Below are positions 1 through 64,000 of a stretch of 64,000 nt of DNA, piece after piece. Source of the stretch: Kocuria rhizophila (GTDB lineage Bacteria; Actinomycetota; Actinomycetes; Actinomycetales; Micrococcaceae); the NCBI RefSeq assembly GCF_003667225.1, contig NZ_RCOM01000005.1, positions 1 through 64,000 on the forward strand. The letters run 5' to 3'. Position 1 is the stretch's first letter. Every line of letters starts with the position of its first letter. The position numbers were made by a program, and so were the translations under genes. The notes under the pieces are model-generated. The model saw only the letters and a list, made by a program, of their open reading frames with translations. It searched no databases and was not told where the DNA came from.

Positions 1-877
1 AGCGGTACCTGGCGGGGGCGGGGACCGCCGCGGCGTCGTGCGCCTCCCCCGCCAGGTACCGCTCGATCACGTGCGCCACGCCGTCCTCGGTGAACGCCGG
101 TGCGGTGCGCTCCACGGCGGCGACGACGCCCGGGTGCCCGTCCGCCATGGCGTAGCCCCGCCCGGCCCAGGTGAGCATCTCGAGGTCGTTGGGCATGTCC
201 CCGAACGCCATCACCTCGTGGCGGGAGATCCCCAGCTCAGCGGCGAAGTGCTCGAGGGTGCGGGCCTTGGTGAGCCCGCGCTGGCCCATCTCCACGAGCG
301 GGGCGGCGGCCACCGAGTGGGTGACCGCGAGCCTGCCCGCCACCACATCGCGGACGGCCTCGAAGTAGGCTTCCGGCTCGGCGCCGTCCAGCTTGGCGAG
401 CAGTTTGACCACCTGGGTGCCGGCGCGCAGGGTCTCGGTCACTGGTGCCTCGGTGACGTCCCGGATCTCCATCCGGTCCGTGCGCGCCCATCCGTGGTCC
501 GTGTGCACGGCGTCCAGGGTCTCCGCGGCGAACAGCGAGTCCGGGAATGCCCGGCGCACGTCCTCGATCACCGGCAGCGCCTCGGACACGTCGAAGCCGT
601 TGGCGTGCAGCACACGCTCCGTGCCGGGATCGAAGACCACGGCGCCGTTGGAGCAGATCACCACGCCCACGTCGTCGAGCTGCTCGTGCAGGGGGTCCAG
701 CCACCGTTTGGGGCGCCCGGTCACGAACACCACCTGGATCCCGGCGTCCCGGGCCGCGGCGATGGCCTCCAGGGTGCGGGGGCGGAAGCGGAAGTCCGGG
801 CCCAGGACGGTCCCGTCCAGATCGCTCGCGATCAGCCGGACGGGCGCCCGCCCCGGATCCTGCACGTGCTCCGCCAC
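1..877 (-). CDS. HAD-superfamily Cof-type phosphatase (partial, runs off window start)
   Basis: The reverse strand is open from a GTG at 877 to base 1 with no stop, so the C-terminal end lies outside the window. The product is a HAD IIB (Cof-type) phosphatase, expected to hydrolyse small sugar- or cofactor-phosphates with Mg2+. The nucleophile motif SDLDGT is at about residues 18-23, and motif IV GDMPNDLEML is near the visible C-terminus, with the cap domain between them. It starts 5 bases after the PEBP stop, so the two are probably co-transcribed. A second GTG at 865 is an alternative start; neither has a strong ribosome site. The last visible residues contain HDAAA, coded by a copy of the dispersed ACGACGCCGC word. 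The substrate is unknown. Confidence 0.8.
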   Translation of the reverse strand, partial: MAEHVQDPGRAPVRLIASDLDGTVLGPDFRFRPRTLEAIAAARDAGIQVVFVTGRPKRWLDPLHEQLDDVGVVICSNGAVVFDPGTERVLHANGFDVSEALPVIEDVRRAFPDSLFAAETLDAVHTDHGWARTDRMEIRDVTEAPVTETLRAGTQVVKLLAKLDGAEPEAYFEAVRDVVAGRLAVTHSVAAAPLVEMGQRGLTKARTLEHFAAELGISRHEVMAFGDMPNDLEMLTWAGRGYAMADGHPGVVAAVERTAPAFTEDGVAHVIERYLAGEAHDAAAVPAPARYR

Positions 878-882
878 CGCGA

Positions 883-1404
883 CTACTTCACTTCGTACGT
901 GGGCGTGAGGAACGCGCGTCCCAGGGCGTGGGAGAACAGGTTGAAGTTCACCACAGCGGGGCTCGCGCTCTCGTCCACCTCGAGCTCGGGGACGTCCACG
1001 GCGGTCACGCAGATGATGTAGCGGTGCGGGCCGTGCCCCTCGGGCGGTGCGGCGCCCAGGTACTCGTCCGTGCCGCCGTCGTTGCGATGCTTCACGGCAC
1101 CCTTCGGCGGGTTCGACGCCGCCCCGGTGGCCAGTTCGGTGACGTCCGCCGGGATGTTGGACAGGCACCAGTGCCAGAACCCGCTGGGGGTGGGGGCGTC
1201 CGGGTCGAACATGGTCACCACGTAGGACTGCGTGCCCTCCGGGGCACCGGACCACGACAGCTGCGGGGAGACGTCCTCTCCCCCGGCACCCATGATCCCG
1301 GAGACCTGGGGCGTGGCCACGGGCTCGCCGTCGGTCACGTCCGTGGAGGTCAGGGTGAAGGTGGGCAGCTCGGGGAGGTCGGCGTAGGGATGACGGTCGT
1401 ACAT
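883..1404 (-). CDS. YbhB/YbcL-type PEBP (Raf-kinase-inhibitor-like) protein
   Basis: A 173-residue protein of the phosphatidylethanolamine-binding family. It carries the two signature segments, DPDAPTP followed by HWCLSNIP, and later GPHRYI, which form the anion-binding pocket. Bacterial members are small cytoplasmic proteins of mostly unknown ligand. The ATG at 1404 is chosen because GAGAGGAAC sits just upstream. A longer frame to 1482 exists but lacks a ribosome site. It lies between a PfkB kinase gene upstream and the HAD gene downstream, all on one strand, so a three-gene unit is plausible. The biological role is not known. Confidence 0.85.
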
Positions 1405-1554
1405 GACGGTGTTCCTCTCATCTCGCGGGGTGGTGGTGTCCGGACTTTGCTGTCCGTGGGGTTCTGCGGTCCATCCAGCCACGGCGGGTGGCCCTGCTCA
1501 GACGCTCCTGCCGGGCGCAGTGGATTCTGTCGGGGCGGGAGCGGTGGCGAGCTG

Positions 1555-2487
1555 TCAGCCGCTCGGCGGCAGGTCCTCTCGGGTGGGCAGCTGCGCCCCG
1601 GAACGGGAGACCGTGACGCCCGCGGCCGCGGCGGCGTAGCCCAGCAGCGCGGTCACCTCGTCCGCACCGAGCTGCTCGAGCGAGGACGCCCCGGAGGCTC
1701 CCAGGATCTGGCGGTCCGCGAGTCCGCTCAGCAGCGCGGCCATGAACGAATCCCCCGCTCCCACGGTGTCCGCCACGGTGACTCTCGCGGCGGGGACGAA
1801 CACGCCGTCGGGCCCCGTGCCGCGGCTGAGTGCCCACGGTCCCATGGCGCCGCGCGTGACCACCACGAGGCGGACACCGGCGGACAGCCACGCGCGGGCG
1901 GAGTCCTCCACGGTGCGGTGCGGGTAGAGCCACAGCAGGTCCTCGTCCGAGGCCTTGACCACGTGGGCGAGTCCCACGATCTGCTCCGCGCGGGCGCGGG
2001 CGTCCGAGGAGTCGGGAATGATCGAAGGCCGGCAGTTGGGGTCGTAGGAGATCAGCGCGTGGCGGTGCGCACGCTCCAGAGCCTGCCGCACCACGGAGGC
2101 CCCCGGCTCCAGCATGGCGCCGATCGACCCCACGTGCAGCAGGTCCGTGTCCGCGAGCAGCTCGTCGATCCGGACCGGAGAGACGTCCAGGGACCAGTCC
2201 AGCTGGAACTCGTAGTCCGCCGCGCCGTTCTCGTCCAGCACGGCCTGGGCCACGGAGGTGGGGCGGTCATCCGCCTCGAAGGGCAGCCGCACCCCGTTGC
2301 CGCGCAGGTGCTCGACCACCTGGTGGCCGTACTCGTCCTGGCCGTAGCGGCCCAGGAACTGCACCTGGTGACCCAGCCGGGCCAGGCCCACGGCCACGTT
2401 CATGGGGCTTCCGCCCACGTGGGCCCGGGGTTGTTCGCCGCTGCGGGACACCACGTCCACGAGGGCCTCACCGATCACGGTCAACAT
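1555..2487 (-). CDS. PfkB-family sugar kinase (fructokinase-like)
   Basis: A 310-residue ribokinase/PfkB-family kinase that should phosphorylate a sugar at a terminal hydroxyl using ATP. The N-terminal segment VGGSPMNVAVGLARLG is the first PfkB signature with substrate-contact glycines. The C-terminal VGAGDSFMAALLSG carries the anion hole and catalytic Asp. ATG at 2487 follows a weak GGAA; a longer frame adds seven unlikely residues. The order of motifs and the GEALVD start resemble bacterial fructokinases, so fructose is the best guess, but the substrate cannot be read from sequence. Confidence 0.85.
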   Translation of the reverse strand: MLTVIGEALVDVVSRSGEQPRAHVGGSPMNVAVGLARLGHQVQFLGRYGQDEYGHQVVEHLRGNGVRLPFEADDRPTSVAQAVLDENGAADYEFQLDWSLDVSPVRIDELLADTDLLHVGSIGAMLEPGASVVRQALERAHRHALISYDPNCRPSIIPDSSDARARAEQIVGLAHVVKASDEDLLWLYPHRTVEDSARAWLSAGVRLVVVTRGAMGPWALSRGTGPDGVFVPAARVTVADTVGAGDSFMAALLSGLADRQILGASGASSLEQLGADEVTALLGYAAAAAGVTVSRSGAQLPTREDLPPSG

Positions 2488-2541
2488 GGTTCCACGGTAG
2501 CAAAGCACCCGCGGCCCGCCCCGAGCGCGCAGCCGCGCCAG

Positions 2542-2551
2542 GCGGCGTCGT
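2542..2551 (-). repeat. Single copy of dispersed word ACGACGCCGC (intergenic)
   Basis: GCGGCGTCGT on the + strand, in the roughly 220-bp gap upstream of gapB. It is not part of a visible hairpin. It is one of about 40 copies in the window; see findings. Confidence 0.7.
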
Positions 2552-2710
2552 CATCCGTGGGCACAGACCACGAGGGGGCGCGGGGGCACGTAAACTGGGG
2601 CCGACGAGCAGCGCCGCTCACGGGGCGCTCCATCACGCCAGCTCGCGCACCGCCGCGCGACACCAACACGGCCCGCACGAGGACGTCCGGGCCGAGGAAG
2701 AAGGATGCTC

Positions 2711-4126
2711 ATGAGCGCCACGTGGTCAGAACGAGAGGCCCTCGCCGAGCAGCTGGTCCCCCTGGTGGGGCAGCTGCACCGCAACAACAAGGTGGTCACC
2801 ACCGTCTTCGGCCGGTCCCTGGTGCACAAGTCCGTCACGGACATCATCAAGGTCCACCGCTTCGCCCGCCGCATCATGGGTGAGGAGATGCCCCTGGAGA
2901 AGACCGTGGAGATCGTCACGGCACTGGGTGCGCTGAACCTGGGCGTGTGCAACGTGGACGTGGCCAAGCTCTACCAGGGCTTCACCGAGTCCGGCTCCAC
3001 GGACCTGGACGGCTACCTGCGCGAGGCGCTCGCCCCGGCCGTGGACCAGCACGGCAGCAACGACGCCGAGACCCGGGACGTGGTGCTGTACGGCTTCGGG
3101 CGCATCGGCCGCCTGCTCGCCCGCATCCTGCTCAACCGCAACGACGGCACAGGCCTGAACCTGCGCGCCGTGGTGGTGCGCAAGAAGCCCGGCAACGACC
3201 TCGTCAAGCGCGCGTCCCTGCTGCGCCGCGACTCCGTGCACGGCTCCTTCGACGGCACCATCACCGTGGATGAAGAGAACAACGTGATCACCGCCAACGG
3301 CGTGGCGATCCAGTTCATCTACGCGAACTCCCCCGAGGAGATCGACTACACCGCCTACGGCATCCACGACGCCCTCGTGGTGGACAACACCGGCGTGTGG
3401 CGCGACGAGGAGGGCCTCTCCCAGCACCTGCGGTCCAAGGGTGTGGGCAAGGTGCTGCTCACCGCCCCCGGCAAGGGCGAGATGAAGAACATCGTGTGCG
3501 GCGTGAACGACCAGGACATCGACCCGGAGGACACCATCATCTCCGCGGCGTCCTGCACCACCAACGCCATCACCCCGGTGATCAAGGTCCTCAACGACGA
3601 GTACGGGATCGTCCAGGGCCACGTGGAGACCGTGCACTCCTACACCAACGACCAGAACCTGATCGACAACTGGCACAAGGGTGACCGCCGCGGCCGCTCC
3701 GCCGCGCTGAACATGGTGATCACCGAGACCGGTGCCGCCAAGGCCGTGGCCAAGGCCCTGCCCGTGATGAAGGGCAAGCTCACCGGCAACGCCATCCGCG
3801 TGCCCACCCCGGACGTCTCCATGGCCATCCTCAACCTCCAACTGGAGAACGCCCCGGAGTCCGCCGAGCAGGTGAACATGTTCCTCAAGGACATCTCCCT
3901 GAACTCGGCCATGCGCAAGCAGATCGACTACGTGGACTCCCCGGACGTGGTCTCCACGGACCTCGTGGGCTCGCGCCGCGCCGGCGTGGTGGACGGGCTG
4001 GCCACCATCGTGAACAACAACTCGCTGGTGCTCTACGTCTGGTACGACAACGAGTTCGGCTACTCCTGCCAGGTGGTGCGCGTGATGGCCCGCATGGCGG
4101 ACATCTCCATGCTGCAGCTGCCGTAA
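2711..4126 (+). CDS. gapB: Glyceraldehyde-3-phosphate dehydrogenase, long GapB-type
   Basis: A 471-residue GAPDH. The catalytic Cys is in SAASCTTNAITP, and the nucleotide-binding segment YGFGRIGRLLARI begins about 120 residues in. This matches the long class typified by Corynebacterium glutamicum GapB (about 480 aa), which is linked to gluconeogenic, NADP-dependent activity, rather than the 335-residue GapA class. The N-terminal 120 residues form an extra helical domain found in that class. Start ATG 2711 is preferred over 2705 because AGAAGG (2699-2704) is spaced 6 bases from 2711 but abuts 2705. A strong hairpin follows the stop. Cofactor preference is inferred from family only. Confidence 0.9.
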   Translation: MSATWSEREALAEQLVPLVGQLHRNNKVVTTVFGRSLVHKSVTDIIKVHRFARRIMGEEMPLEKTVEIVTALGALNLGVCNVDVAKLYQGFTESGSTDLDGYLREALAPAVDQHGSNDAETRDVVLYGFGRIGRLLARILLNRNDGTGLNLRAVVVRKKPGNDLVKRASLLRRDSVHGSFDGTITVDEENNVITANGVAIQFIYANSPEEIDYTAYGIHDALVVDNTGVWRDEEGLSQHLRSKGVGKVLLTAPGKGEMKNIVCGVNDQDIDPEDTIISAASCTTNAITPVIKVLNDEYGIVQGHVETVHSYTNDQNLIDNWHKGDRRGRSAALNMVITETGAAKAVAKALPVMKGKLTGNAIRVPTPDVSMAILNLQLENAPESAEQVNMFLKDISLNSAMRKQIDYVDSPDVVSTDLVGSRRAGVVDGLATIVNNNSLVLYVWYDNEFGYSCQVVRVMARMADISMLQLP

Positions 4127-4164
4127 CCCGCTCCTGCTCCACGGACGCCCCGCGCGCCCTGCTG

Positions 4165-4213
4165 ACGACGCCGCCCGGTGGCCTTCTGCGCGAAGGTCAC
4201 CGGGCGGCGTCGT
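4165..4213. terminator. Bidirectional hairpin terminator built from paired ACGACGCCGC words
   Basis: Arms 4165-4185 and 4193-4213 pair over 21 bp with a single G-U and a 7-base loop (CTGCGCG). The distal 10 bp of each arm is the dispersed word ACGACGCCGC in inverted orientation. It lies between the convergent gapB and aminopeptidase genes, so it probably stops transcription from both sides. There is no strong T-run. Confidence 0.75.
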
Positions 4214-4321
4214 GCGTGGGAGTGGTGTGTGCACGCCTCTGCGTGCGGCGTCGCGGGCGGAGGGGCGTGCGCGGCTGCGCGGCCGAGCCTCGCGTGTAGG
4301 GCGGAGCGGGCGGCGCGGGGC

Positions 4322-5770
4322 TCAGCCGCGCCAGAAGCCCCCGATGGCGCGGTACATTGCGAACAGGTCTGCGGTGTGCACGAGCTCGCGCGCCGAGTGC
4401 ATGGACAGCAGACCCACCCCCACGTCCAGGGTGCGGATGCCCAGGCGGGTGGCGGTGATGGGGCCGATGGTGGACCCGCACGGCACACCGTTGTTGGAGA
4501 CGAACTCCTGGTACGGAACACCGGCGCGTTCGCACGCCTCCGCCCACACCGCGGCACCCACGGCGTCCGTGGTGTAGCGCTGCTGCGCGTTGATCTTGAG
4601 CAGCGGGCCACGGCCGGGCTCCGGGGTGTTCACCGGGTCGTGGTGGCCCTGGTAGTTGGGGTGCACCAGGTGGCCCGCGTCCGAGGACAGGCACACCGAG
4701 TGGGCGAGCGCGCGACGGTGGTCGTCGGTGGAGTCCCCGCGGGAGGCGCCGATGCGCACGAGCACGTCCTCGAGGAACGGGCCGGCCGCACCGGAGCGGG
4801 TCGCGGACCCCACCTCCTCGTGGTCGAACGCGGCGAACACGCTCACGTGTTCCGCGGACTCCAGCTCCTCCGCGTGCTCCACCAGGGACCGCAGCCCCGC
4901 GTGGACGGTGGTGAGGTTGTCCAGGCGGCCGCTGGCCAGCAGGTTCTGCTGGGCGCCGATGAGCTCGGGGGCCTGGGTGTCCGCCACGGTGATGTCGTAG
5001 CCCAGGATGTCGGCGGGGTCCACGGCGGGCACCTCCGCCGTGGGCGTCCCGGTGCCGGGCGCCGTGCCGGAACCGGCAGTCCGCGCTGCAGGGTCGCTCG
5101 CCTCCCCGGCGCCGCCGGCGGCCGGTGCGTGGACGGCGTCTGCCAGCACCGCGAGGACGTCCGCGTCCTGGGCATCCCCCACACCCCACACGGGCTGGGT
5201 GTGGCGCTGCCGGTCCAGGCTCAGGGCGTCGTTGGCGGAGCGGTCCAGGTGGATGGCCAGCTGCGGGATGCGGGCCACGGGCCCGGTGCTCGTGAGCACG
5301 GAGCGCGGTGCCCCGTCCGCGCCGCGCACCACCAGCCGGCCCGCGAAGCGCAGGTCCCGGTCCAGCCACGAGTTCAGCAGCGCTCCGCCGTAGACCTCCA
5401 CGCCCGCCTGGTACCAGCGGTGGGTCACCGTGGTGGGGCGGGGCTTGAGCTTGAAGCCCGGGGAGTCGGTGTGGGCACCCAGGATGCGATAACCCGCCCC
5501 CGGTGCGGCACCGGACGGGAGCACCCAGGCGATCAGGGCGCCGTCGCGCACCGTGTACCAGCGGCCCGCGCCGATCTGCCACGGCTGGGCCTCGTCCAGG
5601 GCGGTGAACCCGGCGTCGTCGAGTGCCGCGGCCACAGTGGCCACGGCGTGGTACGAGCTGGGGGACGCCGTCACGAACCGCCCGAGGTCGCGGGCGAACT
5701 CTGCGTGGGCAGGGCTGTCTGGGGCCGCGTGCGCCCGGTCGGAAGCGTGCATGTCAGTACTGTCCGTCAT
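4322..5770 (-). CDS. apeB: M18-family metalloaminopeptidase (aspartyl aminopeptidase type)
   Basis: A 482-residue zinc aminopeptidase of family M18, which removes N-terminal acidic residues from peptides in the cytoplasm. Visible signatures are LGAHTDSPGFKLKP with a metal-ligand His, FDHEEVGSATRSGA with the catalytic Glu pair, SSDAGHLVHPNY, and a C-terminal GLLSMHSARE ligand His. A low-complexity insert near residues 215-240 (GSGTAPGTGTPTAE) is unusual. ATG at 5770 overlaps the end of the upstream protease gene by 17 bases, suggesting translational coupling. An ATG at 5752 is an alternative. Confidence 0.88.
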   Translation of the reverse strand: MTDSTDMHASDRAHAAPDSPAHAEFARDLGRFVTASPSSYHAVATVAAALDDAGFTALDEAQPWQIGAGRWYTVRDGALIAWVLPSGAAPGAGYRILGAHTDSPGFKLKPRPTTVTHRWYQAGVEVYGGALLNSWLDRDLRFAGRLVVRGADGAPRSVLTSTGPVARIPQLAIHLDRSANDALSLDRQRHTQPVWGVGDAQDADVLAVLADAVHAPAAGGAGEASDPAARTAGSGTAPGTGTPTAEVPAVDPADILGYDITVADTQAPELIGAQQNLLASGRLDNLTTVHAGLRSLVEHAEELESAEHVSVFAAFDHEEVGSATRSGAAGPFLEDVLVRIGASRGDSTDDHRRALAHSVCLSSDAGHLVHPNYQGHHDPVNTPEPGRGPLLKINAQQRYTTDAVGAAVWAEACERAGVPYQEFVSNNGVPCGSTIGPITATRLGIRTLDVGVGLLSMHSARELVHTADLFAMYRAIGGFWRG

Positions 5771-7004
5771 GGGGCCCAGTGTATGTGGGCTGCATCTCAC
5801 CGGCGCCGCGGGTGTCCAGGACACCCACGTAGCGGCCCTGGCCGTCCCGCACCACGTAGGGGCCGTACTGCGGGGGCAGGCTCAGGTAGGTCTGCGTGGC
5901 GGGGTCGTAGGGGTAGGCGGCCAGCCCGGAGCGGTCCGCCGCGATCGCCGCGGGCCGCACGGTCGGCAGCCGGGGCGGGGCCGGGGGCTGCGGGAGCACC
6001 ACGGTGCGGGTGACCGCGACCTCCGGGTGGCGCTTCACGAGCCAGAACACCAGGGCGATGAAGGCGCCGTTGAGGATCACCTCGGTGACCAGGTCCGTGG
6101 GCGCCCCGCTGGTGTCGTTCATGTCCACCAAACCGAGCATGGCGAACAGCGAGACGGTCATGTTGTTCACGGCGTGCAGGGCGATGCCCGCCTCGAGCCC
6201 GCCGGTGCGCCACGTGACGATGCCCATGGACACCGCCATGATCGCCACTGAGAGCAGACCCCACACGTCGTACACGTGCCCGGCCACGAACAGCGGGACG
6301 GGCAGCAGGATGGCCCACGCGGGGTGCTTGAGCCAGCGGCCCACCATCTGGGCCAGGTACCCGCGGAAGACCACTTCCTCCGCCGTGCACTGCAGTGGCA
6401 CCACGATCAGCGTGGTGGCCAGCAGCCAGCCGAAGCCCGGTGCCAGCTGCACGGAGGTGGGGGTCCCGCCCGTGGCGAGGTCCAGGCCGATGCCCGCCAG
6501 GTTGACCACCGCGTAGACGCCCACCGCCACCAGGAAGCACAGGAGCAGCCACTTCCACCGGATGCGGCCGGTGACCGAGAAGATCAGCCCGAGCGGCCGG
6601 GGGCCGAGCACGAGCCGGGCCAGCAGGGCGCTGGGCAGCAGCAGCGCCACGGACGCGAAGAGCATGAAGTACACGACCGGGTCCAGCTGGTCGGCGGCCA
6701 GCACGTCCTCGGTCAGGGTCTCGGGGAATGCGAGCGCCAGCACGATCCCGAACAGGATGCTCAGGACCATGAAGATGCCGAAGAGGATCAGCCCCTCCAC
6801 CAGCGGCATCCACCAGCGGTGGTGGGGGTCCGTGCGGGCCAGACGGTGGTAGAAGTACGTGCGGGTCCGGGGAGCCGGCTGCACTCCGCCCGTCACAGAC
6901 CCGCCCATGGGAGCACCGGGCCACGTCTCGCCCGGGGCCGGTGCGCTCGGGGTGCTTGTCGGGGAGGGAACAGGACGGGACCACGGTGCGCTGGGGTGAC
7001 TCAT
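5754..7004 (-). CDS. CPBP/CAAX-type intramembrane metalloprotease
   Basis: A 416-residue integral membrane protein with a proline-rich cytoplasmic N-terminus, about seven hydrophobic segments and a Pro/Tyr-rich C-terminal tail. The CPBP (Abi) signature is clear: [10 protein letters not shown] (EExxxR), then a His in VAGHVYD and HAVNN. These residues form the glutamate-intramembrane protease site. Family roles range from prenyl-protein processing to bacteriocin self-immunity; the substrate here is unknown. ATG at 7004 has GGGGG upstream and begins MSHPSAPW; the longer upstream frame looks non-coding. It overlaps the downstream aminopeptidase gene. Confidence 0.85.
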
Positions 7005-7220
7005 TCCCCCACGGTATCGGTCCGGGGCCCGGTGCGCCGGATTGTGCAGGGCGCCCGCCGTGCGCTCACCCTCGCGGCAGCCCGTGGGCGCCCCCGGGGC
7101 CCCGTGGAACGGCCCACCCAGGTGGCTCGCGCGACCTCCTGCCGCGAGCGCCGTCGTTCGAGGGCAACCCGCGGCGACGCACGCCCCTACCTGACGACCA
7201 CGCGGCACCCGCGGCCGGTG

Positions 7221-7955
7221 TCAGCGGGCGTAGCGCTCCACGAACGCGCTGAGCACCTTGGGCGCCTGGTCCACGGCGGGCCCGTGGGTGATCCGCTCGA
7301 TCACGGTCTCCAGCTCGTCCGGCTTGAAGTAGCCCAGGTCCTTGTACACGCGGATGCGGTTCACGAGCCCCTCCACGTCCAGCTCCGGGTGGAACTGCGT
7401 GGCGTAGAGGTTCTCCTTGATGCGGTACATCTGCACCTGGCACACCGATCCCTCCGCGAGCAGAACGGCATTGGGCGGCATCACCCGGGTGCCCTCCTTG
7501 TGCCCCACGTAGGCGCTGAACTCCCGGGGCATGTCCGCGAGGAGCGGATCCGCCTCCCCCGCCTCCGTGAGGGTCACGGTGATGGGACCCACCTCCTCCG
7601 GACGGGTCCGGTCCACCACGGCGCCCTGGTGGATGCCGAGGGTCCCCACGCCGTAGCACGCCCCCAGGAACGGGTAGTCACGGGCCACCACCTCGTCCAG
7701 CAAGCCGCTGATCCAGGTCTCCGCGAGCCGCTGCACGCGGGACTTCTGCTCCGCGGGGTCCGAGGAGTTGAACGGCGAGCCGCCCACGATGATCCCGCTG
7801 TAACGGTCCAGGTCCAGCGTGGGGAAATTCCCCTGCTCCAGGCGGATGCGTTCCAGCTGCGAGGTACTCAGCCCTCCGAAGCGCGCCACGGCCTCGTACT
7901 CCTCGTCCGCCAGGACGTCGTCATCACGGGTGGCCAGCAGCACGAACGGTTTCAT
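7221..7955 (-). CDS. Class I glutamine amidotransferase-like protein
   Basis: A 244-residue protein of the GMP-synthase-like amidotransferase family. The nucleophile elbow is LGACYGVG (Cys near residue 100), with a catalytic His in TQFHPELD. The family hydrolyses glutamine to supply ammonia. No synthetase domain is attached and none is adjacent, so the acceptor reaction is unknown. The gene is monocistronic on the minus strand, divergent from rfbA about 120 bases away, and starts with [13 protein letters not shown]. It could serve gamma-glutamyl hydrolysis rather than biosynthesis. Confidence 0.8.
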
Positions 7956-8075
7956 GCCCTCATGCTAGCCACGGCCGCAGGCCTCGCCGCACACCGGCGG
8001 CTCGGGCACCTGGGACGATCCCCACACAGGCCATGCGTCCCATGCACTCGAATGAGTCCCTGCCATGATGGGGAC

Positions 8076-8966
8076 ATGAAGGGCATCATCCTCGCGGGCG
8101 GCACGGGCTCCCGTCTGCACCCCGTGACCCTGGGCGTGAGCAAGCAGCTCGTGCCGGTCTACGACAAGCCGATGATCTACTACCCGCTCTCCACGCTACT
8201 GCTCGCGGGCATCCGGGAGATCCTGGTGATCACCACCCCGCACGACGCCGAGCAGTTCCGTCGCCTGCTCGGGGACGGCTCCCGCTTCGGCGCGGTGATC
8301 TCCTACGCCCAGCAGGAGTCCCCGGACGGGCTCGCCCAGGCGTTCCTGCTGGGGGCCGAGCACATCGGGGACGACAGCGTGTGCCTCGTCCTGGGCGACA
8401 ACATCTTCTACGGTCCGGGACTCGGCACCCAGCTGCGCCGCTTCCACGACCTCCAGGGCGCCGCGATCTTCGGGTACCGGGTGGCGGATCCCAGCGCGTA
8501 CGGCGTGGTGGAGTTCGACGCCGCCGGGCAGGCCGTGTCCATCGAGGAGAAGCCCGAGCACCCCCGCAGCCCGTACGCCGTCCCGGGGCTCTACTTCTAC
8601 GACCGGCGCGCCGTCGAGTTCGCCCGCTCGCTCACGCCCTCACCGCGCGGCGAGCTGGAGATCACGGACCTCAACCGGATGTACATGGACCGGGGCGAGC
8701 TCGCGGTGCACGTGCTGCCGCGCGGCACCGCGTGGCTGGACACCGGCACGTTCGACTCCCTCGCGGACGCCACAAACTTCATCCGCACCGTCCAGGCGCG
8801 CCAGGGCACCTCGATCGGCTGCCCCGAGGAGGTGGCGTGGCGCATGGGCCTGATCTCCGACGCCCAGCTGCGCGACTGCGCCACCGAGCTGCACAAGAGC
8901 GGCTACGGCGCGTACCTCGAGTCCCTTCTCACGGAGCACGACGCCGCCCTGCCGCAGCGCAACTGA
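8076..8966 (+). CDS. rfbA: Glucose-1-phosphate thymidylyltransferase
   Basis: A 296-residue enzyme making dTDP-glucose from dTTP and glucose-1-phosphate, the first step of dTDP-sugar (for example rhamnose) synthesis. The N-terminal nucleotidyltransferase loop [14 protein letters not shown], the [16 protein letters not shown] segment, [10 protein letters not shown] and [10 protein letters not shown] are all present, and the length matches RmlA. ATG at 8076 follows GGGGAC. No rfbB, rfbC or rfbD lies beside it, so the pathway partners must be elsewhere. The last codons include a copy of the dispersed word, reading HDAA four residues before the end. Confidence 0.93.
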
Positions 8967-9183
8967 CCCCGCGCCCTCGCGCTCTGCCCCGTCTGCGGAC
9001 AACGCAGCGCAGGAGACGCGGACGGGCACGGCTGCGTCGTCAGGCGTCGGCGTGTCGGCGAGCGCGGCGACCTCGTCCGGCGCGGGAACCAACGGTGGTT
9101 GCGGCGGGACCATCCGGCGCCGGGCCCACGGCTCGCGCGTCCGACCTGCCGGGTGCCGGAACGCGGCAGGACGGCTGGGCACG

Positions 9184-9193
9184 GCGGCGTCGT
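9184..9193 (-). repeat. Single copy of dispersed word ACGACGCCGC (just beyond iclR stop)
   Basis: GCGGCGTCGT lies in the convergent gap between rfbA and iclR, six bases past the iclR stop. A weaker variant (GCTGCGTCGT) lies near 9034. No convincing hairpin was seen with this copy. Confidence 0.65.
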
Positions 9194-9198
9194 CCGCC

Positions 9199-9960
9199 TC
9201 AGCCAGCGCGGGAGAGCTGTCCGGACAGCTGCACCGCGGCCTTGCGCAGCAGCGGGACCGCGCGCTCCCCGAACTCCCAGTCCACGCGCGTGGTGGGCCC
9301 GGACACCGAGATCGCCGTGGGGGTGGGGGCGTCCGGGACGAGGACGGAGAAGCAGCGGACGCCGATCTCCTGCTCCTCGTCGTCCACGGCGTAGCCGCGT
9401 TCGCGGATCAGCGCGAGGTCCGCGAGCAGCTCCTCCACGGTGCCCAGGCTCTTCTCGGTGGGGGTGGGCATGCCCATGGACGTGACGATCGAGACCACCT
9501 GCTCCTCCGGGAGGGTGGCCAGGATGGCCTTGCCCACGCCGGTGCCGTGCAGGTGCGCGCGACGGCCCACCTCGGTGAACATGCGCATGGAGTGGGAGGA
9601 CTGCGCCTGCCCCACGTACACGACCATGCGCCCGTCCAGCACGGCCATGTTGGCGGACTCCCCCAGCTGGTCCACGAGCCCCTGCAGCACGGGCTGCGCG
9701 TAGGTGCCCAGCGCGAGCCCCGCGGCGTTGCCCAGCCGGATGAGTCCCGGGCCCAGCGCGTAGCTGCGGTTGGGCAGCTGGCGCACGTGGCCCAGCGGGA
9801 TCAGGGTGCGCAGCAGCCGGTGGATGGTGGGCAGCGGCAGCTGCGCCCTGGAGGCCAGCTCGCTCAGCGAGATCTCTCCCCCGGCTGCGGTGATGATGTC
9901 GAGCAGGCCGAAGACCCGTTCGACGGACTGCACCCCGCCCGTGCTCCTGGCCTCTGGCAT
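9199..9960 (-). CDS. IclR-family transcriptional regulator
   Basis: A 253-residue regulator with an N-terminal winged helix (SLSELASRAQLPLPTIHRLL, about residues 30-50) and a C-terminal effector domain (VGRRAHLHGTGVGKAILA and following). It is divergent from malate synthase. A perfect inverted repeat resembling the enterobacterial IclR site lies at 10141-10156, just in front of malate synthase, so it most likely represses the glyoxylate-bypass gene. Effectors in the family include glyoxylate and pyruvate. Glyoxylate-producing genes (allantoinase, hydroxypyruvate isomerase) lie 7-10 kb away and may share the control. No recognition of those genes was demonstrated. Confidence 0.88.
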   Translation of the reverse strand: MPEARSTGGVQSVERVFGLLDIITAAGGEISLSELASRAQLPLPTIHRLLRTLIPLGHVRQLPNRSYALGPGLIRLGNAAGLALGTYAQPVLQGLVDQLGESANMAVLDGRMVVYVGQAQSSHSMRMFTEVGRRAHLHGTGVGKAILATLPEEQVVSIVTSMGMPTPTEKSLGTVEELLADLALIRERGYAVDDEEQEIGVRCFSVLVPDAPTPTAISVSGPTTRVDWEFGERAVPLLRKAAVQLSGQLSRAG

Positions 9961-10102
9961 CCGTGCGCTCCCTCGGTCGTCGATGGTGTCGTGCGTGGCT
10001 CACCGCCGGTCGGGTCGCGCCGCGGCGGGACCGAACGGCCACGGCCGGGTTCGGGCGATCCCGGTGACCCCTCGCACGTGTGGCCCGCGTCTCAGCAGGG
10101 CC

Positions 10103-10132
10103 TTGTCCTGGGTCACATCCTATGTCTAAACT
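10103..10132 (+). promoter_or_regulatory. Predicted aceB promoter
   Basis: TTGTCC (10103-10108) and TAAACT (10127-10132) are separated by 18 bases. The predicted transcription start would fall next to the palindrome at 10141-10156, a position suited to repression. The boxes match the sigma-70-type consensus only moderately. Confidence 0.5.
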
Positions 10133-10140
10133 CGTGGTAA

Positions 10141-10156
10141 TGGAATAATTTTTCCA
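10141..10156. promoter_or_regulatory. IclR-type operator
   Basis: TGGAATAATTTTTCCA is an inverted repeat with arms TGGAA and TTCCA around a 6-base A+T core. It closely resembles the published enterobacterial IclR recognition sequence TGGAAATNATTTCCA. It sits between the predicted -10 box and the aceB start, beside a divergent IclR-family gene. In a genome this G+C-rich the A+T-rich palindrome stands out. Confidence 0.75.
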
Positions 10157-10181
10157 CAATACGGATACTTGGAGGCACTCC

Positions 10182-11789
10182 ATGAGCATCACCCACACCA
10201 CCCCGCAGAACGTGGCCGCGGCGGACGAGATCCTCTCGGAGGAGGCCCTCGCGTTCGTGGAGGCGCTGCACGAGAAGTTCGCGGACCGCCGTGAGGAGCT
10301 GCTCGGCAAGCGCGAGACCGCCCGCGCGCAGGCCGCCAAGACCGGCACCATGGACTTCCTCCCCGAGACCCGCGAGGTCCGGGAGGGCGACTGGAAGGTG
10401 GCCCCGGCCCCCGAGGCGTTGCAGGACCGGCGCGTGGAGATGACCGGACCGGCGTCGCCCGCCAAGATGGCCATCAACGCGCTGAACTCCGGGGCCAAGG
10501 TGTGGCTCGCGGACCTCGAGGACGCCGCCTCCCCCAGCTGGGCCAACCAGGTGGACGCGATCGCCAACCTGCGCGACGCCGCCCGCGGCACCCTGGGCTT
10601 CACCTCCCCGGAGGGCAAGGAGTACACGCTCCGCGAGGACGTGCCCCTGGCCGTGGTGGTCATGCGCCCGCGCGGCTGGCACCTGCCCGAGTACAACATC
10701 ACGGTCAACGGGAAGACCGGCTCCGGTTCCCTCACGGACTTCGGGCTGCACTTCTTCCACACGGCCAAGCAGCTGATCGAGAACGGCCAGGGCCCGTACT
10801 ACTACCTGCCCAAGATGGAGTCCTACCTGGAGGCGCGGCTGTGGAACGACGTGTTCACGTTCGCGGAGGAGTACCTGGGCATCGAGCACGGCACCGTCCG
10901 CGCGACCGTGCTGATCGAGACCATCCCCGCCGCGTTCCAGATGGACGAGATCCTCTACGAGCTGCGGGACCACGCCTCCGGGCTCAACGCGGGGCGCTGG
11001 GACTACCTGTTCTCCATCATCAAGTACTTCCGCGATGCCGGGGAGAAGTTCATCCTGGCGGACCGTTCCGCGGTGACCATGACCGCTCCCCTGATGCGCG
11101 CGTACACGGACCTGCTGGTGCAGACCTGCCACAAGCGCGGTGCCTTCGCGATGGGCGGCATGGCCGCGTTCATCCCCTCCCGCAAGGACGAGGAGATCAA
11201 CAAGGCCGCGTTCGAGAAGGTCCGCAACGACAAGACCCGCGAGGCCGGGGACGGCTTCGACGGCTCGTGGGTGGCCCACCCGGACCTCGTGCCCGTGTGC
11301 CAGGAGGTCTTCGACGGCGTGCTCGGTGAGAAACCGAACCAGGTGGACCGCCAGCGCCCCGAGGTGGACGTGACCGCCGAGATGCTGCTGGACGTGCCCT
11401 CCGCCGGTGACCAGCGCACCGAGAAAGAGCTCAACGCCAACCTGTACGTGGCCATCCGCTACGTGGCGGTGTGGCTGTCCGGCAGCGGCGCGGTGGCCAT
11501 CCACAACCTCATGGAGGACGCCGCCACGGCGGAGATCTCCCGCTCGCAGATCTGGCAGCAGATCAAGAACGGCGTGGTCTACACGGACACCGGCAGCACC
11601 GCCACGCGCGAGCTCGTCTCCGACGCCCTCGACAAGCAGCTCGAGGTGCTGCGCGGGGAGATCGACCAGGAGAACTACGAGAAGTGGTTCGTGCCCGCTG
11701 GGCGGCTCATCTCGGACATGGTGCTCAGGGAGGACTACCCGGCCTTCCTCACGCTGTCCGCCTACGACCTGATGGAGAGCACCAGGTAG
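10182..11789 (+). CDS. aceB: Malate synthase A
   Basis: A 535-residue malate synthase that condenses glyoxylate with acetyl-CoA to malate. Visible are the family segment WLADLEDAASPSW, VMRPRGWHLPEYN, FFHTAKQLI, ATVLIETIPAAFQMDEILYEL, and the C-terminal FVPAGRLISDMVLREDYPAFLTL. The length fits isoform A (about 530 aa), not the 720-residue isoform G. TTGGAGG lies 8 bases before the ATG. The gene is monocistronic, followed by a hairpin at 11812-11857. Isocitrate lyase is not in the window. Together with hydroxypyruvate isomerase and allantoinase nearby, it can also consume glyoxylate from purine breakdown. Confidence 0.95.
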   Translation: MSITHTTPQNVAAADEILSEEALAFVEALHEKFADRREELLGKRETARAQAAKTGTMDFLPETREVREGDWKVAPAPEALQDRRVEMTGPASPAKMAINALNSGAKVWLADLEDAASPSWANQVDAIANLRDAARGTLGFTSPEGKEYTLREDVPLAVVVMRPRGWHLPEYNITVNGKTGSGSLTDFGLHFFHTAKQLIENGQGPYYYLPKMESYLEARLWNDVFTFAEEYLGIEHGTVRATVLIETIPAAFQMDEILYELRDHASGLNAGRWDYLFSIIKYFRDAGEKFILADRSAVTMTAPLMRAYTDLLVQTCHKRGAFAMGGMAAFIPSRKDEEINKAAFEKVRNDKTREAGDGFDGSWVAHPDLVPVCQEVFDGVLGEKPNQVDRQRPEVDVTAEMLLDVPSAGDQRTEKELNANLYVAIRYVAVWLSGSGAVAIHNLMEDAATAEISRSQIWQQIKNGVVYTDTGSTATRELVSDALDKQLEVLRGEIDQENYEKWFVPAGRLISDMVLREDYPAFLTLSAYDLMESTR

Positions 11790-11811
11790 GCCGCCCCCAG
11801 CGCCTGCCCCG

Positions 11812-11857
11812 TCCGGCCCCCGCGGTTGCCGCCTCGTGCGGTACCTCGGGGGCCGGA
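11812..11857 (+). terminator. Hairpin after aceB
   Basis: Arms TCCGGCCCCCG (11812-11822) and CGGGGGCCGGA (11847-11857) are perfect complements around a 24-base loop that can pair further. It starts 22 bases past the aceB stop, in the convergent gap with a GNAT gene, so it may serve both. Confidence 0.65.
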
Positions 11858-11876
11858 GGTCTGTCCGTCCGCTCGC

Positions 11877-12437
11877 TCAGCCGTGGTGCTCCTCCGCGAG
11901 CATGGCGTACCCGTAGCCGTCGTGCCACTGACCATCCCGGTGCATGCAGTCCCTGACCGTGTGGATTTCTCGGCGCATCCCCACCTTCTCCATGACCTTC
12001 CAGGAGCCGGTGTTCTCCGCGAAGCAGCCGGCCTCCACCCGGTGGACACCCATGTCGAACGCGATGGCCAGGCCTTCGCGCACGAGTTCCGTGGCCACGC
12101 CACGGCCCTGGGCCCAGGGTGCCACCACCCAGCCGAGCTCCACCTGCTGCCCCCGGGCCTGCTCGGTGACGTCCGCCTGGGACCACGCGTCCTGGAGCTT
12201 GACCATGAGGTAGGCCGCGAGCCGCCCGTAACAGTGGGCCATCAGGTGGGTGGTGGCCAGGGCGTCCCAGTCCGCCCGGAACTCCTGGCGTGAGGCGTAG
12301 AGCCTAGTGGTCCAGCGGTTCAGCTCCTGGTTGCTCTTGAGGGCCCACAGCGTGTCCGCATCCTCCGGGGTCAGGCGACACACGGTGAGCCGTTCGGTGC
12401 GGCGGGGCCAGGAGAGGTCGTTCAGGGTTCGGGGCAT
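11877..12437 (-). CDS. GNAT-family N-acetyltransferase
   Basis: A 186-residue acetyltransferase of the RimJ/RimL-like GNAT group. The acetyl-CoA loop reads VVAPWAQGRGVATELVREGL (about residues 105-125). It is followed by HRVEAGCFAENTGSWKVMEKVGM, typical of family members that modify ribosomal protein N-termini or small amines. Start ATG 12437 (MPRTLNDLSWPRR) is chosen from the fold; an in-frame ATG at 12503 adds 22 residues without a ribosome site. It stands alone, convergent with aceB. The acceptor is unknown. Confidence 0.8.
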   Translation of the reverse strand: MPRTLNDLSWPRRTERLTVCRLTPEDADTLWALKSNQELNRWTTRLYASRQEFRADWDALATTHLMAHCYGRLAAYLMVKLQDAWSQADVTEQARGQQVELGWVVAPWAQGRGVATELVREGLAIAFDMGVHRVEAGCFAENTGSWKVMEKVGMRREIHTVRDCMHRDGQWHDGYGYAMLAEEHHG

Positions 12438-12529
12438 GGGCTCAGGGTAGTGGAGCGCGGTGAGACGCACGACGGTGCCCTGGACCGCGAAGGTCCGGGG
12501 CACCGTCGTCGGCGTGCCTGGGTCTTGCC

Positions 12530-13576
12530 TCAGATGGTCTTCGCGTCGATCACGAAGCGGTAGCGCACGTCCGAGTCCACCACGCGGTCGTAGGCGTCGT
12601 TGAGGTCCTCGGCGTTGATCAGCTCGATCTCTGCGGTGACCCCGTGCTCACCGCAGAAGTCGAGCATCTCCTGGGTCTCGCGGATGCCGCCGATGTTGGA
12701 GCCCGTGAGGGACTTGCGTCCGCTGACCAGCAGCGGGGCCTTCACCTCGAGGGTCTCGGTGGGCAGACCCAGCAGCACCATGGCACCGTGCGGGCGCAGG
12801 GTGGCCATGAACTCCTGGACGTCCACGTGCGCCGAGACGGTGTTGATGATGACGTCGAACTCACCCTTGTGCTGCGACAGCGCCTCAGGGTCCTCCGTGC
12901 GGGCGATCCAGTCGGTGGCGCCGAAGCGTCGGCCGTCCTCCTCCTTGGAGCGGGTCTGGCTGATCACGGTCACCTCCGCACCCATGGCGGCGGCGAGCTT
13001 CACGGCCACGTGGCCGAGTCCGCCCATGCCCACCACGGCCACCTTGGAGCCCTCGGTGACACCCCACGTGCGCAGCGGGGAGTACGTGGTGATGCCCGCG
13101 CACAGCAGCGGCGTGGTGGCCGCCGGATCCAGGTTCTCGGGGATGTGCAGGGCGAAGGCCTCGGACACGATGATCTCGGTGGAGTAGCCGCCGTCGGTCT
13201 GCTCCCCCGTGAAACGGTCCTTGCCGCGGTAGGTGCCCACGGCCTTCGGGCAGTTGTTCTCCTCACCCTTGAGGCACCACTCGCACTCGCGGCAGGAGTC
13301 CACCAGGCACCCCACGCCCGCGCGCTCCCCCACGCTGAACGTGGTGACCTCCGAGCCGACCTCCGTGACGCGGCCGATGATCTCGTGCCCGGGGACCAGC
13401 GGGAAGTCGATGGGCCCCCACTCCTCGCGCACGGTGTGGATGTCCGAGTGGCAGATCCCGGCGAACTCGATCTCGATGCGGATGTCGTCCGGGCGCAGGT
13501 CCCGGCGCTCGATGGTGCCCTTCTCGAGCGGAGCACCGGAGGCGACGGCCTGATAGGCAGCAACGTTGGTAGTCAT
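12530..13576 (-). CDS. Zinc-dependent NAD(P) alcohol dehydrogenase (AdhC/YahK type)
   Basis: A 348-residue medium-chain dehydrogenase reducing aldehydes or oxidising alcohols. The catalytic zinc site is GICHSDIHT and GHEIIGRV. The structural zinc site is the cluster CRECEWCLKGEENNC. The dinucleotide loop is VGMGGLGHVAVKLA. Its sequence is closest to the cinnamyl-alcohol-dehydrogenase-like YahK/AdhC group, which favours NADPH and broad aldehydes. ATG at 13576 begins MTTNVAAYQAV. It appears monocistronic, upstream of the arsenic locus, with no obvious link to it. Confidence 0.88.
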   Translation of the reverse strand: MTTNVAAYQAVASGAPLEKGTIERRDLRPDDIRIEIEFAGICHSDIHTVREEWGPIDFPLVPGHEIIGRVTEVGSEVTTFSVGERAGVGCLVDSCRECEWCLKGEENNCPKAVGTYRGKDRFTGEQTDGGYSTEIIVSEAFALHIPENLDPAATTPLLCAGITTYSPLRTWGVTEGSKVAVVGMGGLGHVAVKLAAAMGAEVTVISQTRSKEEDGRRFGATDWIARTEDPEALSQHKGEFDVIINTVSAHVDVQEFMATLRPHGAMVLLGLPTETLEVKAPLLVSGRKSLTGSNIGGIRETQEMLDFCGEHGVTAEIELINAEDLNDAYDRVVDSDVRYRFVIDAKTI

Positions 13577-13697
13577 GGGATGTGACTGTAGACCTGTACC
13601 CCCGGTCAGGTCATTTCGGGGGAAAGTGGTTCGATGCCGATCCGCACCCGCTCGGGGCGTTCAAGGGCGCCACGACGGACGAGGGCGGGGCACGGCT

Positions 13698-13997
13698 CTA
13701 CACCACTGAATCGACGGCCAGCTCGAACACACCCTCCTGCGCGGTGTAGTGCACCCACGTGCCCTGCCGGCGCGAGCTGACGAGCCCGGCCTCCCGGAGC
13801 TTGCGCAGGTGGTGCGAAATGGTCGCCTGGGACAGATCGAAGTCCGGGAGATCGCACACGCAGATGCTCCCGGGCAGAGCCTTTCGGATCGCGAGGTACA
13901 GGCGCAGGCGCACTGGGTCCGCCAGGGCCTTGAACACGGCGGCCGAGCCCTCGACGCCGTCGGACGCGTTGTCGATGTGCAGCTCAGCCGAGGTCAT
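13698..13997 (-). CDS. arsR: ArsR-family arsenite-responsive repressor
   Basis: A 99-residue winged-helix repressor. ICVCDLP places Cys46 and Cys48 in the position of the As(III)-binding ELCVCDL motif of E. coli ArsR. The recognition helix is QATISHHLRKLREAGLV. It is divergent from an arsO/ACR3/arsC operon with two palindromes in the 75-base gap between them. This supports the usual model of dimer binding that is released by arsenite or antimonite. The gene has little leader, with the ATG at 13997 shortly after an AAAATAGGCGC stretch. Confidence 0.92.
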   Translation of the reverse strand: MTSAELHIDNASDGVEGSAAVFKALADPVRLRLYLAIRKALPGSICVCDLPDFDLSQATISHHLRKLREAGLVSSRRQGTWVHYTAQEGVFELAVDSVV

Positions 13998-14028
13998 GCG
14001 CCTATTTTGACAACTGTCTATGCATGGG

Positions 14029-14058
14029 ACAACCTGAGGTTGTATTGATTTCTATCAA
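14029..14058. promoter_or_regulatory. Paired palindromes, candidate ArsR operator, with divergent promoter region
   Basis: Two back-to-back inverted repeats lie between arsR and the ars operon. The first is ACAACCTGAGGTTGT (14029-14043, perfect about a central G). The second is TTGATTTCTATCAA (14045-14058, arms TTGAT and ATCAA). A TTGACA box lies at 14007-14012. The second repeat ends three bases before the AAGGAGG ribosome site. Which repeat binds ArsR is inferred only from position. Confidence 0.65.
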
Positions 14059-14072
14059 ATCAAGGAGGATGC

Positions 14073-15365
14073 GTGGATCCGTCACTCCCTCCCGTTGCCG
14101 TCCTCGGCGCGGGCCCCATCGGTCTGGCCTGTGCAGCGGAGCTGCGGCACCGCGGTCAGGAGGTCATCGTGTTCGAGCGCGGGGACGACGCCGCCACCAG
14201 CGTCCGCGAGTGGTCGCACGTCCGCATGTTCTCCCCCTGGCGGGAGCTCACCTCACCCACCGCCGTCCGCCTCATCGGACCCGCGTGGCGCGAGCCCCGA
14301 GAGGGCTTCTACCCGACGGGTGCCCAGTGGCTGGAGCAGTACCTCCTGCCTCTGGCGGAGGCGCTCGGGGACGTGATCCGATACGAGCACGAGGTCGTCG
14401 GCGTCTCCCGCCTGGACAGAGACCGCATGGTCGACTCCGGCCGCGACGACGTTCCGTACATCGTGCACACACGCACGCGCGATGGGCGCATCGAGCGGCA
14501 TCTCGCGCGCGCGGTGGTGGACACGACCGGCACCTGGAACCAGCCGAGCCCTCTCGGATCGGAGGGGTACCCCGTGGACGGCGAGCGGCGGTACGCCGAT
14601 CGCATCTACTACGGCATTCCACGTGTAGAAGAGGGCGGCTACGCCGGGGAGCACGTCGCTGTGGTCGGGACGGGCGCCTCCGCGCTGACCACTCTGATCG
14701 CACTGACCCGCCCCGGACACGACGCCGCAGCACATGTCACCTGGGTGGTCCGGCGCCCCAGCGCAGAAACCGCGTTCGGGGGAGGCGACGACGACGAGCT
14801 GCCGGCTCGCGGGGAACTCGGCAAGCGGGTGCGCCGTGCCGTGAACGACGGACGCATCAGCCTTGTGACGGGCTTCCGTACTGCACGCCTCGTGGAGGAC
14901 GGCGGCACCCTCACGCTGGAGTCGTCCGGAGGGCGTGAGATCACCGGCGTCACACGGATCGTGTGCGCCACGGGCTTCCGCCCGGACTTCTCCTTCTTGA
15001 GCGAGGCGCGTCTGAACCTGGATGCCTCACTCCAGGCGCCGGCCCGACTTGCCGAAGACATCGACCCGACCTGGCACTCGTGCGGATCCGTCACCCCGCA
15101 CGGCTACGACGTGCTCGAACAGACGGACAAAAACCTCTTCATCGCGGGCATCAAGTCCTACGGGCGCGCCCCCTCGTTCCTGGCCATGACCGGGGTGGAG
15201 CAGGTGCGTTCGATTGCCGCCTACCTCGCCGGCGACCTCGACGCCGCCCGTCGCGTGGAGCTCGTCCTGCCCGCCACCGGCGTCTGCGGCGGCGCCGGCA
15301 CATTCGACGACGAGCCCGCTCCTACCACCTCGTGCTGCACCACAGGAGACGATGATGAGAACTGA
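14073..15365 (+). CDS. arsO: ArsO-like FAD/NAD(P) flavoprotein monooxygenase
   Basis: A 430-residue flavin-dependent oxidoreductase and first gene of the ars operon. The FAD loop GAGPIGLACA lies at about residues 11-20, and a second Rossmann loop VVGTGASAL is near residue 195. It ends with a Cys-containing tail (TGVCGGAG, TTSCCTT). ArsO-type proteins occur in many actinobacterial ars loci; the reaction is proposed to act on arsenic compounds but is poorly established. GTG at 14073 sits four bases after AAGGAGG; the ATG at 14069 is out of frame. Its end overlaps ACR3 by 11 bases. Two copies of the dispersed word lie inside, reading DDAA and HDAA. Confidence 0.75.
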   Translation: MDPSLPPVAVLGAGPIGLACAAELRHRGQEVIVFERGDDAATSVREWSHVRMFSPWRELTSPTAVRLIGPAWREPREGFYPTGAQWLEQYLLPLAEALGDVIRYEHEVVGVSRLDRDRMVDSGRDDVPYIVHTRTRDGRIERHLARAVVDTTGTWNQPSPLGSEGYPVDGERRYADRIYYGIPRVEEGGYAGEHVAVVGTGASALTTLIALTRPGHDAAAHVTWVVRRPSAETAFGGGDDDELPARGELGKRVRRAVNDGRISLVTGFRTARLVEDGGTLTLESSGGREITGVTRIVCATGFRPDFSFLSEARLNLDASLQAPARLAEDIDPTWHSCGSVTPHGYDVLEQTDKNLFIAGIKSYGRAPSFLAMTGVEQVRSIAAYLAGDLDAARRVELVLPATGVCGGAGTFDDEPAPTTSCCTTGDDDEN

Positions 15366-16419
15366 CACACCACCGGCCGCCCGCCTCTCCACCCTCGACC
15401 GGTTTCTTCCCGTGTGGATCATTGCGGCCATGGTTGCCGGACTCGCGCTGGGCCGTCTGGTGCCGGGACTGGGAGAGGCACTGGGCGCCGTCGAGATCCA
15501 GGGGGTCTCGCTGCCGATCGCGATCGGTCTGCTCGTGATGATGTACCCGGTGCTCGCGAAGGTGCGCTACGACCGTCTGGACACCGTGACCGGTGACAAG
15601 CGCATGCTCGGGGCGTCCCTGCTGCTCAACTGGGTGGTCGGTCCCGCGCTGATGTTCGCCCTCGCCTGGATCTTCCTGCCCGACCTGCCGGAGTACCGGA
15701 CGGGTCTCATCATCGTGGGGCTGGCGCGGTGCATCGCCATGGTCATCATCTGGAACGACCTCGCGTGCGGCGACCGTGAGGCGGCCGCCGTGCTCGTGGC
15801 CCTCAACTCGATCTTCCAGATCATCGCGTTCGGCGCCCTCGGGTGGTTCTACCTGGAGGTGCTGCCGGGGTGGCTCGGACTGGAACAGGCCCAGCTGGAC
15901 GTCTCCCCCTGGCGTATCGCGGCGTCCGTGCTCATCTTCCTTGGCGTGCCGCTCGTGGCGGGCTATCTCTCGCGGCTCATCGGCGAGAAGACGTGGGGCC
16001 GGGAGGCCTACGAGTCGTCGTTCCTGCCCAGGGTCGGCCCGTGGGCCCTGTACGGCCTGCTGTTCACCATCGTGATCCTGTTCGCCCTGCAGGGTGAGCA
16101 GATCACCTCACACCCGCTCGACGTGGTGCGGATCGCCCTTCCCCTGCTCGCCTACTTCCTGCTGATGTGGGGTGGCGGCTTCCTGCTGGGGCGTGCGCTG
16201 GGCTTCTCCTACGAGCGGACCACCACCCTCGCCTTCACCGCCGCCGGCAACAACTTCGAGCTGGCCATCGCGGTGGCCATCGCCACGTTCGGTGTGACCA
16301 GCGGTCAGGCACTGGCCGGCGTGGTGGGGCCGCTCATCGAGGTGCCCGTCCTCGTCGGTCTCGTGTACGTGAGCCTGGGCCTCCGCAAGCGCTACCCCCA
16401 GCAGGAGGTCCACGCATGA
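15355..16419 (+). CDS. arsB: ACR3-family arsenite efflux pump
   Basis: A 354-residue membrane carrier with about ten hydrophobic segments, the arsenite exporter of the ACR3 (BART superfamily) type. The conserved Cys of transmembrane segment 4 is in LARCIAMVIIWNDLACGD. The C-terminal half has FTAAGNNFELAIAVAIATFG, another hallmark. ATG 15355 is favoured over 15352 by its 5-base spacing to AGGAGA. It overlaps the upstream flavoprotein gene and shares ATGA with arsC, so the three genes are translationally coupled. It should expel As(III) made by ArsC. Confidence 0.93.
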   Translation: MRTDTPPAARLSTLDRFLPVWIIAAMVAGLALGRLVPGLGEALGAVEIQGVSLPIAIGLLVMMYPVLAKVRYDRLDTVTGDKRMLGASLLLNWVVGPALMFALAWIFLPDLPEYRTGLIIVGLARCIAMVIIWNDLACGDREAAAVLVALNSIFQIIAFGALGWFYLEVLPGWLGLEQAQLDVSPWRIAASVLIFLGVPLVAGYLSRLIGEKTWGREAYESSFLPRVGPWALYGLLFTIVILFALQGEQITSHPLDVVRIALPLLAYFLLMWGGGFLLGRALGFSYERTTTLAFTAAGNNFELAIAVAIATFGVTSGQALAGVVGPLIEVPVLVGLVYVSLGLRKRYPQQEVHA

Positions 16420-16829
16420 GTCACCGGAATCCCAGCGTGCTGTTCGTGTGCGTCCACAACGCGGGGCGCTCCCAGATGGCGGCCGCCTACGTACGGCACC
16501 TCTCGCGCGGCGCCGTGGAGGTCCGCTCGGCCGGTTCCGCGCCCGCCGCGTCCATCAACCCGGCGGTCCACGAGGCCATGCTCGAGGAGGGCATCGACCT
16601 CAGCGCTGAGAGGCCCACAGTGCTCACCCCGGCTGCCGTGGAGGCCTCGGACGTGGTCGTCACCATGGGGTGCGGCGACGCGTGCCCCTTCTACCCCGGC
16701 AAGCGCTACGAGGACTGGGCGCTGCAGGACCCCGCGGGGCAGGGCGTTGACGCCGTGCGTCCCATCCGCGACGAGATCAGGTGGCGCGTGGTGGAGCTGC
16801 TGGGCTCGCTCGGCGTGCACGCGCACTGA
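16416..16829 (+). CDS. arsC: Arsenate reductase, low-molecular-weight phosphatase type
   Basis: A 137-residue cytoplasmic reductase turning As(V) into As(III) for export by ACR3. The P-loop VCVHNAGRSQMAAAY gives CX5R with Cys12 and Arg18. Later MGCGDACPFYPGKRYEDW supplies the extra cysteines and the Asp region. It starts in the ATGA overlap with the pump gene. Actinobacterial members of this class can depend on mycothiol/mycoredoxin or thioredoxin; the sequence does not decide which. It is the last gene of the ars operon; no clear terminator was seen downstream. Confidence 0.92.
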   Translation: MSHRNPSVLFVCVHNAGRSQMAAAYVRHLSRGAVEVRSAGSAPAASINPAVHEAMLEEGIDLSAERPTVLTPAAVEASDVVVTMGCGDACPFYPGKRYEDWALQDPAGQGVDAVRPIRDEIRWRVVELLGSLGVHAH

Positions 16830-16991
16830 CCACCGCTCGCCAGGAACGGCCCGCTCGGTCTCGCCCTGCGGCCGCCCGGGCGAGCGAGCGGGCCCGTCCT
16901 GCGAGTCCTGCGGAACCGGCCACCCGACCTGGCGGGCTGCCCCGATGTGACGGTGTGAAGCCGCCCCAGCACCCCACGCCCGGGTCACGGA

Positions 16992-17001
16992 ACGACGCCG
17001 C
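16992..17001 (+). repeat. Single copy of dispersed word ACGACGCCGC (intergenic)
   Basis: It lies in the 197-base gap between arsC and the hydroxypyruvate isomerase gene, 25 bases before the latter's start. It is not part of a hairpin. Confidence 0.65.
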
Positions 17002-17026
17002 ATCGGGGCGCTGGCAGGATGACTCC

Positions 17027-17812
17027 ATGAACTGCACCGTCAACGCCTCGATCGTGTTCGCGGACCTCCCCCTGCTCGACCGCGCGGCCGCGGTCGCCCG
17101 GCACGGCTTCACGCGCGCGGAGTTCTGGTGGCCGTTCGACTCCCCCACCCCACCCCGTCAGGAGGTGGACGCCTTCGTGGCCTCCCTGCAGGACGCGGGC
17201 GTCCAGCTCACCGGGCTCAACTTCTACGCCGGGGACATGCCCGCCGGCGAGCGCGGCGTGCTCTCCCACCCCTCCCGCACGGCGGAGTTCCGCGCGAACG
17301 TGGACGTGGTCGCGGAGATCGCCCGCGCCACGGGGTGCCGCCACTTCAATGCGCTGCACGGCAACCGCCTTCACGGTCTCGCCGCGGAGGAGCAGCGGAC
17401 GACGGCGCTCGCGAACCTCCGCCACGCCGCGGACGTGCTCGCCCCGCTGGACGGGACGGTGCTGCTCGAACCGGTCTCCGGCGTCCCCGCCTACCCCCTC
17501 AGAACCGCGGCGGACGCGCTCGCGGTGGTCGAGGCCGTGGACCGAGGAAACGTGCGGCTACTCGCGGATTTCTACCACCTGGGCGTCAACGGCGACGACG
17601 TTCCCGCCGTCATCGAAGCTCACGCTGCGGACTTCGGGCACGTCCAGATCGCAGACGCCCCCGGTCGTCACGAACCGGGCACCGGCGGGCTGCCGCTGCT
17701 CGACTGGGTGGCCCGGTCCCGCGAGCTCGGCTACACCGGTGACGTCGCCCTCGAATACGTGCCGTCCCGCGAGGACCCGTTCGCATGGCTGCCGCGGTCG
17801 GAGCGGGCATGA
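17027..17812 (+). CDS. hyi: Hydroxypyruvate isomerase
   Basis: A 261-residue TIM-barrel isomerase interconverting hydroxypyruvate and tartronate semialdehyde. It has the Hyi layout: VNASIVFADLPLLDR at the start, GLNFYAGDMPAGERG, FNALHGNR, LLEPVSGVPAYPL, LLADFYHLGVNGDD and HVQIADAPGRHEPGTG, including the metal-binding Glu, Asp and His positions. ATG at 17027 follows GGATG. It stands upstream of glycerate kinase and allantoinase on the same strand, so it belongs to conversion of glyoxylate carbon to glycerate. Glyoxylate carboligase and the reductase are not in the window. Confidence 0.9.
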   Translation: MNCTVNASIVFADLPLLDRAAAVARHGFTRAEFWWPFDSPTPPRQEVDAFVASLQDAGVQLTGLNFYAGDMPAGERGVLSHPSRTAEFRANVDVVAEIARATGCRHFNALHGNRLHGLAAEEQRTTALANLRHAADVLAPLDGTVLLEPVSGVPAYPLRTAADALAVVEAVDRGNVRLLADFYHLGVNGDDVPAVIEAHAADFGHVQIADAPGRHEPGTGGLPLLDWVARSRELGYTGDVALEYVPSREDPFAWLPRSERA

Positions 17813-17917
17813 GCGCGGCGTCACCGGTCACGTGCCTGGCCTCCCCGTGCACGTTCGAGCGCCCGCGCAGAGCGGTGCCAGCGCGCTCCCGACGGGCGGT
17901 GCGCGGAACGGGGCCCC

Positions 17918-17927
17918 GCGGCGTCGT
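17918..17927 (-). repeat. Single copy of dispersed word ACGACGCCGC (intergenic)
   Basis: GCGGCGTCGT lies between hyi and glycerate kinase, embedded between two direct copies of GGCCCCGCGG (starting near 17912 and 17939). Confidence 0.6.
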
Positions 17928-18005
17928 CGTGCTGGAATGGCCCCGCGGGGCGCACACCACCGGGGCGCTCCGGCCGTGACCGAGACCGTTCCGCGAGGAG
18001 GCGCC

Positions 18006-19136
18006 GTGCGCATCGTGGTGGCACCCGACAAGTTCAAGGGCTCCGTGACCGCCCGCGAGGCCGCCGCGCACCTCGCGGCCGGGATCCGGGACGCCACCCC
18101 GGAGGCGGACGTGGTGGAGCTGCCCGTGGCCGACGGCGGCGAGGGCACGCTCGACGCCGCCCGGGAGGCCGGTTTCACGCGCCAGGACCTCACCGTCACG
18201 GGCCCCGCGGGCGATCCCGTGGCCGCGGCGTGGGCCCGGCGCGGGGACGAGGCCGTGGTCGAGATGGCGCTGGCCTCGGGCCTGGCCGCTCTGCCCCACC
18301 ACGACGGCGAGCCCGTGCTGCAGGCCCGCACCGCCACGAGCCAGGGCACGGGCGAGCTGATCGCCGCCGCCCTGGACGCCGGGTGCACCCGCGTGGTCCT
18401 GGGCGTGGGCGGCAGCGCCACCACGGACGGCGGCGCCGGGATGCTCACCGCCCTGGGTCTGCGCCTGCTGGACGAGCACGGCGAGCCCCTCCTCCGCGGC
18501 GGCGCGGCTCTCGCGCACCTGCGCACCGTGGACGCCTCCCGGCTGCACCCCCGCGTGCGGGAGGCGCAGTTCGTGCTGGCCGCGGACGTGGACAACCCCC
18601 TGACGGGTCCGCGCGGCGCCGCTGCCGTCTTCGGCCCCCAGAAGGGCGCCTCGCCGCAGGACGTCACGGAGCTCGACGCCGCCCTGGGAACCTTCCGCGA
18701 CCGGCTCACCGTCGCGCTCGGCGAGCCCGCCCGCGCCGCCGCCGATGCCCCGGGAGCGGGTGCCGCCGGTGGCGTGGGGTACGCGGCGCTCGCCGTGCTC
18801 CGGGCCGAGCGCAGGCCCGGCGTGGACGTGGTCCTGGACCTCGTGGACCTGGACGCCGCCGTGGCGGGCGCGGACCTTCTCGTCACGGGCGAGGGCAGCC
18901 TGGACGAGCAGAGCCTGGGCGGCAAGACCCCGCTGGGCGTGCTGCGCGTGGGCCGGCGCCACGGGGTCCCGGTGATCGCGGTGTGCGGTCGCACCACGCT
19001 GTCCCCGGAGGCGCTGGCCGAAGCGGGCTTCGCCGCCGTCCACGAGCTGCGCGCCCTCGCCCCGGACACGAACACCTCCATGCGCGAGGCCCCGCGCCTG
19101 CTGCGTGAGGTGGGTCACCGCCTACGCTCGCAGTAG
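18006..19136 (+). CDS. glxK: Glycerate kinase (GlxK/GarK class)
   Basis: A 376-residue class I glycerate kinase phosphorylating D-glycerate with ATP, feeding glyoxylate-derived carbon into glycolysis. Visible are IVVAPDKFKGSVTAREAA at the N-terminus, VADGGEGTLDA, GVGGSATTDGGAGML and VTGEGSLDEQSLGGKTP, the standard family blocks. GTG at 18006 is six bases after AGGAGG; a GTG ten codons upstream is possible but less well placed. It is flanked by hyi and allantoinase on the same strand with gaps of about 190 and 60 bases. Codon use is like its neighbours. Confidence 0.92.
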   Translation: MRIVVAPDKFKGSVTAREAAAHLAAGIRDATPEADVVELPVADGGEGTLDAAREAGFTRQDLTVTGPAGDPVAAAWARRGDEAVVEMALASGLAALPHHDGEPVLQARTATSQGTGELIAAALDAGCTRVVLGVGGSATTDGGAGMLTALGLRLLDEHGEPLLRGGAALAHLRTVDASRLHPRVREAQFVLAADVDNPLTGPRGAAAVFGPQKGASPQDVTELDAALGTFRDRLTVALGEPARAAADAPGAGAAGGVGYAALAVLRAERRPGVDVVLDLVDLDAAVAGADLLVTGEGSLDEQSLGGKTPLGVLRVGRRHGVPVIAVCGRTTLSPEALAEAGFAAVHELRALAPDTNTSMREAPRLLREVGHRLRSQ

Positions 19137-19198
19137 CACCCGTACGCCCACCCACTTCTGCCGCATCACCGGCACGCCCCACCGAAAGGACCACCGAC

Positions 19199-20929
19199 AT
19201 GAACGCCTCACCCCAGCGCGGTTCCCGCAAGCCCTCGCACGACGACGCCGCGGCCCCGGACAGCGCGCCGCAGCGGCCCGAGGACGCGGTCGCCACGGAC
19301 CACGCCCGGAACGACGAGCAGGCCACGGTGGACGTGCGCGCGAAGGTGGAGCGGGCGGCGTCGTCCCCGGAGCGTGACGAGTCTCCCGAGGAGGTTGCGG
19401 AGCATAACTCGAACCTCGCGGAGACCCCCGAGAACCGCGCCGAACGGGGTGGTGAGCGTGCCGCGCAGATCGCGCTGGCCGCCGAGGTCAACGGTGCGGA
19501 GCACGTGCGCGAACTGATCCGGGAGTACCGAGCCGAGCACCATCTCACGGGGGCGGACGAGTCCGCGGAGGCCCGGGGCACCGGACGGCGGGACGGCGAG
19601 TTCGACCTCGTGGTCCGCGGCCACCGGGTGATGTGCGGGGACCACTTCGTGCCCCGGGAGGTGGGCGTGCGGAACGGGAAGATCGCCGCGATCGAGCCGC
19701 TCGGCGCCGGTCTGCAGGGCGCGCGGGTCGTGGAGCTCGCCGAGGACGAGACGCTGCTGCCCGGCCTCGTGGACACCCACGTGCACGTGAACGAGCCCGG
19801 GCGCACCGAGTGGGAGGGCTTCGCCACCGCCACCCGGGCGGCCGCGGCGGGCGGTGTGACCACCATCGTGGACATGCCCCTGAACTCCGTGCCCGCCACC
19901 GTGAACACGGCCGCACTCGAGTACAAGCGGCTGTTCGCCCAGCAGAACGCGTTCGTGGACATCGGCTTCTGGGGCGGCGCCGTGCCCGGCAACAAGTCCG
20001 ATCTGCGCCCCCTCCACGACGACGGCGTGTTCGGCTTCAAGTGCTTCCTGCTGCACTCCGGTGTGGACGAGTTCCCGCACCTGGAGGCGGACGAGATGGA
20101 GGAGGCGCTCGCCGAGATCAAGACCTTCGACTCGCTGCTGATCGTGCACGCGGAGGACTCCCGCACCATCGACAAGGCCCCGCAGCCCAAAGGCAACGTG
20201 TACGAGAACTTCCTGAAGTCCCGCCCGCGCGGTGCGGAGAACATCGCGATCGCGGAGGTCATCGAGCGCACCCGCTGGACCGGGGCCCGCTCGCACATCC
20301 TGCACCTGTCTTCCTCGGACGCAATCCCCATGATCCGCTCCGCCAAGAACGACGGCCTGGACATCACCGTGGAGACCTGCCCGCACTACCTCACGCTGCT
20401 CTCCGAGGAGATCCCGGACGGCGCCACCGCGTTCAAGTGCTGCCCGCCGGTGCGCGAGGTCTCCAACCGGGAGAAGCTGTGGGAGGGGCTGATCGACGGC
20501 ACCATCGACTACATCGTCTCGGACCACTCCCCCTCCACACTGGACCTCAAGGACCTGGGCAACGGGGACTTCGGGGTGGCGTGGGGCGGCGTCTCGTCGT
20601 TGCAGCTGGGCCTGTCCCTGATCTGGACCGAGGCGCGACGCCGCGGGGTCGGGCTCGAGCGCGTGGTGCGGTGGATGTCCACGCGCCCGGCCGAGCGCGT
20701 GGGCCTGCGCGGCAAGGGCAAGCTGTCCCTGGGCTACGACGCGGACATGGCGGTCTTCGCCGCGGACGAGAGCTACGTGGTAGACGCCCAGCGCCTGAAC
20801 CACAAGAACCCCATCACCCCGGACCAGGGCAAGGTGCTCTCCGGGAAGGTTCGTCGCACGTTCGTGGGCGGGCACGAGGTGGACTACGAGACGCCCACGG
20901 GCCGTCTTCTGAGCCGCGGCCAGGCCTGA
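19199..20929 (+). CDS. allB: Allantoinase with long N-terminal extension
   Basis: A 576-residue cyclic amidohydrolase opening allantoin to allantoate. The metal site HVHVNEPGRTEWEGF, the Lys region FGFKCFLLHS, the His in LIVHAEDS and ILHLSSSDA, and the Asp in VSDHSPSTLDLK are all visible. Typical allantoinases are about 450 residues; here the catalytic domain begins only near residue 135. The first 85 residues are acidic, low-complexity and contain two copies of the dispersed word (reading DDAA and AASS). Residues 85-115 could form a helix. AAAGGA precedes the ATG, so the long start looks real. A perfect terminator follows. It works with hyi and glxK on purine-derived glyoxylate. Confidence 0.9.
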   Translation: MNASPQRGSRKPSHDDAAAPDSAPQRPEDAVATDHARNDEQATVDVRAKVERAASSPERDESPEEVAEHNSNLAETPENRAERGGERAAQIALAAEVNGAEHVRELIREYRAEHHLTGADESAEARGTGRRDGEFDLVVRGHRVMCGDHFVPREVGVRNGKIAAIEPLGAGLQGARVVELAEDETLLPGLVDTHVHVNEPGRTEWEGFATATRAAAAGGVTTIVDMPLNSVPATVNTAALEYKRLFAQQNAFVDIGFWGGAVPGNKSDLRPLHDDGVFGFKCFLLHSGVDEFPHLEADEMEEALAEIKTFDSLLIVHAEDSRTIDKAPQPKGNVYENFLKSRPRGAENIAIAEVIERTRWTGARSHILHLSSSDAIPMIRSAKNDGLDITVETCPHYLTLLSEEIPDGATAFKCCPPVREVSNREKLWEGLIDGTIDYIVSDHSPSTLDLKDLGNGDFGVAWGGVSSLQLGLSLIWTEARRRGVGLERVVRWMSTRPAERVGLRGKGKLSLGYDADMAVFAADESYVVDAQRLNHKNPITPDQGKVLSGKVRRTFVGGHEVDYETPTGRLLSRGQA

Positions 20930-20930
20930 C

Positions 20931-20970
20931 GACGACGCCGTGCCCCGCCTTCGCGGGGCACGGCGTCGTC
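20931..20970 (+). terminator. Perfect 18-bp hairpin terminator after allantoinase
   Basis: Arms 20931-20948 and 20953-20970 are exact complements around a CTTC tetraloop. The arms begin GACGACGCCGTG, a one-base variant of the dispersed word in inverted pair. It starts two bases after the stop codon. Confidence 0.85.
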
Positions 20971-21011
20971 TGCCCGTCGTCCAGGTCCGGGCGTTCGGGA
21001 CGACGGCGCTG

Positions 21012-21569
21012 TCAGACTTTCCAGGGGGTCACGAAGTCGTTCGCGGGTCGTCCTTCGACCGCCGCGAGCAGTTCAGCGGCCTGGGCGCCGTCGATCTCCT
21101 CACGGATGATGTCGGCGTGTCCCGCGTGCCGGGCGAACTCCTCCACGTGGTGCACGTAGAGGTACCGCAGTTTCGCCGGGCGGGCTTCGTCCATGCCCAC
21201 CCAGGGCATGGGGCCCACGGGCAGTTCTGCTTCGAGATCCCCTTCACGGCACATCTCCATGTACTGGCCGCGGACCGCGTCGAAGGTCTCCAGCAGCGTC
21301 GCGATGTCCTCATCATCCGACGCTGTGAAGCTCGCGAAGAACGCCTCGAACGGCTGGTCGTGCTCGTGGTGTCCAGCTCCGGAGAGTGACTGCTTCATGC
21401 AGAAGATGATGTGTTTGGTGATCCCGCTGATGCTCAAAGCGCTGCGCAGGGGAGCGCAGCGTGCCTGGGCATCGTCGAGCCCGTAGGAACTCGCGCGAAT
21501 CGCATCGAGCTGAACGTCCAGGTATTTGCAGAGAGTGGTGCGTTCGTCGTCGATCTGGGGCAGGTACAC
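21012..21569 (-). CDS. DinB/DUF664-type putative metal-dependent thiol transferase
   Basis: A 185-residue helical-bundle protein of the DinB (DUF664) superfamily. The N-terminal helix LCKYLDVQLDAIRASSYGL, the conserved SALSISGITKHI and the C-terminal YLYVHHVEEFARHAGHADIIREEIDG supply three His candidates for metal. Actinobacterial relatives include mycothiol-dependent S-transferases, so thiol-linked detoxification is a possibility. It is divergent from a WYL regulator with palindromes in the gap, suggesting regulation by that neighbour. The exact reaction is unknown. Confidence 0.75.
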   Translation of the reverse strand: MYLPQIDDERTTLCKYLDVQLDAIRASSYGLDDAQARCAPLRSALSISGITKHIIFCMKQSLSGAGHHEHDQPFEAFFASFTASDDEDIATLLETFDAVRGQYMEMCREGDLEAELPVGPMPWVGMDEARPAKLRYLYVHHVEEFARHAGHADIIREEIDGAQAAELLAAVEGRPANDFVTPWKV

Positions 21570-21598
21570 GGTGATGTCCTCTCAAGGTCAGCGGGTGC

Positions 21599-21642
21599 TG
21601 TCAGGAACATGACACCTGGGCATGCGGACAGCTCCAGTCCGC
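21599..21642. promoter_or_regulatory. Candidate operators between DinB-like and WYL-regulator genes
   Basis: Two inverted repeats lie in the 94-base divergent gap: TGTCA-N6-TGACA (21599-21614) and GCGGAC-N7-GTCCGC (21624-21642). Either could be bound by the adjacent HTH/WYL regulator. The assignment rests only on position and symmetry. Confidence 0.4.
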
Positions 21643-21663
21643 TGTGTCCGAGAGAATGCAGAC

Positions 21664-22620
21664 ATGGCCGACACCACTCAGCGCGTCCTGCGCCTGCTCG
21701 GGCTGCTGGAAGCGCGCACCACCTGGCAGGCGCACGAGCTCGCCGCCCGCATGGACGTCACGGAGCGCACCGTGCGCCGGGACGTCACCAGATTGCGGCA
21801 GCTGGGCTATCCGGTGGAGGCCGCGCGGGGGTTGGACGGCGGGTACCGCATGGGTGCCGGGCGCCGCCTTCCTCCTCTGCTGCTCGACGACGACGAAGCC
21901 ATCGCGCTGGTTGCCTGCCTCCGGATGGGCGCGCTCTCGGGAGCTGACGAGGTGGGAGAAGCAGCACTGCGTGCGCTGACGAAGCTCGACCAGGTTTTGC
22001 CCCCAAGACTGCGCGCCCTCGCCTCGGCCGTCGACCGGGCCACCCGCGCCATCCCGGGCAACCGCCCACCCGTGGACCTCGCAGTTCTGCAACGGCTCGC
22101 CACGTCGCAGCGCGACCGCGCGCTGGTACGTTTCGACTACTGCAAGGCCACGGGTGAGACGAGCGCACGGGAAGTGGAGCCGGCGCGTCTCCTGACGCAG
22201 GGCGAGCACTGGTACCTGCAAGGTTTCGACCGCGGCCGGGACGACTGGCGGGTGTTCCGTCTGGACCGGATGACCGACCTCCGCAGCACCACCTGGCGCT
22301 TCGACCCACGGGAGACACCTCCACCGGAGTTCCAGCAGGATCTCCCCCACCGCTACCCCTGTCGTGTCCGTGTGGCAATGGGAATCGACGTGGAGAAGGT
22401 CCGTGCCCGGGTCCCGGCGCCCTACCGGGCCGACCTCGAATCCACTCCCCACGGCTGCCGGTTCCTGGTGGGTGCACCCGACTGGGACGACCTCGCCTGG
22501 CACATGCTGTGGATCAGTCGCGATCTCAAAACTCCCCTGACAGTTCTCGACGGTCCAGGAGCAGACCCGTTCCGAGAGGCTATGGCCCGCATTTCGGACC
22601 TGGCGCGCAGCACACGCTGA
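21664..22620 (+). CDS. HTH/WYL-domain transcriptional regulator (YafY type)
   Basis: A 318-residue regulator. Residues 1-60 form a DeoR-type winged helix (ELAARMDVTERTVRRDVTRLRQLGYPVEAARGLDGGYRM). A WYL ligand-binding domain follows (LVRFDYCKATGE, LTQGEHWYLQGFDRGRDDWRVFRLDRM). A C-terminal extension completes it. WYL domains sense nucleic acid or small ligands. Start ATG 21664 (MADTTQRVLRLL) is taken from the HTH layout; the in-frame start at 21622 lacks support. The divergent DinB-like gene is the likely target. Confidence 0.88.
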   Translation: MADTTQRVLRLLGLLEARTTWQAHELAARMDVTERTVRRDVTRLRQLGYPVEAARGLDGGYRMGAGRRLPPLLLDDDEAIALVACLRMGALSGADEVGEAALRALTKLDQVLPPRLRALASAVDRATRAIPGNRPPVDLAVLQRLATSQRDRALVRFDYCKATGETSAREVEPARLLTQGEHWYLQGFDRGRDDWRVFRLDRMTDLRSTTWRFDPRETPPPEFQQDLPHRYPCRVRVAMGIDVEKVRARVPAPYRADLESTPHGCRFLVGAPDWDDLAWHMLWISRDLKTPLTVLDGPGADPFREAMARISDLARSTR

Positions 22621-22694
22621 GGAGTCCCGGCCAGGGCCGATCGCCGCAGGCCATGAGAGACCGATGGTTCGGAGTCCTCCGTTTGAACTCCAGG

Positions 22695-23075
22695 TCAATC
22701 AGGACGGACAGCACTCAGGCAGAAGAGGTGCCCGACCGGATCGAGCATGACCCTCCACTGTTCGGGGAAAGGCTGGAAATCGGCTTCGCGGGCCCCGATC
22801 TTGAGGGCCGCCGCCACATCGGCGTCAAGGTCGTCAGCCGCGAGGTCCAGGTGCATCTGTTGGAACTGAGGCCCCTGCGGCCATGTCGGCGGTTCGTACT
22901 CGTTCACCCGCATCAGCGTCAGCATGGGGCCTGCTCCGCTCAGGCAGATGACACCCCGGTCAGGGGTGGCGAAGGCTTCCTCGAGTCCGAGCAGGCTCTT
23001 GTAGAAGGGGGCAAGGTCGTCGGGGCTGGGGCAGTCGATGGAGATCGACGCGAGGGGCGCCACACGAGTAGTCAT
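22695..23075 (-). CDS. VOC-family (glyoxalase/bleomycin-resistance fold) protein
   Basis: A 126-residue single VOC domain. It has the beta-alpha-beta layout starting ASISIDCPSPDDLAPFYKSLLGLEE, a middle HLDLAADDLDADVAAALKIGA and the final RVMLDPVGHLFCLSAV with the metal-ligand region. Such proteins act in detoxification, antibiotic binding or ring cleavage, and this size often forms a dimer. It is convergent with the WYL regulator. No sequence clue fixes the substrate. Confidence 0.8.
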   Translation of the reverse strand: MTTRVAPLASISIDCPSPDDLAPFYKSLLGLEEAFATPDRGVICLSGAGPMLTLMRVNEYEPPTWPQGPQFQQMHLDLAADDLDADVAAALKIGAREADFQPFPEQWRVMLDPVGHLFCLSAVRPD

Positions 23076-23359
23076 GCACTGACGGTAGAAGATGTCACCG
23101 ACAACGGCAGTTCACTGTGTCAACGGTGGATCTCACTGATGAAAACTCTCAGGTTGTCCCGTGGTCCGTTGTGATGGTGCTGATCCGCTGGGCAAGCCGG
23201 GTTTGCTGCTACCTGGCCGTGCGACAGTCCCCGTCTGCCCTGCTTCCCCCGGGGAAGCTGGCGATTCCACCGGAACTGTGTCTTGCGGCAGCCGTCCTCC
23301 TCCGCCAGGATCAGCGGAAAGGAACCGCCCCGCCGGGGCACCAGGGGGAGGGAATGGTC

Positions 23360-23566
23360 ATGACCGAGAAGAAGACCGCCAGGGTGCAGTACGGGGTCAA
23401 AATGTTCGTCTACATCGGAGCCGCCTTGGCGATTCTGGCCAGCATCGTGGCCATCACTCTGAAGCTCTCGGCGGGGACCACGTCCGGCCTGTTCTACTCG
23501 TACTCCACGATCGCCATCGCGGTGCTCCTCATCATCTTCGTGAGGAGCAGTCCCCAGGCCAAGTGA
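23360..23566 (+). CDS. Small two-segment membrane protein, unknown
   Basis: A 68-residue protein with a short charged N-terminus (MTEKKTARVQYGVK), two hydrophobic helices (about residues 15-35 and 45-62) and a short basic tail. ATG 23360 is seven bases after GGGGGAGG; an in-frame ATG two codons earlier is too close to it. I do not recognise the family. It lies alone between a divergent VOC gene and a methyltransferase gene 88 bases downstream. The preceding 284 bases hold no gene that I can support. Confidence 0.6.
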   Translation: MTEKKTARVQYGVKMFVYIGAALAILASIVAITLKLSAGTTSGLFYSYSTIAIAVLLIIFVRSSPQAK

Positions 23567-23654
23567 CGACCCCGGACTCCAGCGCCACCACGGGCTCGTC
23601 TCACCAGGTGATCCTGTCTTTTCCTGAGCTTTACCCGCGCCTTACGGTGCCCTC

Positions 23655-24506
23655 ATGACCACCTCGCCCAGCTCGGGAGCAACCCCTCGCTACAGCCACG
23701 GCCACCAGCCTGCGGTCCTCGCCTCCCACGGCACCCGGACGGCAGCGAACAGCTGCGCCTATTTCCTCGACCGGCTGCGTCCCGGGATGCGGGTTCTCGA
23801 CCTGGGGTGCGGCCCCGGCTCGATCACCCTGGACCTGGCGGAAATCGTGGGCCCCGCCGGGGAGGTGGTCGGCGTGGATTTCTCCGAGGAGGCCGTCGCC
23901 GCGGCACGTGAGAACGCGCGGACGCGGGCGGACACGACCGCCACGTTCCTCGCCTCGGACTTCTTCACCGTGGACGTCGAGCCCGGTTCGTTCGACGTGG
24001 TCCACGCCCACCAGGTGCTCCAGCACGTTCCCGACCCGGTGGCGGCACTGGACGCGATGGCGGGCTACTGCGCCGAGGACGGGATCATCGCATGCCGCGA
24101 CGCCGACTACGGGGTCATGGTCTGGTACCCCGAGAACGCGGGCCTCGACCGGTGGCGGGAGACGTACTGCGCGAGCTCCCGGGCTCTGGGCGGCGAACCG
24201 GATGCCGGGCGGCGGCTCCGGGCCTGGGCAAACGAGGCGGGGCTCGACGTCGAGACCGCCCAGTCCTCTACGTGGACCTACGCGACCCCCGAGACGACCC
24301 GCTGGTGGGGCGGCTCCCAGGCCGAACGCGTCCGCACCTCCGGTTTCGCCGTCCGGGCGCGAGAGCAGGGTCTCTCCCTCGCCGAGGTCGAGCAGATCGC
24401 CGTGGCCTGGCAGGACTGGGGCCGGTCCCCCGACGCCTGGTTCTGCATGCCCCACGGCGAGCTCATTGCGCGCCCCAACCTTGCAGCCCATCAGGGAAAG
24501 GCTTAA
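23655..24506 (+). CDS. SAM-dependent class I methyltransferase
   Basis: A 283-residue methyltransferase with motif I VLDLGCGPGSITLDLAE (about residues 47-63), motif II GVDFSEEAVAAAREN, and the HAHQVLQHVPDPVAALDAM segment. A long C-terminal part includes two Trp-rich stretches (TWTYATPETTRWWGGSQ, AWQDWGRSPDAWF). It resembles UbiE/Coq5-like and small-molecule methyltransferases; the substrate is unknown. ATG at 23655 begins MTTSPSSGATPRYSHGHQP. It ends 27 bases before the convergent abiEii stop. Confidence 0.85.
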   Translation: MTTSPSSGATPRYSHGHQPAVLASHGTRTAANSCAYFLDRLRPGMRVLDLGCGPGSITLDLAEIVGPAGEVVGVDFSEEAVAAARENARTRADTTATFLASDFFTVDVEPGSFDVVHAHQVLQHVPDPVAALDAMAGYCAEDGIIACRDADYGVMVWYPENAGLDRWRETYCASSRALGGEPDAGRRLRAWANEAGLDVETAQSSTWTYATPETTRWWGGSQAERVRTSGFAVRAREQGLSLAEVEQIAVAWQDWGRSPDAWFCMPHGELIARPNLAAHQGKA

Positions 24507-24532
24507 TTGACCTCAGCCCCCGCCGACGGGAC

Positions 24533-25456
24533 TCACTCCCTCTCCCAGGCAAGTCTCTCCGGGGACCACAGACAGTCCTCGGCAGAGCCATCAAGCACCG
24601 GATCGAGGAACGCGGTGGTGAGCTCAACAGCGGCATCGAAGGTGAGGAAGTCCCCACACGCTGGAACACGCCTCGCTACGGGCGGATACAGGCGGTCCCA
24701 CGATTTCGGTGGGGCGAAGAACGGTGCTCCGGAGAGTCCGCGGTGTTCCCATTCGGCCGCAATGGCTTGTGAGAGTTCAATGCCGTTGACGTGCTGGGTC
24801 CGTGCGAGCACTACCAGGTCGACCAGATCTCGCACTCGGGTCGAAGACTGGTCCCCGGCGGAGCCGTACATGCTCTGCGTAGCGCAGAGCTTGTCAGCGA
24901 TGTGGTCGACCACGGGGTAGAGACTGACACGGGTTGGCGGGACGGCGGGAACGAGACCTGGACGGGTACGGACCTCTGGCGAGGCAGTCATCAGGGAACC
25001 TGTCACCACATCCACGCTGAAACTGTGGCGCCGCGTCACACCACAGTAGGCGTCGAGCGATACCTTGCAGCCGGCGATGCCCGGTTGCAGAACACCCCCG
25101 GACGCTGCGCGGACCCCGGTCACGGCGAATCGGAAATGGTCACCCAGATCAATGGCGACTGCCGCCCGCAGCGCCGATACGGCATCCTCAGGGTCAGCCA
25201 ATTCCGCCAGGAGGTCGACGTCCTTGGTCGTGCGCGCATCATGCACCCGAACGAGCACGGCGTTGCCTCCTTTGAGCACCCACCTCGCAGAGGGCGAAAC
25301 GAACACCCGGGCGAGAAAACGATCGACGACGAACCGTCTGATGACGGCCTCAACCGGAACCCCAGAGGTCATGGACTCCGTCTTGGCATGGGCTCTGGCT
25401 GCAGCCCAGAGTGCATTGCCATCCCGATAGGGAAACCCCTCCGTCATTTCCGTCAT
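24533..25456 (-). CDS. abiEii: AbiEii-type nucleotidyltransferase toxin
   Basis: A 307-residue toxin of the AbiEii/DUF1814 family, a type IV toxin-antitoxin component. The nucleotidyltransferase signature is WVLKGGNAVLVRVHDARTTKDVDLLAEL, giving the GG/N loop and the DxD acid pair. DHIADKLCATQ and the R-x-x-DLVDLVVL block follow, as in AbiEii. The toxin binds GTP; related toxins add nucleotides to tRNA. Its ATG overlaps the abiEi stop by four bases. The system causes abortive infection or growth arrest and is accessory. G+C is lower than neighbours by eye, consistent with transfer. Confidence 0.87.
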   Translation of the reverse strand: MTEMTEGFPYRDGNALWAAARAHAKTESMTSGVPVEAVIRRFVVDRFLARVFVSPSARWVLKGGNAVLVRVHDARTTKDVDLLAELADPEDAVSALRAAVAIDLGDHFRFAVTGVRAASGGVLQPGIAGCKVSLDAYCGVTRRHSFSVDVVTGSLMTASPEVRTRPGLVPAVPPTRVSLYPVVDHIADKLCATQSMYGSAGDQSSTRVRDLVDLVVLARTQHVNGIELSQAIAAEWEHRGLSGAPFFAPPKSWDRLYPPVARRVPACGDFLTFDAAVELTTAFLDPVLDGSAEDCLWSPERLAWERE

Positions 25457-26187
25457 TGCGAGATGCCGGTCGAGTCAGCGCCCGGGGGCAACGAATACCT
25501 ATTGATCTCGCTCATTGCAGGTGCAGCGCTCGAGAGCAGCGCCCACTCGAAGTTCAGACCTGCCCCGTCGAGCAGGTCACCGAGCAGTGCGGCCCCGCTC
25601 GTCTGGCCGTTCCTCCGGGCCAGCGGTTCCAGCGCCACCTCCAACTCGTGAGGCGTGGCGAGATCCCTCCTCACCGCCTCGCCGACGATGTCGGCAACAT
25701 GGGAGGGTTCGTGCCCGTCGCGCAGGAGGTCTGCGACGGTTCGAGCTGGTGTGGTCACCGGCAGACCACTGACAAGGGTCACGTCATCGGCGGCGAGCGC
25801 GGCGCGATGCAGTCGGATGCCCCGCCTGCTCTGCTTCCTGCCGGGAACCGAGAGTTCCGGCTCGTCATCCAGGAGATCTCCCATCCCGTGCAGTGCCGCC
25901 GCCGAGGTGTGCGACAGCACCCCGGAGGCAACGGGATCCACCAGTCGTTCTTCGGCGAACCGCCCGGCATCGAGCGACAGCCACGCAACCCGCATCGGAG
26001 TCCTTTCATCCACCGCCGCCGGGATGCCGTAGATGCCCCTGTCGAGCCGCTCGATGACACCGGCGGCTGCAAGGCGGCCCAGGTGCAGCCGACTGATGCC
26101 CTCGCTCGCTGCCTGTGCGGTGGTGAGCAACCCCCACTGGCGTGCCGCCAGCTGCGACACCTGCGACACCACCTCAAGGAGCTTCAT
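25453..26187 (-). CDS. abiEi: AbiEi-type antitoxin and autorepressor
   Basis: A 244-residue AbiEi antitoxin. The N-terminal winged helix (LAARQWGLLTTAQAASEGISRLHLGRLAAAGVIERLDRGIY) binds DNA and the C-terminal domain neutralises AbiEii. VLSHTSAAALHGMGDLL and PARTVADLLRDGHEPSHVADIV are typical of the family. It is first in the abiE pair. A perfect 8-bp-arm palindrome lies 9 bases in front of the start, fitting known negative autoregulation. The leader is so short that a leaderless message is possible (candidate -10 TACAAT ends 7 bases before the ATG). Confidence 0.87.
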   Translation of the reverse strand: MKLLEVVSQVSQLAARQWGLLTTAQAASEGISRLHLGRLAAAGVIERLDRGIYGIPAAVDERTPMRVAWLSLDAGRFAEERLVDPVASGVLSHTSAAALHGMGDLLDDEPELSVPGRKQSRRGIRLHRAALAADDVTLVSGLPVTTPARTVADLLRDGHEPSHVADIVGEAVRRDLATPHELEVALEPLARRNGQTSGAALLGDLLDGAGLNFEWALLSSAAPAMSEINRYSLPPGADSTGISQ

Positions 26188-26195
26188 ACCTGCAA

Positions 26196-26217
26196 TTGTA
26201 TCTGTTTAGAGATACAA
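26196..26217. promoter_or_regulatory. Candidate AbiEi operator
   Basis: TTGTATCT (26196-26203) and AGATACAA (26210-26217) form a perfect inverted repeat with spacer GTTTAG. It lies immediately upstream of abiEi and overlaps a candidate minus-strand -10 box (TACAAT). AbiEi proteins are known to bind inverted repeats in their own promoters. Confidence 0.7.
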
Positions 26218-26274
26218 GTGAAGCACTTTTGACCACTGCAGCTGCCCCGGTCACCCAATTCGCGACGTTCCCAC

Positions 26275-26319
26275 GACGGCGCCGTGCCCCGCCCCGCGAA
26301 GGCCGGGCACGGCGTCGTC
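26275..26319. terminator. Imperfect hairpin built from dispersed-word variants
   Basis: Arms 26275-26293 and 26301-26319 match at 17 of 19 positions. The right arm ends GGCGTCGTC, a variant of the dispersed word. It lies between the abiE promoter and the end of the amine oxidase gene and probably acts with the perfect hairpin just downstream. Confidence 0.6.
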
Positions 26320-26336
26320 GTCGCCCGGAGACGGAC

Positions 26337-26368
26337 GAGGCGCCCACCCCGTGGAGGGTGGGCGCCTC
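26337..26368 (-). terminator. Perfect 13-bp hairpin after amine oxidase
   Basis: GAGGCGCCCACCC and GGGTGGGCGCCTC pair exactly around CGTGGA. It lies about 38 bases beyond the amine oxidase stop on the minus strand, so it is that gene's terminator. The 19-bp hairpin beyond it gives a double terminator. Confidence 0.75.
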
Positions 26369-26405
26369 GCTCACGCGCTACCGGAAAAAGCCGGCGCGGG
26401 TGGTC

Positions 26406-28340
26406 CTACGACTCGCAACAGGAGGACTGCTCCTGCTCGCCCTCGCAGCAGTGGCCCTTCTTCGGGGCGGGGACGTCCAGCACCGGGGAGCGGTCGAAGA
26501 AGCCCTCCGGGCGCAGCTTGAAGCCCACGGTGTCCACGGGCATGATCGGCCAGTCCTCCACGCGCGGGAAGTGGGTGAGCCCGAAGGTGTGCCACACCAC
26601 GATGTCCGTGCCGTCCACCGAGCGGTCCTGGGCGGTCCACTCCGGCAGGCCGCCGTTACCGGCGTGCTGGTTGGGGAAGTCGCCGGTGGGGTACCGCTCG
26701 GACTCCTCGTACGGGGTGACCCACAGGGCCTTGGTGGCGAACGCGGCGCGGCGGTGGATCGAGGAGTCCTCCGAGGCCAGCATGGTGGGCAGCCCCTCCG
26801 GGTGCAGCTTGTAGCCCACGGGGTGGCCCAGCCGGTTGGTGTGCTCGGTGCTGGAGACCACCCACGTGCGCGCCCGGGACATGTCCGCGTCCCGCATGGC
26901 GGCCTTCTCCGTCTCCAGCACGGTGCGCCTGCGGGTGAACGCGTTGCCGCGGGAGTTGTCGTCGGAGATGGGCACGCGCACCGCGTCCTCCTCCTCCACG
27001 CGGCAGGGCCCGCCGTCGAGCGCGAAGTCCAGGCGCGCGGAGAACAGGTGCTGGTGGAACGGCGCACCCAGCCCCGGGGCAATTTCCGAGGCGAAGTCCG
27101 AGGAGCCGTTGGGCAGGGCGGAGGTGAAGACCACGCCGGTGGCCTTGGCCTCGAACTCGATGGTGCCGTCCAGGTAGAGGTACCAGTAGAAGCCGTAGTC
27201 GTAGTTGCCCACGGTGGTGAAGAAGGAGATCACCAGGCGGCGGTTGCGGCGGGTGTACGCCACCCCGCTCCACAGGTCCGTGTGCTTGGAGAGGATGGAC
27301 CAGTCCTCCTCGTGCATGCAGATGCCGTTGGTGATCTCCCGCGGTTCGCCGCGCCCGGTCACAACCACCGGGGACAGGTAGGTGATGTCACCCAGGCAGT
27401 CGCAGCCGAGCTCCAGGGAGTTGGCCCACTGCCCCACCAGGTACTCGCCGGTGTCGAAGTAGTTCTGCCAGGACCGCACCGGGGAGGGGTCCCCGTAGGG
27501 CACCATCATCTCCGCGATGGCGGCGCGGTCCAGGATCCGGCGCTTCTGGCCCTGGTCCTCGAACGCGATGTTGTGCAGCACGAGCCCCTCGCGCATGTCG
27601 AAGCCCACGTCCAGGCTCCACTTCTCCCACTCCACGTGGTTGCCGCCGGTCACGGTGAAGGACGGCCCCTCGGGCTGGGTGATCTCGATCGGCTTCTGGG
27701 TGGTGCGCGTGGGTCCGGTGAGCTCGGGATCCGTGTAGTTGCCGTGCTCCTGCGGCACCGGGACCACCTCCAGGTCCAGCACCTGGTCCACGGCCTGGTT
27801 GGTCACGTCCACGTAGGCCACGAGCCCGTCGATCGGGTGCGCCCACGCCGAGTCCTCCTCGTGCTCCTGCAGGAACGCGAGCCCACGCAGCATGCGCCGG
27901 CCCTTCTCCTCCGGGTACTCGAACACCCCGGCGGACAGCGGCGCCACCCGCACCTTCTCCACGGGCAGGTTGCGCTTCTGCAGCGCGGCCAGCCAGCGCT
28001 CGTCCGTGGAGAGGATCTGCTCCACCATCTCGAACTCCTCCTCGAGCACCGGCAGCTCCCCGGTCTCGGAGGTGTCCAGCTCGGTCACGCTCTCCACGCG
28101 GCGGGCGGTCGCGGAGACGACGACGTCCTTGGCGGGTCCCCCGGCGACGTCGAGCAGGAACACGCGGAACCTGCGGTCCGCCGGCGCGTCCGCGGGTGTG
28201 CCCCGGGCGGGCTCGACGAGGCCCAGGTACGCCATGCGCGCCGTCTCGGGGAAGTGCCCGGCCTCTTCCAGGACCTCGCGCACCACCCGGATCTCCTCGA
28301 GGCTTTGCAGGGCGTAGGGGCTGGTGGTCTCGTGGGACAT
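26406..28340 (-). CDS. Copper-containing amine oxidase (tyramine/phenethylamine oxidase type)
   Basis: A 644-residue copper amine oxidase, oxidatively deaminating primary amines to aldehyde, ammonia and H2O2. The TPQ cofactor precursor Tyr is in [10 protein letters not shown] (near residue 380). Copper ligands are the HQH pair in [13 protein letters not shown] (near 430) and the His of [12 protein letters not shown] (near 589). No signal peptide is seen, as in Arthrobacter enzymes. The C-terminus is odd: a Cys-rich tail [16 protein letters not shown] that family members usually lack. It is divergent from a TetR gene with a palindrome between them, so amine-inducible control by that TetR is likely. 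Confidence 0.93.
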
Positions 28341-28411
28341 GACGGATCCTTTCGTGGCGCCGACACCGCGGCGGGCCGTGACCCGCAGAATGTGTCCCGG
28401 ATCACTTTTGT

Positions 28412-28425
28412 TCTACGCTTGTAGA
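28412..28425. promoter_or_regulatory. Candidate TetR operator
   Basis: TCTAC-GCTT-GTAGA is a perfect short palindrome in the 210-base gap between amine oxidase and tetR. It sits in the A+T-richest part of the gap. Binding by the adjacent TetR is inferred from position. Confidence 0.5.
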
Positions 28426-28467
28426 GACTAGGGCGGCCCCCGCCCCGTGACAACCCCCTGACGACCG

Positions 28468-28477
28468 ACGACGCCGC
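28468..28477 (+). repeat. Single copy of dispersed word ACGACGCCGC (intergenic)
   Basis: It lies in the divergent gap upstream of tetR, followed by CCGGGC. No inverted partner is close by. Confidence 0.65.
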
Positions 28478-28550
28478 CCGGGCACCGGCCCCACCGCGCC
28501 ACCGGCGTCGCCCGCAACCCGAGCACCCCCGACCCCCAGGAGGTCCGCAG

Positions 28551-29180
28551 ATGCCCCGAGTGGTGGACCACACCGCCCGCCAGCAGGAGATCGTGCGCGC
28601 CGTGCGGCGCGTGCTCGCCCGGGAGGGCTCCTCGGGGATGACCATGCGCCAGGTTGCCGCGGAGGCCGGGTACGCGAACGGCGCCCTCAAGCCGTACTTC
28701 GCGTCCAAGGCGGATCTCATCGAGGCCACCTACACCCACGTGTTCGAGCGCACCAACGAGCGCGTGACCCGTGCGGTGGTGGGACGCTCCGGCCTGGCCG
28801 CCCTGGAGGTGTTCTGCCGCGAGGTCATGCCCCTGGACGCGGACCGGCTGGACGAGGCCCGCGTGGTCATGACCTTCTGGCAGGAGGCCACCCACGACCC
28901 CGTGCGGGCGGAGCACAACCGGCGGTTCATGGCGCAGTGGCGCGAGTCCGTCACCGGGTGGCTGACCGAGGCCCGCGGCGCCGGGGAGCTCGCGGAGGAC
29001 GTGGACCTCACCCTGTGGGGAGATACCTTGCTGACCTTCCTCCTGGGCACCCAGGTCACCGCCGCGCTCGGCCTGCCGATCGCCTCCCCCGACCTCCTGG
29101 AGGCCCAGCTGCAGGGGGTACTCGCTCCCGTGCGCGCCCGTGGCCCAGAGCACGCCGGCGCGCCGTCCCCGCTCGCGTAA
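28551..29180 (+). CDS. TetR-family regulator (BetI-like length)
   Basis: A 209-residue TetR regulator. The HTH is TMRQVAAEAGYANGALKPYFASKADLIEATY (about residues 28-58), followed by a helical ligand domain with VMTFWQEATHDPVRAEHNRRF. The ligand domain resembles BetI/AcrR-type members sensing amines or choline. AGGAGG stands nine bases before the ATG. It is divergent from the copper amine oxidase gene, the most likely target. The ligand is unknown. Confidence 0.87.
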   Translation: MPRVVDHTARQQEIVRAVRRVLAREGSSGMTMRQVAAEAGYANGALKPYFASKADLIEATYTHVFERTNERVTRAVVGRSGLAALEVFCREVMPLDADRLDEARVVMTFWQEATHDPVRAEHNRRFMAQWRESVTGWLTEARGAGELAEDVDLTLWGDTLLTFLLGTQVTAALGLPIASPDLLEAQLQGVLAPVRARGPEHAGAPSPLA

Positions 29181-29189
29181 CCTGCTGGG

Positions 29190-30146
29190 ATGCGTTCCCC
29201 TCGCCCGCTTCCCGCGCGCCCCGACGACCACGACGACGGCCCTCCGGCCGGCAGCCGCTACCAGCGCCTTGACAGCGCCGCCGTCCGCGGTTCCGCGGCC
29301 ACCCTGCAGCGCCGGATCTACGCGCGCTTCCCCCGCCGCAGCCTGTGGGAGGTGGGCGGTGAGCTGATCGCCCTGGTGGACGAGGTGGTCGAGGGCGGCG
29401 GCATCAGCCGACGCCGGATCCGCTCGGCCCGGCTGCTCTCGCGGCTCGGCGTGCTGGTGGTGCTGCTGGTCTTCGGCACGGCCATCGCCCTGGCCGCCGC
29501 GAGCCTCTGGTCCAACCCCGACGCCCTGGGCCCCGTGGACTGGCTGCCCCTGCTGGAGACCGTGGTCAACGACCTCGTCTTCGCGGGCATCGCCATCTTC
29601 TTCCTGCTGGCCGTGCCCCAGCGCATGGAGCGCGCCCGGGTGCTGCGCGTGCTGCACCGGCTGCGCTCGCTGGCCCACGTGATCGACATGCACCAGCTCG
29701 TCAAGGTCCCCGAGCGCCTGCCGACCGCCCGTCCGGAGGCCGGGGGCACGACGTCGCCCGCGCACCCCCGCGGCCCAGGTGCCGGTTCCGCGCGGGGCGG
29801 CGGAGCGGCGTCGTCGGAGGCGGCGGTGGGTGACGCCCACGGCCGCGGCGCGGGTCCGAGCGGTGACGACGTGCCGCCGGTGGCTGCGGACGGGACCGAC
29901 GCGGCATCGTCGCCAACGACGGATGAGCGCGGCGGAGAACTGCGGATGACCCGCTCCGAGATGACGCAGTACCTGGACTACTGCACCGAGATGCTCTCCC
30001 TGGTGGGCAAGACTGCGGCGCTGTTCGCGGAGGACACCACGGACGGGGACGTGCTGGATGCGGTGGAGGGCATCGAGACCCTCACCTCGGACATGGCGCG
30101 GAAGGTGTGGCAGAAGATCGCGATCATCCAGGAGCAGGCGGGCTGA
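29190..30146 (+). CDS. Two-helix membrane protein with long low-complexity linker, unknown
   Basis: A 318-residue protein with a basic N-terminal cytoplasmic region, two hydrophobic segments (near residues 83-107 and 125-147) and a juxtamembrane helix (RMERARVLRVLHRLRSLAHVIDMHQLVKVPERL). A Gly/Ala/Asp-rich linker at about 180-250 precedes a compact helical C-terminal domain (TRSEMTQYLDYCTEMLSLVGKTAALFAEDTTDGDVLDAVEGIE). The linker holds a dispersed-word copy reading AASS plus a one-base variant. I do not know the family beyond actinobacterial hypothetical membrane proteins. It starts ten bases after tetR on the same strand. Confidence 0.75.
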   Translation: MRSPRPLPARPDDHDDGPPAGSRYQRLDSAAVRGSAATLQRRIYARFPRRSLWEVGGELIALVDEVVEGGGISRRRIRSARLLSRLGVLVVLLVFGTAIALAAASLWSNPDALGPVDWLPLLETVVNDLVFAGIAIFFLLAVPQRMERARVLRVLHRLRSLAHVIDMHQLVKVPERLPTARPEAGGTTSPAHPRGPGAGSARGGGAASSEAAVGDAHGRGAGPSGDDVPPVAADGTDAASSPTTDERGGELRMTRSEMTQYLDYCTEMLSLVGKTAALFAEDTTDGDVLDAVEGIETLTSDMARKVWQKIAIIQEQAG

Positions 30147-30253
30147 TCGCCCGGGATGCGGCCCGCCCGCTCCTGCGGCACGTCAGCCCGGTGGGCCGGC
30201 CGCGTGGCGCCGGGCGGACCGGTACGCCGTCGGCGACGCGCACCCCGGGAGGG

Positions 30254-31393
30254 TCAGGACGCCGGGGTGATGAGCCCCTGCTCCACCATCCAGTCGTAGG
30301 CCACGTCCCCCGGCTCCTCGCCGCCCTGGTCCACGCGGGCGTTGAGCTCGCGCATGGTTTCGTCCGTGAGCAGCGGGGAGAGCTGCGCGAACACGTCCTC
30401 CAGCTCCGGGTACTGCTCCAGGGTCTCGGTGCTGAACACCGGCGCGGCGTTGTAGGCGGGGAAGAACCCGCGGTCGTCCTCCAGCAGCGTGAGGTCCAGG
30501 GTGTCGATGCGTCCGTCCGTGGTGAAGGCCTCGCCGAAGTTGCAGTCCCCGGCGTCCGTGGCGGTGTAGACGGCGCCGGTGTCGTAGACCCCGATGTTTT
30601 CGTCCGGCACCCCGTCCGCCGCGCCGCGGTCCAGCCCGTACGCCTCCAGCATGGGGTTCAGCCCGTCCGGGCGGGAGTTGAACTCCGCCTCCACGCAGAA
30701 CGTGCGCTCGCTCACGGGGAGCTCGGCCACGTCCGAGAACGTCTTGATGTCACCCAGCTCCGCCACGGCCTCGCTGCGCACCGCGAACCGGTAGGTGTTG
30801 TTCAGCGGGGCCGGTTCCGCCCACGTGAGCCCGTTCTCCAGGTCCGCGTCCCGCACCGCCTCGTACTGCTTCTGCTGGTCCGCGATCCCCTTCTCGTGGT
30901 TGAGGTAGGTGATCCACGCGGTGCCCGTGTACTCGTAGGTCATGTCCGCCTCCCCGGAGAGCATGACCTCGCGGGTGGGCTGGCTGCCGGGGATGTTGGT
31001 GAGGTCCGTGACCTCGAACCCGGCGGCCTGCGCGGCGAGCACGGCCATCTTGCCCAGGATGAGCTGCTCCGTGAAGTTCTTGCCCGCCACCGTGAGGTGC
31101 GCGTCCTCCGGCAGCCCCTCGATCGGCTGGATGGTGCCCGGTCCGGCCGCGGGCACGTAGGACGAGGCCGGCTGCAGTCCGCAGCCCGCCAGCAGCAGGA
31201 CCCCGGCCACGGCGGCCACACCCGAGGCGGCACGTCGCCCCCGGCGGCGCGAGCGGTGCCGCCCACCGGGGGACGCCGGGGCCGCGGTGTTCCGGTGCGC
31301 GGCGTCGTCGCCGTCCGGGGCGGGAGCGGCCGGGCCCGACGACGCCGCGCCGCCCGGCCACCCGCAGCCGTGGACTTCCGATGCGTGCGTCAT
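30254..31393 (-). CDS. Glycine betaine/choline-type ABC substrate-binding lipoprotein
   Basis: A 379-residue OpuAC-type binding protein and last gene of an osmoprotectant transporter operon. The lipobox LLLAGC places the lipid-anchored Cys at residue 71. The mature part has TVAGKNFTEQLILGKM, GSQPTREVMLSGEADMTYEYTGTAW and a C-terminal PLLTDETMRELNARVD, as in OpuCC/ProX of the choline/betaine class. The region before the signal helix is about 55 residues long, far longer than normal. It contains two oppositely oriented dispersed words, reading AASS and DDAA. ATG 31393 follows GAAGGGA and lies two bases after the permease stop. Confidence 0.88.
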   Translation of the reverse strand: MTHASEVHGCGWPGGAASSGPAAPAPDGDDAAHRNTAAPASPGGRHRSRRRGRRAASGVAAVAGVLLLAGCGLQPASSYVPAAGPGTIQPIEGLPEDAHLTVAGKNFTEQLILGKMAVLAAQAAGFEVTDLTNIPGSQPTREVMLSGEADMTYEYTGTAWITYLNHEKGIADQQKQYEAVRDADLENGLTWAEPAPLNNTYRFAVRSEAVAELGDIKTFSDVAELPVSERTFCVEAEFNSRPDGLNPMLEAYGLDRGAADGVPDENIGVYDTGAVYTATDAGDCNFGEAFTTDGRIDTLDLTLLEDDRGFFPAYNAAPVFSTETLEQYPELEDVFAQLSPLLTDETMRELNARVDQGGEEPGDVAYDWMVEQGLITPAS

Positions 31394-31395
31394 GG

Positions 31396-32175
31396 TCACA
31401 GTCCCTTCGGTCGGGCCACGTGCTCGACCACGCGGCCGAGCCAGTCGACGACGATGGCGAGCAGTGCCACCAGCAGCGATCCCACCACGAGGACCTTGGT
31501 CAGGTTGAGGTTCACACCGGTGGTGATGAGGATGCCCAGCCCGCCGCCGTTGATGAACGTGGCCAGCGTGGCCGTGCCGACCAGCAGCACGAGCGCCGTG
31601 CGGATCCCGGCGAGCATCACGGGGACGGCCAGGGGAAGCTCCACCCGGAACAGCACCGCGGCGGCGCTCATGCCCATGCCCCGCCCGGCCTCCACGAGCC
31701 GCTGGTCCACCTGCTGCAGCCCCACCATGGTGTTGCGCAGCACCGGGAGCACGGCGTAGGCCACCAGGGCGATGACGGCCGCGGTGAAACCGAAGCCCAC
31801 GATGAAGGCCAGCAGCACGATCAGACCGATCGCGGGAGCGGCCTGCCCGATGTTCGCGACCACCATGACCGGCCCGGAGAGCCGCCGGAACGGGCGCCGG
31901 CTCAGCAGGATGCCCAGCGGGATGGCGATCACCAGCACGATGGCCGCGGCCACCACCGTGAGCTGCAGGTGCTCCACGGTGTAGTCCCAGAGGTTTGCCG
32001 GGGCCAGAGTGGTCCGCTCCGTCTCGCTCAGGTCGCCGAAGGCCAGGTAGGACCACAGGCCCACGATCGCCAGGAGCACCACGACCAGCTGGATCCACAG
32101 TGCGCGCATGCCCCCGCTCGTGAGGGTCTCGGCCTCGGCCCGGGCGGCATCGGGGGCCTGAGTCGTGGCGCTCAT
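31396..32175 (-). CDS. Osmoprotectant ABC transporter permease
   Basis: A 259-residue inner-membrane permease with about six hydrophobic segments. It carries the BPD-transport signature EAGRGMGMSAAAVLFRVELPLAVPVMLAGIRTA, the EAA loop that contacts the ATPase. It is the OpuCD/ProW type for glycine betaine, carnitine or choline uptake. Its ATG overlaps the ATPase stop by four bases and the binding-protein gene begins two bases after its stop. It pairs with the second permease at 33604-34245 in one transporter. Confidence 0.9.
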   Translation of the reverse strand: MSATTQAPDAARAEAETLTSGGMRALWIQLVVVLLAIVGLWSYLAFGDLSETERTTLAPANLWDYTVEHLQLTVVAAAIVLVIAIPLGILLSRRPFRRLSGPVMVVANIGQAAPAIGLIVLLAFIVGFGFTAAVIALVAYAVLPVLRNTMVGLQQVDQRLVEAGRGMGMSAAAVLFRVELPLAVPVMLAGIRTALVLLVGTATLATFINGGGLGILITTGVNLNLTKVLVVGSLLVALLAIVVDWLGRVVEHVARPKGL

Positions 32176-33611
32176 GCCCGCCCGCCCCGGACCTCGGGAG
32201 CGGCACCCTGCTCGGGCCCTGCGGGGCCTCCGTGCGCCGGGTCTCCGTGGCCGGGGGACGGCGTGGCGCTCACCGAGGGGTCCGCGTCGCTGCCCTCGGC
32301 GGTCGCCTCGCCCTCCCCGGCGGGAGCTCTGCCGTGCCCGACGGGTGCTTCGCCCGGTGCCGCGGCGTGAGATCCGGCGGCTGCGGGCTCGGAGGTGGAG
32401 GCGGTGAACTGCGCCGTGTTCGCTCCCTCGGGGCTCTCGGAGTCCTTTCGGGCCGCGGACTGGGATGCGGAGATCGCGTCCATGATGGTCGCGATGGTCA
32501 CCAGGCCCACCAGGCGGCCCCGGCGGTCCACCACGAGCGCACTGCCCGTGCTGCCCATGAGCATCGCATCCAGGGCGTCGTGGAGCGTGGACTGCGCCGT
32601 CACCAGGGGGAGGGTGGGGTCCGCCGCGGCGGGCAAGGTCCGCAACCGCTCCACCTGCCGGCGGGACAACCACTGCACGGGCCGTCCGGAGGAATCCGTG
32701 AGCACCACGTTCTCCTCTCCCGCGGCCACCATGCCCGCCAGCACGTCAGCGGGTGCGGTGTCCGCCGCGGCCACGTGGGCGTCTGCCAGCTCCACCTCAC
32801 CCACCCTGCTCAGGGTGAGCTGCTTGAGGCCCGCGCCGGAACCGATGAAGCTCTCCACGAAGTCGTCCGCGGGATTGGCCAGGATCCGCTCCGGGGAGTC
32901 GTACTGCACGAGCCGTGCCCCCTCGTCGAACACGGCAATCCAGTCCCCGAGCTTCACGGCCTCGTCGAAGTCGTGGGTCACGCACACGATGGTCTTCTGC
33001 AGCTCGGCCTGGATGTTGAGCAGCTCGTTCTGCAGCCGCTGACGGGTGATGGGGTCCACGGCTCCGAAGGGCTCGTCCATGAGCAGCACGGGCGGGTCCG
33101 CCGCGAGCGCCCGGGCCACTCCCACACGCTGCTGCTGGCCGCCGGAGAGCTCCTTGGGGTAGCGGTCCCGGTAGGTGTCCGGGTCCAGGGAGACGAGTTC
33201 GAGCAGCTCGTCCACGCGGCGCGCGATGCGCTTTCTGTCCCACTTCAGCATCTTGGGGACCAGGGCGATGTTCGCCCCCACCGTCATGTGCGGGAACAGC
33301 CCACCGGCCTGGATGACGTAGCCGATGTTGCGGCGCAGCTTGTCACCGTCCATGCCCGTGACGTCGTCCCCGTTGATCACGATGCTGCCGCTCGAGGGCT
33401 CGATGAGCCTGTTGATCATCTTCAGCGTGGTGGTTTTGCCGCACCCGGAGGGGCCCACGAGCATGACCACGCTGCCGGCCGGGATCTCCAGGGTGAGACC
33501 ACCCACCGCGGGCTTCTTCTGGCCCGGGTACCGCTTGGTGACCTGCTGCAGAAGGATGGCGGCACCGCTCACGGACTGCTCGCCGGTTGCTGCTGCTGAC
33601 TGTTCAGACAC
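32172..33611 (-). CDS. Osmoprotectant ABC transporter ATPase with CBS domains
   Basis: A 479-residue ATPase of the ProV/OpuCA type. Walker A is GPSGCGKTT, the signature LSGGQQQRVGVARAL, Walker B VLLMDEPFGAVD, and the switch His in CVTHDFDEA. Two CBS-like regions follow (about residues 275-405, ending LVGLVTIATIMDAI), which in OpuA sense ionic strength. The last 80 residues are an Ala/Gly/Glu-rich tail of no known role. Start and stop overlap both neighbouring permease genes. It powers uptake of betaine-like solutes. Confidence 0.92.
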   Translation of the reverse strand: MSEQSAAATGEQSVSGAAILLQQVTKRYPGQKKPAVGGLTLEIPAGSVVMLVGPSGCGKTTTLKMINRLIEPSSGSIVINGDDVTGMDGDKLRRNIGYVIQAGGLFPHMTVGANIALVPKMLKWDRKRIARRVDELLELVSLDPDTYRDRYPKELSGGQQQRVGVARALAADPPVLLMDEPFGAVDPITRQRLQNELLNIQAELQKTIVCVTHDFDEAVKLGDWIAVFDEGARLVQYDSPERILANPADDFVESFIGSGAGLKQLTLSRVGEVELADAHVAAADTAPADVLAGMVAAGEENVVLTDSSGRPVQWLSRRQVERLRTLPAAADPTLPLVTAQSTLHDALDAMLMGSTGSALVVDRRGRLVGLVTIATIMDAISASQSAARKDSESPEGANTAQFTASTSEPAAAGSHAAAPGEAPVGHGRAPAGEGEATAEGSDADPSVSATPSPGHGDPAHGGPAGPEQGAAPEVRGGRA

Positions 33612-34245
33612 GGATACCTCGCGGAGTGGTGAGTCGACCGATGAGCACGAGCGCCAGGTCGAGGATGACGGCCAGGACGATCACACCCACCACGCCCACG
33701 ACGACCGACTCGAAGGCATTGGCACCTCCCAGCCGGGACAGGCCCGAGAAGATGAATCCGCCCAGTCCCGGGCCGAGGGTGTAGGCGGCCACGGCGGCAA
33801 TGCCCATGACCATCTGCGCGGAGACCCGGATGCCCGCCATGATCACCGGCCAGGCCATGGGGATCTCCACGGTGAGCAGGGTGCGCAGCTGGCTCATGCC
33901 GATCCCGCGCGCGGATTCCCGCACGGCGCCGGGGATCCCGCTGAGTCCCACCACGGCGTTGCGCAGGATGGGCAGGGTGGCGAAGAACGTCACCACGATC
34001 ACGGCCGGGGTGACGCCGAAGCCGAACGGTGCGATGAGCAGCCCGATGAGCGCGAAGGACGGGATGGTGAGCCCCACGGCGGAGACCCCGTTGGCGATCC
34101 CCGAGGCCGTGGAGCTGCGGTAGACCAGCGCGGCGATGACCACCGCCAGCACCGTGGCCAGCACCAGGCACTGGACCACCAGGCTGAAGTGCTGCCAGGA
34201 CGCGAAGAGGATCTCCTCGCGTCTCTGGGTGATGAAGTCCCACAT
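33604..34245 (-). CDS. Osmoprotectant ABC transporter permease (first gene of operon)
   Basis: A 213-residue permease with five to six hydrophobic segments. Its EAA loop is RESARGIGMSQLRTLLTVEIPMAWPVIMAGIRVS. ATG 34245 begins MWDFITQRREEILF and follows GGAGCC; the open frame upstream to 34530 looks non-coding. It overlaps the ATPase start by eight bases. The gene order permease, ATPase, permease, binding protein is typical of actinobacterial choline/betaine systems. The gap of 353 bases upstream contains the promoter region shared with a divergent PfpI gene. Confidence 0.88.
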   Translation of the reverse strand: MWDFITQRREEILFASWQHFSLVVQCLVLATVLAVVIAALVYRSSTASGIANGVSAVGLTIPSFALIGLLIAPFGFGVTPAVIVVTFFATLPILRNAVVGLSGIPGAVRESARGIGMSQLRTLLTVEIPMAWPVIMAGIRVSAQMVMGIAAVAAYTLGPGLGGFIFSGLSRLGGANAFESVVVGVVGVIVLAVILDLALVLIGRLTTPRGIRV

Positions 34246-34598
34246 GGGTGTACCGGCTCCTCGGATCGGCGCGGAACCGGCGTTCGACGCAGCGGGCCGT
34301 GGCCCCGCCGCGGACTGCCGGCTCGGTGCCGGCAGGAGCCGTCTCTCGCTCTTCGATCGTAGGTGCATTCGCATCTTTCGGGACCACGCCGCGCCGCACC
34401 CCGCGGGTTCGGCCCGCACCCGGCGCGACTCCAGCGTGGTTCTCCGAGCCACCGTGCCCCCGCGCCTCCGCACCGGGGCCGAGCCGAGCGGCGTCGTGCG
34501 CGTCCCGCTGTCAGCGGAACCCGCCGCCACGATCTTGCAGGCTTCGGGAGCGCGGTGCCACAGTAGAAGTCATCACCCGATAGAAAGGACCCTTAGCA
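34246..34598. other. 353-base gene-free divergent region
   Basis: It separates the osmoprotectant operon from the PfpI-like gene. Contents seen: a minus-strand TACGAT box near 34360 without a good -35, one dispersed word GCGGCGTCGT at 34488-34497, and the ribosome site GAAAGGA before the PfpI start. I find no supportable ORF or RNA gene in it. Confidence 0.5.
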
Positions 34599-35153
34599 AT
34601 GTCTGACCTGTCCGGAAAGAAGATCCTCCTCCTCGTCAACAACCAGGGCGTGGAGCAGGACGAGCTGAAGGTGCCCGCCGACAAGCTGCGCGCCGACGGC
34701 GCGGAGGTCACGGTGGCCGCCCCCGAGTCTGGCGAGGTGAAGTCGCTCGTGGGCGACTGGGACCTCGGCGAGACCTTCCCCGTGGACGCGACCATCTCCT
34801 CCGTGGACGACGCCGCGTACGACCTCCTGCTGCTGCCCGGCGGCACCCTGAGCGCGGACTCCCTGCGCCTGGACGAGGACGCGCAGAAGATCGCCAAGGC
34901 CTTCGCCTCCTCCGGGCGCCCGGTGGCCTCCATCTGCCACGGCCCGTGGCTGCTCGTGGAGACCGGCCTGGTGGACGGCAAGACCCTGACCTCCTACCAG
35001 TCGGTGAAGACGGACATCGTCAACGCCGGCGGCAGCTGGGTGGACGAGCAGGTGAAGGTGTGCCCCGCCAACGGCTGGACGCTCATCACCTCCCGCAACC
35101 CCGGTGACCTGGACGCGTTCGTGGGCGCCATCGAGGACCAGCTCACCGCCTGA
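34599..35153 (+). CDS. PfpI/DJ-1 superfamily protein (type 1 amidotransferase-like)
   Basis: A 184-residue DJ-1/PfpI protein. The nucleophile elbow is VASICHGPWLLVE with Cys near residue 114 and an adjacent His. The GDWDLGETFPVDATISSVDDAAYDLLLLPGG block supplies the conserved Glu/Asp. Members act as stress chaperones, glyoxalase III-like or deglycase enzymes; the exact role is disputed in the family. GAAAGGACC precedes the ATG. A very strong terminator follows. It is divergent from an osmoprotectant operon, in line with a stress role. Confidence 0.87.
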   Translation: MSDLSGKKILLLVNNQGVEQDELKVPADKLRADGAEVTVAAPESGEVKSLVGDWDLGETFPVDATISSVDDAAYDLLLLPGGTLSADSLRLDEDAQKIAKAFASSGRPVASICHGPWLLVETGLVDGKTLTSYQSVKTDIVNAGGSWVDEQVKVCPANGWTLITSRNPGDLDAFVGAIEDQLTA

Positions 35154-35179
35154 TCCGCGCCCCTTCACACCGCACGACG

Positions 35180-35215
35180 ACGGCGGGCCCCCCCCTCCCC
35201 GGGGGGGCCCGCCGT
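35180..35215 (+). terminator. Perfect 15-bp hairpin terminator after PfpI
   Basis: Arms 35180-35194 and 35201-35215 pair exactly (ACGGCGGGCCCCCCC with its complement) around CTCCCC. It is just after the PfpI stop and 27 bases before the convergent aminotransferase stop, so it probably serves both directions. It is preceded by ACGACG, a partial dispersed word. Confidence 0.85.
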
Positions 35216-35241
35216 TCGCGTGGGTCAGGTGGTTGCAAGGG

Positions 35242-36336
35242 TCAGCGACCCAGCACGTTCCTCAACGCACCGAGGATCAGGGTCACAGACTCCAGGGACG
35301 CGTTCGGGCCCATGAGACCGATGCGCCACACGGTGCCCGCGTACTCCTTCACACCGGGGCCGATCTCCATGCTGTAGGTCTCCAGCAGCTCCTTGCGGAC
35401 CGCGGCGGAGTCCACACCCCCCGGGACCTTCACGGTGGTCAGCTCCGGCAGGCGGTGGCCCTCGCGGGCGAAGAGCTCCAGGCCCATCTCCTGCAGACCG
35501 TCCTGCAGCGCACGGCCCGCGGCCTCGTGACGCTCGCGGACGGCGTCGAGCCCCTCCGCCAGCACGCGGCGCAGACCGGCCTCCAGCGAGGCGACCATCG
35601 CGACCGGCGCGGTGTGGTGGTAGGTGCGGGTGGCCCCGGAGGCCTCACCCACGTAGCCACCGAGCATCCCGAGGTCCAGGTACCACGAGCGGGGCTTCTC
35701 CACGCGGCGCTCCCACGCCCGGTCGGAAACCGTGAACGGCGCCAGGCCGGGGGCCACGCCCAGGCACTTCTGGGTGCCCGCGTAGCCGATGTCGATGCCC
35801 CACTCGTCCGCCTTGAGCTCGATCCCGCCGATGGACGTCACGGCGTCCACGAGCAGCAGGGCGTCACCCTTGAGCGCGCCGAGGGCTGCGATGTCCGAGC
35901 GGACACCCGTGGAGGTCTCCGCGTGCACCGCCGCGATGATCTTCGGGGACGGGTGCGCCGCGGCCACCTTCTCAGGATCCACGGGCTCGCCGAACGGGAA
36001 GTCCACACGGGTCACCTCGGCACCGCAGCGGGCGGCGACGTCGCACATCCGCTCCCCGAACAGGCCGTTGACCGCGATCACCACGGGGTCCCCCGGGTTC
36101 ACGAAGTTGACGAACGCCGCCTCCATGCCTGCGGAGCCCGTGGCGGACAGCGGCAGGGTGCGGCGGTTGTCGGTGCCCCACACCTTCCGCAGCCCGTCGC
36201 ACGCGCTGTCCATGACCGCGAGGAACTGCGGGTCCAGGTGGCCGAGCAGCGGGCGCGCGAGCGCCTCGGTGGCCTCCGGGTACGGGTTGGTGGGGCCGGG
36301 ACCGAACAGGTGGCGGACGGTCATGATCTCGCTCAT
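35242..36336 (-). CDS. Class V aminotransferase (serine/alanine-glyoxylate type)
   Basis: A 364-residue PLP enzyme. The PLP Lys is in AGTQKCLGVAPGLAPF, the N-terminal motif is FGPGPTNPYPEATEAL, and substrate/PLP blocks are HAETSTGVRSDI and LLLVDAVTSIGGIELKADEWGID. This matches alanine-glyoxylate or serine-glyoxylate aminotransferases, turning glyoxylate to glycine, and fits the glyoxylate genes elsewhere in the window. ATG 36336 has AGGAGA at proper spacing. A sulfur-linked (cysteine desulfurase-like) role is unlikely from the motifs. It appears monocistronic. Confidence 0.9.
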   Translation of the reverse strand: MSEIMTVRHLFGPGPTNPYPEATEALARPLLGHLDPQFLAVMDSACDGLRKVWGTDNRRTLPLSATGSAGMEAAFVNFVNPGDPVVIAVNGLFGERMCDVAARCGAEVTRVDFPFGEPVDPEKVAAAHPSPKIIAAVHAETSTGVRSDIAALGALKGDALLLVDAVTSIGGIELKADEWGIDIGYAGTQKCLGVAPGLAPFTVSDRAWERRVEKPRSWYLDLGMLGGYVGEASGATRTYHHTAPVAMVASLEAGLRRVLAEGLDAVRERHEAAGRALQDGLQEMGLELFAREGHRLPELTTVKVPGGVDSAAVRKELLETYSMEIGPGVKEYAGTVWRIGLMGPNASLESVTLILGALRNVLGR

Positions 36337-36559
36337 GGAAGGGTCTCCTGACTGCGCCGGCCTCGCTCGAGTTCTCGCGAGGCGGTGTCCGCGGGAGAAC
36401 CGGCGGACGGCGGCGCGCTGTGGTGTGCGGGGCCACCTCCAGAGTAGAGCCAGATCACAGCCCACGCGATGACCGGCCGTTTCCCGCCCCGGCCACTCGC
36501 TCGCGCTTCTGCGGTCGAACCGCTTCACCCCGGCGCTCTCGTGCCGTGCTTTCCGCCCG

Positions 36560-36569
36560 ACGACGCCGC
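36560..36569 (+). repeat. Single copy of dispersed word ACGACGCCGC just beyond hipA
   Basis: It lies six bases past the hipA stop on the minus strand. No inverted partner lies near; it may be a solo word. Confidence 0.65.
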
Positions 36570-36574
36570 GGGGC

Positions 36575-37768
36575 TCAGCCGGCCAGCTCGGCCCGCCGCT
36601 GGCGCAGCTCCCGTTCCGCGAATCGCAGGGGGGACCCGTGGAACGGCAGGGCCTCGAGGTCGACGGTGCTCGCGGCTTTCAGCGCCAGCGCGTTCGCCGA
36701 GTGGGCCGCGCGCTCCGGCAGCCCGATGGCACGGGCGAAGGCTGCCCAGTGACCCGCCCGAAGGTTCTTGACCCGCCCGTCCACCGGCAGCGCCTGGGTC
36801 CTGTCGTCGTAGAGGAGCGTGCAGGGCACGTCGTAGACGGGGGCCACCTCGAACCGTCCGCCGGTGCCCGCGAGCACGGAGACGTTCTTCGCGTGGAGAT
36901 CGCCGTTGCCGGTCAGCCAGGAGAACACGAACTGCAGGTAGAGGTTTCTGGTGGCCACCAGGGGAGCCGCCGTCGTGTCCGCGAGCGCGCGCACCACTTC
37001 CTCCGAGGTGAGGGTGTACTTCGCCGCCGGAGCCAGCCCCATGACCTGGCACGCGTCCTCCGCGGCATTGCGGGACCGGCTGCCGTCGCGGAATGTCCGG
37101 TCGAACCGCTCCACCATCAGCCCGGCAACGCCATGACGGTCCACCACGGTCTGCGCCGGGGCCACCGGGATCCTGAGGTGCCTCGCGGCGGCGAGGTGCA
37201 GTGCCTCGTTGGCGACGAGATGGGGGTGGTCCGGGGGATCCAGTTTGAGGATGTAGCGCTTCTCCGCCGCGGCCACGGGGGCGGTGAGCATCGACGCGCT
37301 GGCCTTCTCCTGGACCCCCGGCAGGGCGTGGAGGTCCAGAGCGGTGGCGAGTCGTGAGAAGTCGACGTCCTGCAGGTGAGCCGTGTCGACCAGTGGGTCG
37401 GGCTCGGCCGGAGGGGTTCCCGCGGGAACCACCTGGACGTCCCCCGGGGCATCTGCCCCCACAGCCATGAGCAGGGAGAGCTCGTCATCGGGACTCGTCT
37501 TGATCGCGTTCCGCAGGACGGTCAGACGGTGACCCTCCGGCAGCAGACCCGCGAAGAACGCGGGCACCCCGCCCGAGGCCGTGGCGACGGGCGCCTCCTG
37601 GACGGGCAGCGTCGTCGCCACCGGAGGGCCTCCCAGCTGCCGGTACTGCTCGTCGTAGGTGAACACGGTGCTCGCAGCGTCACCCCGTTCCAGTCGTGCC
37701 GCCAGCCGTCCGGCCTTGTAGACGTCCGCCGCGGCGACCGAGCGCAGGCGCTGCACGTCCGCCGTCAT
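36575..37768 (-). CDS. hipA: HipA-like serine/threonine kinase toxin
   Basis: A 397-residue HipA-family kinase. It has the N-terminal couple domain, the catalytic loop NGDLHAKNVSVL and the metal-binding DV in VAPVYDVPCTLLYDD. An N-terminal GVPAFFAGLLPEGHRLTVLRN matches the HipA LLPEG hallmark. HipA kinases phosphorylate glutamyl-tRNA synthetase or related targets and induce persistence. It overlaps hipB by four bases. The target in this host is unknown. Confidence 0.88.
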   Translation of the reverse strand: MTADVQRLRSVAAADVYKAGRLAARLERGDAASTVFTYDEQYRQLGGPPVATTLPVQEAPVATASGGVPAFFAGLLPEGHRLTVLRNAIKTSPDDELSLLMAVGADAPGDVQVVPAGTPPAEPDPLVDTAHLQDVDFSRLATALDLHALPGVQEKASASMLTAPVAAAEKRYILKLDPPDHPHLVANEALHLAAARHLRIPVAPAQTVVDRHGVAGLMVERFDRTFRDGSRSRNAAEDACQVMGLAPAAKYTLTSEEVVRALADTTAAPLVATRNLYLQFVFSWLTGNGDLHAKNVSVLAGTGGRFEVAPVYDVPCTLLYDDRTQALPVDGRVKNLRAGHWAAFARAIGLPERAAHSANALALKAASTVDLEALPFHGSPLRFAERELRQRRAELAG

Positions 37769-37962
37769 GCCACGCTCACCCGCAGACCGAGCACGCCGGC
37801 GGTGGCGACGAGGGCGGCCACCGTGGGGTTGCCCCGTCCCGTCTCGATGGCGCGCACCGTCCTCTCGGAGACGCCCGAGAGGTCCGCGAGGTCCTTCTGG
37901 GTGAGACCCGCCTCACGGCGTGCTCTCCGGATGGCCTCACCCGGCTCCACGATCCCCTGCAT
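37765..37962 (-). CDS. hipB: HipB-like antitoxin (XRE HTH)
   Basis: A 65-residue protein that is almost only an XRE-type helix-turn-helix (RREAGLTQKDLADLSGVSERTVRAIETGRGNPT). HipB binds operators as a dimer and sequesters HipA. Here the upstream DNA holds three GGCA-N6-TGCC type palindromes spaced 60 bases apart. It begins at ATG 37962, 13 bases from the nearest palindrome. Its short C-terminus lacks the extended tail of E. coli HipB (88 residues). Confidence 0.88.
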   Translation of the reverse strand: MQGIVEPGEAIRRARREAGLTQKDLADLSGVSERTVRAIETGRGNPTVAALVATAGVLGLRVSVA

Positions 37963-37974
37963 CAGTCCCCCTCC

Positions 37975-38108
37975 GGCAAGAAGTTGCCGATTACGGTTCA
38001 GTGGACCTCATTCTGCCGCCAAACCCCGTAAACCGGCAAGATGTTGCCTTTCCAGGCTCCGCGGCGTCGTCGAACCCGCCGGAGGTGGCCTATCGGCAGG
38101 ATGCTGCC
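37975..38108. promoter_or_regulatory. Three phased HipB-type operators
   Basis: GGCAAGAAGTTGCC (37975-37988), GGCAAGATGTTGCC (38035-38048) and GGCAGGATGCTGCC (38095-38108) share the form GGCA-RGAWG-YTGCC and start exactly 60 bases apart. The first is next to hipB; the third lies inside the last codons of the neighbouring MFS gene. Multiple operators that allow cooperative DNA bending are known for E. coli hipBA. Confidence 0.8.
38061..38070 (-). repeat. Single copy of dispersed word ACGACGCCGC between hip operators
   Basis: GCGGCGTCGT lies between the second and third hip operators, 20 bases before the MFS stop. Confidence 0.65.
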
Positions 38109-39313
38109 GCTCGGGGCAGGAAGGTCAGCGCGAGCACCACGGCCGCCACGATCAACCCCGTGATGCACAGCACCGCCCCGTTCCACCCCGCGGCGGTGAA
38201 GGGGACGCCCACCGCGTAGCCGAGCACCGACGATCCCCCGTAGTAGAACAGCGTGTACAGCGAAGACGCCTGCGCCCGGCCCTCCGTGGCGAGCGCGGGG
38301 ACCCACCCGTTCGCCACGGAGTGCGCCGCGAAGAACCCGGCCGTGAACACGAGCACCCCCGCCACGATCACCGGCAGCCACGGCACGGCGGTGAGCAGCA
38401 GTCCGCCGAGCATCACCAGGGCGGAGCCGAGCAGCACGGGCTTCCGACCGAATCGCCCCGCGAGGCCCCCGGCCCGGGCGGAGGACCACGTGCCGGAGAG
38501 GTAGGCCAGGAACAGCACCGAGATCACGCTCTGCGGCACGCTGTACGGGGCCTCGCCCAGGTGGAAGCCGATGTAGTTGTACACGGCCACGAACCCGCCC
38601 ATGAGCAGGAAGCCCTGCAGGTAGAGCGTGAGCAGGCGGGGGTCCTTGAGGTTGATCCACAGGTGCTCGAGCAGCCCGTGCTCGCCCGTGATCTTGACGG
38701 GTTGAGCCGTGAAACCGCGTTGCCGCGGGGCGAGCAGGATGAAGACGACGGCGGCGGCCGCCGCGATCAGGGCAACCACCGACGTGCCCACGCGCCAGCC
38801 GAAGAAGTCCGCGAGGGGTGCGGCCACGATCCTGCCGGAGAGCCCGCCGAGGCTCGTTCCGGAGATGTAGGTGCCCGCCGCCGCTGCTCCGTGGCGCGAG
38901 CTGACCTCCTCCGCGAGGTAGGCCATGGCCACCGCCGGGATGCCACCCAGGGCCACGCCCTCCACGAAGCGCAGGGCCACGAGGGACTCGAACGTGGGCA
39001 TGAGCCCCACGAGCACACCGAGCACCGTGGCCGCGCTCACCGCGGCGACCATCGTGCGACGTCGCCCCCACCGGTCGGAAACCAGGGACCACGGGATCAC
39101 GCCCACCGCCAGGCCCATGGTGGCCGAGGAGACCGCGAGCGCAGACTGTGCGGCGTCCACGTGGAGGTCCTCGGCGAGAATGGGGAGCACACCCTGCACC
39201 GAGTACAGCTGCGCGAACGTCGCGACCCCCGCGCACAGCAGCGCCACGAGGATCCGCCGGTACCCCGAGCTGCCCTTCTCGTAGCCCTCCCACGCCGTGC
39301 GCGACGATCCCAT
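38090..39313 (-). CDS. MFS drug/metabolite exporter (Bcr/YnfM-like)
   Basis: A 407-residue transporter with 12 hydrophobic helices. The A-motif loop is SLVSDRWGRRRTM between helices 2 and 3, and VEGVALGGIPAVAMAYLAEEV follows in the middle of the N-half. This fits the proton-driven efflux MFS group (YnfM/AraJ-like). ATG at 39313 (MGSSRTAWEGYEK) is chosen by topology; AGAAGG lies somewhat far upstream. Its 3' end contains one hipB operator copy (38095-38108), so the two loci touch. The substrate is unknown. Confidence 0.85.
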   Translation of the reverse strand: MGSSRTAWEGYEKGSSGYRRILVALLCAGVATFAQLYSVQGVLPILAEDLHVDAAQSALAVSSATMGLAVGVIPWSLVSDRWGRRRTMVAAVSAATVLGVLVGLMPTFESLVALRFVEGVALGGIPAVAMAYLAEEVSSRHGAAAAGTYISGTSLGGLSGRIVAAPLADFFGWRVGTSVVALIAAAAAVVFILLAPRQRGFTAQPVKITGEHGLLEHLWINLKDPRLLTLYLQGFLLMGGFVAVYNYIGFHLGEAPYSVPQSVISVLFLAYLSGTWSSARAGGLAGRFGRKPVLLGSALVMLGGLLLTAVPWLPVIVAGVLVFTAGFFAAHSVANGWVPALATEGRAQASSLYTLFYYGGSSVLGYAVGVPFTAAGWNGAVLCITGLIVAAVVLALTFLPRAAASCR

Positions 39314-39465
39314 GCTCGAAGCCACCTTCTGCTCGCTGACGATCCGCTGTTCCGGGCACCACGTGGTCGTCCGTGTCCCACCCGGCCCCCGCCAGGCTAC
39401 GCCCGGACGACGTCGCCCGGGCTGGGGAGGCGACCGCGCGGCATCGTCCGGGCGTGCCCCCGAGC

Positions 39466-39511
39466 ACGACGCCGCCCGCACCCTTCCGTGGGAGAGTGCG
39501 GGCGGCGTCGT
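39466..39511 (-). terminator. 16-bp perfect hairpin from paired ACGACGCCGC words
   Basis: Arms 39466-39481 and 39496-39511 are exact complements; each begins with the dispersed word followed by CCGCAC. The loop is 14 bases. It sits 36 bases beyond the SRPBCC gene stop on the minus strand. Confidence 0.75.
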
Positions 39512-39546
39512 TCACCGGCGCGCGGGGCCGTGGCCCCGCGAGGGTG

Positions 39547-40011
39547 TCAGGAACCCGAGACGGACGCGGCGAGCTTGTCCAGGGACTCCTCCAGGACGTT
39601 CTGGTCGAAGACCGGGAAGCTGACCTTCTTCTCCACCTTGGGGTTGGCGTGCTCCCACGAGTAGGTGAGGGTCACGGTGGTGGAGTCCGAGCCCTCGGGC
39701 TGCAGCTCGTACATCCACTCCCAGCCGTTGTCCTCCACGGAAGTGCCCTCCGGGCAGGGCTTCCACGCGATGAGCTTGTTGGGGTCCAGGCCGGTGACGT
39801 GGTTCTCCATCTTGTAGTCCCCGCCCATCATCTCGGCGTTCATGTTCATCACGAACACGTCCCCCACCTGCTGGATGCGCTGGTCCGTGCCGGAGATGAC
39901 GGTCCCGGAGGCGTCCAGGCCGGGGTGCTTGGCGGGCAGGGTCAAGACCTCGAAGATCTCCTCCGCCGGGGCGTCGATGACACGGCTGACAGTGATGCTT
40001 TTCTCGCTCAC
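39547..40011 (-). CDS. SRPBCC-fold (polyketide cyclase/AHA1-like) protein
   Basis: A 154-residue START-like protein. Its layout ITVSRVIDAPAEEIFEVLTLPAKHPGLDASG followed by TYSWEHANPKVEKKVSFPVFDQNVLEESLDKLAASV shows the beta-rich helix-grip fold with a long C-terminal helix. Such proteins bind hydrophobic ligands and have diverse roles. GTG 40011 is at proper distance from AGGAGGT, better than internal Met starts. It is monocistronic with its own terminator. The ligand is unknown. Confidence 0.8.
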   Translation of the reverse strand: MSEKSITVSRVIDAPAEEIFEVLTLPAKHPGLDASGTVISGTDQRIQQVGDVFVMNMNAEMMGGDYKMENHVTGLDPNKLIAWKPCPEGTSVEDNGWEWMYELQPEGSDSTTVTLTYSWEHANPKVEKKVSFPVFDQNVLEESLDKLAASVSGS

Positions 40012-40076
40012 GAGATACCTCCTGTGTGGTGACGTGCTCTTTCCCACCCACGGTAGCCAGGACCGGGGGTGGGGGT

Positions 40077-41084
40077 TCAAGCGTTTTTGCGGTGGGCGAA
40101 GAACTCCGGGCCGTTCGGGCGGCCCGCGGGCTCGGGCCGCTGCGACTGTCCGGCCCCCGGCCACGGCGCCTCCTCCGGCTGACCGGCCAGCTGCGCGAGG
40201 CCCAGCAGGTGGTGGGCGAAGCCGAGCTCGGCGCGACCCTCGAACCGCGCGGAGGTGATCACCCGGATCCGGTCCGTGGCCTCGATGCGCGCTCCCACCC
40301 GGTGCAGTGCGGCCACGAGCGCCTCGTCCTCGCTGCACTCCAGCGCGGGAAACCCACCCGCACGCTCGTAGCTGCGCGCTCGCACCCCCATGTTCGCGGC
40401 GTGGATGTGCGGGTGCCCCTCCGCGAGCGTGTGCTCCCGCTGCCACAGGCGGTACACGGCCACCGGGCACTCCGCCGGGTCCGGCTCCACGGTCCCGAGC
40501 ACCGCGTCCACCCCGTGAGCCGCGCGCTCCAGCTGATAGGCAACCCAGTTCTCGGGCACCGCGGTGTCCGCGTCCGTGGATGCGATCCACTCCGGCCGGC
40601 AGTTCGCCAGCGCCCACGACGCCGCGGCCGCTCGGGCCCCGCCCGCACTGCGCCACGATCCCGTCACCACCTCGAGCCGCGTCGTGCCCTCGGGCAGTCC
40701 CGACGCCGCCCACGCGGCGCTCGCGCGCTCCACCGTGTCGTCGGTGCACGCGTCCGCGGCGAGCACCACGGTCACGTGGAGCGGCGCGGACACGCCGGGT
40801 CCGTCGGGTCCGCCGGGTCCGTCGGGTCCGCCGGGTCCGTCGGGTCCGTCGGGAGACGATAGCTCGGAGTCGGCCGGCGGCACGGCGGCGTCGTCCCCCG
40901 GCGGCGCGGGCTCCGACCCCGTGGGCACGGCAGGGACTGCCCCGGGGGCCGTCTGCGACGGCGCCTCCATTACACGAGCCGTGGTGCAGGCCGCCGCAAT
41001 CGCCGCGGCCACGGACGCGATGCACCGCCCCACCCGCTCCTCCTCGTTGCAGGCCGGAACCACCACCGCGACTCGCCGGATCAT
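40077..41084 (-). CDS. Family 2 glycosyltransferase with low-complexity insert
   Basis: A 335-residue GT-A transferase. N-terminal RRVAVVVPACNEEERVGRCI is the sugar-nucleotide strand, DADTAVPENW supplies the DxD metal motif, and GFPALECSEDEALVAALHRVG the acceptor side. Between strand 1 and strand 2 (about residues 36-100) there is a 65-residue Pro/Gly/Asp insert with a collagen-like GPDGPG run, coded by a 9-bp tandem repeat. Two dispersed words lie within (near 40616 and 40885). It is last in an operon with a PIG-L/methyltransferase and an acyl-CoA dehydrogenase homologue, overlapping the former by four bases. Confidence 0.83.
   Translation of the reverse strand: MIRRVAVVVPACNEEERVGRCIASVAAAIAAACTTARVMEAPSQTAPGAVPAVPTGSEPAPPGDDAAVPPADSELSSPDGPDGPGGPDGPGGPDGPGVSAPLHVTVVLAADACTDDTVERASAAWAASGLPEGTTRLEVVTGSWRSAGGARAAAASWALANCRPEWIASTDADTAVPENWVAYQLERAAHGVDAVLGTVEPDPAECPVAVYRLWQREHTLAEGHPHIHAANMGVRARSYERAGGFPALECSEDEALVAALHRVGARIEATDRIRVITSARFEGRAELGFAHHLLGLAQLAGQPEEAPWPGAGQSQRPEPAGRPNGPEFFAHRKNA
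40798..40851. repeat. 9-bp minisatellite inside glycosyltransferase gene
   Basis: Six tandem units alternate mostly GGTCCGTCG and GGTCCGCCG. In the gene's reading frame they code the GPDGPG run. Array length could vary by slipped-strand mispairing without breaking the frame. Confidence 0.8.
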
Positions 41085-42418
41085 CCCTGCTCCCGCGGCA
41101 CGGGTTCGAAGATCTCCAGCTCGAAGTCCCGTTCCCGGTGGCTCACCACGCGCCGCAGGTCCGGGCGGCAACGCGCCTCGCGGTGCACGTCCGCGCCGTC
41201 CAGGGGCCAGTCCTGGATGGGGTGGCGCCAGTGGCACAGCACCAGGTGCCCCTCCGGCTCCAGGGCGGTGGCACAGCGCTCCAGCAGCTCGTCCCACTGC
41301 TCGGGCGAGCAGAAGTACCCCATCTCGCTCACCACGATCAGGTCTCTGGGAGTCCACTCCTCCCGCCACTCTGCGGGCAGCACGGCGTGGACGAGCTCGA
41401 CGTTCGCGGCGCCCTCCTCCGCGAGCCGGGCGCGGGCGGCACGCAGGGCGACGTCGCTCGCGTCCACCGCGGTCACGGCACCCGCCCGCTGGGCGAGCTC
41501 CGCCGTGAGCGCGCCCGTGGAGCAGCCGATGTCGAGCACACGCTCGTAGCGCGGACGCGGCAGGCAGCCGAGGAGCACCTCGCGCTTGCGCCGCTCGTAC
41601 CAGGAGGTGTCCACGTCCCAGGGGTCCTCGGCGTCGGAGTGCACGCGGTCGAACACCGCGGACTGCCCCGGGGCGGCCAGCACGAAGTGCTCGGCGGGGC
41701 GGTCGAAGTGCGCGACCACGTGAGGACCCAGCAGCACCTCGTCACCGGGCCGGTCCGAGAGCGGGCGCACCTGCGTGACGTGGTGGGCCAGGGCGTCCCG
41801 CTTGGCCGCACGGTCCTCCTCCGACAGCGGCACCCGCACCAGACCGCGCGGCAGCCGGGTGGGCGAACCCCAGTGCCAGAACCACACGGGGTACTGCACG
41901 CAGCGCACACCCCGCGCACCGGCGGCGCGGGTCACCGTGCGGGCGAGGACCTCGTGGTCGGTGTGGGCGTCCCGCTCCCAGGTGACAACCGCGAGCGGAC
42001 TCTCCCCCTGGCCCGCCCAGTCGAGGTGCTCGGCGACGGGGGCCTCCAGCTGCTCCTCGGTGAGGCCACCGTCCGTGAGGGACAGGTACACGGGTGGCGC
42101 ATCCTGCCCGGTCAGAGTCTGCACCGCGGCGGCCAGCTCCTCGTGGCGCAGGCGCGCGAGCTCGTCCGGCGTGAACGTGGTGGAGTCCGGATGGGAGTTC
42201 TCCCCCAGGGTCGCCACGACCACCCGCACCTCCGTGCCCTGCCGGGCGAGCCGGCGCACGGTGCCGCCCGCACCCAGGGTCTCATCGTCCGGGTGCGCGG
42301 CGAACACGACGGCGCGGTCCACGCCCGCAAGCTCCAGCTCCGGGGCGCGGTGCAGGGCGCCGCAGCGGGCCCAGTCCTCCTCCGGGGTGCCCGGTTCCCG
42401 GTGGTCGAAGGTCACCAC
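41081..42418 (-). CDS. Fused PIG-L deacetylase and class I SAM methyltransferase
   Basis: A 445-residue two-domain protein. Residues 1-220 are a PIG-L (LmbE) zinc deacetylase: VFAAHPDDETLGAGG carries the HPDD metal motif, and WERDAHTDHEVL the second His pair. After a linker, residues 235-445 are a methyltransferase with motif I VLDIGCSTGALTAELAQ and motif II VDASDVALRAARARL. N-deacetylation followed by methylation of a sugar or aminocyclitol conjugate is suggested. GTG 42418 has GGAGG seven bases upstream; the start overlaps the dehydrogenase stop. The substrate is unknown. Confidence 0.85.
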   Translation of the reverse strand: MVTFDHREPGTPEEDWARCGALHRAPELELAGVDRAVVFAAHPDDETLGAGGTVRRLARQGTEVRVVVATLGENSHPDSTTFTPDELARLRHEELAAAVQTLTGQDAPPVYLSLTDGGLTEEQLEAPVAEHLDWAGQGESPLAVVTWERDAHTDHEVLARTVTRAAGARGVRCVQYPVWFWHWGSPTRLPRGLVRVPLSEEDRAAKRDALAHHVTQVRPLSDRPGDEVLLGPHVVAHFDRPAEHFVLAAPGQSAVFDRVHSDAEDPWDVDTSWYERRKREVLLGCLPRPRYERVLDIGCSTGALTAELAQRAGAVTAVDASDVALRAARARLAEEGAANVELVHAVLPAEWREEWTPRDLIVVSEMGYFCSPEQWDELLERCATALEPEGHLVLCHWRHPIQDWPLDGADVHREARCRPDLRRVVSHRERDFELEIFEPVPREQG

Positions 42419-43602
42419 GGGGTGTCCTCCTCCCCCAGCTCGAGCAGCGTCCGCCCCAGCGCGGCGGTGTCCCGCTCGGCGTGGTCCTGGCGGATGTAGA
42501 CCTGCAGCGACTCCACGCGGCGGATGTGTGCGGGGTCCCCGGTGAGCGGGCCGGGGCCCGTGGCGCGGGAGACCACGCGGATGACCGTCTCGGCGGCGTC
42601 GGCCACGGTGCGGCGCACGCGCAGGGCCCAGGCGGCGCCGCGGTCCCCGGCGGCGTCGCCCGCGTCCACGGCCGCCGCGGCCTGCTCCAGCACGGCGCGG
42701 GCCGCCCCGAGCGTGAGGTCCAGCTGCCCGAGGGCGGTGTGGGCGGCGTCGTCCACGGGACGGCGGGGGTGGCGCAGCTGGCGCCACAGCAGGTCCGCAA
42801 CCGACTGCGCGCCGCCCAGCCAGATGGCGGCCACGCCCATGCCGCCCCACCCGAAACCGGGGCGGGTGAGGTACCACTCGTCCGCGCCGAGCGGCTCGGC
42901 CGGGACGTCCTCAAAGGCCACGGGCACTGTGACGACCTCCGCGAGCCCGTGCGAGGTCCACTGCTCCACGGGCGCGGGCCGGAACCCAGGGTGGTCGGTG
43001 GCGACGACGAACGCGCGGCGGTGCCCGGTGGGCTCGCCGTGCTCGTCCGTCACGTGCGCCGTGACGACGGCGCGGGTCACCGAGTCCGCGAGCGAGCACC
43101 ACGGTTTGGTGCCGGTGAGGGTCCAGGTGGCGCCCGGTTCGTCGCCCGCACCGGGTGACGGCGTGCGCGCCTCTCCCCCGCTCCCGTCCGGCTCCGACGA
43201 CGACGCCGCGCCGCCCCGGTTCTCGGCGAACCCCAGGCCCGGCGCGCGGTCCGGACCGGGCGTCGTCGTCGTCGGCGTGGCGAGCAGGGGCTCCCCCGGA
43301 CCCTCCGCGGCCCACACGGCCCAGGTGTCGTGGTCGGTGACGAGGTCGGCGCGGCCGGCCTGCCGCAGGATCGCGAGGGCGTCCAGGTGGGGCTCGATGA
43401 TGCGCGCGTACGCCAGGTCGGTGCGCCCGAGCTCGCTCAGGGTGCGCCACAGCTCGGCCGTGCGCCCCTCTCCCGGAGCGGGCAGCCGGCGCCCGAGCTC
43501 GCGGGCCCGGTCCAGTGCGTGGGCCACGAAGTCCCGCACCGCGTGCGGATCCGGGACGGCGGCGGGCGGAAGGGGAAGCTCTGCAGGCGCGGACACGACC
43601 AT
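42412..43602 (-). CDS. Acyl-CoA-dehydrogenase-like flavoprotein with linker insert
   Basis: A 396-residue acyl-CoA/acyl-ACP dehydrogenase homologue and first gene of the three-gene operon. The middle beta-domain motif WTLTGTKPWCSLAD is seen, and the C-terminal helices follow from about residue 230. The usual catalytic Glu region is not obvious, so it may be an oxygenase- or dehydrogenase-like paralog. A Gly/Ser-rich insert at about residues 120-155 contains a dispersed word (AASSS). A second word reads VDDAAHT near residue 285. It is divergent from a GntR gene. The natural substrate is unknown. Confidence 0.78.
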   Translation of the reverse strand: MVVSAPAELPLPPAAVPDPHAVRDFVAHALDRARELGRRLPAPGEGRTAELWRTLSELGRTDLAYARIIEPHLDALAILRQAGRADLVTDHDTWAVWAAEGPGEPLLATPTTTTPGPDRAPGLGFAENRGGAASSSEPDGSGGEARTPSPGAGDEPGATWTLTGTKPWCSLADSVTRAVVTAHVTDEHGEPTGHRRAFVVATDHPGFRPAPVEQWTSHGLAEVVTVPVAFEDVPAEPLGADEWYLTRPGFGWGGMGVAAIWLGGAQSVADLLWRQLRHPRRPVDDAAHTALGQLDLTLGAARAVLEQAAAAVDAGDAAGDRGAAWALRVRRTVADAAETVIRVVSRATGPGPLTGDPAHIRRVESLQVYIRQDHAERDTAALGRTLLELGEEDTPW

Positions 43603-43693
43603 CAGCCTACGTGCAGTGACGCGGGTCCCCACCGCACCCCGCCGGGGGTGGGCCGGGCCCTACGATGAGGGCAGACGACGGAAAGGCACACCC

Positions 43694-44062
43694 ATGTTCA
43701 CGGTCGACCCCCACTCCACCACCCCGGTGTACGAGCAGCTCGTGGAGTGCGCGCTGCGGGACGTCTCCGCAGGTGAGCTGGTGGTGGGTGACCGCATCCC
43801 GCCCGTGCGCACCCTCGCGGCTGACCTCGGGCTCGCGGCCGGGACCGTGGCCAAGGCGTACAGGGAGATGGAGACCCGCGGGATCATCGAGACCCACGGC
43901 CGCAAGGGCACGTTCATCGCGCAGGGCCGTGACGACCGGGAGTCCAGTGCGGCACGGGCGGCCGCCGCCTACCTGGACGTGGTCGTGGGACAGTTGCACT
44001 ACTCGCCCGAGGAGAGCGTGGCGCTGGTGCAGCGGGCGCTGGACAGGCGTGCGGCCCGGTGA
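43694..44062 (+). CDS. GntR-family regulator (YtrA type)
   Basis: A 122-residue regulator with the GntR winged helix (PVYEQLVECALRDVSAGELVVGDRIPPVRTLAADLGLAAGTVAKAYREMETRGIIETHGRKGTFIA) and only a short C-terminal helix. This is the YtrA layout usually found in front of ABC exporter genes. An ABC ATPase and permease follow, so it most likely represses this operon. GGAAAGG lies at good spacing before the ATG. The inducer, often a cell-wall antibiotic in the family, is unknown. Confidence 0.88.
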   Translation: MFTVDPHSTTPVYEQLVECALRDVSAGELVVGDRIPPVRTLAADLGLAAGTVAKAYREMETRGIIETHGRKGTFIAQGRDDRESSAARAAAAYLDVVVGQLHYSPEESVALVQRALDRRAAR

Positions 44063-44108
44063 ACGCCCGGTCGGCAACCACGCACCCGACCCCGTGGAGG
44101 ACGACCCC

Positions 44109-45032
44109 GTGGATCCCGTGATCGAGACCCGCGCCCTGGACAAGCGCTTCGGCGACGTCCATGCGCTGCGCGGCATAGACCTCACCGTGGAGCGCGGCAC
44201 CGTCCACGGCCTGATCGGTCCCAACGGGGCCGGGAAGTCCACGATGCTCCGCGTGCTCGTGGACATCATCCGCCCCACTGCGGGATCGGTCTCGGTGCTG
44301 GGCGTGGCACCGCACCGGGCCGCTCCCGGGCTGCGGCGCCGCATCGGCTACCTGCCGGGTGAGGTCAGGTTCACCGAGCGCGGCACCGGCCACTCCGTGC
44401 TCGACGACTTCGCCCGCATCAGCGGCCCGGTGGCACCCGGCACCGTGGAGGAGCTGGCGCAGCGGCTGGGCCCGGACCTCCACCGCCCGGTGCACACCCT
44501 GTCCAAGGGCAACCGGCAGAAGCTCGGACTGGTCCAGGCGTTCATGCACCGCCCTGAGCTGCTGATCCTGGACGAACCCACGAGCGGGCTCGATCCCCTC
44601 ATGCAGCGCGAGTTCCTCAGCATGGTCCGCGAGGCGCGAGACAACGGCCAGACGGTGCTGCTCAGTTCCCACATCCTCGGCGAGATCCAGCACACCGCGG
44701 ACGCCGCCTCCATCCTGGCCCACGGCACGGTGGTGGCCGAGGGGGACATTGCCTCGCTCCGCCTGGCCGGGGCCTCCCGGGTGCACGCCGTGCTCTCCGG
44801 ATCCGCACCGCACACCGTGCGTGCCGCCTTCGAGGGGCTTCCCGGGCTGAGCGAGCTCACCGTCCGGGCCACGGACGCGGCGGCGGTCCAGGTGACGGGA
44901 CTGCTGCGTGGCGAGCCGGACGCACTGCTCAAGGCGCTGGCCCAGCACACCGTCCACGAGCTCACCCTCGAGGCCCCCGACCTCGAGGAATCCGTCCTGG
45001 AACTCTACGAGAGCACGGTGACGCGGTCATGA
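44109..45032 (+). CDS. ABC exporter ATPase
   Basis: A 307-residue ATPase. Walker A GPNGAGKST, signature LSKGNRQKLGLVQAFM, Walker B LLILDEPTSGLD and the His in SSHILGEI are present, followed by a C-terminal regulatory part (about residues 215-307). This is the CcmA/drug-export class. GTG 44109 is eight bases after GGAGG; a GTG 15 bases upstream is possible. It starts 46 bases after the GntR gene and shares ATGA with the permease gene. Confidence 0.9.
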   Translation: MDPVIETRALDKRFGDVHALRGIDLTVERGTVHGLIGPNGAGKSTMLRVLVDIIRPTAGSVSVLGVAPHRAAPGLRRRIGYLPGEVRFTERGTGHSVLDDFARISGPVAPGTVEELAQRLGPDLHRPVHTLSKGNRQKLGLVQAFMHRPELLILDEPTSGLDPLMQREFLSMVREARDNGQTVLLSSHILGEIQHTADAASILAHGTVVAEGDIASLRLAGASRVHAVLSGSAPHTVRAAFEGLPGLSELTVRATDAAAVQVTGLLRGEPDALLKALAQHTVHELTLEAPDLEESVLELYESTVTRS

Positions 45033-45844
45033 CCACCCCCGGGCCTCACGCCACTGCGTGCCCCGTTCTGCGCCGGCAGCTGCGCGGCGGACTGCGGGGG
45101 CTGCTCTGCTGGTGCCTCGGGTTGACCGCGGTGCTGTGCCTCTACCTTCCCCTCTACCCGAGCATCCAGACCCCCGGGTTCAGCGAGATGGTCGCGGCCA
45201 TGCCGCCCACGCTCACCGAGACCCTGGGCTTCGACCAGATCGCCACGGGAGCCGGCTACACCCAGGCCACCTACTTCGGCCTGCTCGGTCTGCTCATCGC
45301 CACACTGGCCAGCGTCTCCTGGGGGACTCAGCTGATCGCGGGGGCGGAGGAGTCCGGCCGCCTGGAGCTGAGCCTGACCCACGCCGTGGGCCGCGGCCAG
45401 TACGCGCTGGAGAGTCTGGGCACCCTGGTGCTGCGTGTGCTGGTGCTGTGCGCCTTGACCCTGGCGGTCGTCCTGGCGCTCAACGGCCCCGGAGAACTCT
45501 CCCTCACGCCCAGCCACGTGCTCACCACCACGGCAGCCTGGGGCGTGCTCTGCCTCGCGTTCGGGGTCACAGCACTGTCCGCCGGGGCCGCCAGCGGCCG
45601 CCACGGCCTCGCCGTGGGCACGGGGGCGGCGGTCGCCATCGCGTCCTACGCGTTCGACGCCGTGGCCCGGAGCAAGGACTCGCTGGACTGGCTCTCCACC
45701 ATCTCGCCCTACCACTGGGCCTTCGGCTCGGATCCGCTGAGCACGGGAGAGGGCTGGGCGGGGATCGGTCTGCTTCTCGTCTACTCCGCGGTGGTCTACC
45801 TCCTCGGCCACCTCGCCTTCACCCGCCGGGATCTCCACGCCTGA
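45029..45844 (+). CDS. ABC-2 type exporter permease
   Basis: A 271-residue membrane protein with six hydrophobic segments, a cytoplasmic N-terminus rich in Arg, and the mid-sequence EESGRLELSLTHAVGRGQYAL loop. It has the topology of ABC-2 exporter permeases and pairs with the preceding ATPase. The four-base start overlap supports coupling. It could export lipids or antibiotics; no ligand can be inferred. Confidence 0.83.
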   Translation: MTTPGPHATACPVLRRQLRGGLRGLLCWCLGLTAVLCLYLPLYPSIQTPGFSEMVAAMPPTLTETLGFDQIATGAGYTQATYFGLLGLLIATLASVSWGTQLIAGAEESGRLELSLTHAVGRGQYALESLGTLVLRVLVLCALTLAVVLALNGPGELSLTPSHVLTTTAAWGVLCLAFGVTALSAGAASGRHGLAVGTGAAVAIASYAFDAVARSKDSLDWLSTISPYHWAFGSDPLSTGEGWAGIGLLLVYSAVVYLLGHLAFTRRDLHA

Positions 45845-45880
45845 TCCGCCCCGCGGTCCGCCCGCCGCTGATTTCGCTCG

Positions 45881-45890
45881 ACGACGCCGC
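45881..45890 (+). repeat. Single copy of dispersed word ACGACGCCGC (intergenic)
   Basis: It lies 36 bases after the ABC permease stop in the gap before the next membrane protein gene; no inverted partner is close. Confidence 0.65.
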
Positions 45891-45998
45891 ACCCCCGGTG
45901 GCGGGGCACCTCACCCCGCCAGCCACCGCCCTGACCACCCGCTGGGCGGGTCTGCCGTCACACGGTCCTCCCACGTGCCGCACCTAGACTGGTGTCCC

Positions 45999-46421
45999 AT
46001 GAAGTCCTTCGTAGCTCCCGCCCTGCTCGTGATCACCGCCGTCCTCCAGGCCATGGGGGTCTACCCCTACATCCAGGACGGCATCACGCTCGCCGGACAG
46101 CTGCTCTTCCCCATCCTCTTCGGACTCACGGCCATGTACCTCTCCCGCAAGGGCCGCCCCGGGGTCTTCGGCACCGCGCACATGGTCGTGCTGATCCTCT
46201 CCGTGGTCCTGCTGGTGCTGTCCCTGGTGGGCATGAGCCAGCAGCTGCCGTACTTCTACCCCACGATGATCATCTACTACATCGCCTTCGTGCTGCTCGT
46301 GGTGGAGTGCGGGCTGCGGATCGCCGGGCTGCCCAAGAAGGAGCGTCCCAAGGATCCCGAGCTCGACGAGGACTTCGAGGACGCAGAGGACGCGCAGGAC
46401 GCCGACGAGCCCGCCCGCTGA
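45999..46421 (+). CDS. Small integral membrane protein with acidic tail, unknown
   Basis: A 140-residue protein with four hydrophobic helices (about residues 5-25, 30-48, 62-82, 88-108) and an acidic C-terminal tail (DPELDEDFEDAEDAQDADE). I do not recognise a named family. It begins at ATG 45999. It is followed four bases later by a mobA-like gene, so it is probably co-transcribed with it and moeA. No functional link to molybdenum cofactor is evident from its own sequence. Confidence 0.75.
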   Translation: MKSFVAPALLVITAVLQAMGVYPYIQDGITLAGQLLFPILFGLTAMYLSRKGRPGVFGTAHMVVLILSVVLLVLSLVGMSQQLPYFYPTMIIYYIAFVLLVVECGLRIAGLPKKERPKDPELDEDFEDAEDAQDADEPAR

Positions 46422-46425
46422 TCGC

Positions 46426-47034
46426 ATGACCGCCCGCGGCGACGCCCACGAGGGCCCCCGTTTCGACACCGTGGTGGTGGCCGGGGGCCGCTCCTCGCGG
46501 CTCGGGGGAACTCCCAAGGCCCTGCTGCCCGTAGCGGGCTCCACTCTGCTGGCCCGCACCGTGGACGCGGCCCTGCCGTTCGGGACCGTGGTGGTCGTGG
46601 GCCCGGAGGATCTCCCACTGCCGCTATACGTGCTGCGCGCCCGCGAGGACCCCCCGTTCTCGGGGCCGGCCGCCGCGGTGGCCGCGGGCGTCGTCGCCCT
46701 GGCTGCCACCCCCGAGCGGTTCCCCTGGACCGCCGTGCTCGCGTGCGACATGCCGGACGTGCACCGCGCCCTGGCGCAGCTGCGCGCGGCGGCGGGCCGG
46801 GCGGCGTCGGACGTGGCAGGGCTGATCGCGGTGACCGGCGAGGGACGCCGGGAGAACCTGGTGGTCCTGGCCCGCACGGACGCGCTCTCCGGCGCCCTCG
46901 AGGCCGCGCCCACCGAGAACGCGTCCCTGCGTTCCGTGTGGCGGCGGCTGGGTCCGCAGGAGGTCACCGTGCCTCCCGGAAGCACCTCGGACGTGGATAC
47001 GTGGGAAGATGTTCACAGGCTCGACTCGTACTGA
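46426..47034 (+). CDS. mobA: Molybdenum cofactor guanylyltransferase-like NTP transferase
   Basis: A 202-residue nucleotidyltransferase. VVVAGGRSSRLGGTPKALLPVAG is the MobA-type nucleotide loop, FSGPAAAVAAGV and VLACDMPDV the metal and base contacts. MobA attaches GMP to molybdopterin. The C-terminal half is compact. It lies directly upstream of a moeA-like gene with 22 bases between, fitting cofactor maturation. It is shorter and more divergent than E. coli MobA, so another NTP transferase role is possible. Confidence 0.75.
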   Translation: MTARGDAHEGPRFDTVVVAGGRSSRLGGTPKALLPVAGSTLLARTVDAALPFGTVVVVGPEDLPLPLYVLRAREDPPFSGPAAAVAAGVVALAATPERFPWTAVLACDMPDVHRALAQLRAAAGRAASDVAGLIAVTGEGRRENLVVLARTDALSGALEAAPTENASLRSVWRRLGPQEVTVPPGSTSDVDTWEDVHRLDSY

Positions 47035-47056
47035 ATCAGCACGCTGAGGAGACAAG

Positions 47057-48445
47057 ATGCCCGGACTTCCGCACCCGCACGATTCCCCTGCCCACGAGGA
47101 CCACGAGCAGTCCCAGCACCGCGAGACCGCCGAACCGACCGCGCACTGGGCGTCCTGGGACGAGGCCCGCCGCATCGCGTACGGCGTGCCCCAGCCGCTG
47201 CCCAACATCCTCCTGCCGCTCGCCCAGTGCCTCGAGGAGACCCTTGCCGAGTCCGTGACCGCAGAGATGCCGGTCCCCCACTACGCCACGGCCGCCACGG
47301 ACGGCTGGGCGGTGGCCGGCGAGGGCCCGTGGCGGGTCCGCACCCCGCAGCCCGCCGAGACCGACGAGCGGCTACTGCTGACCCTGCCCCCGGAAAAGCG
47401 CATGCTGGCCGTGGTGGAGCTGCACCCCGGGGAAGCCACCCACGTGAACACCGGGGACGCCGTTCCCTACGGAACCAGTGCCGTGCTGGAGGCCCACCGC
47501 GGTCACGTGGTGCCGGCGGACCCCGCCGCTGACGTCCCCGAGGACACCGAGCACGGACGCAGGGCCGTGGAGGGCGACACCCTGGAGGACGCCACCCCCG
47601 CCGCTCCCCTGGTGAAGAACCAGGACGTCCGCGCCGTGGGCGAGGAGATCCAGCAGGGTGACCTGCTGCTGCGTGCGGGCCGCAAGCTCAACCCCGTGCA
47701 CCTGGGGCTCGCGGCGAGCGCCGGCCACGACATGCTCCCCGTACGACGCCGCCCGCGCGTCACCGTGCTGCTCGGCTACGCCAACGTGGTGGAGGACGGC
47801 ATCCCCGGGCCCGGTGAGGTGCGCGACTCGCTGAGCCTGCAGCTGCCCGCGGTGCTCCGGGAACTGGGCGCGAACGTGGACCAGGTGCGCCGCGTGGCGG
47901 ACGGCTGCGAGGGCATGGTCTCCGCCCTCACGGAGTCCCCCATGGGTGCGGGTTCGCTGCTGGACGCCCGCGCCGAGATGGTCGTGACCACGGGCGGCAC
48001 GGGCCACGGGGAGGACGACCACGTCCGTCAGGCCCTCGAGGAGCTGGGCGCCCACCTCATCCTGGACGGGGTGGCGCAGGAACCGGCTCACGGCGTGATC
48101 CTGGCGAAGCTCCCGGAGGACGGTCCCGTGGTGCTCGCACTGCCGGGCTCGCCCCTGTGCGCCATGACCGGTCTGCTCACGGTGGGCCACGCGCTGATCG
48201 CCGGGGCCACCGGTGAGGGACTGCCCACCACCCGCCGGCTCACGGCCGGACGTGCACTGGACCCCCTGGGCCGCACCCGCGTGATCCCGGCCTACATCCA
48301 GGACGGCCGGGTGATCCCCGAGCCCACGGTGGGCCCGGCCATGCTCTCGGGCCTCGCCCACGCGGACGTGCTGCTGGTGGTCCCCGAGGACGGGATGCAG
48401 CCGGGCCAGGACATGGAGGCCATCCCGCTGCCCTGGCGGTTGTGA
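47057..48445 (+). CDS. moeA: MoeA-like molybdopterin molybdenumtransferase
   Basis: A 462-residue MoeA-family protein that inserts molybdate into adenylylated molybdopterin. Blocks are PVPHYATAATDGWAV, VNTGDAVPYGTSAV, VRAVGEEIQQGDLLLRAGRKL, the MPT-binding TTGGTGHGEDDHVRQAL and VLALPGSPLCAM. The canonical TGDEL loop reads LLGYANVVEDGIPGPGEVRDS, so the domain is diverged. A 60-residue N-terminal extension and a low-complexity segment near residues 160-180 are additions. AGGAGA precedes the ATG. Activity may be altered given the diverged loop. Confidence 0.8.
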   Translation: MPGLPHPHDSPAHEDHEQSQHRETAEPTAHWASWDEARRIAYGVPQPLPNILLPLAQCLEETLAESVTAEMPVPHYATAATDGWAVAGEGPWRVRTPQPAETDERLLLTLPPEKRMLAVVELHPGEATHVNTGDAVPYGTSAVLEAHRGHVVPADPAADVPEDTEHGRRAVEGDTLEDATPAAPLVKNQDVRAVGEEIQQGDLLLRAGRKLNPVHLGLAASAGHDMLPVRRRPRVTVLLGYANVVEDGIPGPGEVRDSLSLQLPAVLRELGANVDQVRRVADGCEGMVSALTESPMGAGSLLDARAEMVVTTGGTGHGEDDHVRQALEELGAHLILDGVAQEPAHGVILAKLPEDGPVVLALPGSPLCAMTGLLTVGHALIAGATGEGLPTTRRLTAGRALDPLGRTRVIPAYIQDGRVIPEPTVGPAMLSGLAHADVLLVVPEDGMQPGQDMEAIPLPWRL

Positions 48446-48548
48446 GCCGACTCGCGACGGAAACACGTCGAACCCCCATGACGTGAACCGGGTCTTGCGG
48501 AGATCAACCGAATCCCCACCCCAGAGGTAGCGGGCTTCGCCCTCATAA

Positions 48549-48600
48549 AAAGTGCAGACTTTGCCACAAAAGCGCCGATCAGTGGCAAAGTCTGCACTTT
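48549..48600. repeat. 19-bp perfect inverted repeat (hairpin 1)
   Basis: AAAGTGCAGACTTTGCCAC (48549-48567) and its exact complement (48582-48600) flank a 14-base loop. It starts 103 bases after the moeA stop. There is no T-run right after it, so a role beyond termination is possible. Confidence 0.85.
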
Positions 48601-48654
48601 GCGTTGGAGGAGGTAGCTGCACGGCGCGCGTGGGCCACTCTCCCGTGCCGCGCC

Positions 48655-48684
48655 GTGCTGTGAGGTGCTGTGAGGTGCTGTGAA
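48655..48684. repeat. Three direct copies of GTGCTGTGAG
   Basis: Three 10-bp units lie head to tail, the last ending GAA instead of GAG, leading directly into hairpin 2. Confidence 0.75.
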
Positions 48685-48731
48685 GTGGAGTAAATGCAGC
48701 AGAACGGGCCTCAGCGTGCTTTTACTCCACT
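48684..48731. repeat. 11-bp perfect inverted repeat (hairpin 2)
   Basis: AGTGGAGTAAA (48684-48694) and TTTACTCCACT (48721-48731) flank 26 bases. It overlaps the last base of the direct-repeat array. Confidence 0.75.
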
Positions 48732-48890
48732 AGAGAGCACCATGATTTCGCTCCGCTGCCGACCAGCGGGGCGCCCCGCCAGTAGGGGCGCGCCTCCGGT
48801 CGGGCCGCACCGTCAGCAGAGGCCCGCCGCCGGTCGGGGACCCCGGTAGGGGCGCCCCCACCGATCACGCCGGCTGCGGCTGTCACGCCG

Positions 48891-49391
48891 TCACGCCGTC
48901 ACGAAGTACGTGATCGCCCCCACGATGAACGTCAGGGACGCCAGCAGCGCGCACGTGAGCTCCAGCAAGATCCCCACCCCCATGGCCTTGGCCGCCACCC
49001 AGGAACTGGCCAGCGCCGTGTTGAGGTTGCGGTTGCGCACGGTCTCGGAGAGCAGCAGCCCCACCAGGAACCCCACGAACAGGCCCACCACCGGGATCAC
49101 GAACATGCCGACCACCGCGCCCACCACTCCGAAGAGCAGCGTGCGGTTGGGGATGGCCCGGCGCTTGAGCTTGCTGCTGGTGAGCACCAGGCTCGAGGAC
49201 AGCCCCGCGATGAGCAGGGTCCCGCCCAGGGCCAGCACCACCCACCCCTCGGGGGCCTGCACCACGAACGCCCAGATCACCAGCCCGATCAGCGCCAGGA
49301 TGGATCCGGGCAGCACGGGTATCACGATCCCCACGCAGCCCACGATGATGAGGGCGACGGTCACGATGGTGGCAATGATGTCTGCGGTCAC
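48891..49391 (-). CDS. DUF456 membrane protein
   Basis: A 166-residue protein with about five hydrophobic helices. It matches DUF456 in the pattern VTVALIIVGCVGIVIPVLPGS near the start, GVVGAVVGMFVIPVVGLFVGFLVG in the middle, and AKAMGVGILLE toward the end. The family's function is unknown. GTG 49391 follows GGGGCG; the much longer open frame upstream is low-complexity and unlikely. It is flanked on one side by the hairpin-rich gap and on the other by two dispersed words before the NAD-GDH stop. Confidence 0.8.
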   Translation of the reverse strand: MTADIIATIVTVALIIVGCVGIVIPVLPGSILALIGLVIWAFVVQAPEGWVVLALGGTLLIAGLSSSLVLTSSKLKRRAIPNRTLLFGVVGAVVGMFVIPVVGLFVGFLVGLLLSETVRNRNLNTALASSWVAAKAMGVGILLELTCALLASLTFIVGAITYFVTA

Positions 49392-49420
49392 CGCCCCATC
49401 GTACGGTGACGGTGCCACGC

Positions 49421-49430
49421 ACGACGCCGC
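49421..49430 (+). repeat. Single copy of dispersed word ACGACGCCGC (intergenic)
   Basis: It lies 29 bases upstream of the DUF456 start. An oppositely oriented copy lies at 49602, too distant for a simple hairpin. Confidence 0.65.
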
Positions 49431-49601
49431 TCCCGCACCGGTGTGGTGAGGCCCGGCCCTCGCCGTTCGCCTGGCCACCGGGCCACCTCCCCGGTCCCCG
49501 CGCTCCGGACGCCCACACAGGCCGGGCGCCAGGACCGGTCGGGCGCACGACCGCGCCCCCGCCGCCCGGCACCTGGGGTGCGTGGGCCGCGGGGGCGCGG
49601 T

Positions 49602-49611
49602 GCGGCGTCGT
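49602..49611 (-). repeat. Single copy of dispersed word ACGACGCCGC (beyond NAD-GDH stop)
   Basis: GCGGCGTCGT lies 24 bases past the NAD-GDH stop on the minus strand, within a very G+C-rich stretch. Confidence 0.65.
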
Positions 49612-49635
49612 CGGAGGGGGCCGACGGCGTGAGGA

Positions 49636-52600
49636 TCAGTCCACGAGCGCCCCGCGCAGGGTGCGCAGCGCCACGGACAGCGCGGCGAGCTCGGCACCGG
49701 CGTCGTCCGACTCGGACATGGACTCGATCTCGTCCAGCACCTCCCGCAGCCGCTCGAGCCGGTCCGCGTTCTCCTGCTCCCACGCCTGCACCTTCTGCTG
49801 GGCGTCCTCACCCGGGGACTCGAGCGCCTGCGCGGCGAGCGCCACCAGCGTGGAGTACAGGTCCTCGCGCATCGCGATCCGCGCCATGTTCTCCCAACGG
49901 GTGGTCTGCGGCAGGGCGCTGATGCGGTTGAGCAGGTTCTCCAGCCCGTAGCGGTCGAACAGGGAGAAGTAGACGCGCGCGATCATCTGCACGCTCACGC
50001 CGTTCCCATCCGTTCCCCCGGTCAGGCCGCGCCCGGAGGACGACGCCGCCGCGCCGCCTCCGCCGCCCGCCGTCCCGTCCTGCGCCGGGCCGGTGATGCC
50101 CTGCTGCTCGGCGAGCCGCGCCACGTCCAGCAGCGCGAACGCGTCCAGCAGCTCCGCCCACTCGACCGCGAGGTCCCGCGGCACGCCGTGGCGCTCGGCG
50201 AGCTCCGCCTCGGTCTGGGTGCGCTCCTCGGACTCCGGGCCCATCAGGTGCTCGGAGCCGAAGCGCAGGGCCACGATGGGACGGTAGGTGTCCACGAGCT
50301 CCTGGATCCCGGTGTCCGCGTCCTGGCGGTGCAGGAACCAGCGGACCACGCGGTCCAGCAGGCGCCGCATGCGCAGCGACATCCGGTTCCACACCTCCAG
50401 GGGCACGTCCGCACCCAGCTGGGCGTGGCGGTCGGCGTAGCTCTCCAGCTCGAAGATCTCCATGGCCGCGGTGAACGCGCGCGCCACGTCCGCGAGGTCC
50501 GAACCGGAGTCGTCCACCACGCGGTACGCGAACGCGATCCCGCCGAAGTTGATGATCTGGTTGGCCACCACGGTGGAGATGATCTCCTTGCGCAGCGGGT
50601 GGGTGTCCAGCTCCGCGTCGAAGCGCTCCCGGATCTGCGCCGGGAAGTACTGGGACAGCGTGCGGTGGAACCACGGGTCGTCCGCGAGGTCGCTGTCCAC
50701 GAGCGCCGCCGTGAGCTGGATCTTGGCGTACGCCGTGAGCACGGACAGTTCCGGGCCGGTCAGGGGCTGGCCCTGAGCCGCACGCTCGCGCAGCTCGGCG
50801 TCGGAGGGCAGGAACTCCAGCTCCCGGTTGAGGTCCGCGGTGTCCTCGAGCCAGTGCATGAGCCGGATGAACATCTCCGTGAAGGAGACCCCGCGGGCGC
50901 GCTCGGTGGTGAGCAGCACGTTCTGCGCCACGTTGGTGCGCAGCACCAGCTCCGCCACCTCGTCCGTCATGGACTCGATGAACTCCGCGCGCTCCTCCGC
51001 GGAGAGCAGCCCGGCCTGGACCATGCCGTCCACGAGGATCTTGATGTTCACCTCGCGGTCGGAGGACTCCACACCCCCGGAGTTGTCGATCGCGTCCGTG
51101 TTGACCAGGATCCCGTTCAGCGCGGCCTCGATGCGTCCGAGCTGGGTGGCGCCCAGGTTGCCACCCTCGCCGATCACCTTGACGCGCAGGTCCTCGCCGT
51201 TGACGCGGATGGCGTCGTTGGCCTTGTCCCCGACCTCCTGGTGGGTCTCGGAGGAGGCCTTCACGTAGGTGCCGATGCCGCCGTTGTAGAGCAGGTCTGC
51301 CGGCGCGAGCAGGATGCGGCGCACGAGCTCCTGCGGGCTGAGCGACTCCACGCCGTCCTCGATGCCCAGCGCCTCGCGCACCTGCGGGGTGAGCGGGATG
51401 GACTTCTCGCGGCGCGAGTACACGCCGCCGCCCTCGGAGATCACGCTGCGGTCGAAGTCCTGCCACGAGGTGCGCCCCGCGTTGAACAGCCGCTCACGCT
51501 CCTTGTAGGAGGCCGCGGCGTCCGGGGTGGGGTCCAGGAAGATGTCCCGGTGGTCGAACGCGGCGATCAGGTTGATGTGCTCGGAGAGCAGCATCCCGTT
51601 GCCGAACACGTCCCCGGACATGTCCCCCACGCCCACCACGGTGAACGCCTCGGACTGGGTGTCCACGCCGAGCTCGAAGAAGTGGCGCTTCACGGACTCC
51701 CACGCACCGCGGGCGGTGATGCCCATGGCCTTGTGGTCGTAGCCCACGGAGCCGCCGGACGCGAACGCGTCCCCGAGCCAGAAGCCGCGGTCCAGGGAGA
51801 TCGCGTTCGCGGTGTCGGAGAACGCCGCCGTGCCCTTGTCAGCCGCGACCACCAGGTAGGAGTCGTCGCCGTCGCGGCGCACCACGTTCTCGGGGTGCAC
51901 CACGGTGTCCCCGGCCTCGCCGGAGGTCTCGGCGGAACCGCTCGCACCGCCCTCGGCACCCGGGGTGGCATCCCCGCGGGACGACGACGCCGCACCCTGC
52001 CCGGTCTCGTCCGTCCCGTTCTGCGCGGAGACCTCCTGGCCGGCACCGGTCTCCGCCTCGCGCACGATGTTGTCGGTGACGTCCAGCAGGGACGCGATGA
52101 ACAGCTTGTAGGCCTCGCGCCCCTCGGTCAGCCAGCCCTCGCGGTCCGTCGCGGGGTCCGGCAGCTGCTTGGGGAAGAACCCGCCCTTCGCGCCCGTGGG
52201 CACGATCACGGCGTTCTTGACCATCTGGGCCTTGACCAGGCCCAGCACCTCGGTGCGGAAGTCCTCGCGGCGGTCGGACCAGCGCAGACCGCCGCGGGCC
52301 ACCTGGCCGAAGCGCAGGTGCGTGCCCTCCACGCGCGGGGACCACACCCAGATCTCGAAGGCCGGGCGCGGCTGCGGTGCCGCGGGGATGGCCGCGGGGT
52401 CCAGCTTGAACGCCATGGTGGGGCGGTTCTGGAACACGTTGGTGCGCAGGGTGGCCGTGACCACGTCCGCGAGCGCCCGGAACAGGCGGTCCGCGTCCAG
52501 GCTGGGAACGCTCTCCAGCACCTCGGCCAGCCGCTGGAGGGCGGCCTCGCGCGCCTGGCCGCGGGCGGCGTCGTCGTCCGTGAAGCGGGACGGGTCGAAG

Positions 52601-54768
52601 CTCGCGGAGAACAGCTCGGCGAGCTCGTGCGTGGCCTGCGGGTGGTCCACCAGGGTGTCCGCGATGAACTCGAACGAGTTGGGGTAGTTCAGCTGCAGCA
52701 GGTAGCGCACGTAGGCGCGCATCACGGCCACGGTGCGCCAGCCCATGCGCTCGGTGAGCACCAGGCGGTCCATGCTGTCGGACTCCGAGCGGTTGGAGAG
52801 CACCGCGCACAGGGTGTCCTCGATGAGGTCCTCCGTCTTGGCGTCCTCGGGGCCCTCGGGGTCCACGCCCTCGGGCAGCTCCACGCCGAAGTCGTAGAGC
52901 TGGAACTCGCGGCCGTCCGCAGGGGTGACCGTGTAGGGGCGCTGGTCCAGCACGCGCAGGCCCATGTTGTGCAGCAGGGGCAGCAGCTCGGTGAGGGACA
53001 GGGACTGCGTGAGGTAGATGTTCAGCCGGACCTGTCCGTCCTCGGTCTGCGCCACACGGACCTCGGCGGGCAGGTCCGGGTCGCGGCCCCACAGCTCCTC
53101 GCAGCGCTTGAGGTCCTGGATGGCCTCCTCGATCTCGTAGTCCTCGCGGTACGAGCCCGGAAACGCGTCCGCCCACACGGGGCCCAGCGCGCCGGCCTTC
53201 TCGTCCTCGAACTCGTGGCCGATCGCGCGGCCCAGGGACTCGGGCCAGGAGCGCACCGCGGCGCGCAGGCGGGACTCGAGGTCCTCGTGGTCGAAGTCCC
53301 GCACCTCGCCCGTGTAGGGCAGCCGGATGCGGAAGAACAGGCGGGCCAGGGAGGAGGAGGTCAGGCGCACCTCGAAGTCGATGGCCTCGGCGTCGAAGAC
53401 CTCGAACAGCTGGGTCTCGATGCGCTGACGCACCGAGGTGTTGTAGCGGTCCCTGGGCAGGAACACCACCGCGGACATGAAGCGCCCGAAAGTGTCCTGG
53501 CGCAGGAACAGGCGGGTCTGGCGGCGCTCGTTGAGCCCCAGCACGCCACCGGCCGTCTCGTAGAGCTTCTCCGCGGACATGTGGAACAGCTCGTCCCGCG
53601 GGTAGTCCTCGATGATCCCCATGAGGTCCCGCGCGGAGTGCGAGTCCGGGAGGAAGCCGAAGCGCTCGACCACGCGCTCCACCTTCTCCCGCACGAGCGG
53701 GGTCTGCTGCGCGGGCACGGAGTAGGCGTGACGGGAGAACAGACCCAGGATCAGGTACTCCCCGTCCACGTCCCCGTTCTCGGCGAACGTGCGCACACCG
53801 ATGTAGTCCAAGTACTCGCGGCGGTGGATCGAGGAGCGGCGGGTCGCCTTGGTCACGAACACCACCTGGTGGTCGCGGGCGTGCGCGCTGCCCAGACCCG
53901 TGAGCTTCTGCGCGTGGCCCTCGGACCCCTGCTCCCGCAGGAGCCCCAGGCCCGTGTCCGGGCGGGAGTGCAGCACGGCGTCCTCGCCGTCCGCCTCGAG
54001 GTCGTAGCGCTTGATGCCCATGAACACGAAGTTGCCGTCCCGCAGCCACTGCAGGAAGTCCTGGGAGGCGCGGACGTCCGGAAGCCGGGAGCCGTCCTGG
54101 AACGTGAGGTTCTCGAGGGGCGCGAGGGAGTCTGCGATCACCCGGGCCTGCTCGTGCATGGCCTCCTGGTCCTCGGCCACCCGGCTCACGTCCGCCACCA
54201 GCGACTCGATGTGACGGGCCAGCTCACCGCGTTCCACCTGGTCCAGGGAACGGTGCAGCTCCATGCGGATCCACGACTCCACCGCGGTGGACGAGTCACG
54301 GCCCCCGGCTGCCGCCCCGGCCAGCTCGTCCGTGATGGGGATGGCCGTGGTGTCACCGGAGGACACCGCGGAGATGTTGGGGACCTCGTCCAGGGACGTG
54401 AGCTCGTGGGAGCCGGCGTCGCGCACGGCCAGCAGCAGCGGGTGCAGCACCAGCTTGGCGCCACCCCAGTTGGCGGCGATCTCCGTGGTCAGCGTGGACA
54501 CCAGGAACGGCATGTCGGTGGTGACCATGTAGAGCACGGTGACCCCGTGGTCCTCGCGGACGTCGATGCACAGCTCGCCGGCGCCGCGGGTGCGGCCCAC
54601 CTCCCGGTGGGTCTCGGCCCGGTCGGTGAGCACCGGTTCCTGGGTGCCCACAAGGTCCGCGTCCGGCGCGGAGCGGTAGTACTCGTTGATCCATGCCTGC
54701 GCTCCGCTCCATCGCGGTCGCTGCCACACCGTGGGGATGGCCTGGGTGGTGGCTTGAGGAGAGGTCAC
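49636..54768 (-). CDS. gdh: Giant NAD-specific glutamate dehydrogenase (180-kDa class)
   Basis: A 1710-residue NAD-GDH converting glutamate to 2-oxoglutarate and ammonium. It has the long N-terminal regulatory half (with HSRPDTGLGLLREQGSEG) and the catalytic part with RPTMAFKLDPAAIP, GLRWSDRREDFRTEVLGL, the Lys of GGFFPKQLPDP, GVGDMSGDVFGNGMLLS and GEGGNLGATQLGRIE, typical of the L_180 class. Two low-complexity linkers near residues 920-945 and 1555-1590 carry dispersed words (AASSS) and make it somewhat longer than usual (about 1620-1650). GTG 54768 is the likely start. It is divergent from an FNT channel. Confidence 0.93.
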   Translation of the reverse strand: MTSPQATTQAIPTVWQRPRWSGAQAWINEYYRSAPDADLVGTQEPVLTDRAETHREVGRTRGAGELCIDVREDHGVTVLYMVTTDMPFLVSTLTTEIAANWGGAKLVLHPLLLAVRDAGSHELTSLDEVPNISAVSSGDTTAIPITDELAGAAAGGRDSSTAVESWIRMELHRSLDQVERGELARHIESLVADVSRVAEDQEAMHEQARVIADSLAPLENLTFQDGSRLPDVRASQDFLQWLRDGNFVFMGIKRYDLEADGEDAVLHSRPDTGLGLLREQGSEGHAQKLTGLGSAHARDHQVVFVTKATRRSSIHRREYLDYIGVRTFAENGDVDGEYLILGLFSRHAYSVPAQQTPLVREKVERVVERFGFLPDSHSARDLMGIIEDYPRDELFHMSAEKLYETAGGVLGLNERRQTRLFLRQDTFGRFMSAVVFLPRDRYNTSVRQRIETQLFEVFDAEAIDFEVRLTSSSLARLFFRIRLPYTGEVRDFDHEDLESRLRAAVRSWPESLGRAIGHEFEDEKAGALGPVWADAFPGSYREDYEIEEAIQDLKRCEELWGRDPDLPAEVRVAQTEDGQVRLNIYLTQSLSLTELLPLLHNMGLRVLDQRPYTVTPADGREFQLYDFGVELPEGVDPEGPEDAKTEDLIEDTLCAVLSNRSESDSMDRLVLTERMGWRTVAVMRAYVRYLLQLNYPNSFEFIADTLVDHPQATHELAELFSASFDPSRFTDDDAARGQAREAALQRLAEVLESVPSLDADRLFRALADVVTATLRTNVFQNRPTMAFKLDPAAIPAAPQPRPAFEIWVWSPRVEGTHLRFGQVARGGLRWSDRREDFRTEVLGLVKAQMVKNAVIVPTGAKGGFFPKQLPDPATDREGWLTEGREAYKLFIASLLDVTDNIVREAETGAGQEVSAQNGTDETGQGAASSSRGDATPGAEGGASGSAETSGEAGDTVVHPENVVRRDGDDSYLVVAADKGTAAFSDTANAISLDRGFWLGDAFASGGSVGYDHKAMGITARGAWESVKRHFFELGVDTQSEAFTVVGVGDMSGDVFGNGMLLSEHINLIAAFDHRDIFLDPTPDAAASYKERERLFNAGRTSWQDFDRSVISEGGGVYSRREKSIPLTPQVREALGIEDGVESLSPQELVRRILLAPADLLYNGGIGTYVKASSETHQEVGDKANDAIRVNGEDLRVKVIGEGGNLGATQLGRIEAALNGILVNTDAIDNSGGVESSDREVNIKILVDGMVQAGLLSAEERAEFIESMTDEVAELVLRTNVAQNVLLTTERARGVSFTEMFIRLMHWLEDTADLNRELEFLPSDAELRERAAQGQPLTGPELSVLTAYAKIQLTAALVDSDLADDPWFHRTLSQYFPAQIRERFDAELDTHPLRKEIISTVVANQIINFGGIAFAYRVVDDSGSDLADVARAFTAAMEIFELESYADRHAQLGADVPLEVWNRMSLRMRRLLDRVVRWFLHRQDADTGIQELVDTYRPIVALRFGSEHLMGPESEERTQTEAELAERHGVPRDLAVEWAELLDAFALLDVARLAEQQGITGPAQDGTAGGGGGAAASSSGRGLTGGTDGNGVSVQMIARVYFSLFDRYGLENLLNRISALPQTTRWENMARIAMREDLYSTLVALAAQALESPGEDAQQKVQAWEQENADRLERLREVLDEIESMSESDDAGAELAALSVALRTLRGALVD

Positions 54769-55107
54769 TACTGCATCACGCCTTAGCTGTCGTTGAGTCG
54801 GGGATCGTAACTCCACGGCGTGGCACGTGACGCCCTGTGGGGCACCTCCGGGCAGGGTCCACCGGAACGCTCTCCCGGAGTCCACGACCTCTGCACCGCC
54901 CACGGCCACACTGCCGCATGTTCCACCACCATAGGACCCGAAACGCACGGGGACCAGACACGGCGCGTGTTCACCGCAGGGTTGCACGGTCCTACACTCG
55001 TGCGGTCACGGTTTTCCCGCTCGCATCCCCCTGCACGAGCCGGTGCGGGCGCCCGTGGCGCCACCGACGGGCACCCGGCCCGCCCCAAGACAGAGAGCAG
55101 GGCAGCC
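54769..55107. other. 339-base gene-free divergent region
   Basis: It separates the NAD-GDH and FNT genes. One candidate promoter toward FNT is listed below. No operator palindrome or RNA gene stands out. Confidence 0.5.
54970..54998 (+). promoter_or_regulatory. Weak candidate promoter for FNT gene
   Basis: TTCACC (54970-54975) and TACACT (54993-54998) are separated by 17 bases, each matching 4 of 6 consensus positions. It is 109 bases upstream of the start codon. Confidence 0.35.
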
Positions 55108-55962
55108 ATGACCACCGTGAAACCCGCAGACGTGGTGACGGACGCCGTCGCCGCCGGACAGGCGAAGGCGACCGCGTCGTCCGGTGCCCTGGTGCTGCGC
55201 GGCGTGCTGGGCGGCGCCGTCCTGGCGGCCACCACCTCGTTCGCCGTGTCCGCGACCGTGAGCTCGGGATCCCCCGTGGTGGGGGCCGTGCTGTTCCCCG
55301 CCGGGATCACGATCGTGATCCTCATGGGGATGGAGCTCGTCACGGGCGGTTTCGCCCTGACCCCCATGGCGGCGGTGCGCGGGCTCGTGCCGTGGTCCGC
55401 CGTGGGTCGCTACAGCCTCATGGTGGTCGTCGGCCACATCATCGGCGCCGCTGCGTTCGCCCTGCTCTACGCGGGCGCGCTCACGGGCTTCGGCTCGCAC
55501 GACGCCGGTGCGCTCGGGCAGAAGTTCGTGGACACCGCCCAGGCCAAGACCACCGCGTACGCCGCCATGGGAGGCGCCGGCATGGCCACGGTCCTGGTCA
55601 AGGCCGTGCTGTGCAACTGGCTCGTCTGCCTGGGAGTGTTCATGGGCATGGTCTCCAAGGACACGATCGGGAAGATTGCGGCCATCTGGCTGCCCATCAT
55701 GGCGTTCTACGGGCTGGGCTTCGAGCACGCGGTGGTCAACTTCTTCATGATCCCCATGGGCATGCTCCTGGGCGCGGACGTCTCGTTCGGCGACTGGTGG
55801 CTGTGGAACCAGATCCCCGTGCTCGTGGGCAACTTCGTGGGCGGGTTCGTGTTCACGGGGCTGTCACTGCTGCACGCCCACCGCCCAGCTCGCTCTCACC
55901 AGGACGACGCCGCGGGCCCGTCTACCACCTCGGCCGGCAGCTCCCCGGGCACCGCGTCCTGA
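55108..55962 (+). CDS. Formate/nitrite transporter-family channel
   Basis: A 284-residue FNT channel with six membrane helices, moving formate, nitrite or related small anions. FPAGITIVILMGMELVTGGFAL, NWLVCLGVFMGMVSKD and YGLGFEHAVVNFFMIPMGML are the family loops, with the conserved His in EHAVVN near the pore. The C-terminal tail is low-complexity and holds a dispersed word reading DDAA. ATG 55108 begins MTTVKPADVV. No formate dehydrogenase or nitrite reductase is next to it, so the ion is not fixed. Confidence 0.9.
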   Translation: MTTVKPADVVTDAVAAGQAKATASSGALVLRGVLGGAVLAATTSFAVSATVSSGSPVVGAVLFPAGITIVILMGMELVTGGFALTPMAAVRGLVPWSAVGRYSLMVVVGHIIGAAAFALLYAGALTGFGSHDAGALGQKFVDTAQAKTTAYAAMGGAGMATVLVKAVLCNWLVCLGVFMGMVSKDTIGKIAAIWLPIMAFYGLGFEHAVVNFFMIPMGMLLGADVSFGDWWLWNQIPVLVGNFVGGFVFTGLSLLHAHRPARSHQDDAAGPSTTSAGSSPGTAS

Positions 55963-56020
55963 GCGGGGCCCGGCGGACGGGCGCCGCAGACGGGCGCGGG
56001 AAACGTCTGGCGAGACCCGT

Positions 56021-56566
56021 TCAGTCCGCGGACAGCACCTGCTCCGCGGTGACCGTGAGCACCTGACCGTTCTCCAGGCTGGGCAGCTCGGTGTCCAGCA
56101 CACGGTCCAGGGTGAGCCGGATGAGGGTGCCGTGGGCCACCACCATCACGTCCTTGCCGGGGAAGTCCGCGAGGATCGTGCGCAGCACCGAGAGCCCCCG
56201 CTGCACCACGTCCTCGGTGGCCTCACCGTGCTTCTCCATCATGGCGTGGCGCTCGTTGTCGCCCATTCCCGTGCAGTCGCGGCCCTCCACGTCACCGAAG
56301 GCGCGCTCCACGAGATCCTCGTAGGTGCGGGAGAGCTCCAGCCCGATCTCCCGCCCGATGACCTGCGCGGTCTCCCTGGCGCGCTGCAGCGGTGAGGAGA
56401 CCAGCACGTCCCAGTGCCCGCCCGAGGCCGCCAGCTCGCGGCCCACCGCTCGTGCCTGCTCCCGGCCGGTGTCGTTGAGGGGGATGTCCGAGCGTCCCTG
56501 CAGCCGGCGCTGCAGGTTCCAGTCGGTCTGGCCGTGGCGGATCAGGGTCAGGGTCGTTTCACTCAC
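56021..56566 (-). CDS. Histidine phosphatase (phosphoglycerate mutase-like)
   Basis: A 181-residue histidine-phosphatase superfamily enzyme. LIRHGQTDWNLQRRLQG carries the catalytic RHG His, SSPLQRARETA the second Arg, and VVAHGTLIRL the second His. This is the broad-specificity phosphatase (CobC/GpmB-like) group, not a true cofactor-dependent mutase. It is convergent with the FNT gene. The substrate is unknown. Confidence 0.85.
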   Translation of the reverse strand: MSETTLTLIRHGQTDWNLQRRLQGRSDIPLNDTGREQARAVGRELAASGGHWDVLVSSPLQRARETAQVIGREIGLELSRTYEDLVERAFGDVEGRDCTGMGDNERHAMMEKHGEATEDVVQRGLSVLRTILADFPGKDVMVVAHGTLIRLTLDRVLDTELPSLENGQVLTVTAEQVLSAD

Positions 56567-56602
56567 CCGCCCAACCTACCCCCGGGCCACGGCCACGGAC
56601 GG

Positions 56603-56612
56603 ACGACGCCGC
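56603..56612 (+). repeat. Single copy of dispersed word ACGACGCCGC (intergenic)
   Basis: It lies in the roughly 240-base gap between the histidine phosphatase start and the DUF2382 stop, 130 bases from the paired words at 56742/56770. Confidence 0.65.
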
Positions 56613-56740
56613 CCGCGCCCCACGGCACGTCCGGCGGAGGACACCGTGCCGGTTCCGCAGGGTGGCCCCTGAGAGCTCAACGCCCCGTGAGCCGCCCCCT
56701 CGCGGAGCGCGGCACCCCGCCATTCGGGGGCCCGGCAGAG

Positions 56741-56780
56741 CACGACGCCGCGCCCCCGATCGGCGGGGCGCGGCGTCGTG
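56741..56780 (-). terminator. 16-bp hairpin from paired ACGACGCCGC words
   Basis: CACGACGCCGCGCCCC (56741-56756) and its exact complement (56765-56780) form the arms, with loop CGATCGGC. Each arm contains the dispersed word. It lies 28 bases beyond the DUF2382 stop on the minus strand. Confidence 0.8.
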
Positions 56781-56807
56781 GTACCGGCAGGGCCGGGAGA
56801 CAAGACC

Positions 56808-57257
56808 TCAGACGCGGGGCTCGTCCTGGGTCTCGATGTCCACGTGCTCCTTGCGCAGGGTGTCCTCGACGACCTCGGTGCGCTCCACCCGACGGGCCAC
56901 GAGACGCACGCGCTGGTAGGGCACACGCACGGTCTGCACCACGGGCTCGGAGCGGTAGAGGATGACCTCGTCCTCCCCGATCGGCAGCTCGCGGCCGTCC
57001 AGGAACGCCTGGCGCTCCTCGGCCGTGATGGGCGTGCGCACCAGGTCCGGCTCCTCGGAGCCCAGGGTGACCTCCTGGCGCACGGGCTCGGTGACCACGT
57101 ACTTGCGCAGCCGGGCGCGGCCCGTCTCGGCCTGCTCCCGCTCGATGACCAGCCGCTCCTCGTGACGGATCACGGAGGCGTGGTCCTCGTGGTGGGCTGC
57201 TGCTGCGTGGCGGGGATTGCGCGGGTCCTGCCCCGGCGCGGTGTGCTGTGCTGCCAT
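56808..57257 (-). CDS. DUF2382 (YsnF/AvaK) stress-type protein
   Basis: A 149-residue protein. After a short Ala/His-rich start the DUF2382 block runs from SVIRHEERLVIEREQAETGRARLRKYV to YQRVRLVARRVERTEVVEDTLRKEHVDIE, with the usual alternation of charged and hydrophobic residues. The family is linked to general stress in Bacillus and cyanobacteria, with no known enzyme activity. Here the PRC-barrel domain often fused in actinobacteria is absent. It is monocistronic and followed by a strong terminator. Confidence 0.85.
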   Translation of the reverse strand: MAAQHTAPGQDPRNPRHAAAAHHEDHASVIRHEERLVIEREQAETGRARLRKYVVTEPVRQEVTLGSEEPDLVRTPITAEERQAFLDGRELPIGEDEVILYRSEPVVQTVRVPYQRVRLVARRVERTEVVEDTLRKEHVDIETQDEPRV

Positions 57258-57363
57258 CCTGACCTCCTGGGAGAGTGTGGGTCCGAGATTATCAGCAGGG
57301 TTGCCACCCCCGCTCCCCGAGTAGCATGGGGGGACTTCGCTGCGATCCCGGGAGGACGGGCCG

Positions 57364-57999
57364 ATGAGCTACTCGGATGACGGAAACGGCTTCTTCACAC
57401 GCGCCCTGGACGCGGAGGACCGAGGTGACCACACCCTGGCGGAGACCTCCTACCGGCAGGCCATCGAGCTCTTCCAGGAGTCCGGCCCCGCGCACAGGGA
57501 ACTCGCCGCGTGCCACTACAACCTGGGGCACATCCACCTGGTCATGGACCGCACCAGCAAGGCGGTGGCGGAGTACCAGAGCGCCCTGGAGCACTTCTCC
57601 CGGCTGGAGGGCAGCGGCAAGCACAAAGCCCGTGCGCACCTGATCCTGGGGTCGCTCCTCGTGGAGACCGGTGACCTGCACGGCGCGGAGACGCATCTCC
57701 TCGACGCCCTCGGGCAGTACCTGGACGCCCCGCACGAGCCGCGGGACCAGGCGGACTGCTACGTCAACCTCGCGCGCGTCTACCGGGAGACCCGCCGCCA
57801 CGCCCAGGCCGTGACCGCCTTCAACCGCGCCGTGGACTTCTACGAGCAGGACCCGGACTCGTTCCGGGACCGTTCCGACTGCTTCACCGAGCTGGGCGCT
57901 CTCCACGAGTCTGCGGGGCAGCTGGACGAGTCCGCCGCGGCCTTCGCGGAGGCGGCCCGGCTGCGGCGCGCCGCCGAGCAGCACGGCGGACGCGCGTGA
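57364..57999 (+). CDS. TPR-repeat protein
   Basis: A 211-residue protein made of about five tetratricopeptide repeats (AETSYRQAIELFQESGPAHRELAACHYNLGHIH, KAVAEYQSALEHFSRL, GAETHLLDALGQYLD, QAVTAFNRAVDFYEQD, ESAAAFAEAARLRRAA). It should be a protein-binding scaffold. GGGAGGA precedes the ATG. Its end overlaps the aldo/keto reductase start by four bases (GTGA), so both are co-translated. The partner is unknown. Confidence 0.83.
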   Translation: MSYSDDGNGFFTRALDAEDRGDHTLAETSYRQAIELFQESGPAHRELAACHYNLGHIHLVMDRTSKAVAEYQSALEHFSRLEGSGKHKARAHLILGSLLVETGDLHGAETHLLDALGQYLDAPHEPRDQADCYVNLARVYRETRRHAQAVTAFNRAVDFYEQDPDSFRDRSDCFTELGALHESAGQLDESAAAFAEAARLRRAAEQHGGRA

Positions 58000-59072
58000 G
58001 CCAGTCCTTGGTCTTCGGATGCATGAACCTGGGCGGTGCCTGGGGCCAGGAGCGCATCCCGGCCGCCCAGTACGACGCCGCCCGCGACGCCGTGCACGCC
58101 GCGCACCGTGCCGGGTACACGCTCTTCGACCACGCGGACATCTACATCGGCGGGGACTCCGAGACCGTGTTCGGGCGGATCATCGGCGAGGACGCCGTGC
58201 TGCGCCAGGCCGTGCAGGTCCAGACCAAGTGCGGCATCCGGCTCCCCGGGAACACCGCTCCCGCGGGGGCTCCCGCCCACTACCGGCTGGACCGGGACGC
58301 CGTCCGCTCCTCGCTCGAGGGTTCCCTGCAACGGCTCGGGGTGGACCGGGTGGAGCGGCTGTTCCTGCACCGCCCGGATCCCCTGACGCCCCCGGAGGAG
58401 ACCGCCGCCGCCCTGGACGAGCTGCACCAGGAGGGGCTCATCGGCTCCGTGGGGCTGTCCAACATGACCACGGAGCACGTGGTGGAGCTGCGCCGCCACC
58501 TGCGGGCACCCGTCACTGCCGTGCAGATGCAGCTGAGCCTGGCCCACCGGAACCTCGTGGAGGCCCAGGTGCTGGCCAACCACCCGGACGGGGCCGCCGT
58601 GTCCTTCCCCCGCGGCCTGCCGGAGCTGTGCGCCGCGGAGGGCATCGAGATCCAGGCGTGGGGTGCGCTCGCCGGCGGCGTCTACTCCGGTGCCACCCCT
58701 CCCCGGGCCTCCGCCGCGGCCCACGGCCCCTCGGACCAGGGCGAGGCGGGTCGGCGGGACCGCCCGGCCGTCGACGCCGCGGGGGAACCTGACCGTGCGG
58801 CGTCGTCCGCCGGTGCCGGGGGCCTCCCCGACACGCCCGAGGAGCGCACGAGCGCGCTGGTCGCCCGACTCGCGGAGCGCCTGGAGGTCCCGGCGGAGGC
58901 CGTAGTGGTCGGCTGGCTGCTGCGACTGCCCCACGGCATCCGCCCCGTGGTGGGGACGCTGAATCCCCGGCGGATCGCGGCCTGTGCGCAGGCTCCCCGG
59001 GCGGCGCAGCTCATGACGCACGAGGACTGGTACGCCCTGTGGACCGCGGCACGCGGACGCCCGCTGCCGTAG
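57996..59072 (+). CDS. Aldo/keto reductase with linker insert
   Basis: A 358-residue NADPH-type aldo/keto reductase (YdhF-like). Catalytic residues lie in FDHADIYIGGDSETVFGRII (Asp, Tyr) and VQTKCGIR (Lys). Conserved VDRVERLFLHRPDPLTPPEE and a C-terminal NPRRIAACAQAPRAAQLMTHEDWYALW are seen. A 60-residue Ala/Gly/Arg insert (about residues 225-285) interrupts the barrel and includes a dispersed word (RAASSAG); a second word reads YDAAR near residue 26. GTG 57996 lies in a four-base overlap with the TPR gene. The substrate is unknown. Confidence 0.87.
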   Translation: MSQSLVFGCMNLGGAWGQERIPAAQYDAARDAVHAAHRAGYTLFDHADIYIGGDSETVFGRIIGEDAVLRQAVQVQTKCGIRLPGNTAPAGAPAHYRLDRDAVRSSLEGSLQRLGVDRVERLFLHRPDPLTPPEETAAALDELHQEGLIGSVGLSNMTTEHVVELRRHLRAPVTAVQMQLSLAHRNLVEAQVLANHPDGAAVSFPRGLPELCAAEGIEIQAWGALAGGVYSGATPPRASAAAHGPSDQGEAGRRDRPAVDAAGEPDRAASSAGAGGLPDTPEERTSALVARLAERLEVPAEAVVVGWLLRLPHGIRPVVGTLNPRRIAACAQAPRAAQLMTHEDWYALWTAARGRPLP

Positions 59073-59124
59073 CCCCGCAGTCCTGATGCGCGCCTCCCGT
59101 CACCGAACAGTGACCATTCGGTGC

Positions 59125-59153
59125 TTGCCTGTCCCCCGAGCCGGGGATATTTT
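59125..59153 (+). promoter_or_regulatory. Good sigma-70-type promoter before DUF2617 gene
   Basis: TTGCCT and TATTTT are spaced 17 bases apart, in the only A+T-rich patch of the gap. It is 55 bases upstream of the chosen start. Confidence 0.6.
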
Positions 59154-59208
59154 CGATCGTTAAGAAGGCGCGGCGGGCTGCCGCGCGGCCGACAGGAAGA
59201 TGGCAAGC

Positions 59209-59760
59209 ATGGAGCATGACTGGCTCACCCGAGTGCCCGGGCACGTCGTGTGCCGCCCGGACCAGTTCGGCTACCGCACGGATCTCCCGGTGCTCGACGC
59301 CCCCGCGGGCCGCCGCCTCCGGGTGGACGGGCTCACGGACGTGGAGCTGCGCGTGGGATCCGGGCACCACCAGTTCGTCATCACCCACGCGGGGCAGAGC
59401 TGGGTGGAGACGGTGGGGGTCTTCGAGGACGGCGCCGCCGAGCTGCCCATCCTGCGCGACATCTCGCGCCCCTCCCCCTTTGCCTCCCGCGTGGAGGTGG
59501 GCTGCACCGTCACCGAGCACTCCGCCCGCGGACTGCGCAAGGAGCTCGCGCGGATCCGGACCACGCTGGAGAGCGCGCCCCTGGCGGTCTGCGTCCAGGA
59601 CCCGGAGGAGCCCGCCGCCATCACGGCCGCCACGTGCCACGTGGACCGGGAGTCCCACGCCCTGCTGTGGTGGACCTGGCGCGTGCTGCCCGAGCACGGC
59701 GCGGTCCTGCGCACGCGCGCCGAGCTGCAGTTCACCACGGCCCCGGGCGTCGCGGCCTGA
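59209..59760 (+). CDS. DUF2617-like protein, unknown
   Basis: A 183-residue soluble protein. VELRVGSGHHQFVI and the C-terminal LLWWTWRVLPEHGAVLRTRAEL resemble DUF2617, an actinobacterial family of unknown function. ATG 59209 (MEHDWLTR) has AGGAAG nine bases upstream; ATG 59200 abuts that site and is less likely. It is monocistronic and convergent with a thioesterase gene. No catalytic motif is seen. Confidence 0.6.
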   Translation: MEHDWLTRVPGHVVCRPDQFGYRTDLPVLDAPAGRRLRVDGLTDVELRVGSGHHQFVITHAGQSWVETVGVFEDGAAELPILRDISRPSPFASRVEVGCTVTEHSARGLRKELARIRTTLESAPLAVCVQDPEEPAAITAATCHVDRESHALLWWTWRVLPEHGAVLRTRAELQFTTAPGVAA

Positions 59761-59781
59761 GCCCTGCGCGCCCGTCCGGTC

Positions 59782-60258
59782 TCAGAACGGCGACGGCGCG
59801 GTGTGCGGCGCGAGCACGTCCCGCTGCTCACGCGTGAGGCGCAGCACCGTGCGGGTCTCCGGCAGGTAGAACGCCAGCTGGGTCTGCGCGCGCACGCACG
59901 GGGAGCCGTCCGCGGAGTCCAGGATCTCGAACCCCAGCACCAGGGTGGCGGCCCTCGCCGAGACCACCCACACGCGCACGTCCACCGGGACGTTGCGGTA
60001 CTCCAGGGGCCGCAGGTACTTCACCCGGTGCTCTGCGATCAGCGCCTGGGTTCCTTCCGGCAGCACGGAGAACAGCGGAATCCTGGGCGGGACCACCTGC
60101 TCCCCCGTGCCCACGGGAACGCCGAAGGCCGCGATCCGAGCTTCCTCCAGAACACGGATGACCTCCACGTTGTTCACGTGGCCGTACGGATCCATGTCCC
60201 CCCACCGCAGGGGAACCGGGCAGGTCACGGCGCGTTCGAGGTGTTCATCCGATCGCAT
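59782..60258 (-). CDS. Hotdog-fold acyl-CoA thioesterase
   Basis: A 158-residue 4-hydroxybenzoyl-CoA-thioesterase-like hotdog protein. The active-site segment is LRWGDMDPYGHVNNVEVIRVLEEAR, with the Asp/His/Asn trio, and the beta-strands HRVKYLRPLEYRNVPVDVRVWV follow. It should hydrolyse acyl-CoA thioesters. ATG 60258 has AAGGAGT at good spacing. It is divergent from a DUF218 membrane protein gene. The acyl group is unknown. Confidence 0.88.
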   Translation of the reverse strand: MRSDEHLERAVTCPVPLRWGDMDPYGHVNNVEVIRVLEEARIAAFGVPVGTGEQVVPPRIPLFSVLPEGTQALIAEHRVKYLRPLEYRNVPVDVRVWVVSARAATLVLGFEILDSADGSPCVRAQTQLAFYLPETRTVLRLTREQRDVLAPHTAPSPF

Positions 60259-60375
60259 GTGCTGACTCCTTGCTGGGTGTTTCTCCGCCGGCGCACGCTG
60301 CCGCGGTTCGCTGCCGTGCTGGGTGAGATGATATCCGCGGCGCGCCCGCCGAACAGCCCCAGTGAGAGGAACCCC

Positions 60376-61014
60376 GTGGCCCCGACTCCCTCCGGGCACC
60401 CCCCTGCGCTCAGGCGGAAGTGGCCCCTCGTGGTGCTGATCGCCCTGACGATCCTCGTGACCCTGTGGCTCGCCGTGTGCCACGCCGTCCTCGACAGCCC
60501 GGACGTGGACCCGCCCCGCACCTCGGACGCCGTGTTCGTGCTGGGCCCTCCGGACCCCGCCCGCATGGCCTACGCGGAGGACCTCGTCTACAACCAGCAC
60601 ATCGCGGACACCCTGGTGGTCTCCACACCGGACGCCCAGCCCTTCGACCCGCCCGAGATGGTGGAGTACTACACCGCCAAGTCCTTCTGCGAACCCCGCG
60701 ACGGTGTGGAGGTGCTGTGCTTCAAGCCCAATCCCTCCACCACGCAGGGAGAGGCCATCAAGCTGCAGGAGCTCGCGGCGCAGCGCGGCTGGGACACCGT
60801 CACCGCCGTGACGTTCACCCAGCACGTCTCCCGTTCCCGGCTGATCCTGGAGCGCTGCTACTCCGGGGAGCTGCGGATGTCCGGCGTGGACTTCCACCTC
60901 ACGGGCAAGAGTCTCTTCAACCAGTACCTCCACCAGAGCGCCGGGTACGTGAAGGCCTGGCTCACCCCGGGGTGCGACCAGCAGCTGCCCTGGACCCCCA
61001 AGTCCGAGGACTGA
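60376..61014 (+). CDS. YdcF/SanA-type DUF218 membrane-anchored protein
   Basis: A 212-residue protein with one N-terminal membrane helix (about residues 15-35) and an outer DUF218 domain: SDAVFVLGPPDPARMAYAEDLV, TLVVSTPD, PSTTQGEAIKLQELAAQRGWD, TFTQHVSRSRLILERCYSG. ElyC/SanA-type members affect envelope integrity and vancomycin sensitivity; the reaction is not defined. GTG 60376 is five bases after AGAGGA. An ATG at 60328 in frame is an alternative. It is probably co-directional with the following membrane gene but with a 275-base gap between. Confidence 0.78.
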   Translation: MAPTPSGHPPALRRKWPLVVLIALTILVTLWLAVCHAVLDSPDVDPPRTSDAVFVLGPPDPARMAYAEDLVYNQHIADTLVVSTPDAQPFDPPEMVEYYTAKSFCEPRDGVEVLCFKPNPSTTQGEAIKLQELAAQRGWDTVTAVTFTQHVSRSRLILERCYSGELRMSGVDFHLTGKSLFNQYLHQSAGYVKAWLTPGCDQQLPWTPKSED

Positions 61015-61289
61015 ACCGGAGCGCGCCCCTGCGATCGCGCGGTCCCGCCCCGGGTCGTCGCCACCGGAGACTGTGCAGGCCGCGCAACGCGTGCCCCGCC
61101 CACGGGGGCACCGGCCCGCCCCGCGGGGAGACCGGGCGCACCCCGTCCGCGAGCGGCGTCGCCCCTCACACAGACTGGCCCAGGGTGCAGCCCCGACGGC
61201 GCTTATGCGGGTCGGAACCCGTTCCTAACCTGGGGTTTCTCTTCTTCCCCGAGGTCTGGAAAGGACCGCCCCATGTCCAGGACCGCCCC

Positions 61290-62207
61290 GTGATGGGCCC
61301 CAGCCACGCCGCGTGCGGTGCCGCCGCGTGGGTCGCACTGACCGGCACCTACACCGTGGATCTCGCCGACGTCTCCTTCCCCGTGGGCCTCGGCCTCATG
61401 CCCGTGGGTGATCCCGGGGTGGTCACCGGCGCGCTGATCTGCGCCGGGGCCGCCCTGCTGCCGGACCTCGACCACCCGGGCGGAACCGTGGCACGGTCCC
61501 TGCCGCCGGTCTCGCGCTGGCTCGCGAAGGGCCTGAGCCGACTCGCCGGCGGGCACCGCCACGGCACGCACTCGCTTCTGGGCTTGCTTGCGATCATGGT
61601 GCTCGCCGAGCTCTCCCAGCGCGCTTCTGTTCCGGTGGGCGACGCCCTGCAGTGGAGCGGCACCGAGTCCACGGCGCATACGGCAGCCGGTGCGGCCACC
61701 GGTGCCGCGGTGTCCGGCGGGCTGGGCGCAGGGTCCGTGAGATCGGGGGCGGTCGGTGACGCGGCGGCGTCGTTGCCCGGGCAGGTGTGGCCGCTGGCCG
61801 CGGTGCTGTCCGTGCTGCTGATCGCGTGCGCGGTCAAGGTGCTGGCCTTCGTCCCGGACCGGCTCTCCCACGCCAACTGGGTGGTGGGCATCCTGCTCGG
61901 GGCGTTCGTGGCCGCGAACCCCCCGGAGCATCCGCACTGGTTCGTGGTGGCCGTGGGACTCGGGTGCGCCGTGCACATGGCCGGCGACCTGCTGACCACC
62001 CAGGGCATCCACCTGCTGTGGCCGCTGCGCCTCCCCCTCCCGCTCCCCGCCTCCCTCTACCGGCGGCGCTCGTTCGTGCGCCTCCCCCTGCTGGGCAACG
62101 CCGGATCCGGACGGGAGATCCTGCTGCTCGTGCCCCTCACGCTGTACGCGGTGGCGGGACTTCTCTGCGCCTCGATCGCGTGGACGGGGCTCACGGTCAG
62201 CATGTGA
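61290..62207 (+). CDS. YdjM-type membrane-bound metal-dependent hydrolase
   Basis: A 305-residue membrane protein of the DUF457/YdjM family. The metal motif ALLPDLDHPGG (about residues 50-60) and GGHRHGTHSLLGL are followed by several helices, and HMAGDLLTTQGIHLLWPL near the end carries more His/Asp. GTG 61290 gives the start VMGPSHAACGAAAW as in relatives; an ATG directly follows. A low-complexity loop near residues 130-160 holds a dispersed word (DAAASL). The true substrate is unknown. Confidence 0.8.
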   Translation: MMGPSHAACGAAAWVALTGTYTVDLADVSFPVGLGLMPVGDPGVVTGALICAGAALLPDLDHPGGTVARSLPPVSRWLAKGLSRLAGGHRHGTHSLLGLLAIMVLAELSQRASVPVGDALQWSGTESTAHTAAGAATGAAVSGGLGAGSVRSGAVGDAAASLPGQVWPLAAVLSVLLIACAVKVLAFVPDRLSHANWVVGILLGAFVAANPPEHPHWFVVAVGLGCAVHMAGDLLTTQGIHLLWPLRLPLPLPASLYRRRSFVRLPLLGNAGSGREILLLVPLTLYAVAGLLCASIAWTGLTVSM

Positions 62208-62380
62208 TGGCGACGCCGCCGCGGCCCGGGTCGCGGGCAGCGTCGCCCCCGGCTCCGAGCACGCCGCGACGCGCTGTCGCGCGCCGCACCCCGCCTTCCG
62301 AGGCCACGATTCGCCAACCCGGGCAGGGTGGGGTAGGCTTTTCGACGTTGCTCACGGGCGTACGCCGCGTGGGACAACGA

Positions 62381-62464
62381 GCGCGAGTGGCGGAATAGGC
62401 AGACGCGCACGGTTCAGGTCCGTGTGCCCGAGAGGGCGTGGGGGTTCAACTCCCCCCTCGCGCA
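62381..62464 (+). tRNA. tRNA-Leu (anticodon CAG)
   Basis: The acceptor arms GCGCGAG (62381-62387) and CTCGCGC (62457-62463) pair fully, followed by discriminator A. The anticodon stem CACGG/CCGTG encloses TTCAGGT, giving anticodon CAG at 62415-62417. A long variable arm (GCCC/GGGC) and the T arm GGGGGTTCAACTCCCCC confirm the leucine class. CCA is not encoded. A hairpin follows. Leu tRNA genes are common integration sites. Confidence 0.95.
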
Positions 62465-62470
62465 CCGCAG

Positions 62471-62506
62471 GAAGTCCCGTTCGACCGGATGGTCGGGCGG
62501 GACTTC
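62471..62506 (+). terminator. Terminator after tRNA-Leu
   Basis: GAAGTCCCG (62471-62479) and CGGGACTTC (62498-62506) form the outer stem, with inner CGACC/GGTCG nested around GGAT. It ends with TGTCATTCC, a weak T-rich tail. Confidence 0.75.
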
Positions 62507-62634
62507 TGTCATTCCGATGGTCATGCACCCCCGGGGACTCTCATCACGCACTTGTCACTCACTTGCACCGTCACTGAGAATCAAAGTGTCAATCAAACTC
62601 ACAATTTTGTCACTGATGCCAGTACTCTGACGCC

Positions 62635-64000
62635 ATGGCATGGAGCACCGCCCGTCTGCAGTCCGTTCTGGAAGACATGCGCGCCCGCAGGGGAGACACC
62701 ACCTCGGTCGAAGTCAAACGGGCGTCCGGTGGCCTACCCCACCTCGCCGACACCATCTGTGCCTTCGCAAACATGCCCGGGGGCGGAAGCATCATCCTGG
62801 GGGTCGACGAGTCCTCGGGGTCGTTCGACGTGACAGGACTGGACGACGTCGCAGCAGCAGAAAGCGGGCTCGTAGCCACCGCGAGACAATCGGTGTCCCC
62901 CTCCCCGCACATCACGACCGAAACCCACACCCTCGATGGGCGTGTCGTGCTCGTGGCCCACGTTGCCCCATTGCGCATCGTCGACAAACCGGCAACTACG
63001 GGCGGTCGAGCCTACCTACGGCAATCGGACGGCGACTACACCATGCAGGAGCACGAACTCCGGATGCTGGAGGTGGCCAAGCTGCACGCTGACGAACAGG
63101 TCGACTACGACCTTCAGCCAGCGCGGGGCCGCTCCATCGACGATCTGCTGCCCGAGGCGGTGAGCGCGTACCTTCACACCACCCGCGAGCGGGACCAGCG
63201 TCTTCGATCGCTTGACGACGACAAGATTCTTCGCACGACCTCGGTGGTGACGGCGGACGGCGTTCCGACCCTCGCAGGACTCTATGCCCTCGGCATGTAT
63301 CCCCAGGGACACTATCCAGGGCTCACTGTCACGGCTGCCGTGCAGCTGCCGGAGAGCGGGGGCAATGTTCGAAATCAGAATTTGGAGGATTTCACCGGGC
63401 CACTCCCCGTCCTTCTCGAAGACCTCTTGGCATGGGTTCGGCGGAACCTGGGCACAGTTCAGCGGTACAGGGAAGACGGGCACATGGAATCCGTGGCCGA
63501 GATCCCGTTGAACGCCGTCCGAGAGCTCATCGGAAATGCTCTCGTCCACCGGGATTTGGGACCGAACACCCTCGGTGTGGGCAAGTCGATCCAGGTCAGA
63601 CTGACGCCAAGAAATCTGTTCGTCCTGAGCCCCGGGGGACTGCGCGGGGTGTCTCTCGCACAGCTTGAAAGTGAGGACCATGCTCAGGCTGCAGTGAACC
63701 AGCGCGTTTACCAGATGGCAAAAAGGCTCACCACGAGTGACGGCGCTTCGATCATCGAAGGCGAGGGCGGCGGGCTCCGGGAGGTCTACGACGCCGCCCG
63801 CCGGCACGGCCTGCCGCGCCCGCAGTTGCACGACACGGGGGTGCAGTTCAAGGCACTGCTGTGGCGCCCCACGAGCCAGACCCCGCATTCCGGGACTCCG
63901 CCTGCTGCGAGCGCAGCGCAGCGCAGCAAGGCCACGCCGCAAACCTCCGCCCCTACCGTTCACGAAGCCAAGGTGCTGGAGGTTCTGCGTCTCCATTCCC
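62635..64000 (+). CDS. AlbA_2 domain, HATPase-like ATP-binding protein (partial, runs off window end)
   Basis: The frame is open from ATG 62635 to the window end (455 residues seen). The N-terminal 120 residues match the AlbA_2/Schlafen-like domain: VEVKRASGGLPHLADTICAFANMPGGGSIILGVDE. From about residue 300 a GHKL-type ATPase region appears: VRELIGNALVHRDL (N-box-like Asn) and GEGGGLREVYDAARRHG. Such proteins are often annotated as transcriptional regulators or anti-phage effectors. The 170 bases upstream are A+T-richer than the rest and begin after tRNA-Leu, hinting at acquired DNA. A dispersed word lies at 63788 (YDAAR). Confidence 0.82.
   Translation, partial: MAWSTARLQSVLEDMRARRGDTTSVEVKRASGGLPHLADTICAFANMPGGGSIILGVDESSGSFDVTGLDDVAAAESGLVATARQSVSPSPHITTETHTLDGRVVLVAHVAPLRIVDKPATTGGRAYLRQSDGDYTMQEHELRMLEVAKLHADEQVDYDLQPARGRSIDDLLPEAVSAYLHTTRERDQRLRSLDDDKILRTTSVVTADGVPTLAGLYALGMYPQGHYPGLTVTAAVQLPESGGNVRNQNLEDFTGPLPVLLEDLLAWVRRNLGTVQRYREDGHMESVAEIPLNAVRELIGNALVHRDLGPNTLGVGKSIQVRLTPRNLFVLSPGGLRGVSLAQLESEDHAQAAVNQRVYQMAKRLTTSDGASIIEGEGGGLREVYDAARRHGLPRPQLHDTGVQFKALLWRPTSQTPHSGTPPAASAAQRSKATPQTSAPTVHEAKVLEVLRLHS

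Follow-up and report, generated by a model that had tools for sequence, protein, structure and literature searches.

The locus considered here, behind the GAPDH gene in a window of 64,000 nucleotides of Kocuria rhizophila (the whole stretch of DNA that was analysed), holds a hairpin whose outer arms are two inverted copies of a 10-letter word, ACGACGCCGC, and an earlier note on this DNA had proposed that the word is used as such pairs in transcription terminators. The question is whether termination is what the word is for. Judged from counts, pairing, conservation and genome comparison, we consider it rather likely that the word is a DNA uptake sequence, with recognition as its most likely role and termination as a secondary one in about a tenth of the hairpins.

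The window contains 41 copies of ACGACGCCGC (23 and 18 by strand) and 49 of the 9-mer ACGACGCCG; from Table 1 the positions of the words and of the hairpins built from them can be seen. Nine hairpins of the window are strong (score 11 or more), three of them with an exact pair and two with near copies. The positions in the earlier note proved right: the three pairs described as exact have ACGACGCCGC on both arms, and in the two described as one- or two-base variants ACGACGCCGT arms were found, with one arm two bases off. All five follow a stop codon, at 2 to about 87 nt, as had been claimed, but the statement that such pairs often lie between convergent genes is true only in part, because two sites are clearly convergent and the one at 26275 is so by gene call, with an uncertain left neighbour, whereas two lie between tandem genes. 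With short flanks, the RNA of the five hairpins is predicted to fold at -43.9 to -60.9 kcal/mol (z from -5.3 to -8.5), and for each of them 0 of 200 shuffles were as stable. When the genome mean is considered, 3 exact pairs compare with 0.8 predicted and 41 words with about 24 predicted; the window is thus richer than the average in both, and flatters the link to terminators.

Table 1. Word-pair hairpins and copies of ACGACGCCGC in the window.
Feature	Position	Strand	Remarks
Hairpin, exact inverted word pair	4165..4213		39 nt after GAPDH stop (4126); convergent genes; -60.9 kcal/mol, z -8.5
Hairpin, exact inverted word pair	39466..39511		36 nt after stop (39547) of 39547-40011 (-)
Hairpin, exact inverted word pair	56741..56780		28 nt after stop (56808) of 56808-57257 (-)
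Hairpin, both arms ACGACGCCGT, one base off	20931..20970		2 nt after allantoinase stop (20929)
Hairpin, right arm ACGACGCCGT, left arm two bases off	26275..26319		~87 nt after primary-amine oxidase stop (26406)
Single word, in gene	30..39	-	
Single word, intergenic	2542..2551	-	intact in G006, G022, G005, G018
Single word, in gene	8938..8947	+	
Single word, intergenic	9184..9193	-	
Single word, in gene	14185..14194	+	
Single word, in gene	14719..14728	+	
Single word, intergenic	16992..17001	+	
Single word, intergenic	17918..17927	-	
Single word, in gene	19242..19251	+	
Single word, in gene	19355..19364	-	
Single word, intergenic	28468..28477	+	
Single word, in gene	29805..29814	-	
Outward-pair word, intergenic	31299..31308	-	
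Outward-pair word, intergenic	31339..31348	+	
Single word, intergenic	34488..34497	-	
Single word, in gene	34807..34816	+	
Single word, intergenic	36560..36569	+	
Single word, intergenic	38061..38070	-	
Single word, in gene	40616..40625	+	
Single word, intergenic	40885..40894	-	
Single word, in gene	42743..42752	-	intact in G006, G022, G005
Single word, in gene	43200..43209	+	
Single word, intergenic	45881..45890	+	
Single word, in gene	47743..47752	+	
Single word, intergenic	49421..49430	+	
Single word, intergenic	49602..49611	-	
Single word, in gene	50040..50049	+	
Single word, in gene	51984..51993	+	
Single word, in gene	52565..52574	-	intact in G006, G022, G005
Single word, in gene	55904..55913	+	
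Single word, intergenic	56603..56612	+	
Single word, in gene	58072..58081	+	
Single word, in gene	58797..58806	-	
Single word, in gene	61764..61773	-	
Single word, intergenic	63788..63797	+	by gene call that may miss genes here

In the whole genome (G000; 2,701,536 bases) the word is found 995 times, 503 and 492 by strand, i.e., once per 2.7 kb, against 36 copies (21 and 15 by strand) of the reversed-word control. A relative assembled as a single contig (G006; 2,697,540 bases; GAPDH 99% identical to that of the window) has 1,124 words (557 and 567 by strand), G005 has 1,024, and the other nine word-rich relatives have 499-888 each. The own sample of 382 kb, i.e., the window and 20 further stretches of G000, contains 153 words where a third-order Markov model gives 5.1. 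Its spacers have 53 words in 47.6 kb (0.9 Markov-expected, 60-fold), and its genes 95 in 327.7 kb, while 40 synonymous-codon shuffles give 26.1 (standard deviation 2.9, maximum 34), a 3.6-fold excess; the remaining five lie at sample ends, borders or excluded short gaps. Density is thereby 1.11 per kb between genes and 0.29 per kb in coding DNA, and the same preference is seen in G006 (spacers 62 against 1.0 expected, genes 114 against 31.1) and G012 (11 against 0.3, and 21 against 4.5). In the G018 sample (5 against 0.1, and 17 against 2.5) the preference is absent (0.23 and 0.22 per kb). Genes were called by our own codon-usage caller, by which some are missed. In both genomes examined, the words are denser where the local GC is higher.

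Among 27 Kocuria genomes (G000-G026), 12 are word-rich, with 499-1,124 copies and 7-42 inward pairs, and 15 are word-poor, with 44-237 copies and 0-2 inward pairs. A GAPDH tree of 25 of them places 11 of 11 word-rich genomes on one branch, which has a support of 95/92 and is recovered in 96% of 200 bootstrap trees; this is a tree of one protein, from which the word-rich G002, 79% complete and with a fragmented GAPDH, and the word-poor G024, with only a distant GAPDH, were left out. Outside Kocuria, 0-1 inward pairs were counted in 32 other relatives, and 0-2 in a class sample of 393 other genomes, 29 of which have one or two. The single rich branch, with no build-up of pairs outside the genus, makes it probable that the word was gained once, inside Kocuria. 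When samples of 33-80 kb from the word-poor G001, G009, G013, G024 and G026 were searched for a different dialect, no word of comparable excess was found; CGACGACGCC is mildly over-represented in G001 (16, with 1.7 expected).

Some side observations belong to this survey of genomes. G004 (L132-L133, C1:1-40000) was the sixth genome sampled for a dialect, and its sample is dominated by a repeat of about 21 copies, assembled from 12-mers that overlap (CTCATCCCCGCAGG, AGGCGCGGGGAGCAC); this is probably a CRISPR array. The GAPDH of the window shares 85% identity with that of a Kocuria MAG and 81% with that of K. rosea. Among the records L046, L061, L066, L069 and L078, contigs labelled Pseudomonas, Halopseudomonas, Endozoicomonas and other Gammaproteobacteria also encode GAPDH of the long type (about 470 aa); the record named 'Kocuria polaris' (L046) reaches just 65% identity and is probably from a different genus.

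Conservation was determined by aligning the window to syntenic stretches, with other 10-mers having eight G or C as the control. Intergenic words are intact at 6 of 13 sites in G006, 4 of 13 in G022 and 4 of 8 in G005 (control 19%, 18% and 6%, the last being 5.7% before rounding; these are small numbers), and genic words at 7 of 14, 5 of 13 and 6 of 10 sites, respectively (control 40%, 28% and 23%), so that in the three aligned relatives that are closest the word is intact more often than 10-mers of its kind. Both words of the GAPDH hairpin are intact in these three genomes, and a similar word-pair hairpin is present in a Kocuria MAG (L016). The few alignable intergenic sites of G012 and G018 are intact in 1 of 2 and 1 of 1 cases, and conservation was not seen in more distant alignments (genes of G018 0/4, word-poor G003 0/6 and G009 0/4). 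Orthologous sites carry one-step variants (e.g., TCGACGCCGC, ATGACGCCGC and ACGACGCCGT), and since several differing sites are one base from the word, it seems that single-base changes create and destroy copies. As regards foreign DNA, a G006 element that carries a serine recombinase and is about 13.5 kb long has 0 words where 5.6 are expected (P 0.004), but this is a single element and its composition confounds the count; because word density falls with lower GC, the lack of words in low-GC DNA, this element included, may be partly compositional, and the case is weak.

In G000, pairs with 3-30 nt between the words are inward in 34 cases, outward in 6 and direct in 7 (3 on one strand, 4 on the other), and the reversed pattern forms 0 inward pairs; the expectation that there are more pairs than the single-copy density predicts is thus borne out genome-wide. 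For the 12 word-rich genomes together the counts are 274, 86 and 47. Without interaction between the words, inward and outward pairs would each equal half of the direct ones, so inward pairs are about 12-fold and outward pairs about 4-fold (86 against 23.5) in excess. The excess of outward pairs is predicted neither by uptake nor by 3'-end termination alone. Several outward pairs (in G002, G011 and G018) have ATGAAT or ATTCAT in the short stretch between their words, and a dyad- or operator-like look.

Pairs in excess in both inverted orientations, together with the conservation in close relatives, could also point to a chromosome-wide protein not concerned with uptake, the word then being the site of a nucleoid organiser, a Chi-type hot-spot, or a segregation or methylation site. 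Word density is likewise similar in three stretches of G006 (0.49, 0.36 and 0.42 per kb). Even spacing of the words is not convincing, the variance-to-mean ratio being 0.84-1.02 on scales of 2.5-10 kb and 0.59 on that of 20 kb. Sites of the Chi and KOPS kind show a strand bias along the replichore, whereas in the three G006 stretches the strands balance (52/46, 16/20 and 17/25), and a Chi-like or segregation site was rejected for this lack of skew; ParB- and MatS-like sites are confined to one part of the chromosome. Chromosome-wide sites of this kind are not known to pair into stems after genes in such number, and we regard this explanation as unlikely.

It seems quite unlikely that the word is primarily a terminator module, in which ACGACG...CGTCGT stems are favoured and single copies are half-sites, relics or chance, although several results would suit it: inward pairs are far above outward and direct ones; of the 45 strong intergenic hairpins (score 11 or more) of the own sample, 44 are in spacers that have one stop codon or more; and 4 of the 13 strong stems of G000 and G006 with ACGACG outermost lack the full word. 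However, the share of hairpins with the word, proposed in the earlier note as a check, is small, the exact pair being present in 4 of the 45 (3 of those 4 in the window), while G006, also with 45, has the pair in 4 and a single word in 1. Intergenic words touch a strong hairpin in 8 of 53 cases in the own sample and 9 of 62 in G006, so that 45 of the own 53 are outside, and the 95 genic words are above their codon null. Divergent spacers of the own sample are as word-dense as convergent ones (13 words in 13.5 kb and 8 in 11.4 kb); in G006, convergent spacers exceed divergent ones in density, with 22 words in 8.9 kb and 9 in 16.3 kb, respectively.

A second count considered stems of score 13 or more anywhere in the samples. 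The word is outermost in 9 of 75 such stems in G000 and G006 and in 3 of 35 in G012, G018, G005 and G022 (with 2 more in outward orientation), against 0 of 61 in the word-poor Kocuria samples and 0 of 89 in 38 named loci from other genera (most of them Micrococcaceae); the Fisher P for 9/75 equals 0.004 versus word-poor Kocuria and 4e-5 versus both controls pooled. The strong hairpins per 100 kb are 9.6 in G000 and G006, 8.4 in the other rich genomes, 8.8 in word-poor Kocuria and 11.5 in the other genera. Since the word-poor Kocuria are about as hairpin-rich with no word in their stems, terminators do not need the word, and the counts across the samples suggest that it moved into a minority of a pre-existing terminator-like kind of hairpin. 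The five window hairpins are strong, GC-rich and close behind stop codons, as is usual for intrinsic terminators, and no T-run follows any of them on the + strand; the mean T count in the 8 nt following the 75 hairpins is 1.91. Many actinobacterial terminators are without a T-rich tail. What stands of the earlier claim is therefore the excess of pairs after stop codons, and not termination as the purpose of the word: terminators would be only a side use, with about a tenth of the strong hairpins carrying the pair.

Two observations on the hairpins themselves are added here. The primary-amine oxidase gene is followed by a tandem pair of strong hairpins (window 26273-26369), with the word in the first only. 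A second, A+T-richer hairpin family, seen at 48549-48600, has outer arms AAGTGCAG...CTGCACTT and was found once in the own 382 kb and twice in 400 kb of G006, but neither in the word-poor Kocuria (693 kb) nor in 39 named loci, most of them from other Micrococcaceae (796 kb).

The word is sharp, 10-11 bases long, with a tolerant first base. This is because, in the spacers of G000 and G006 (112 kb), 115 perfect words compare with 168 over all 30 one-base variants (about 27 expected), 48 of these being ACGACGACGC, with 43 first-base and 24 fourth-base changes, so that most one-base variants are near background; and because the flanks are weak (G before, A three before). An iterated word that nothing recognises, neutral or selfish and maintained through bias in repair or mutation, would agree with the one-step variants at orthologous sites; the HIP1 of cyanobacteria, a palindrome, is a comparable, highly iterated short word without known transposition. 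Nevertheless, we find this origin very improbable: mutation bias is unlikely to yield a sharp non-palindromic 10-mer at 60-fold with most of its one-base variants low, and inverted pairs after stop codons would not be expected. The Kocuria word, likewise iterated, differs from HIP1 in being non-palindromic and pairing into hairpins.

That the word merely follows from codon usage and base composition at 71% GC (GAC GCC, GGC GTC) is hardly credible, and as the sole cause these effects are ruled out by the synonymous shuffle and the word-poor sisters. In the commonest coding frame (sense, frame 1) there are 44 copies against 21.5 expected, which means that codon usage explains about half of that frame, but the whole coding excess of the own sample is several-fold as given above, and copies are present in a frame with zero shuffle expectation (sense, frame 2: 5 in the own sample and 12 in G006, against 0.0) and in another (antisense, frame 0) at 24 against 1.4 and, in G006, 23 against 1.2. 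The sisters of similar GC, i.e., word-poor G009, G003, G001 and G026, have 0 intergenic words in 20.7, 12.1, 7.1 and 9.3 kb (49 kb together) and 10, 3, 7 and 5 coding words, near or modestly above the shuffled 7.6, 2.3, 2.6 and 2.6 (the 7 of G001 exceeds its shuffle maximum of 6).

For the preferred reading, an uptake sequence, the genes of a competence machine are relevant. The own genome has Pfam domains of ComEA (HHH_3, SLBB) and ComEC (Competence, Lactamase_B) at L242, and its ComEC protein passes Pfam's cut-off; a ComEC match is present in 58 of 59 genomes, the own included, while the NCBIfam curated cut-off is passed by 1 of 59. A TadA-type match (TIGR03819) is present in 39 of 39 genomes, 36 of them above cut-off. 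The own tad locus L255 has T2SSE, two T2SSF, TadE and Tad domains (TadA, TadB/C, TadE and Tad pilus-assembly protein, by Pfam), together with a candidate Flp pilin (74 aa) and one TadE/F candidate that have no Pfam match; the other (first) tad locus is at L250/L233. Since com and tad genes are present in word-rich and word-poor Kocuria alike, they do not track the word and were dropped as a discriminating trait; the machinery is compatible with uptake specificity and is no proof of it. No clade-specific receptor gene was found, and a clade-specific pilin gene was rejected as well, the gene order being the same by eye for the first tad locus in word-poor G009 and G003 and for the second in G009. 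No reports of uptake or transformation for Kocuria were found in the open-licence literature searched. K. rhizophila is in routine use as a laboratory organism.

In G006 (C1:993,332-1,008,316; L275, L256), tadA of the second locus is split by the serine-recombinase element of about 13.5 kb, with residues 1-95 matching on one side and 38-437 on the other. This suggests a pilus or competence gene as the possible integration target of the element, and recalls the prophage in comK of Listeria. Within the fetched stretches, the tadA match starts at residue 38 in G005 (L286) and at residue 95 in G015 (L287), which may be the same interruption, or divergence.

In Micrococcus luteus, comEA and comEC are needed for transformation. 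Homologues of both are described for this species (PMC6370729), and its transformation needs two separate tad loci (PMC4322843); Kocuria is alike in having com homologues and two tad loci. An uptake sequence for M. luteus is unmentioned in the literature consulted, the term being absent from PMC8467076.

The uptake signal sequence of Pasteurellaceae (USS, AAGTGCGGT), as described in PMC1852404 and PMC1626085, likewise has 9-10 bases, about a thousand copies on equal strands and a preference for DNA outside genes, and it shows oriented inverted pairs, rare direct pairs and subclade-specific types. Over the 12 rich genomes, Kocuria pairs rank inward > outward > direct, the order also found in H. 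influenzae, for which Table 5 of Kingsford et al. (PMC1852404) lists 50 against 25 pairs and direct counts of 1 and 0; the counts given for N. meningitidis Z2491 are 226 against 5, with none direct (PMC1852404). In density the Kocuria word is below Neisseria and H. influenzae, and it comes closer to P. multocida, which has 927 copies in 2.26 Mb, than to H. influenzae. Unlike the USS, the word is GC-rich in a high-GC Gram-positive host and its uptake role is putative, a Tad/Flp pilus is likely rather than a type IV pilus, and about 9-12% of the strong hairpins contain it, where 17-29% of terminators is stated for Pasteurellaceae (PMC1852404). The DUS of Neisseriaceae (GCCGTCTGAA) and its dialects, as described in PMC3630211 and PMC2397512, share the 10-base core, clade specificity, permissive sites, conservation and pairing in terminators. 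The differences are that 54-57% of the best Neisseria terminators carry the DUS (PMC1852404), that the receptor ComP is known in Neisseriaceae and none is known in Kocuria, and that the dialect search in five word-poor Kocuria was negative. The link with the uptake sequences of Haemophilus and Neisseria, which the earlier note had raised, is the best reading, with the preferred pair orientation as in their terminators; on sequence grounds, each uptake-sequence feature tested fits the own genome, apart from rarity in foreign DNA, for which the single element is a weak case either way.

As a mechanism, ACGACGCCGC would be a genome-wide, clade-specific watermark of one Kocuria branch, and the competence machine would have a component at the cell surface with a preference for word-bearing DNA; by analogy with M. 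luteus, this may be a Tad/Flp pilus that delivers DNA to ComEA and ComEC. Repeated transformation with the DNA of kin would spread and preserve copies where sequence constraint is weak, and neighbouring copies after genes, as inverted pairs with ACGACG outermost, would give strong hairpins ending in CGTCGT that may be kept as terminators. We infer that the word is recognised during uptake, that there is a recognising protein, and that the hairpins terminate.

Within the literature consulted, uptake sequences are reported only from two Gram-negative families, Neisseriaceae and Pasteurellaceae, and searches of the open-licence literature, with most hits judged on title and the start of the abstract, gave none for Kocuria, Actinobacteria, Micrococcus or Gram-positives. 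We see an about even chance that the uptake system arose once in Kocuria, independently of these two families and via a Tad/Flp pilus, and was co-opted again for terminator hairpins, which would make it a third, convergent origin of self-recognition in transformation. If true, it would be a third independent case and new for Actinobacteria, meaning that uptake specificity evolves repeatedly with different pili; it would offer a single gain inside one genus, with the word-poor sisters as controls, and the co-option for terminators would be a recurrent outcome.
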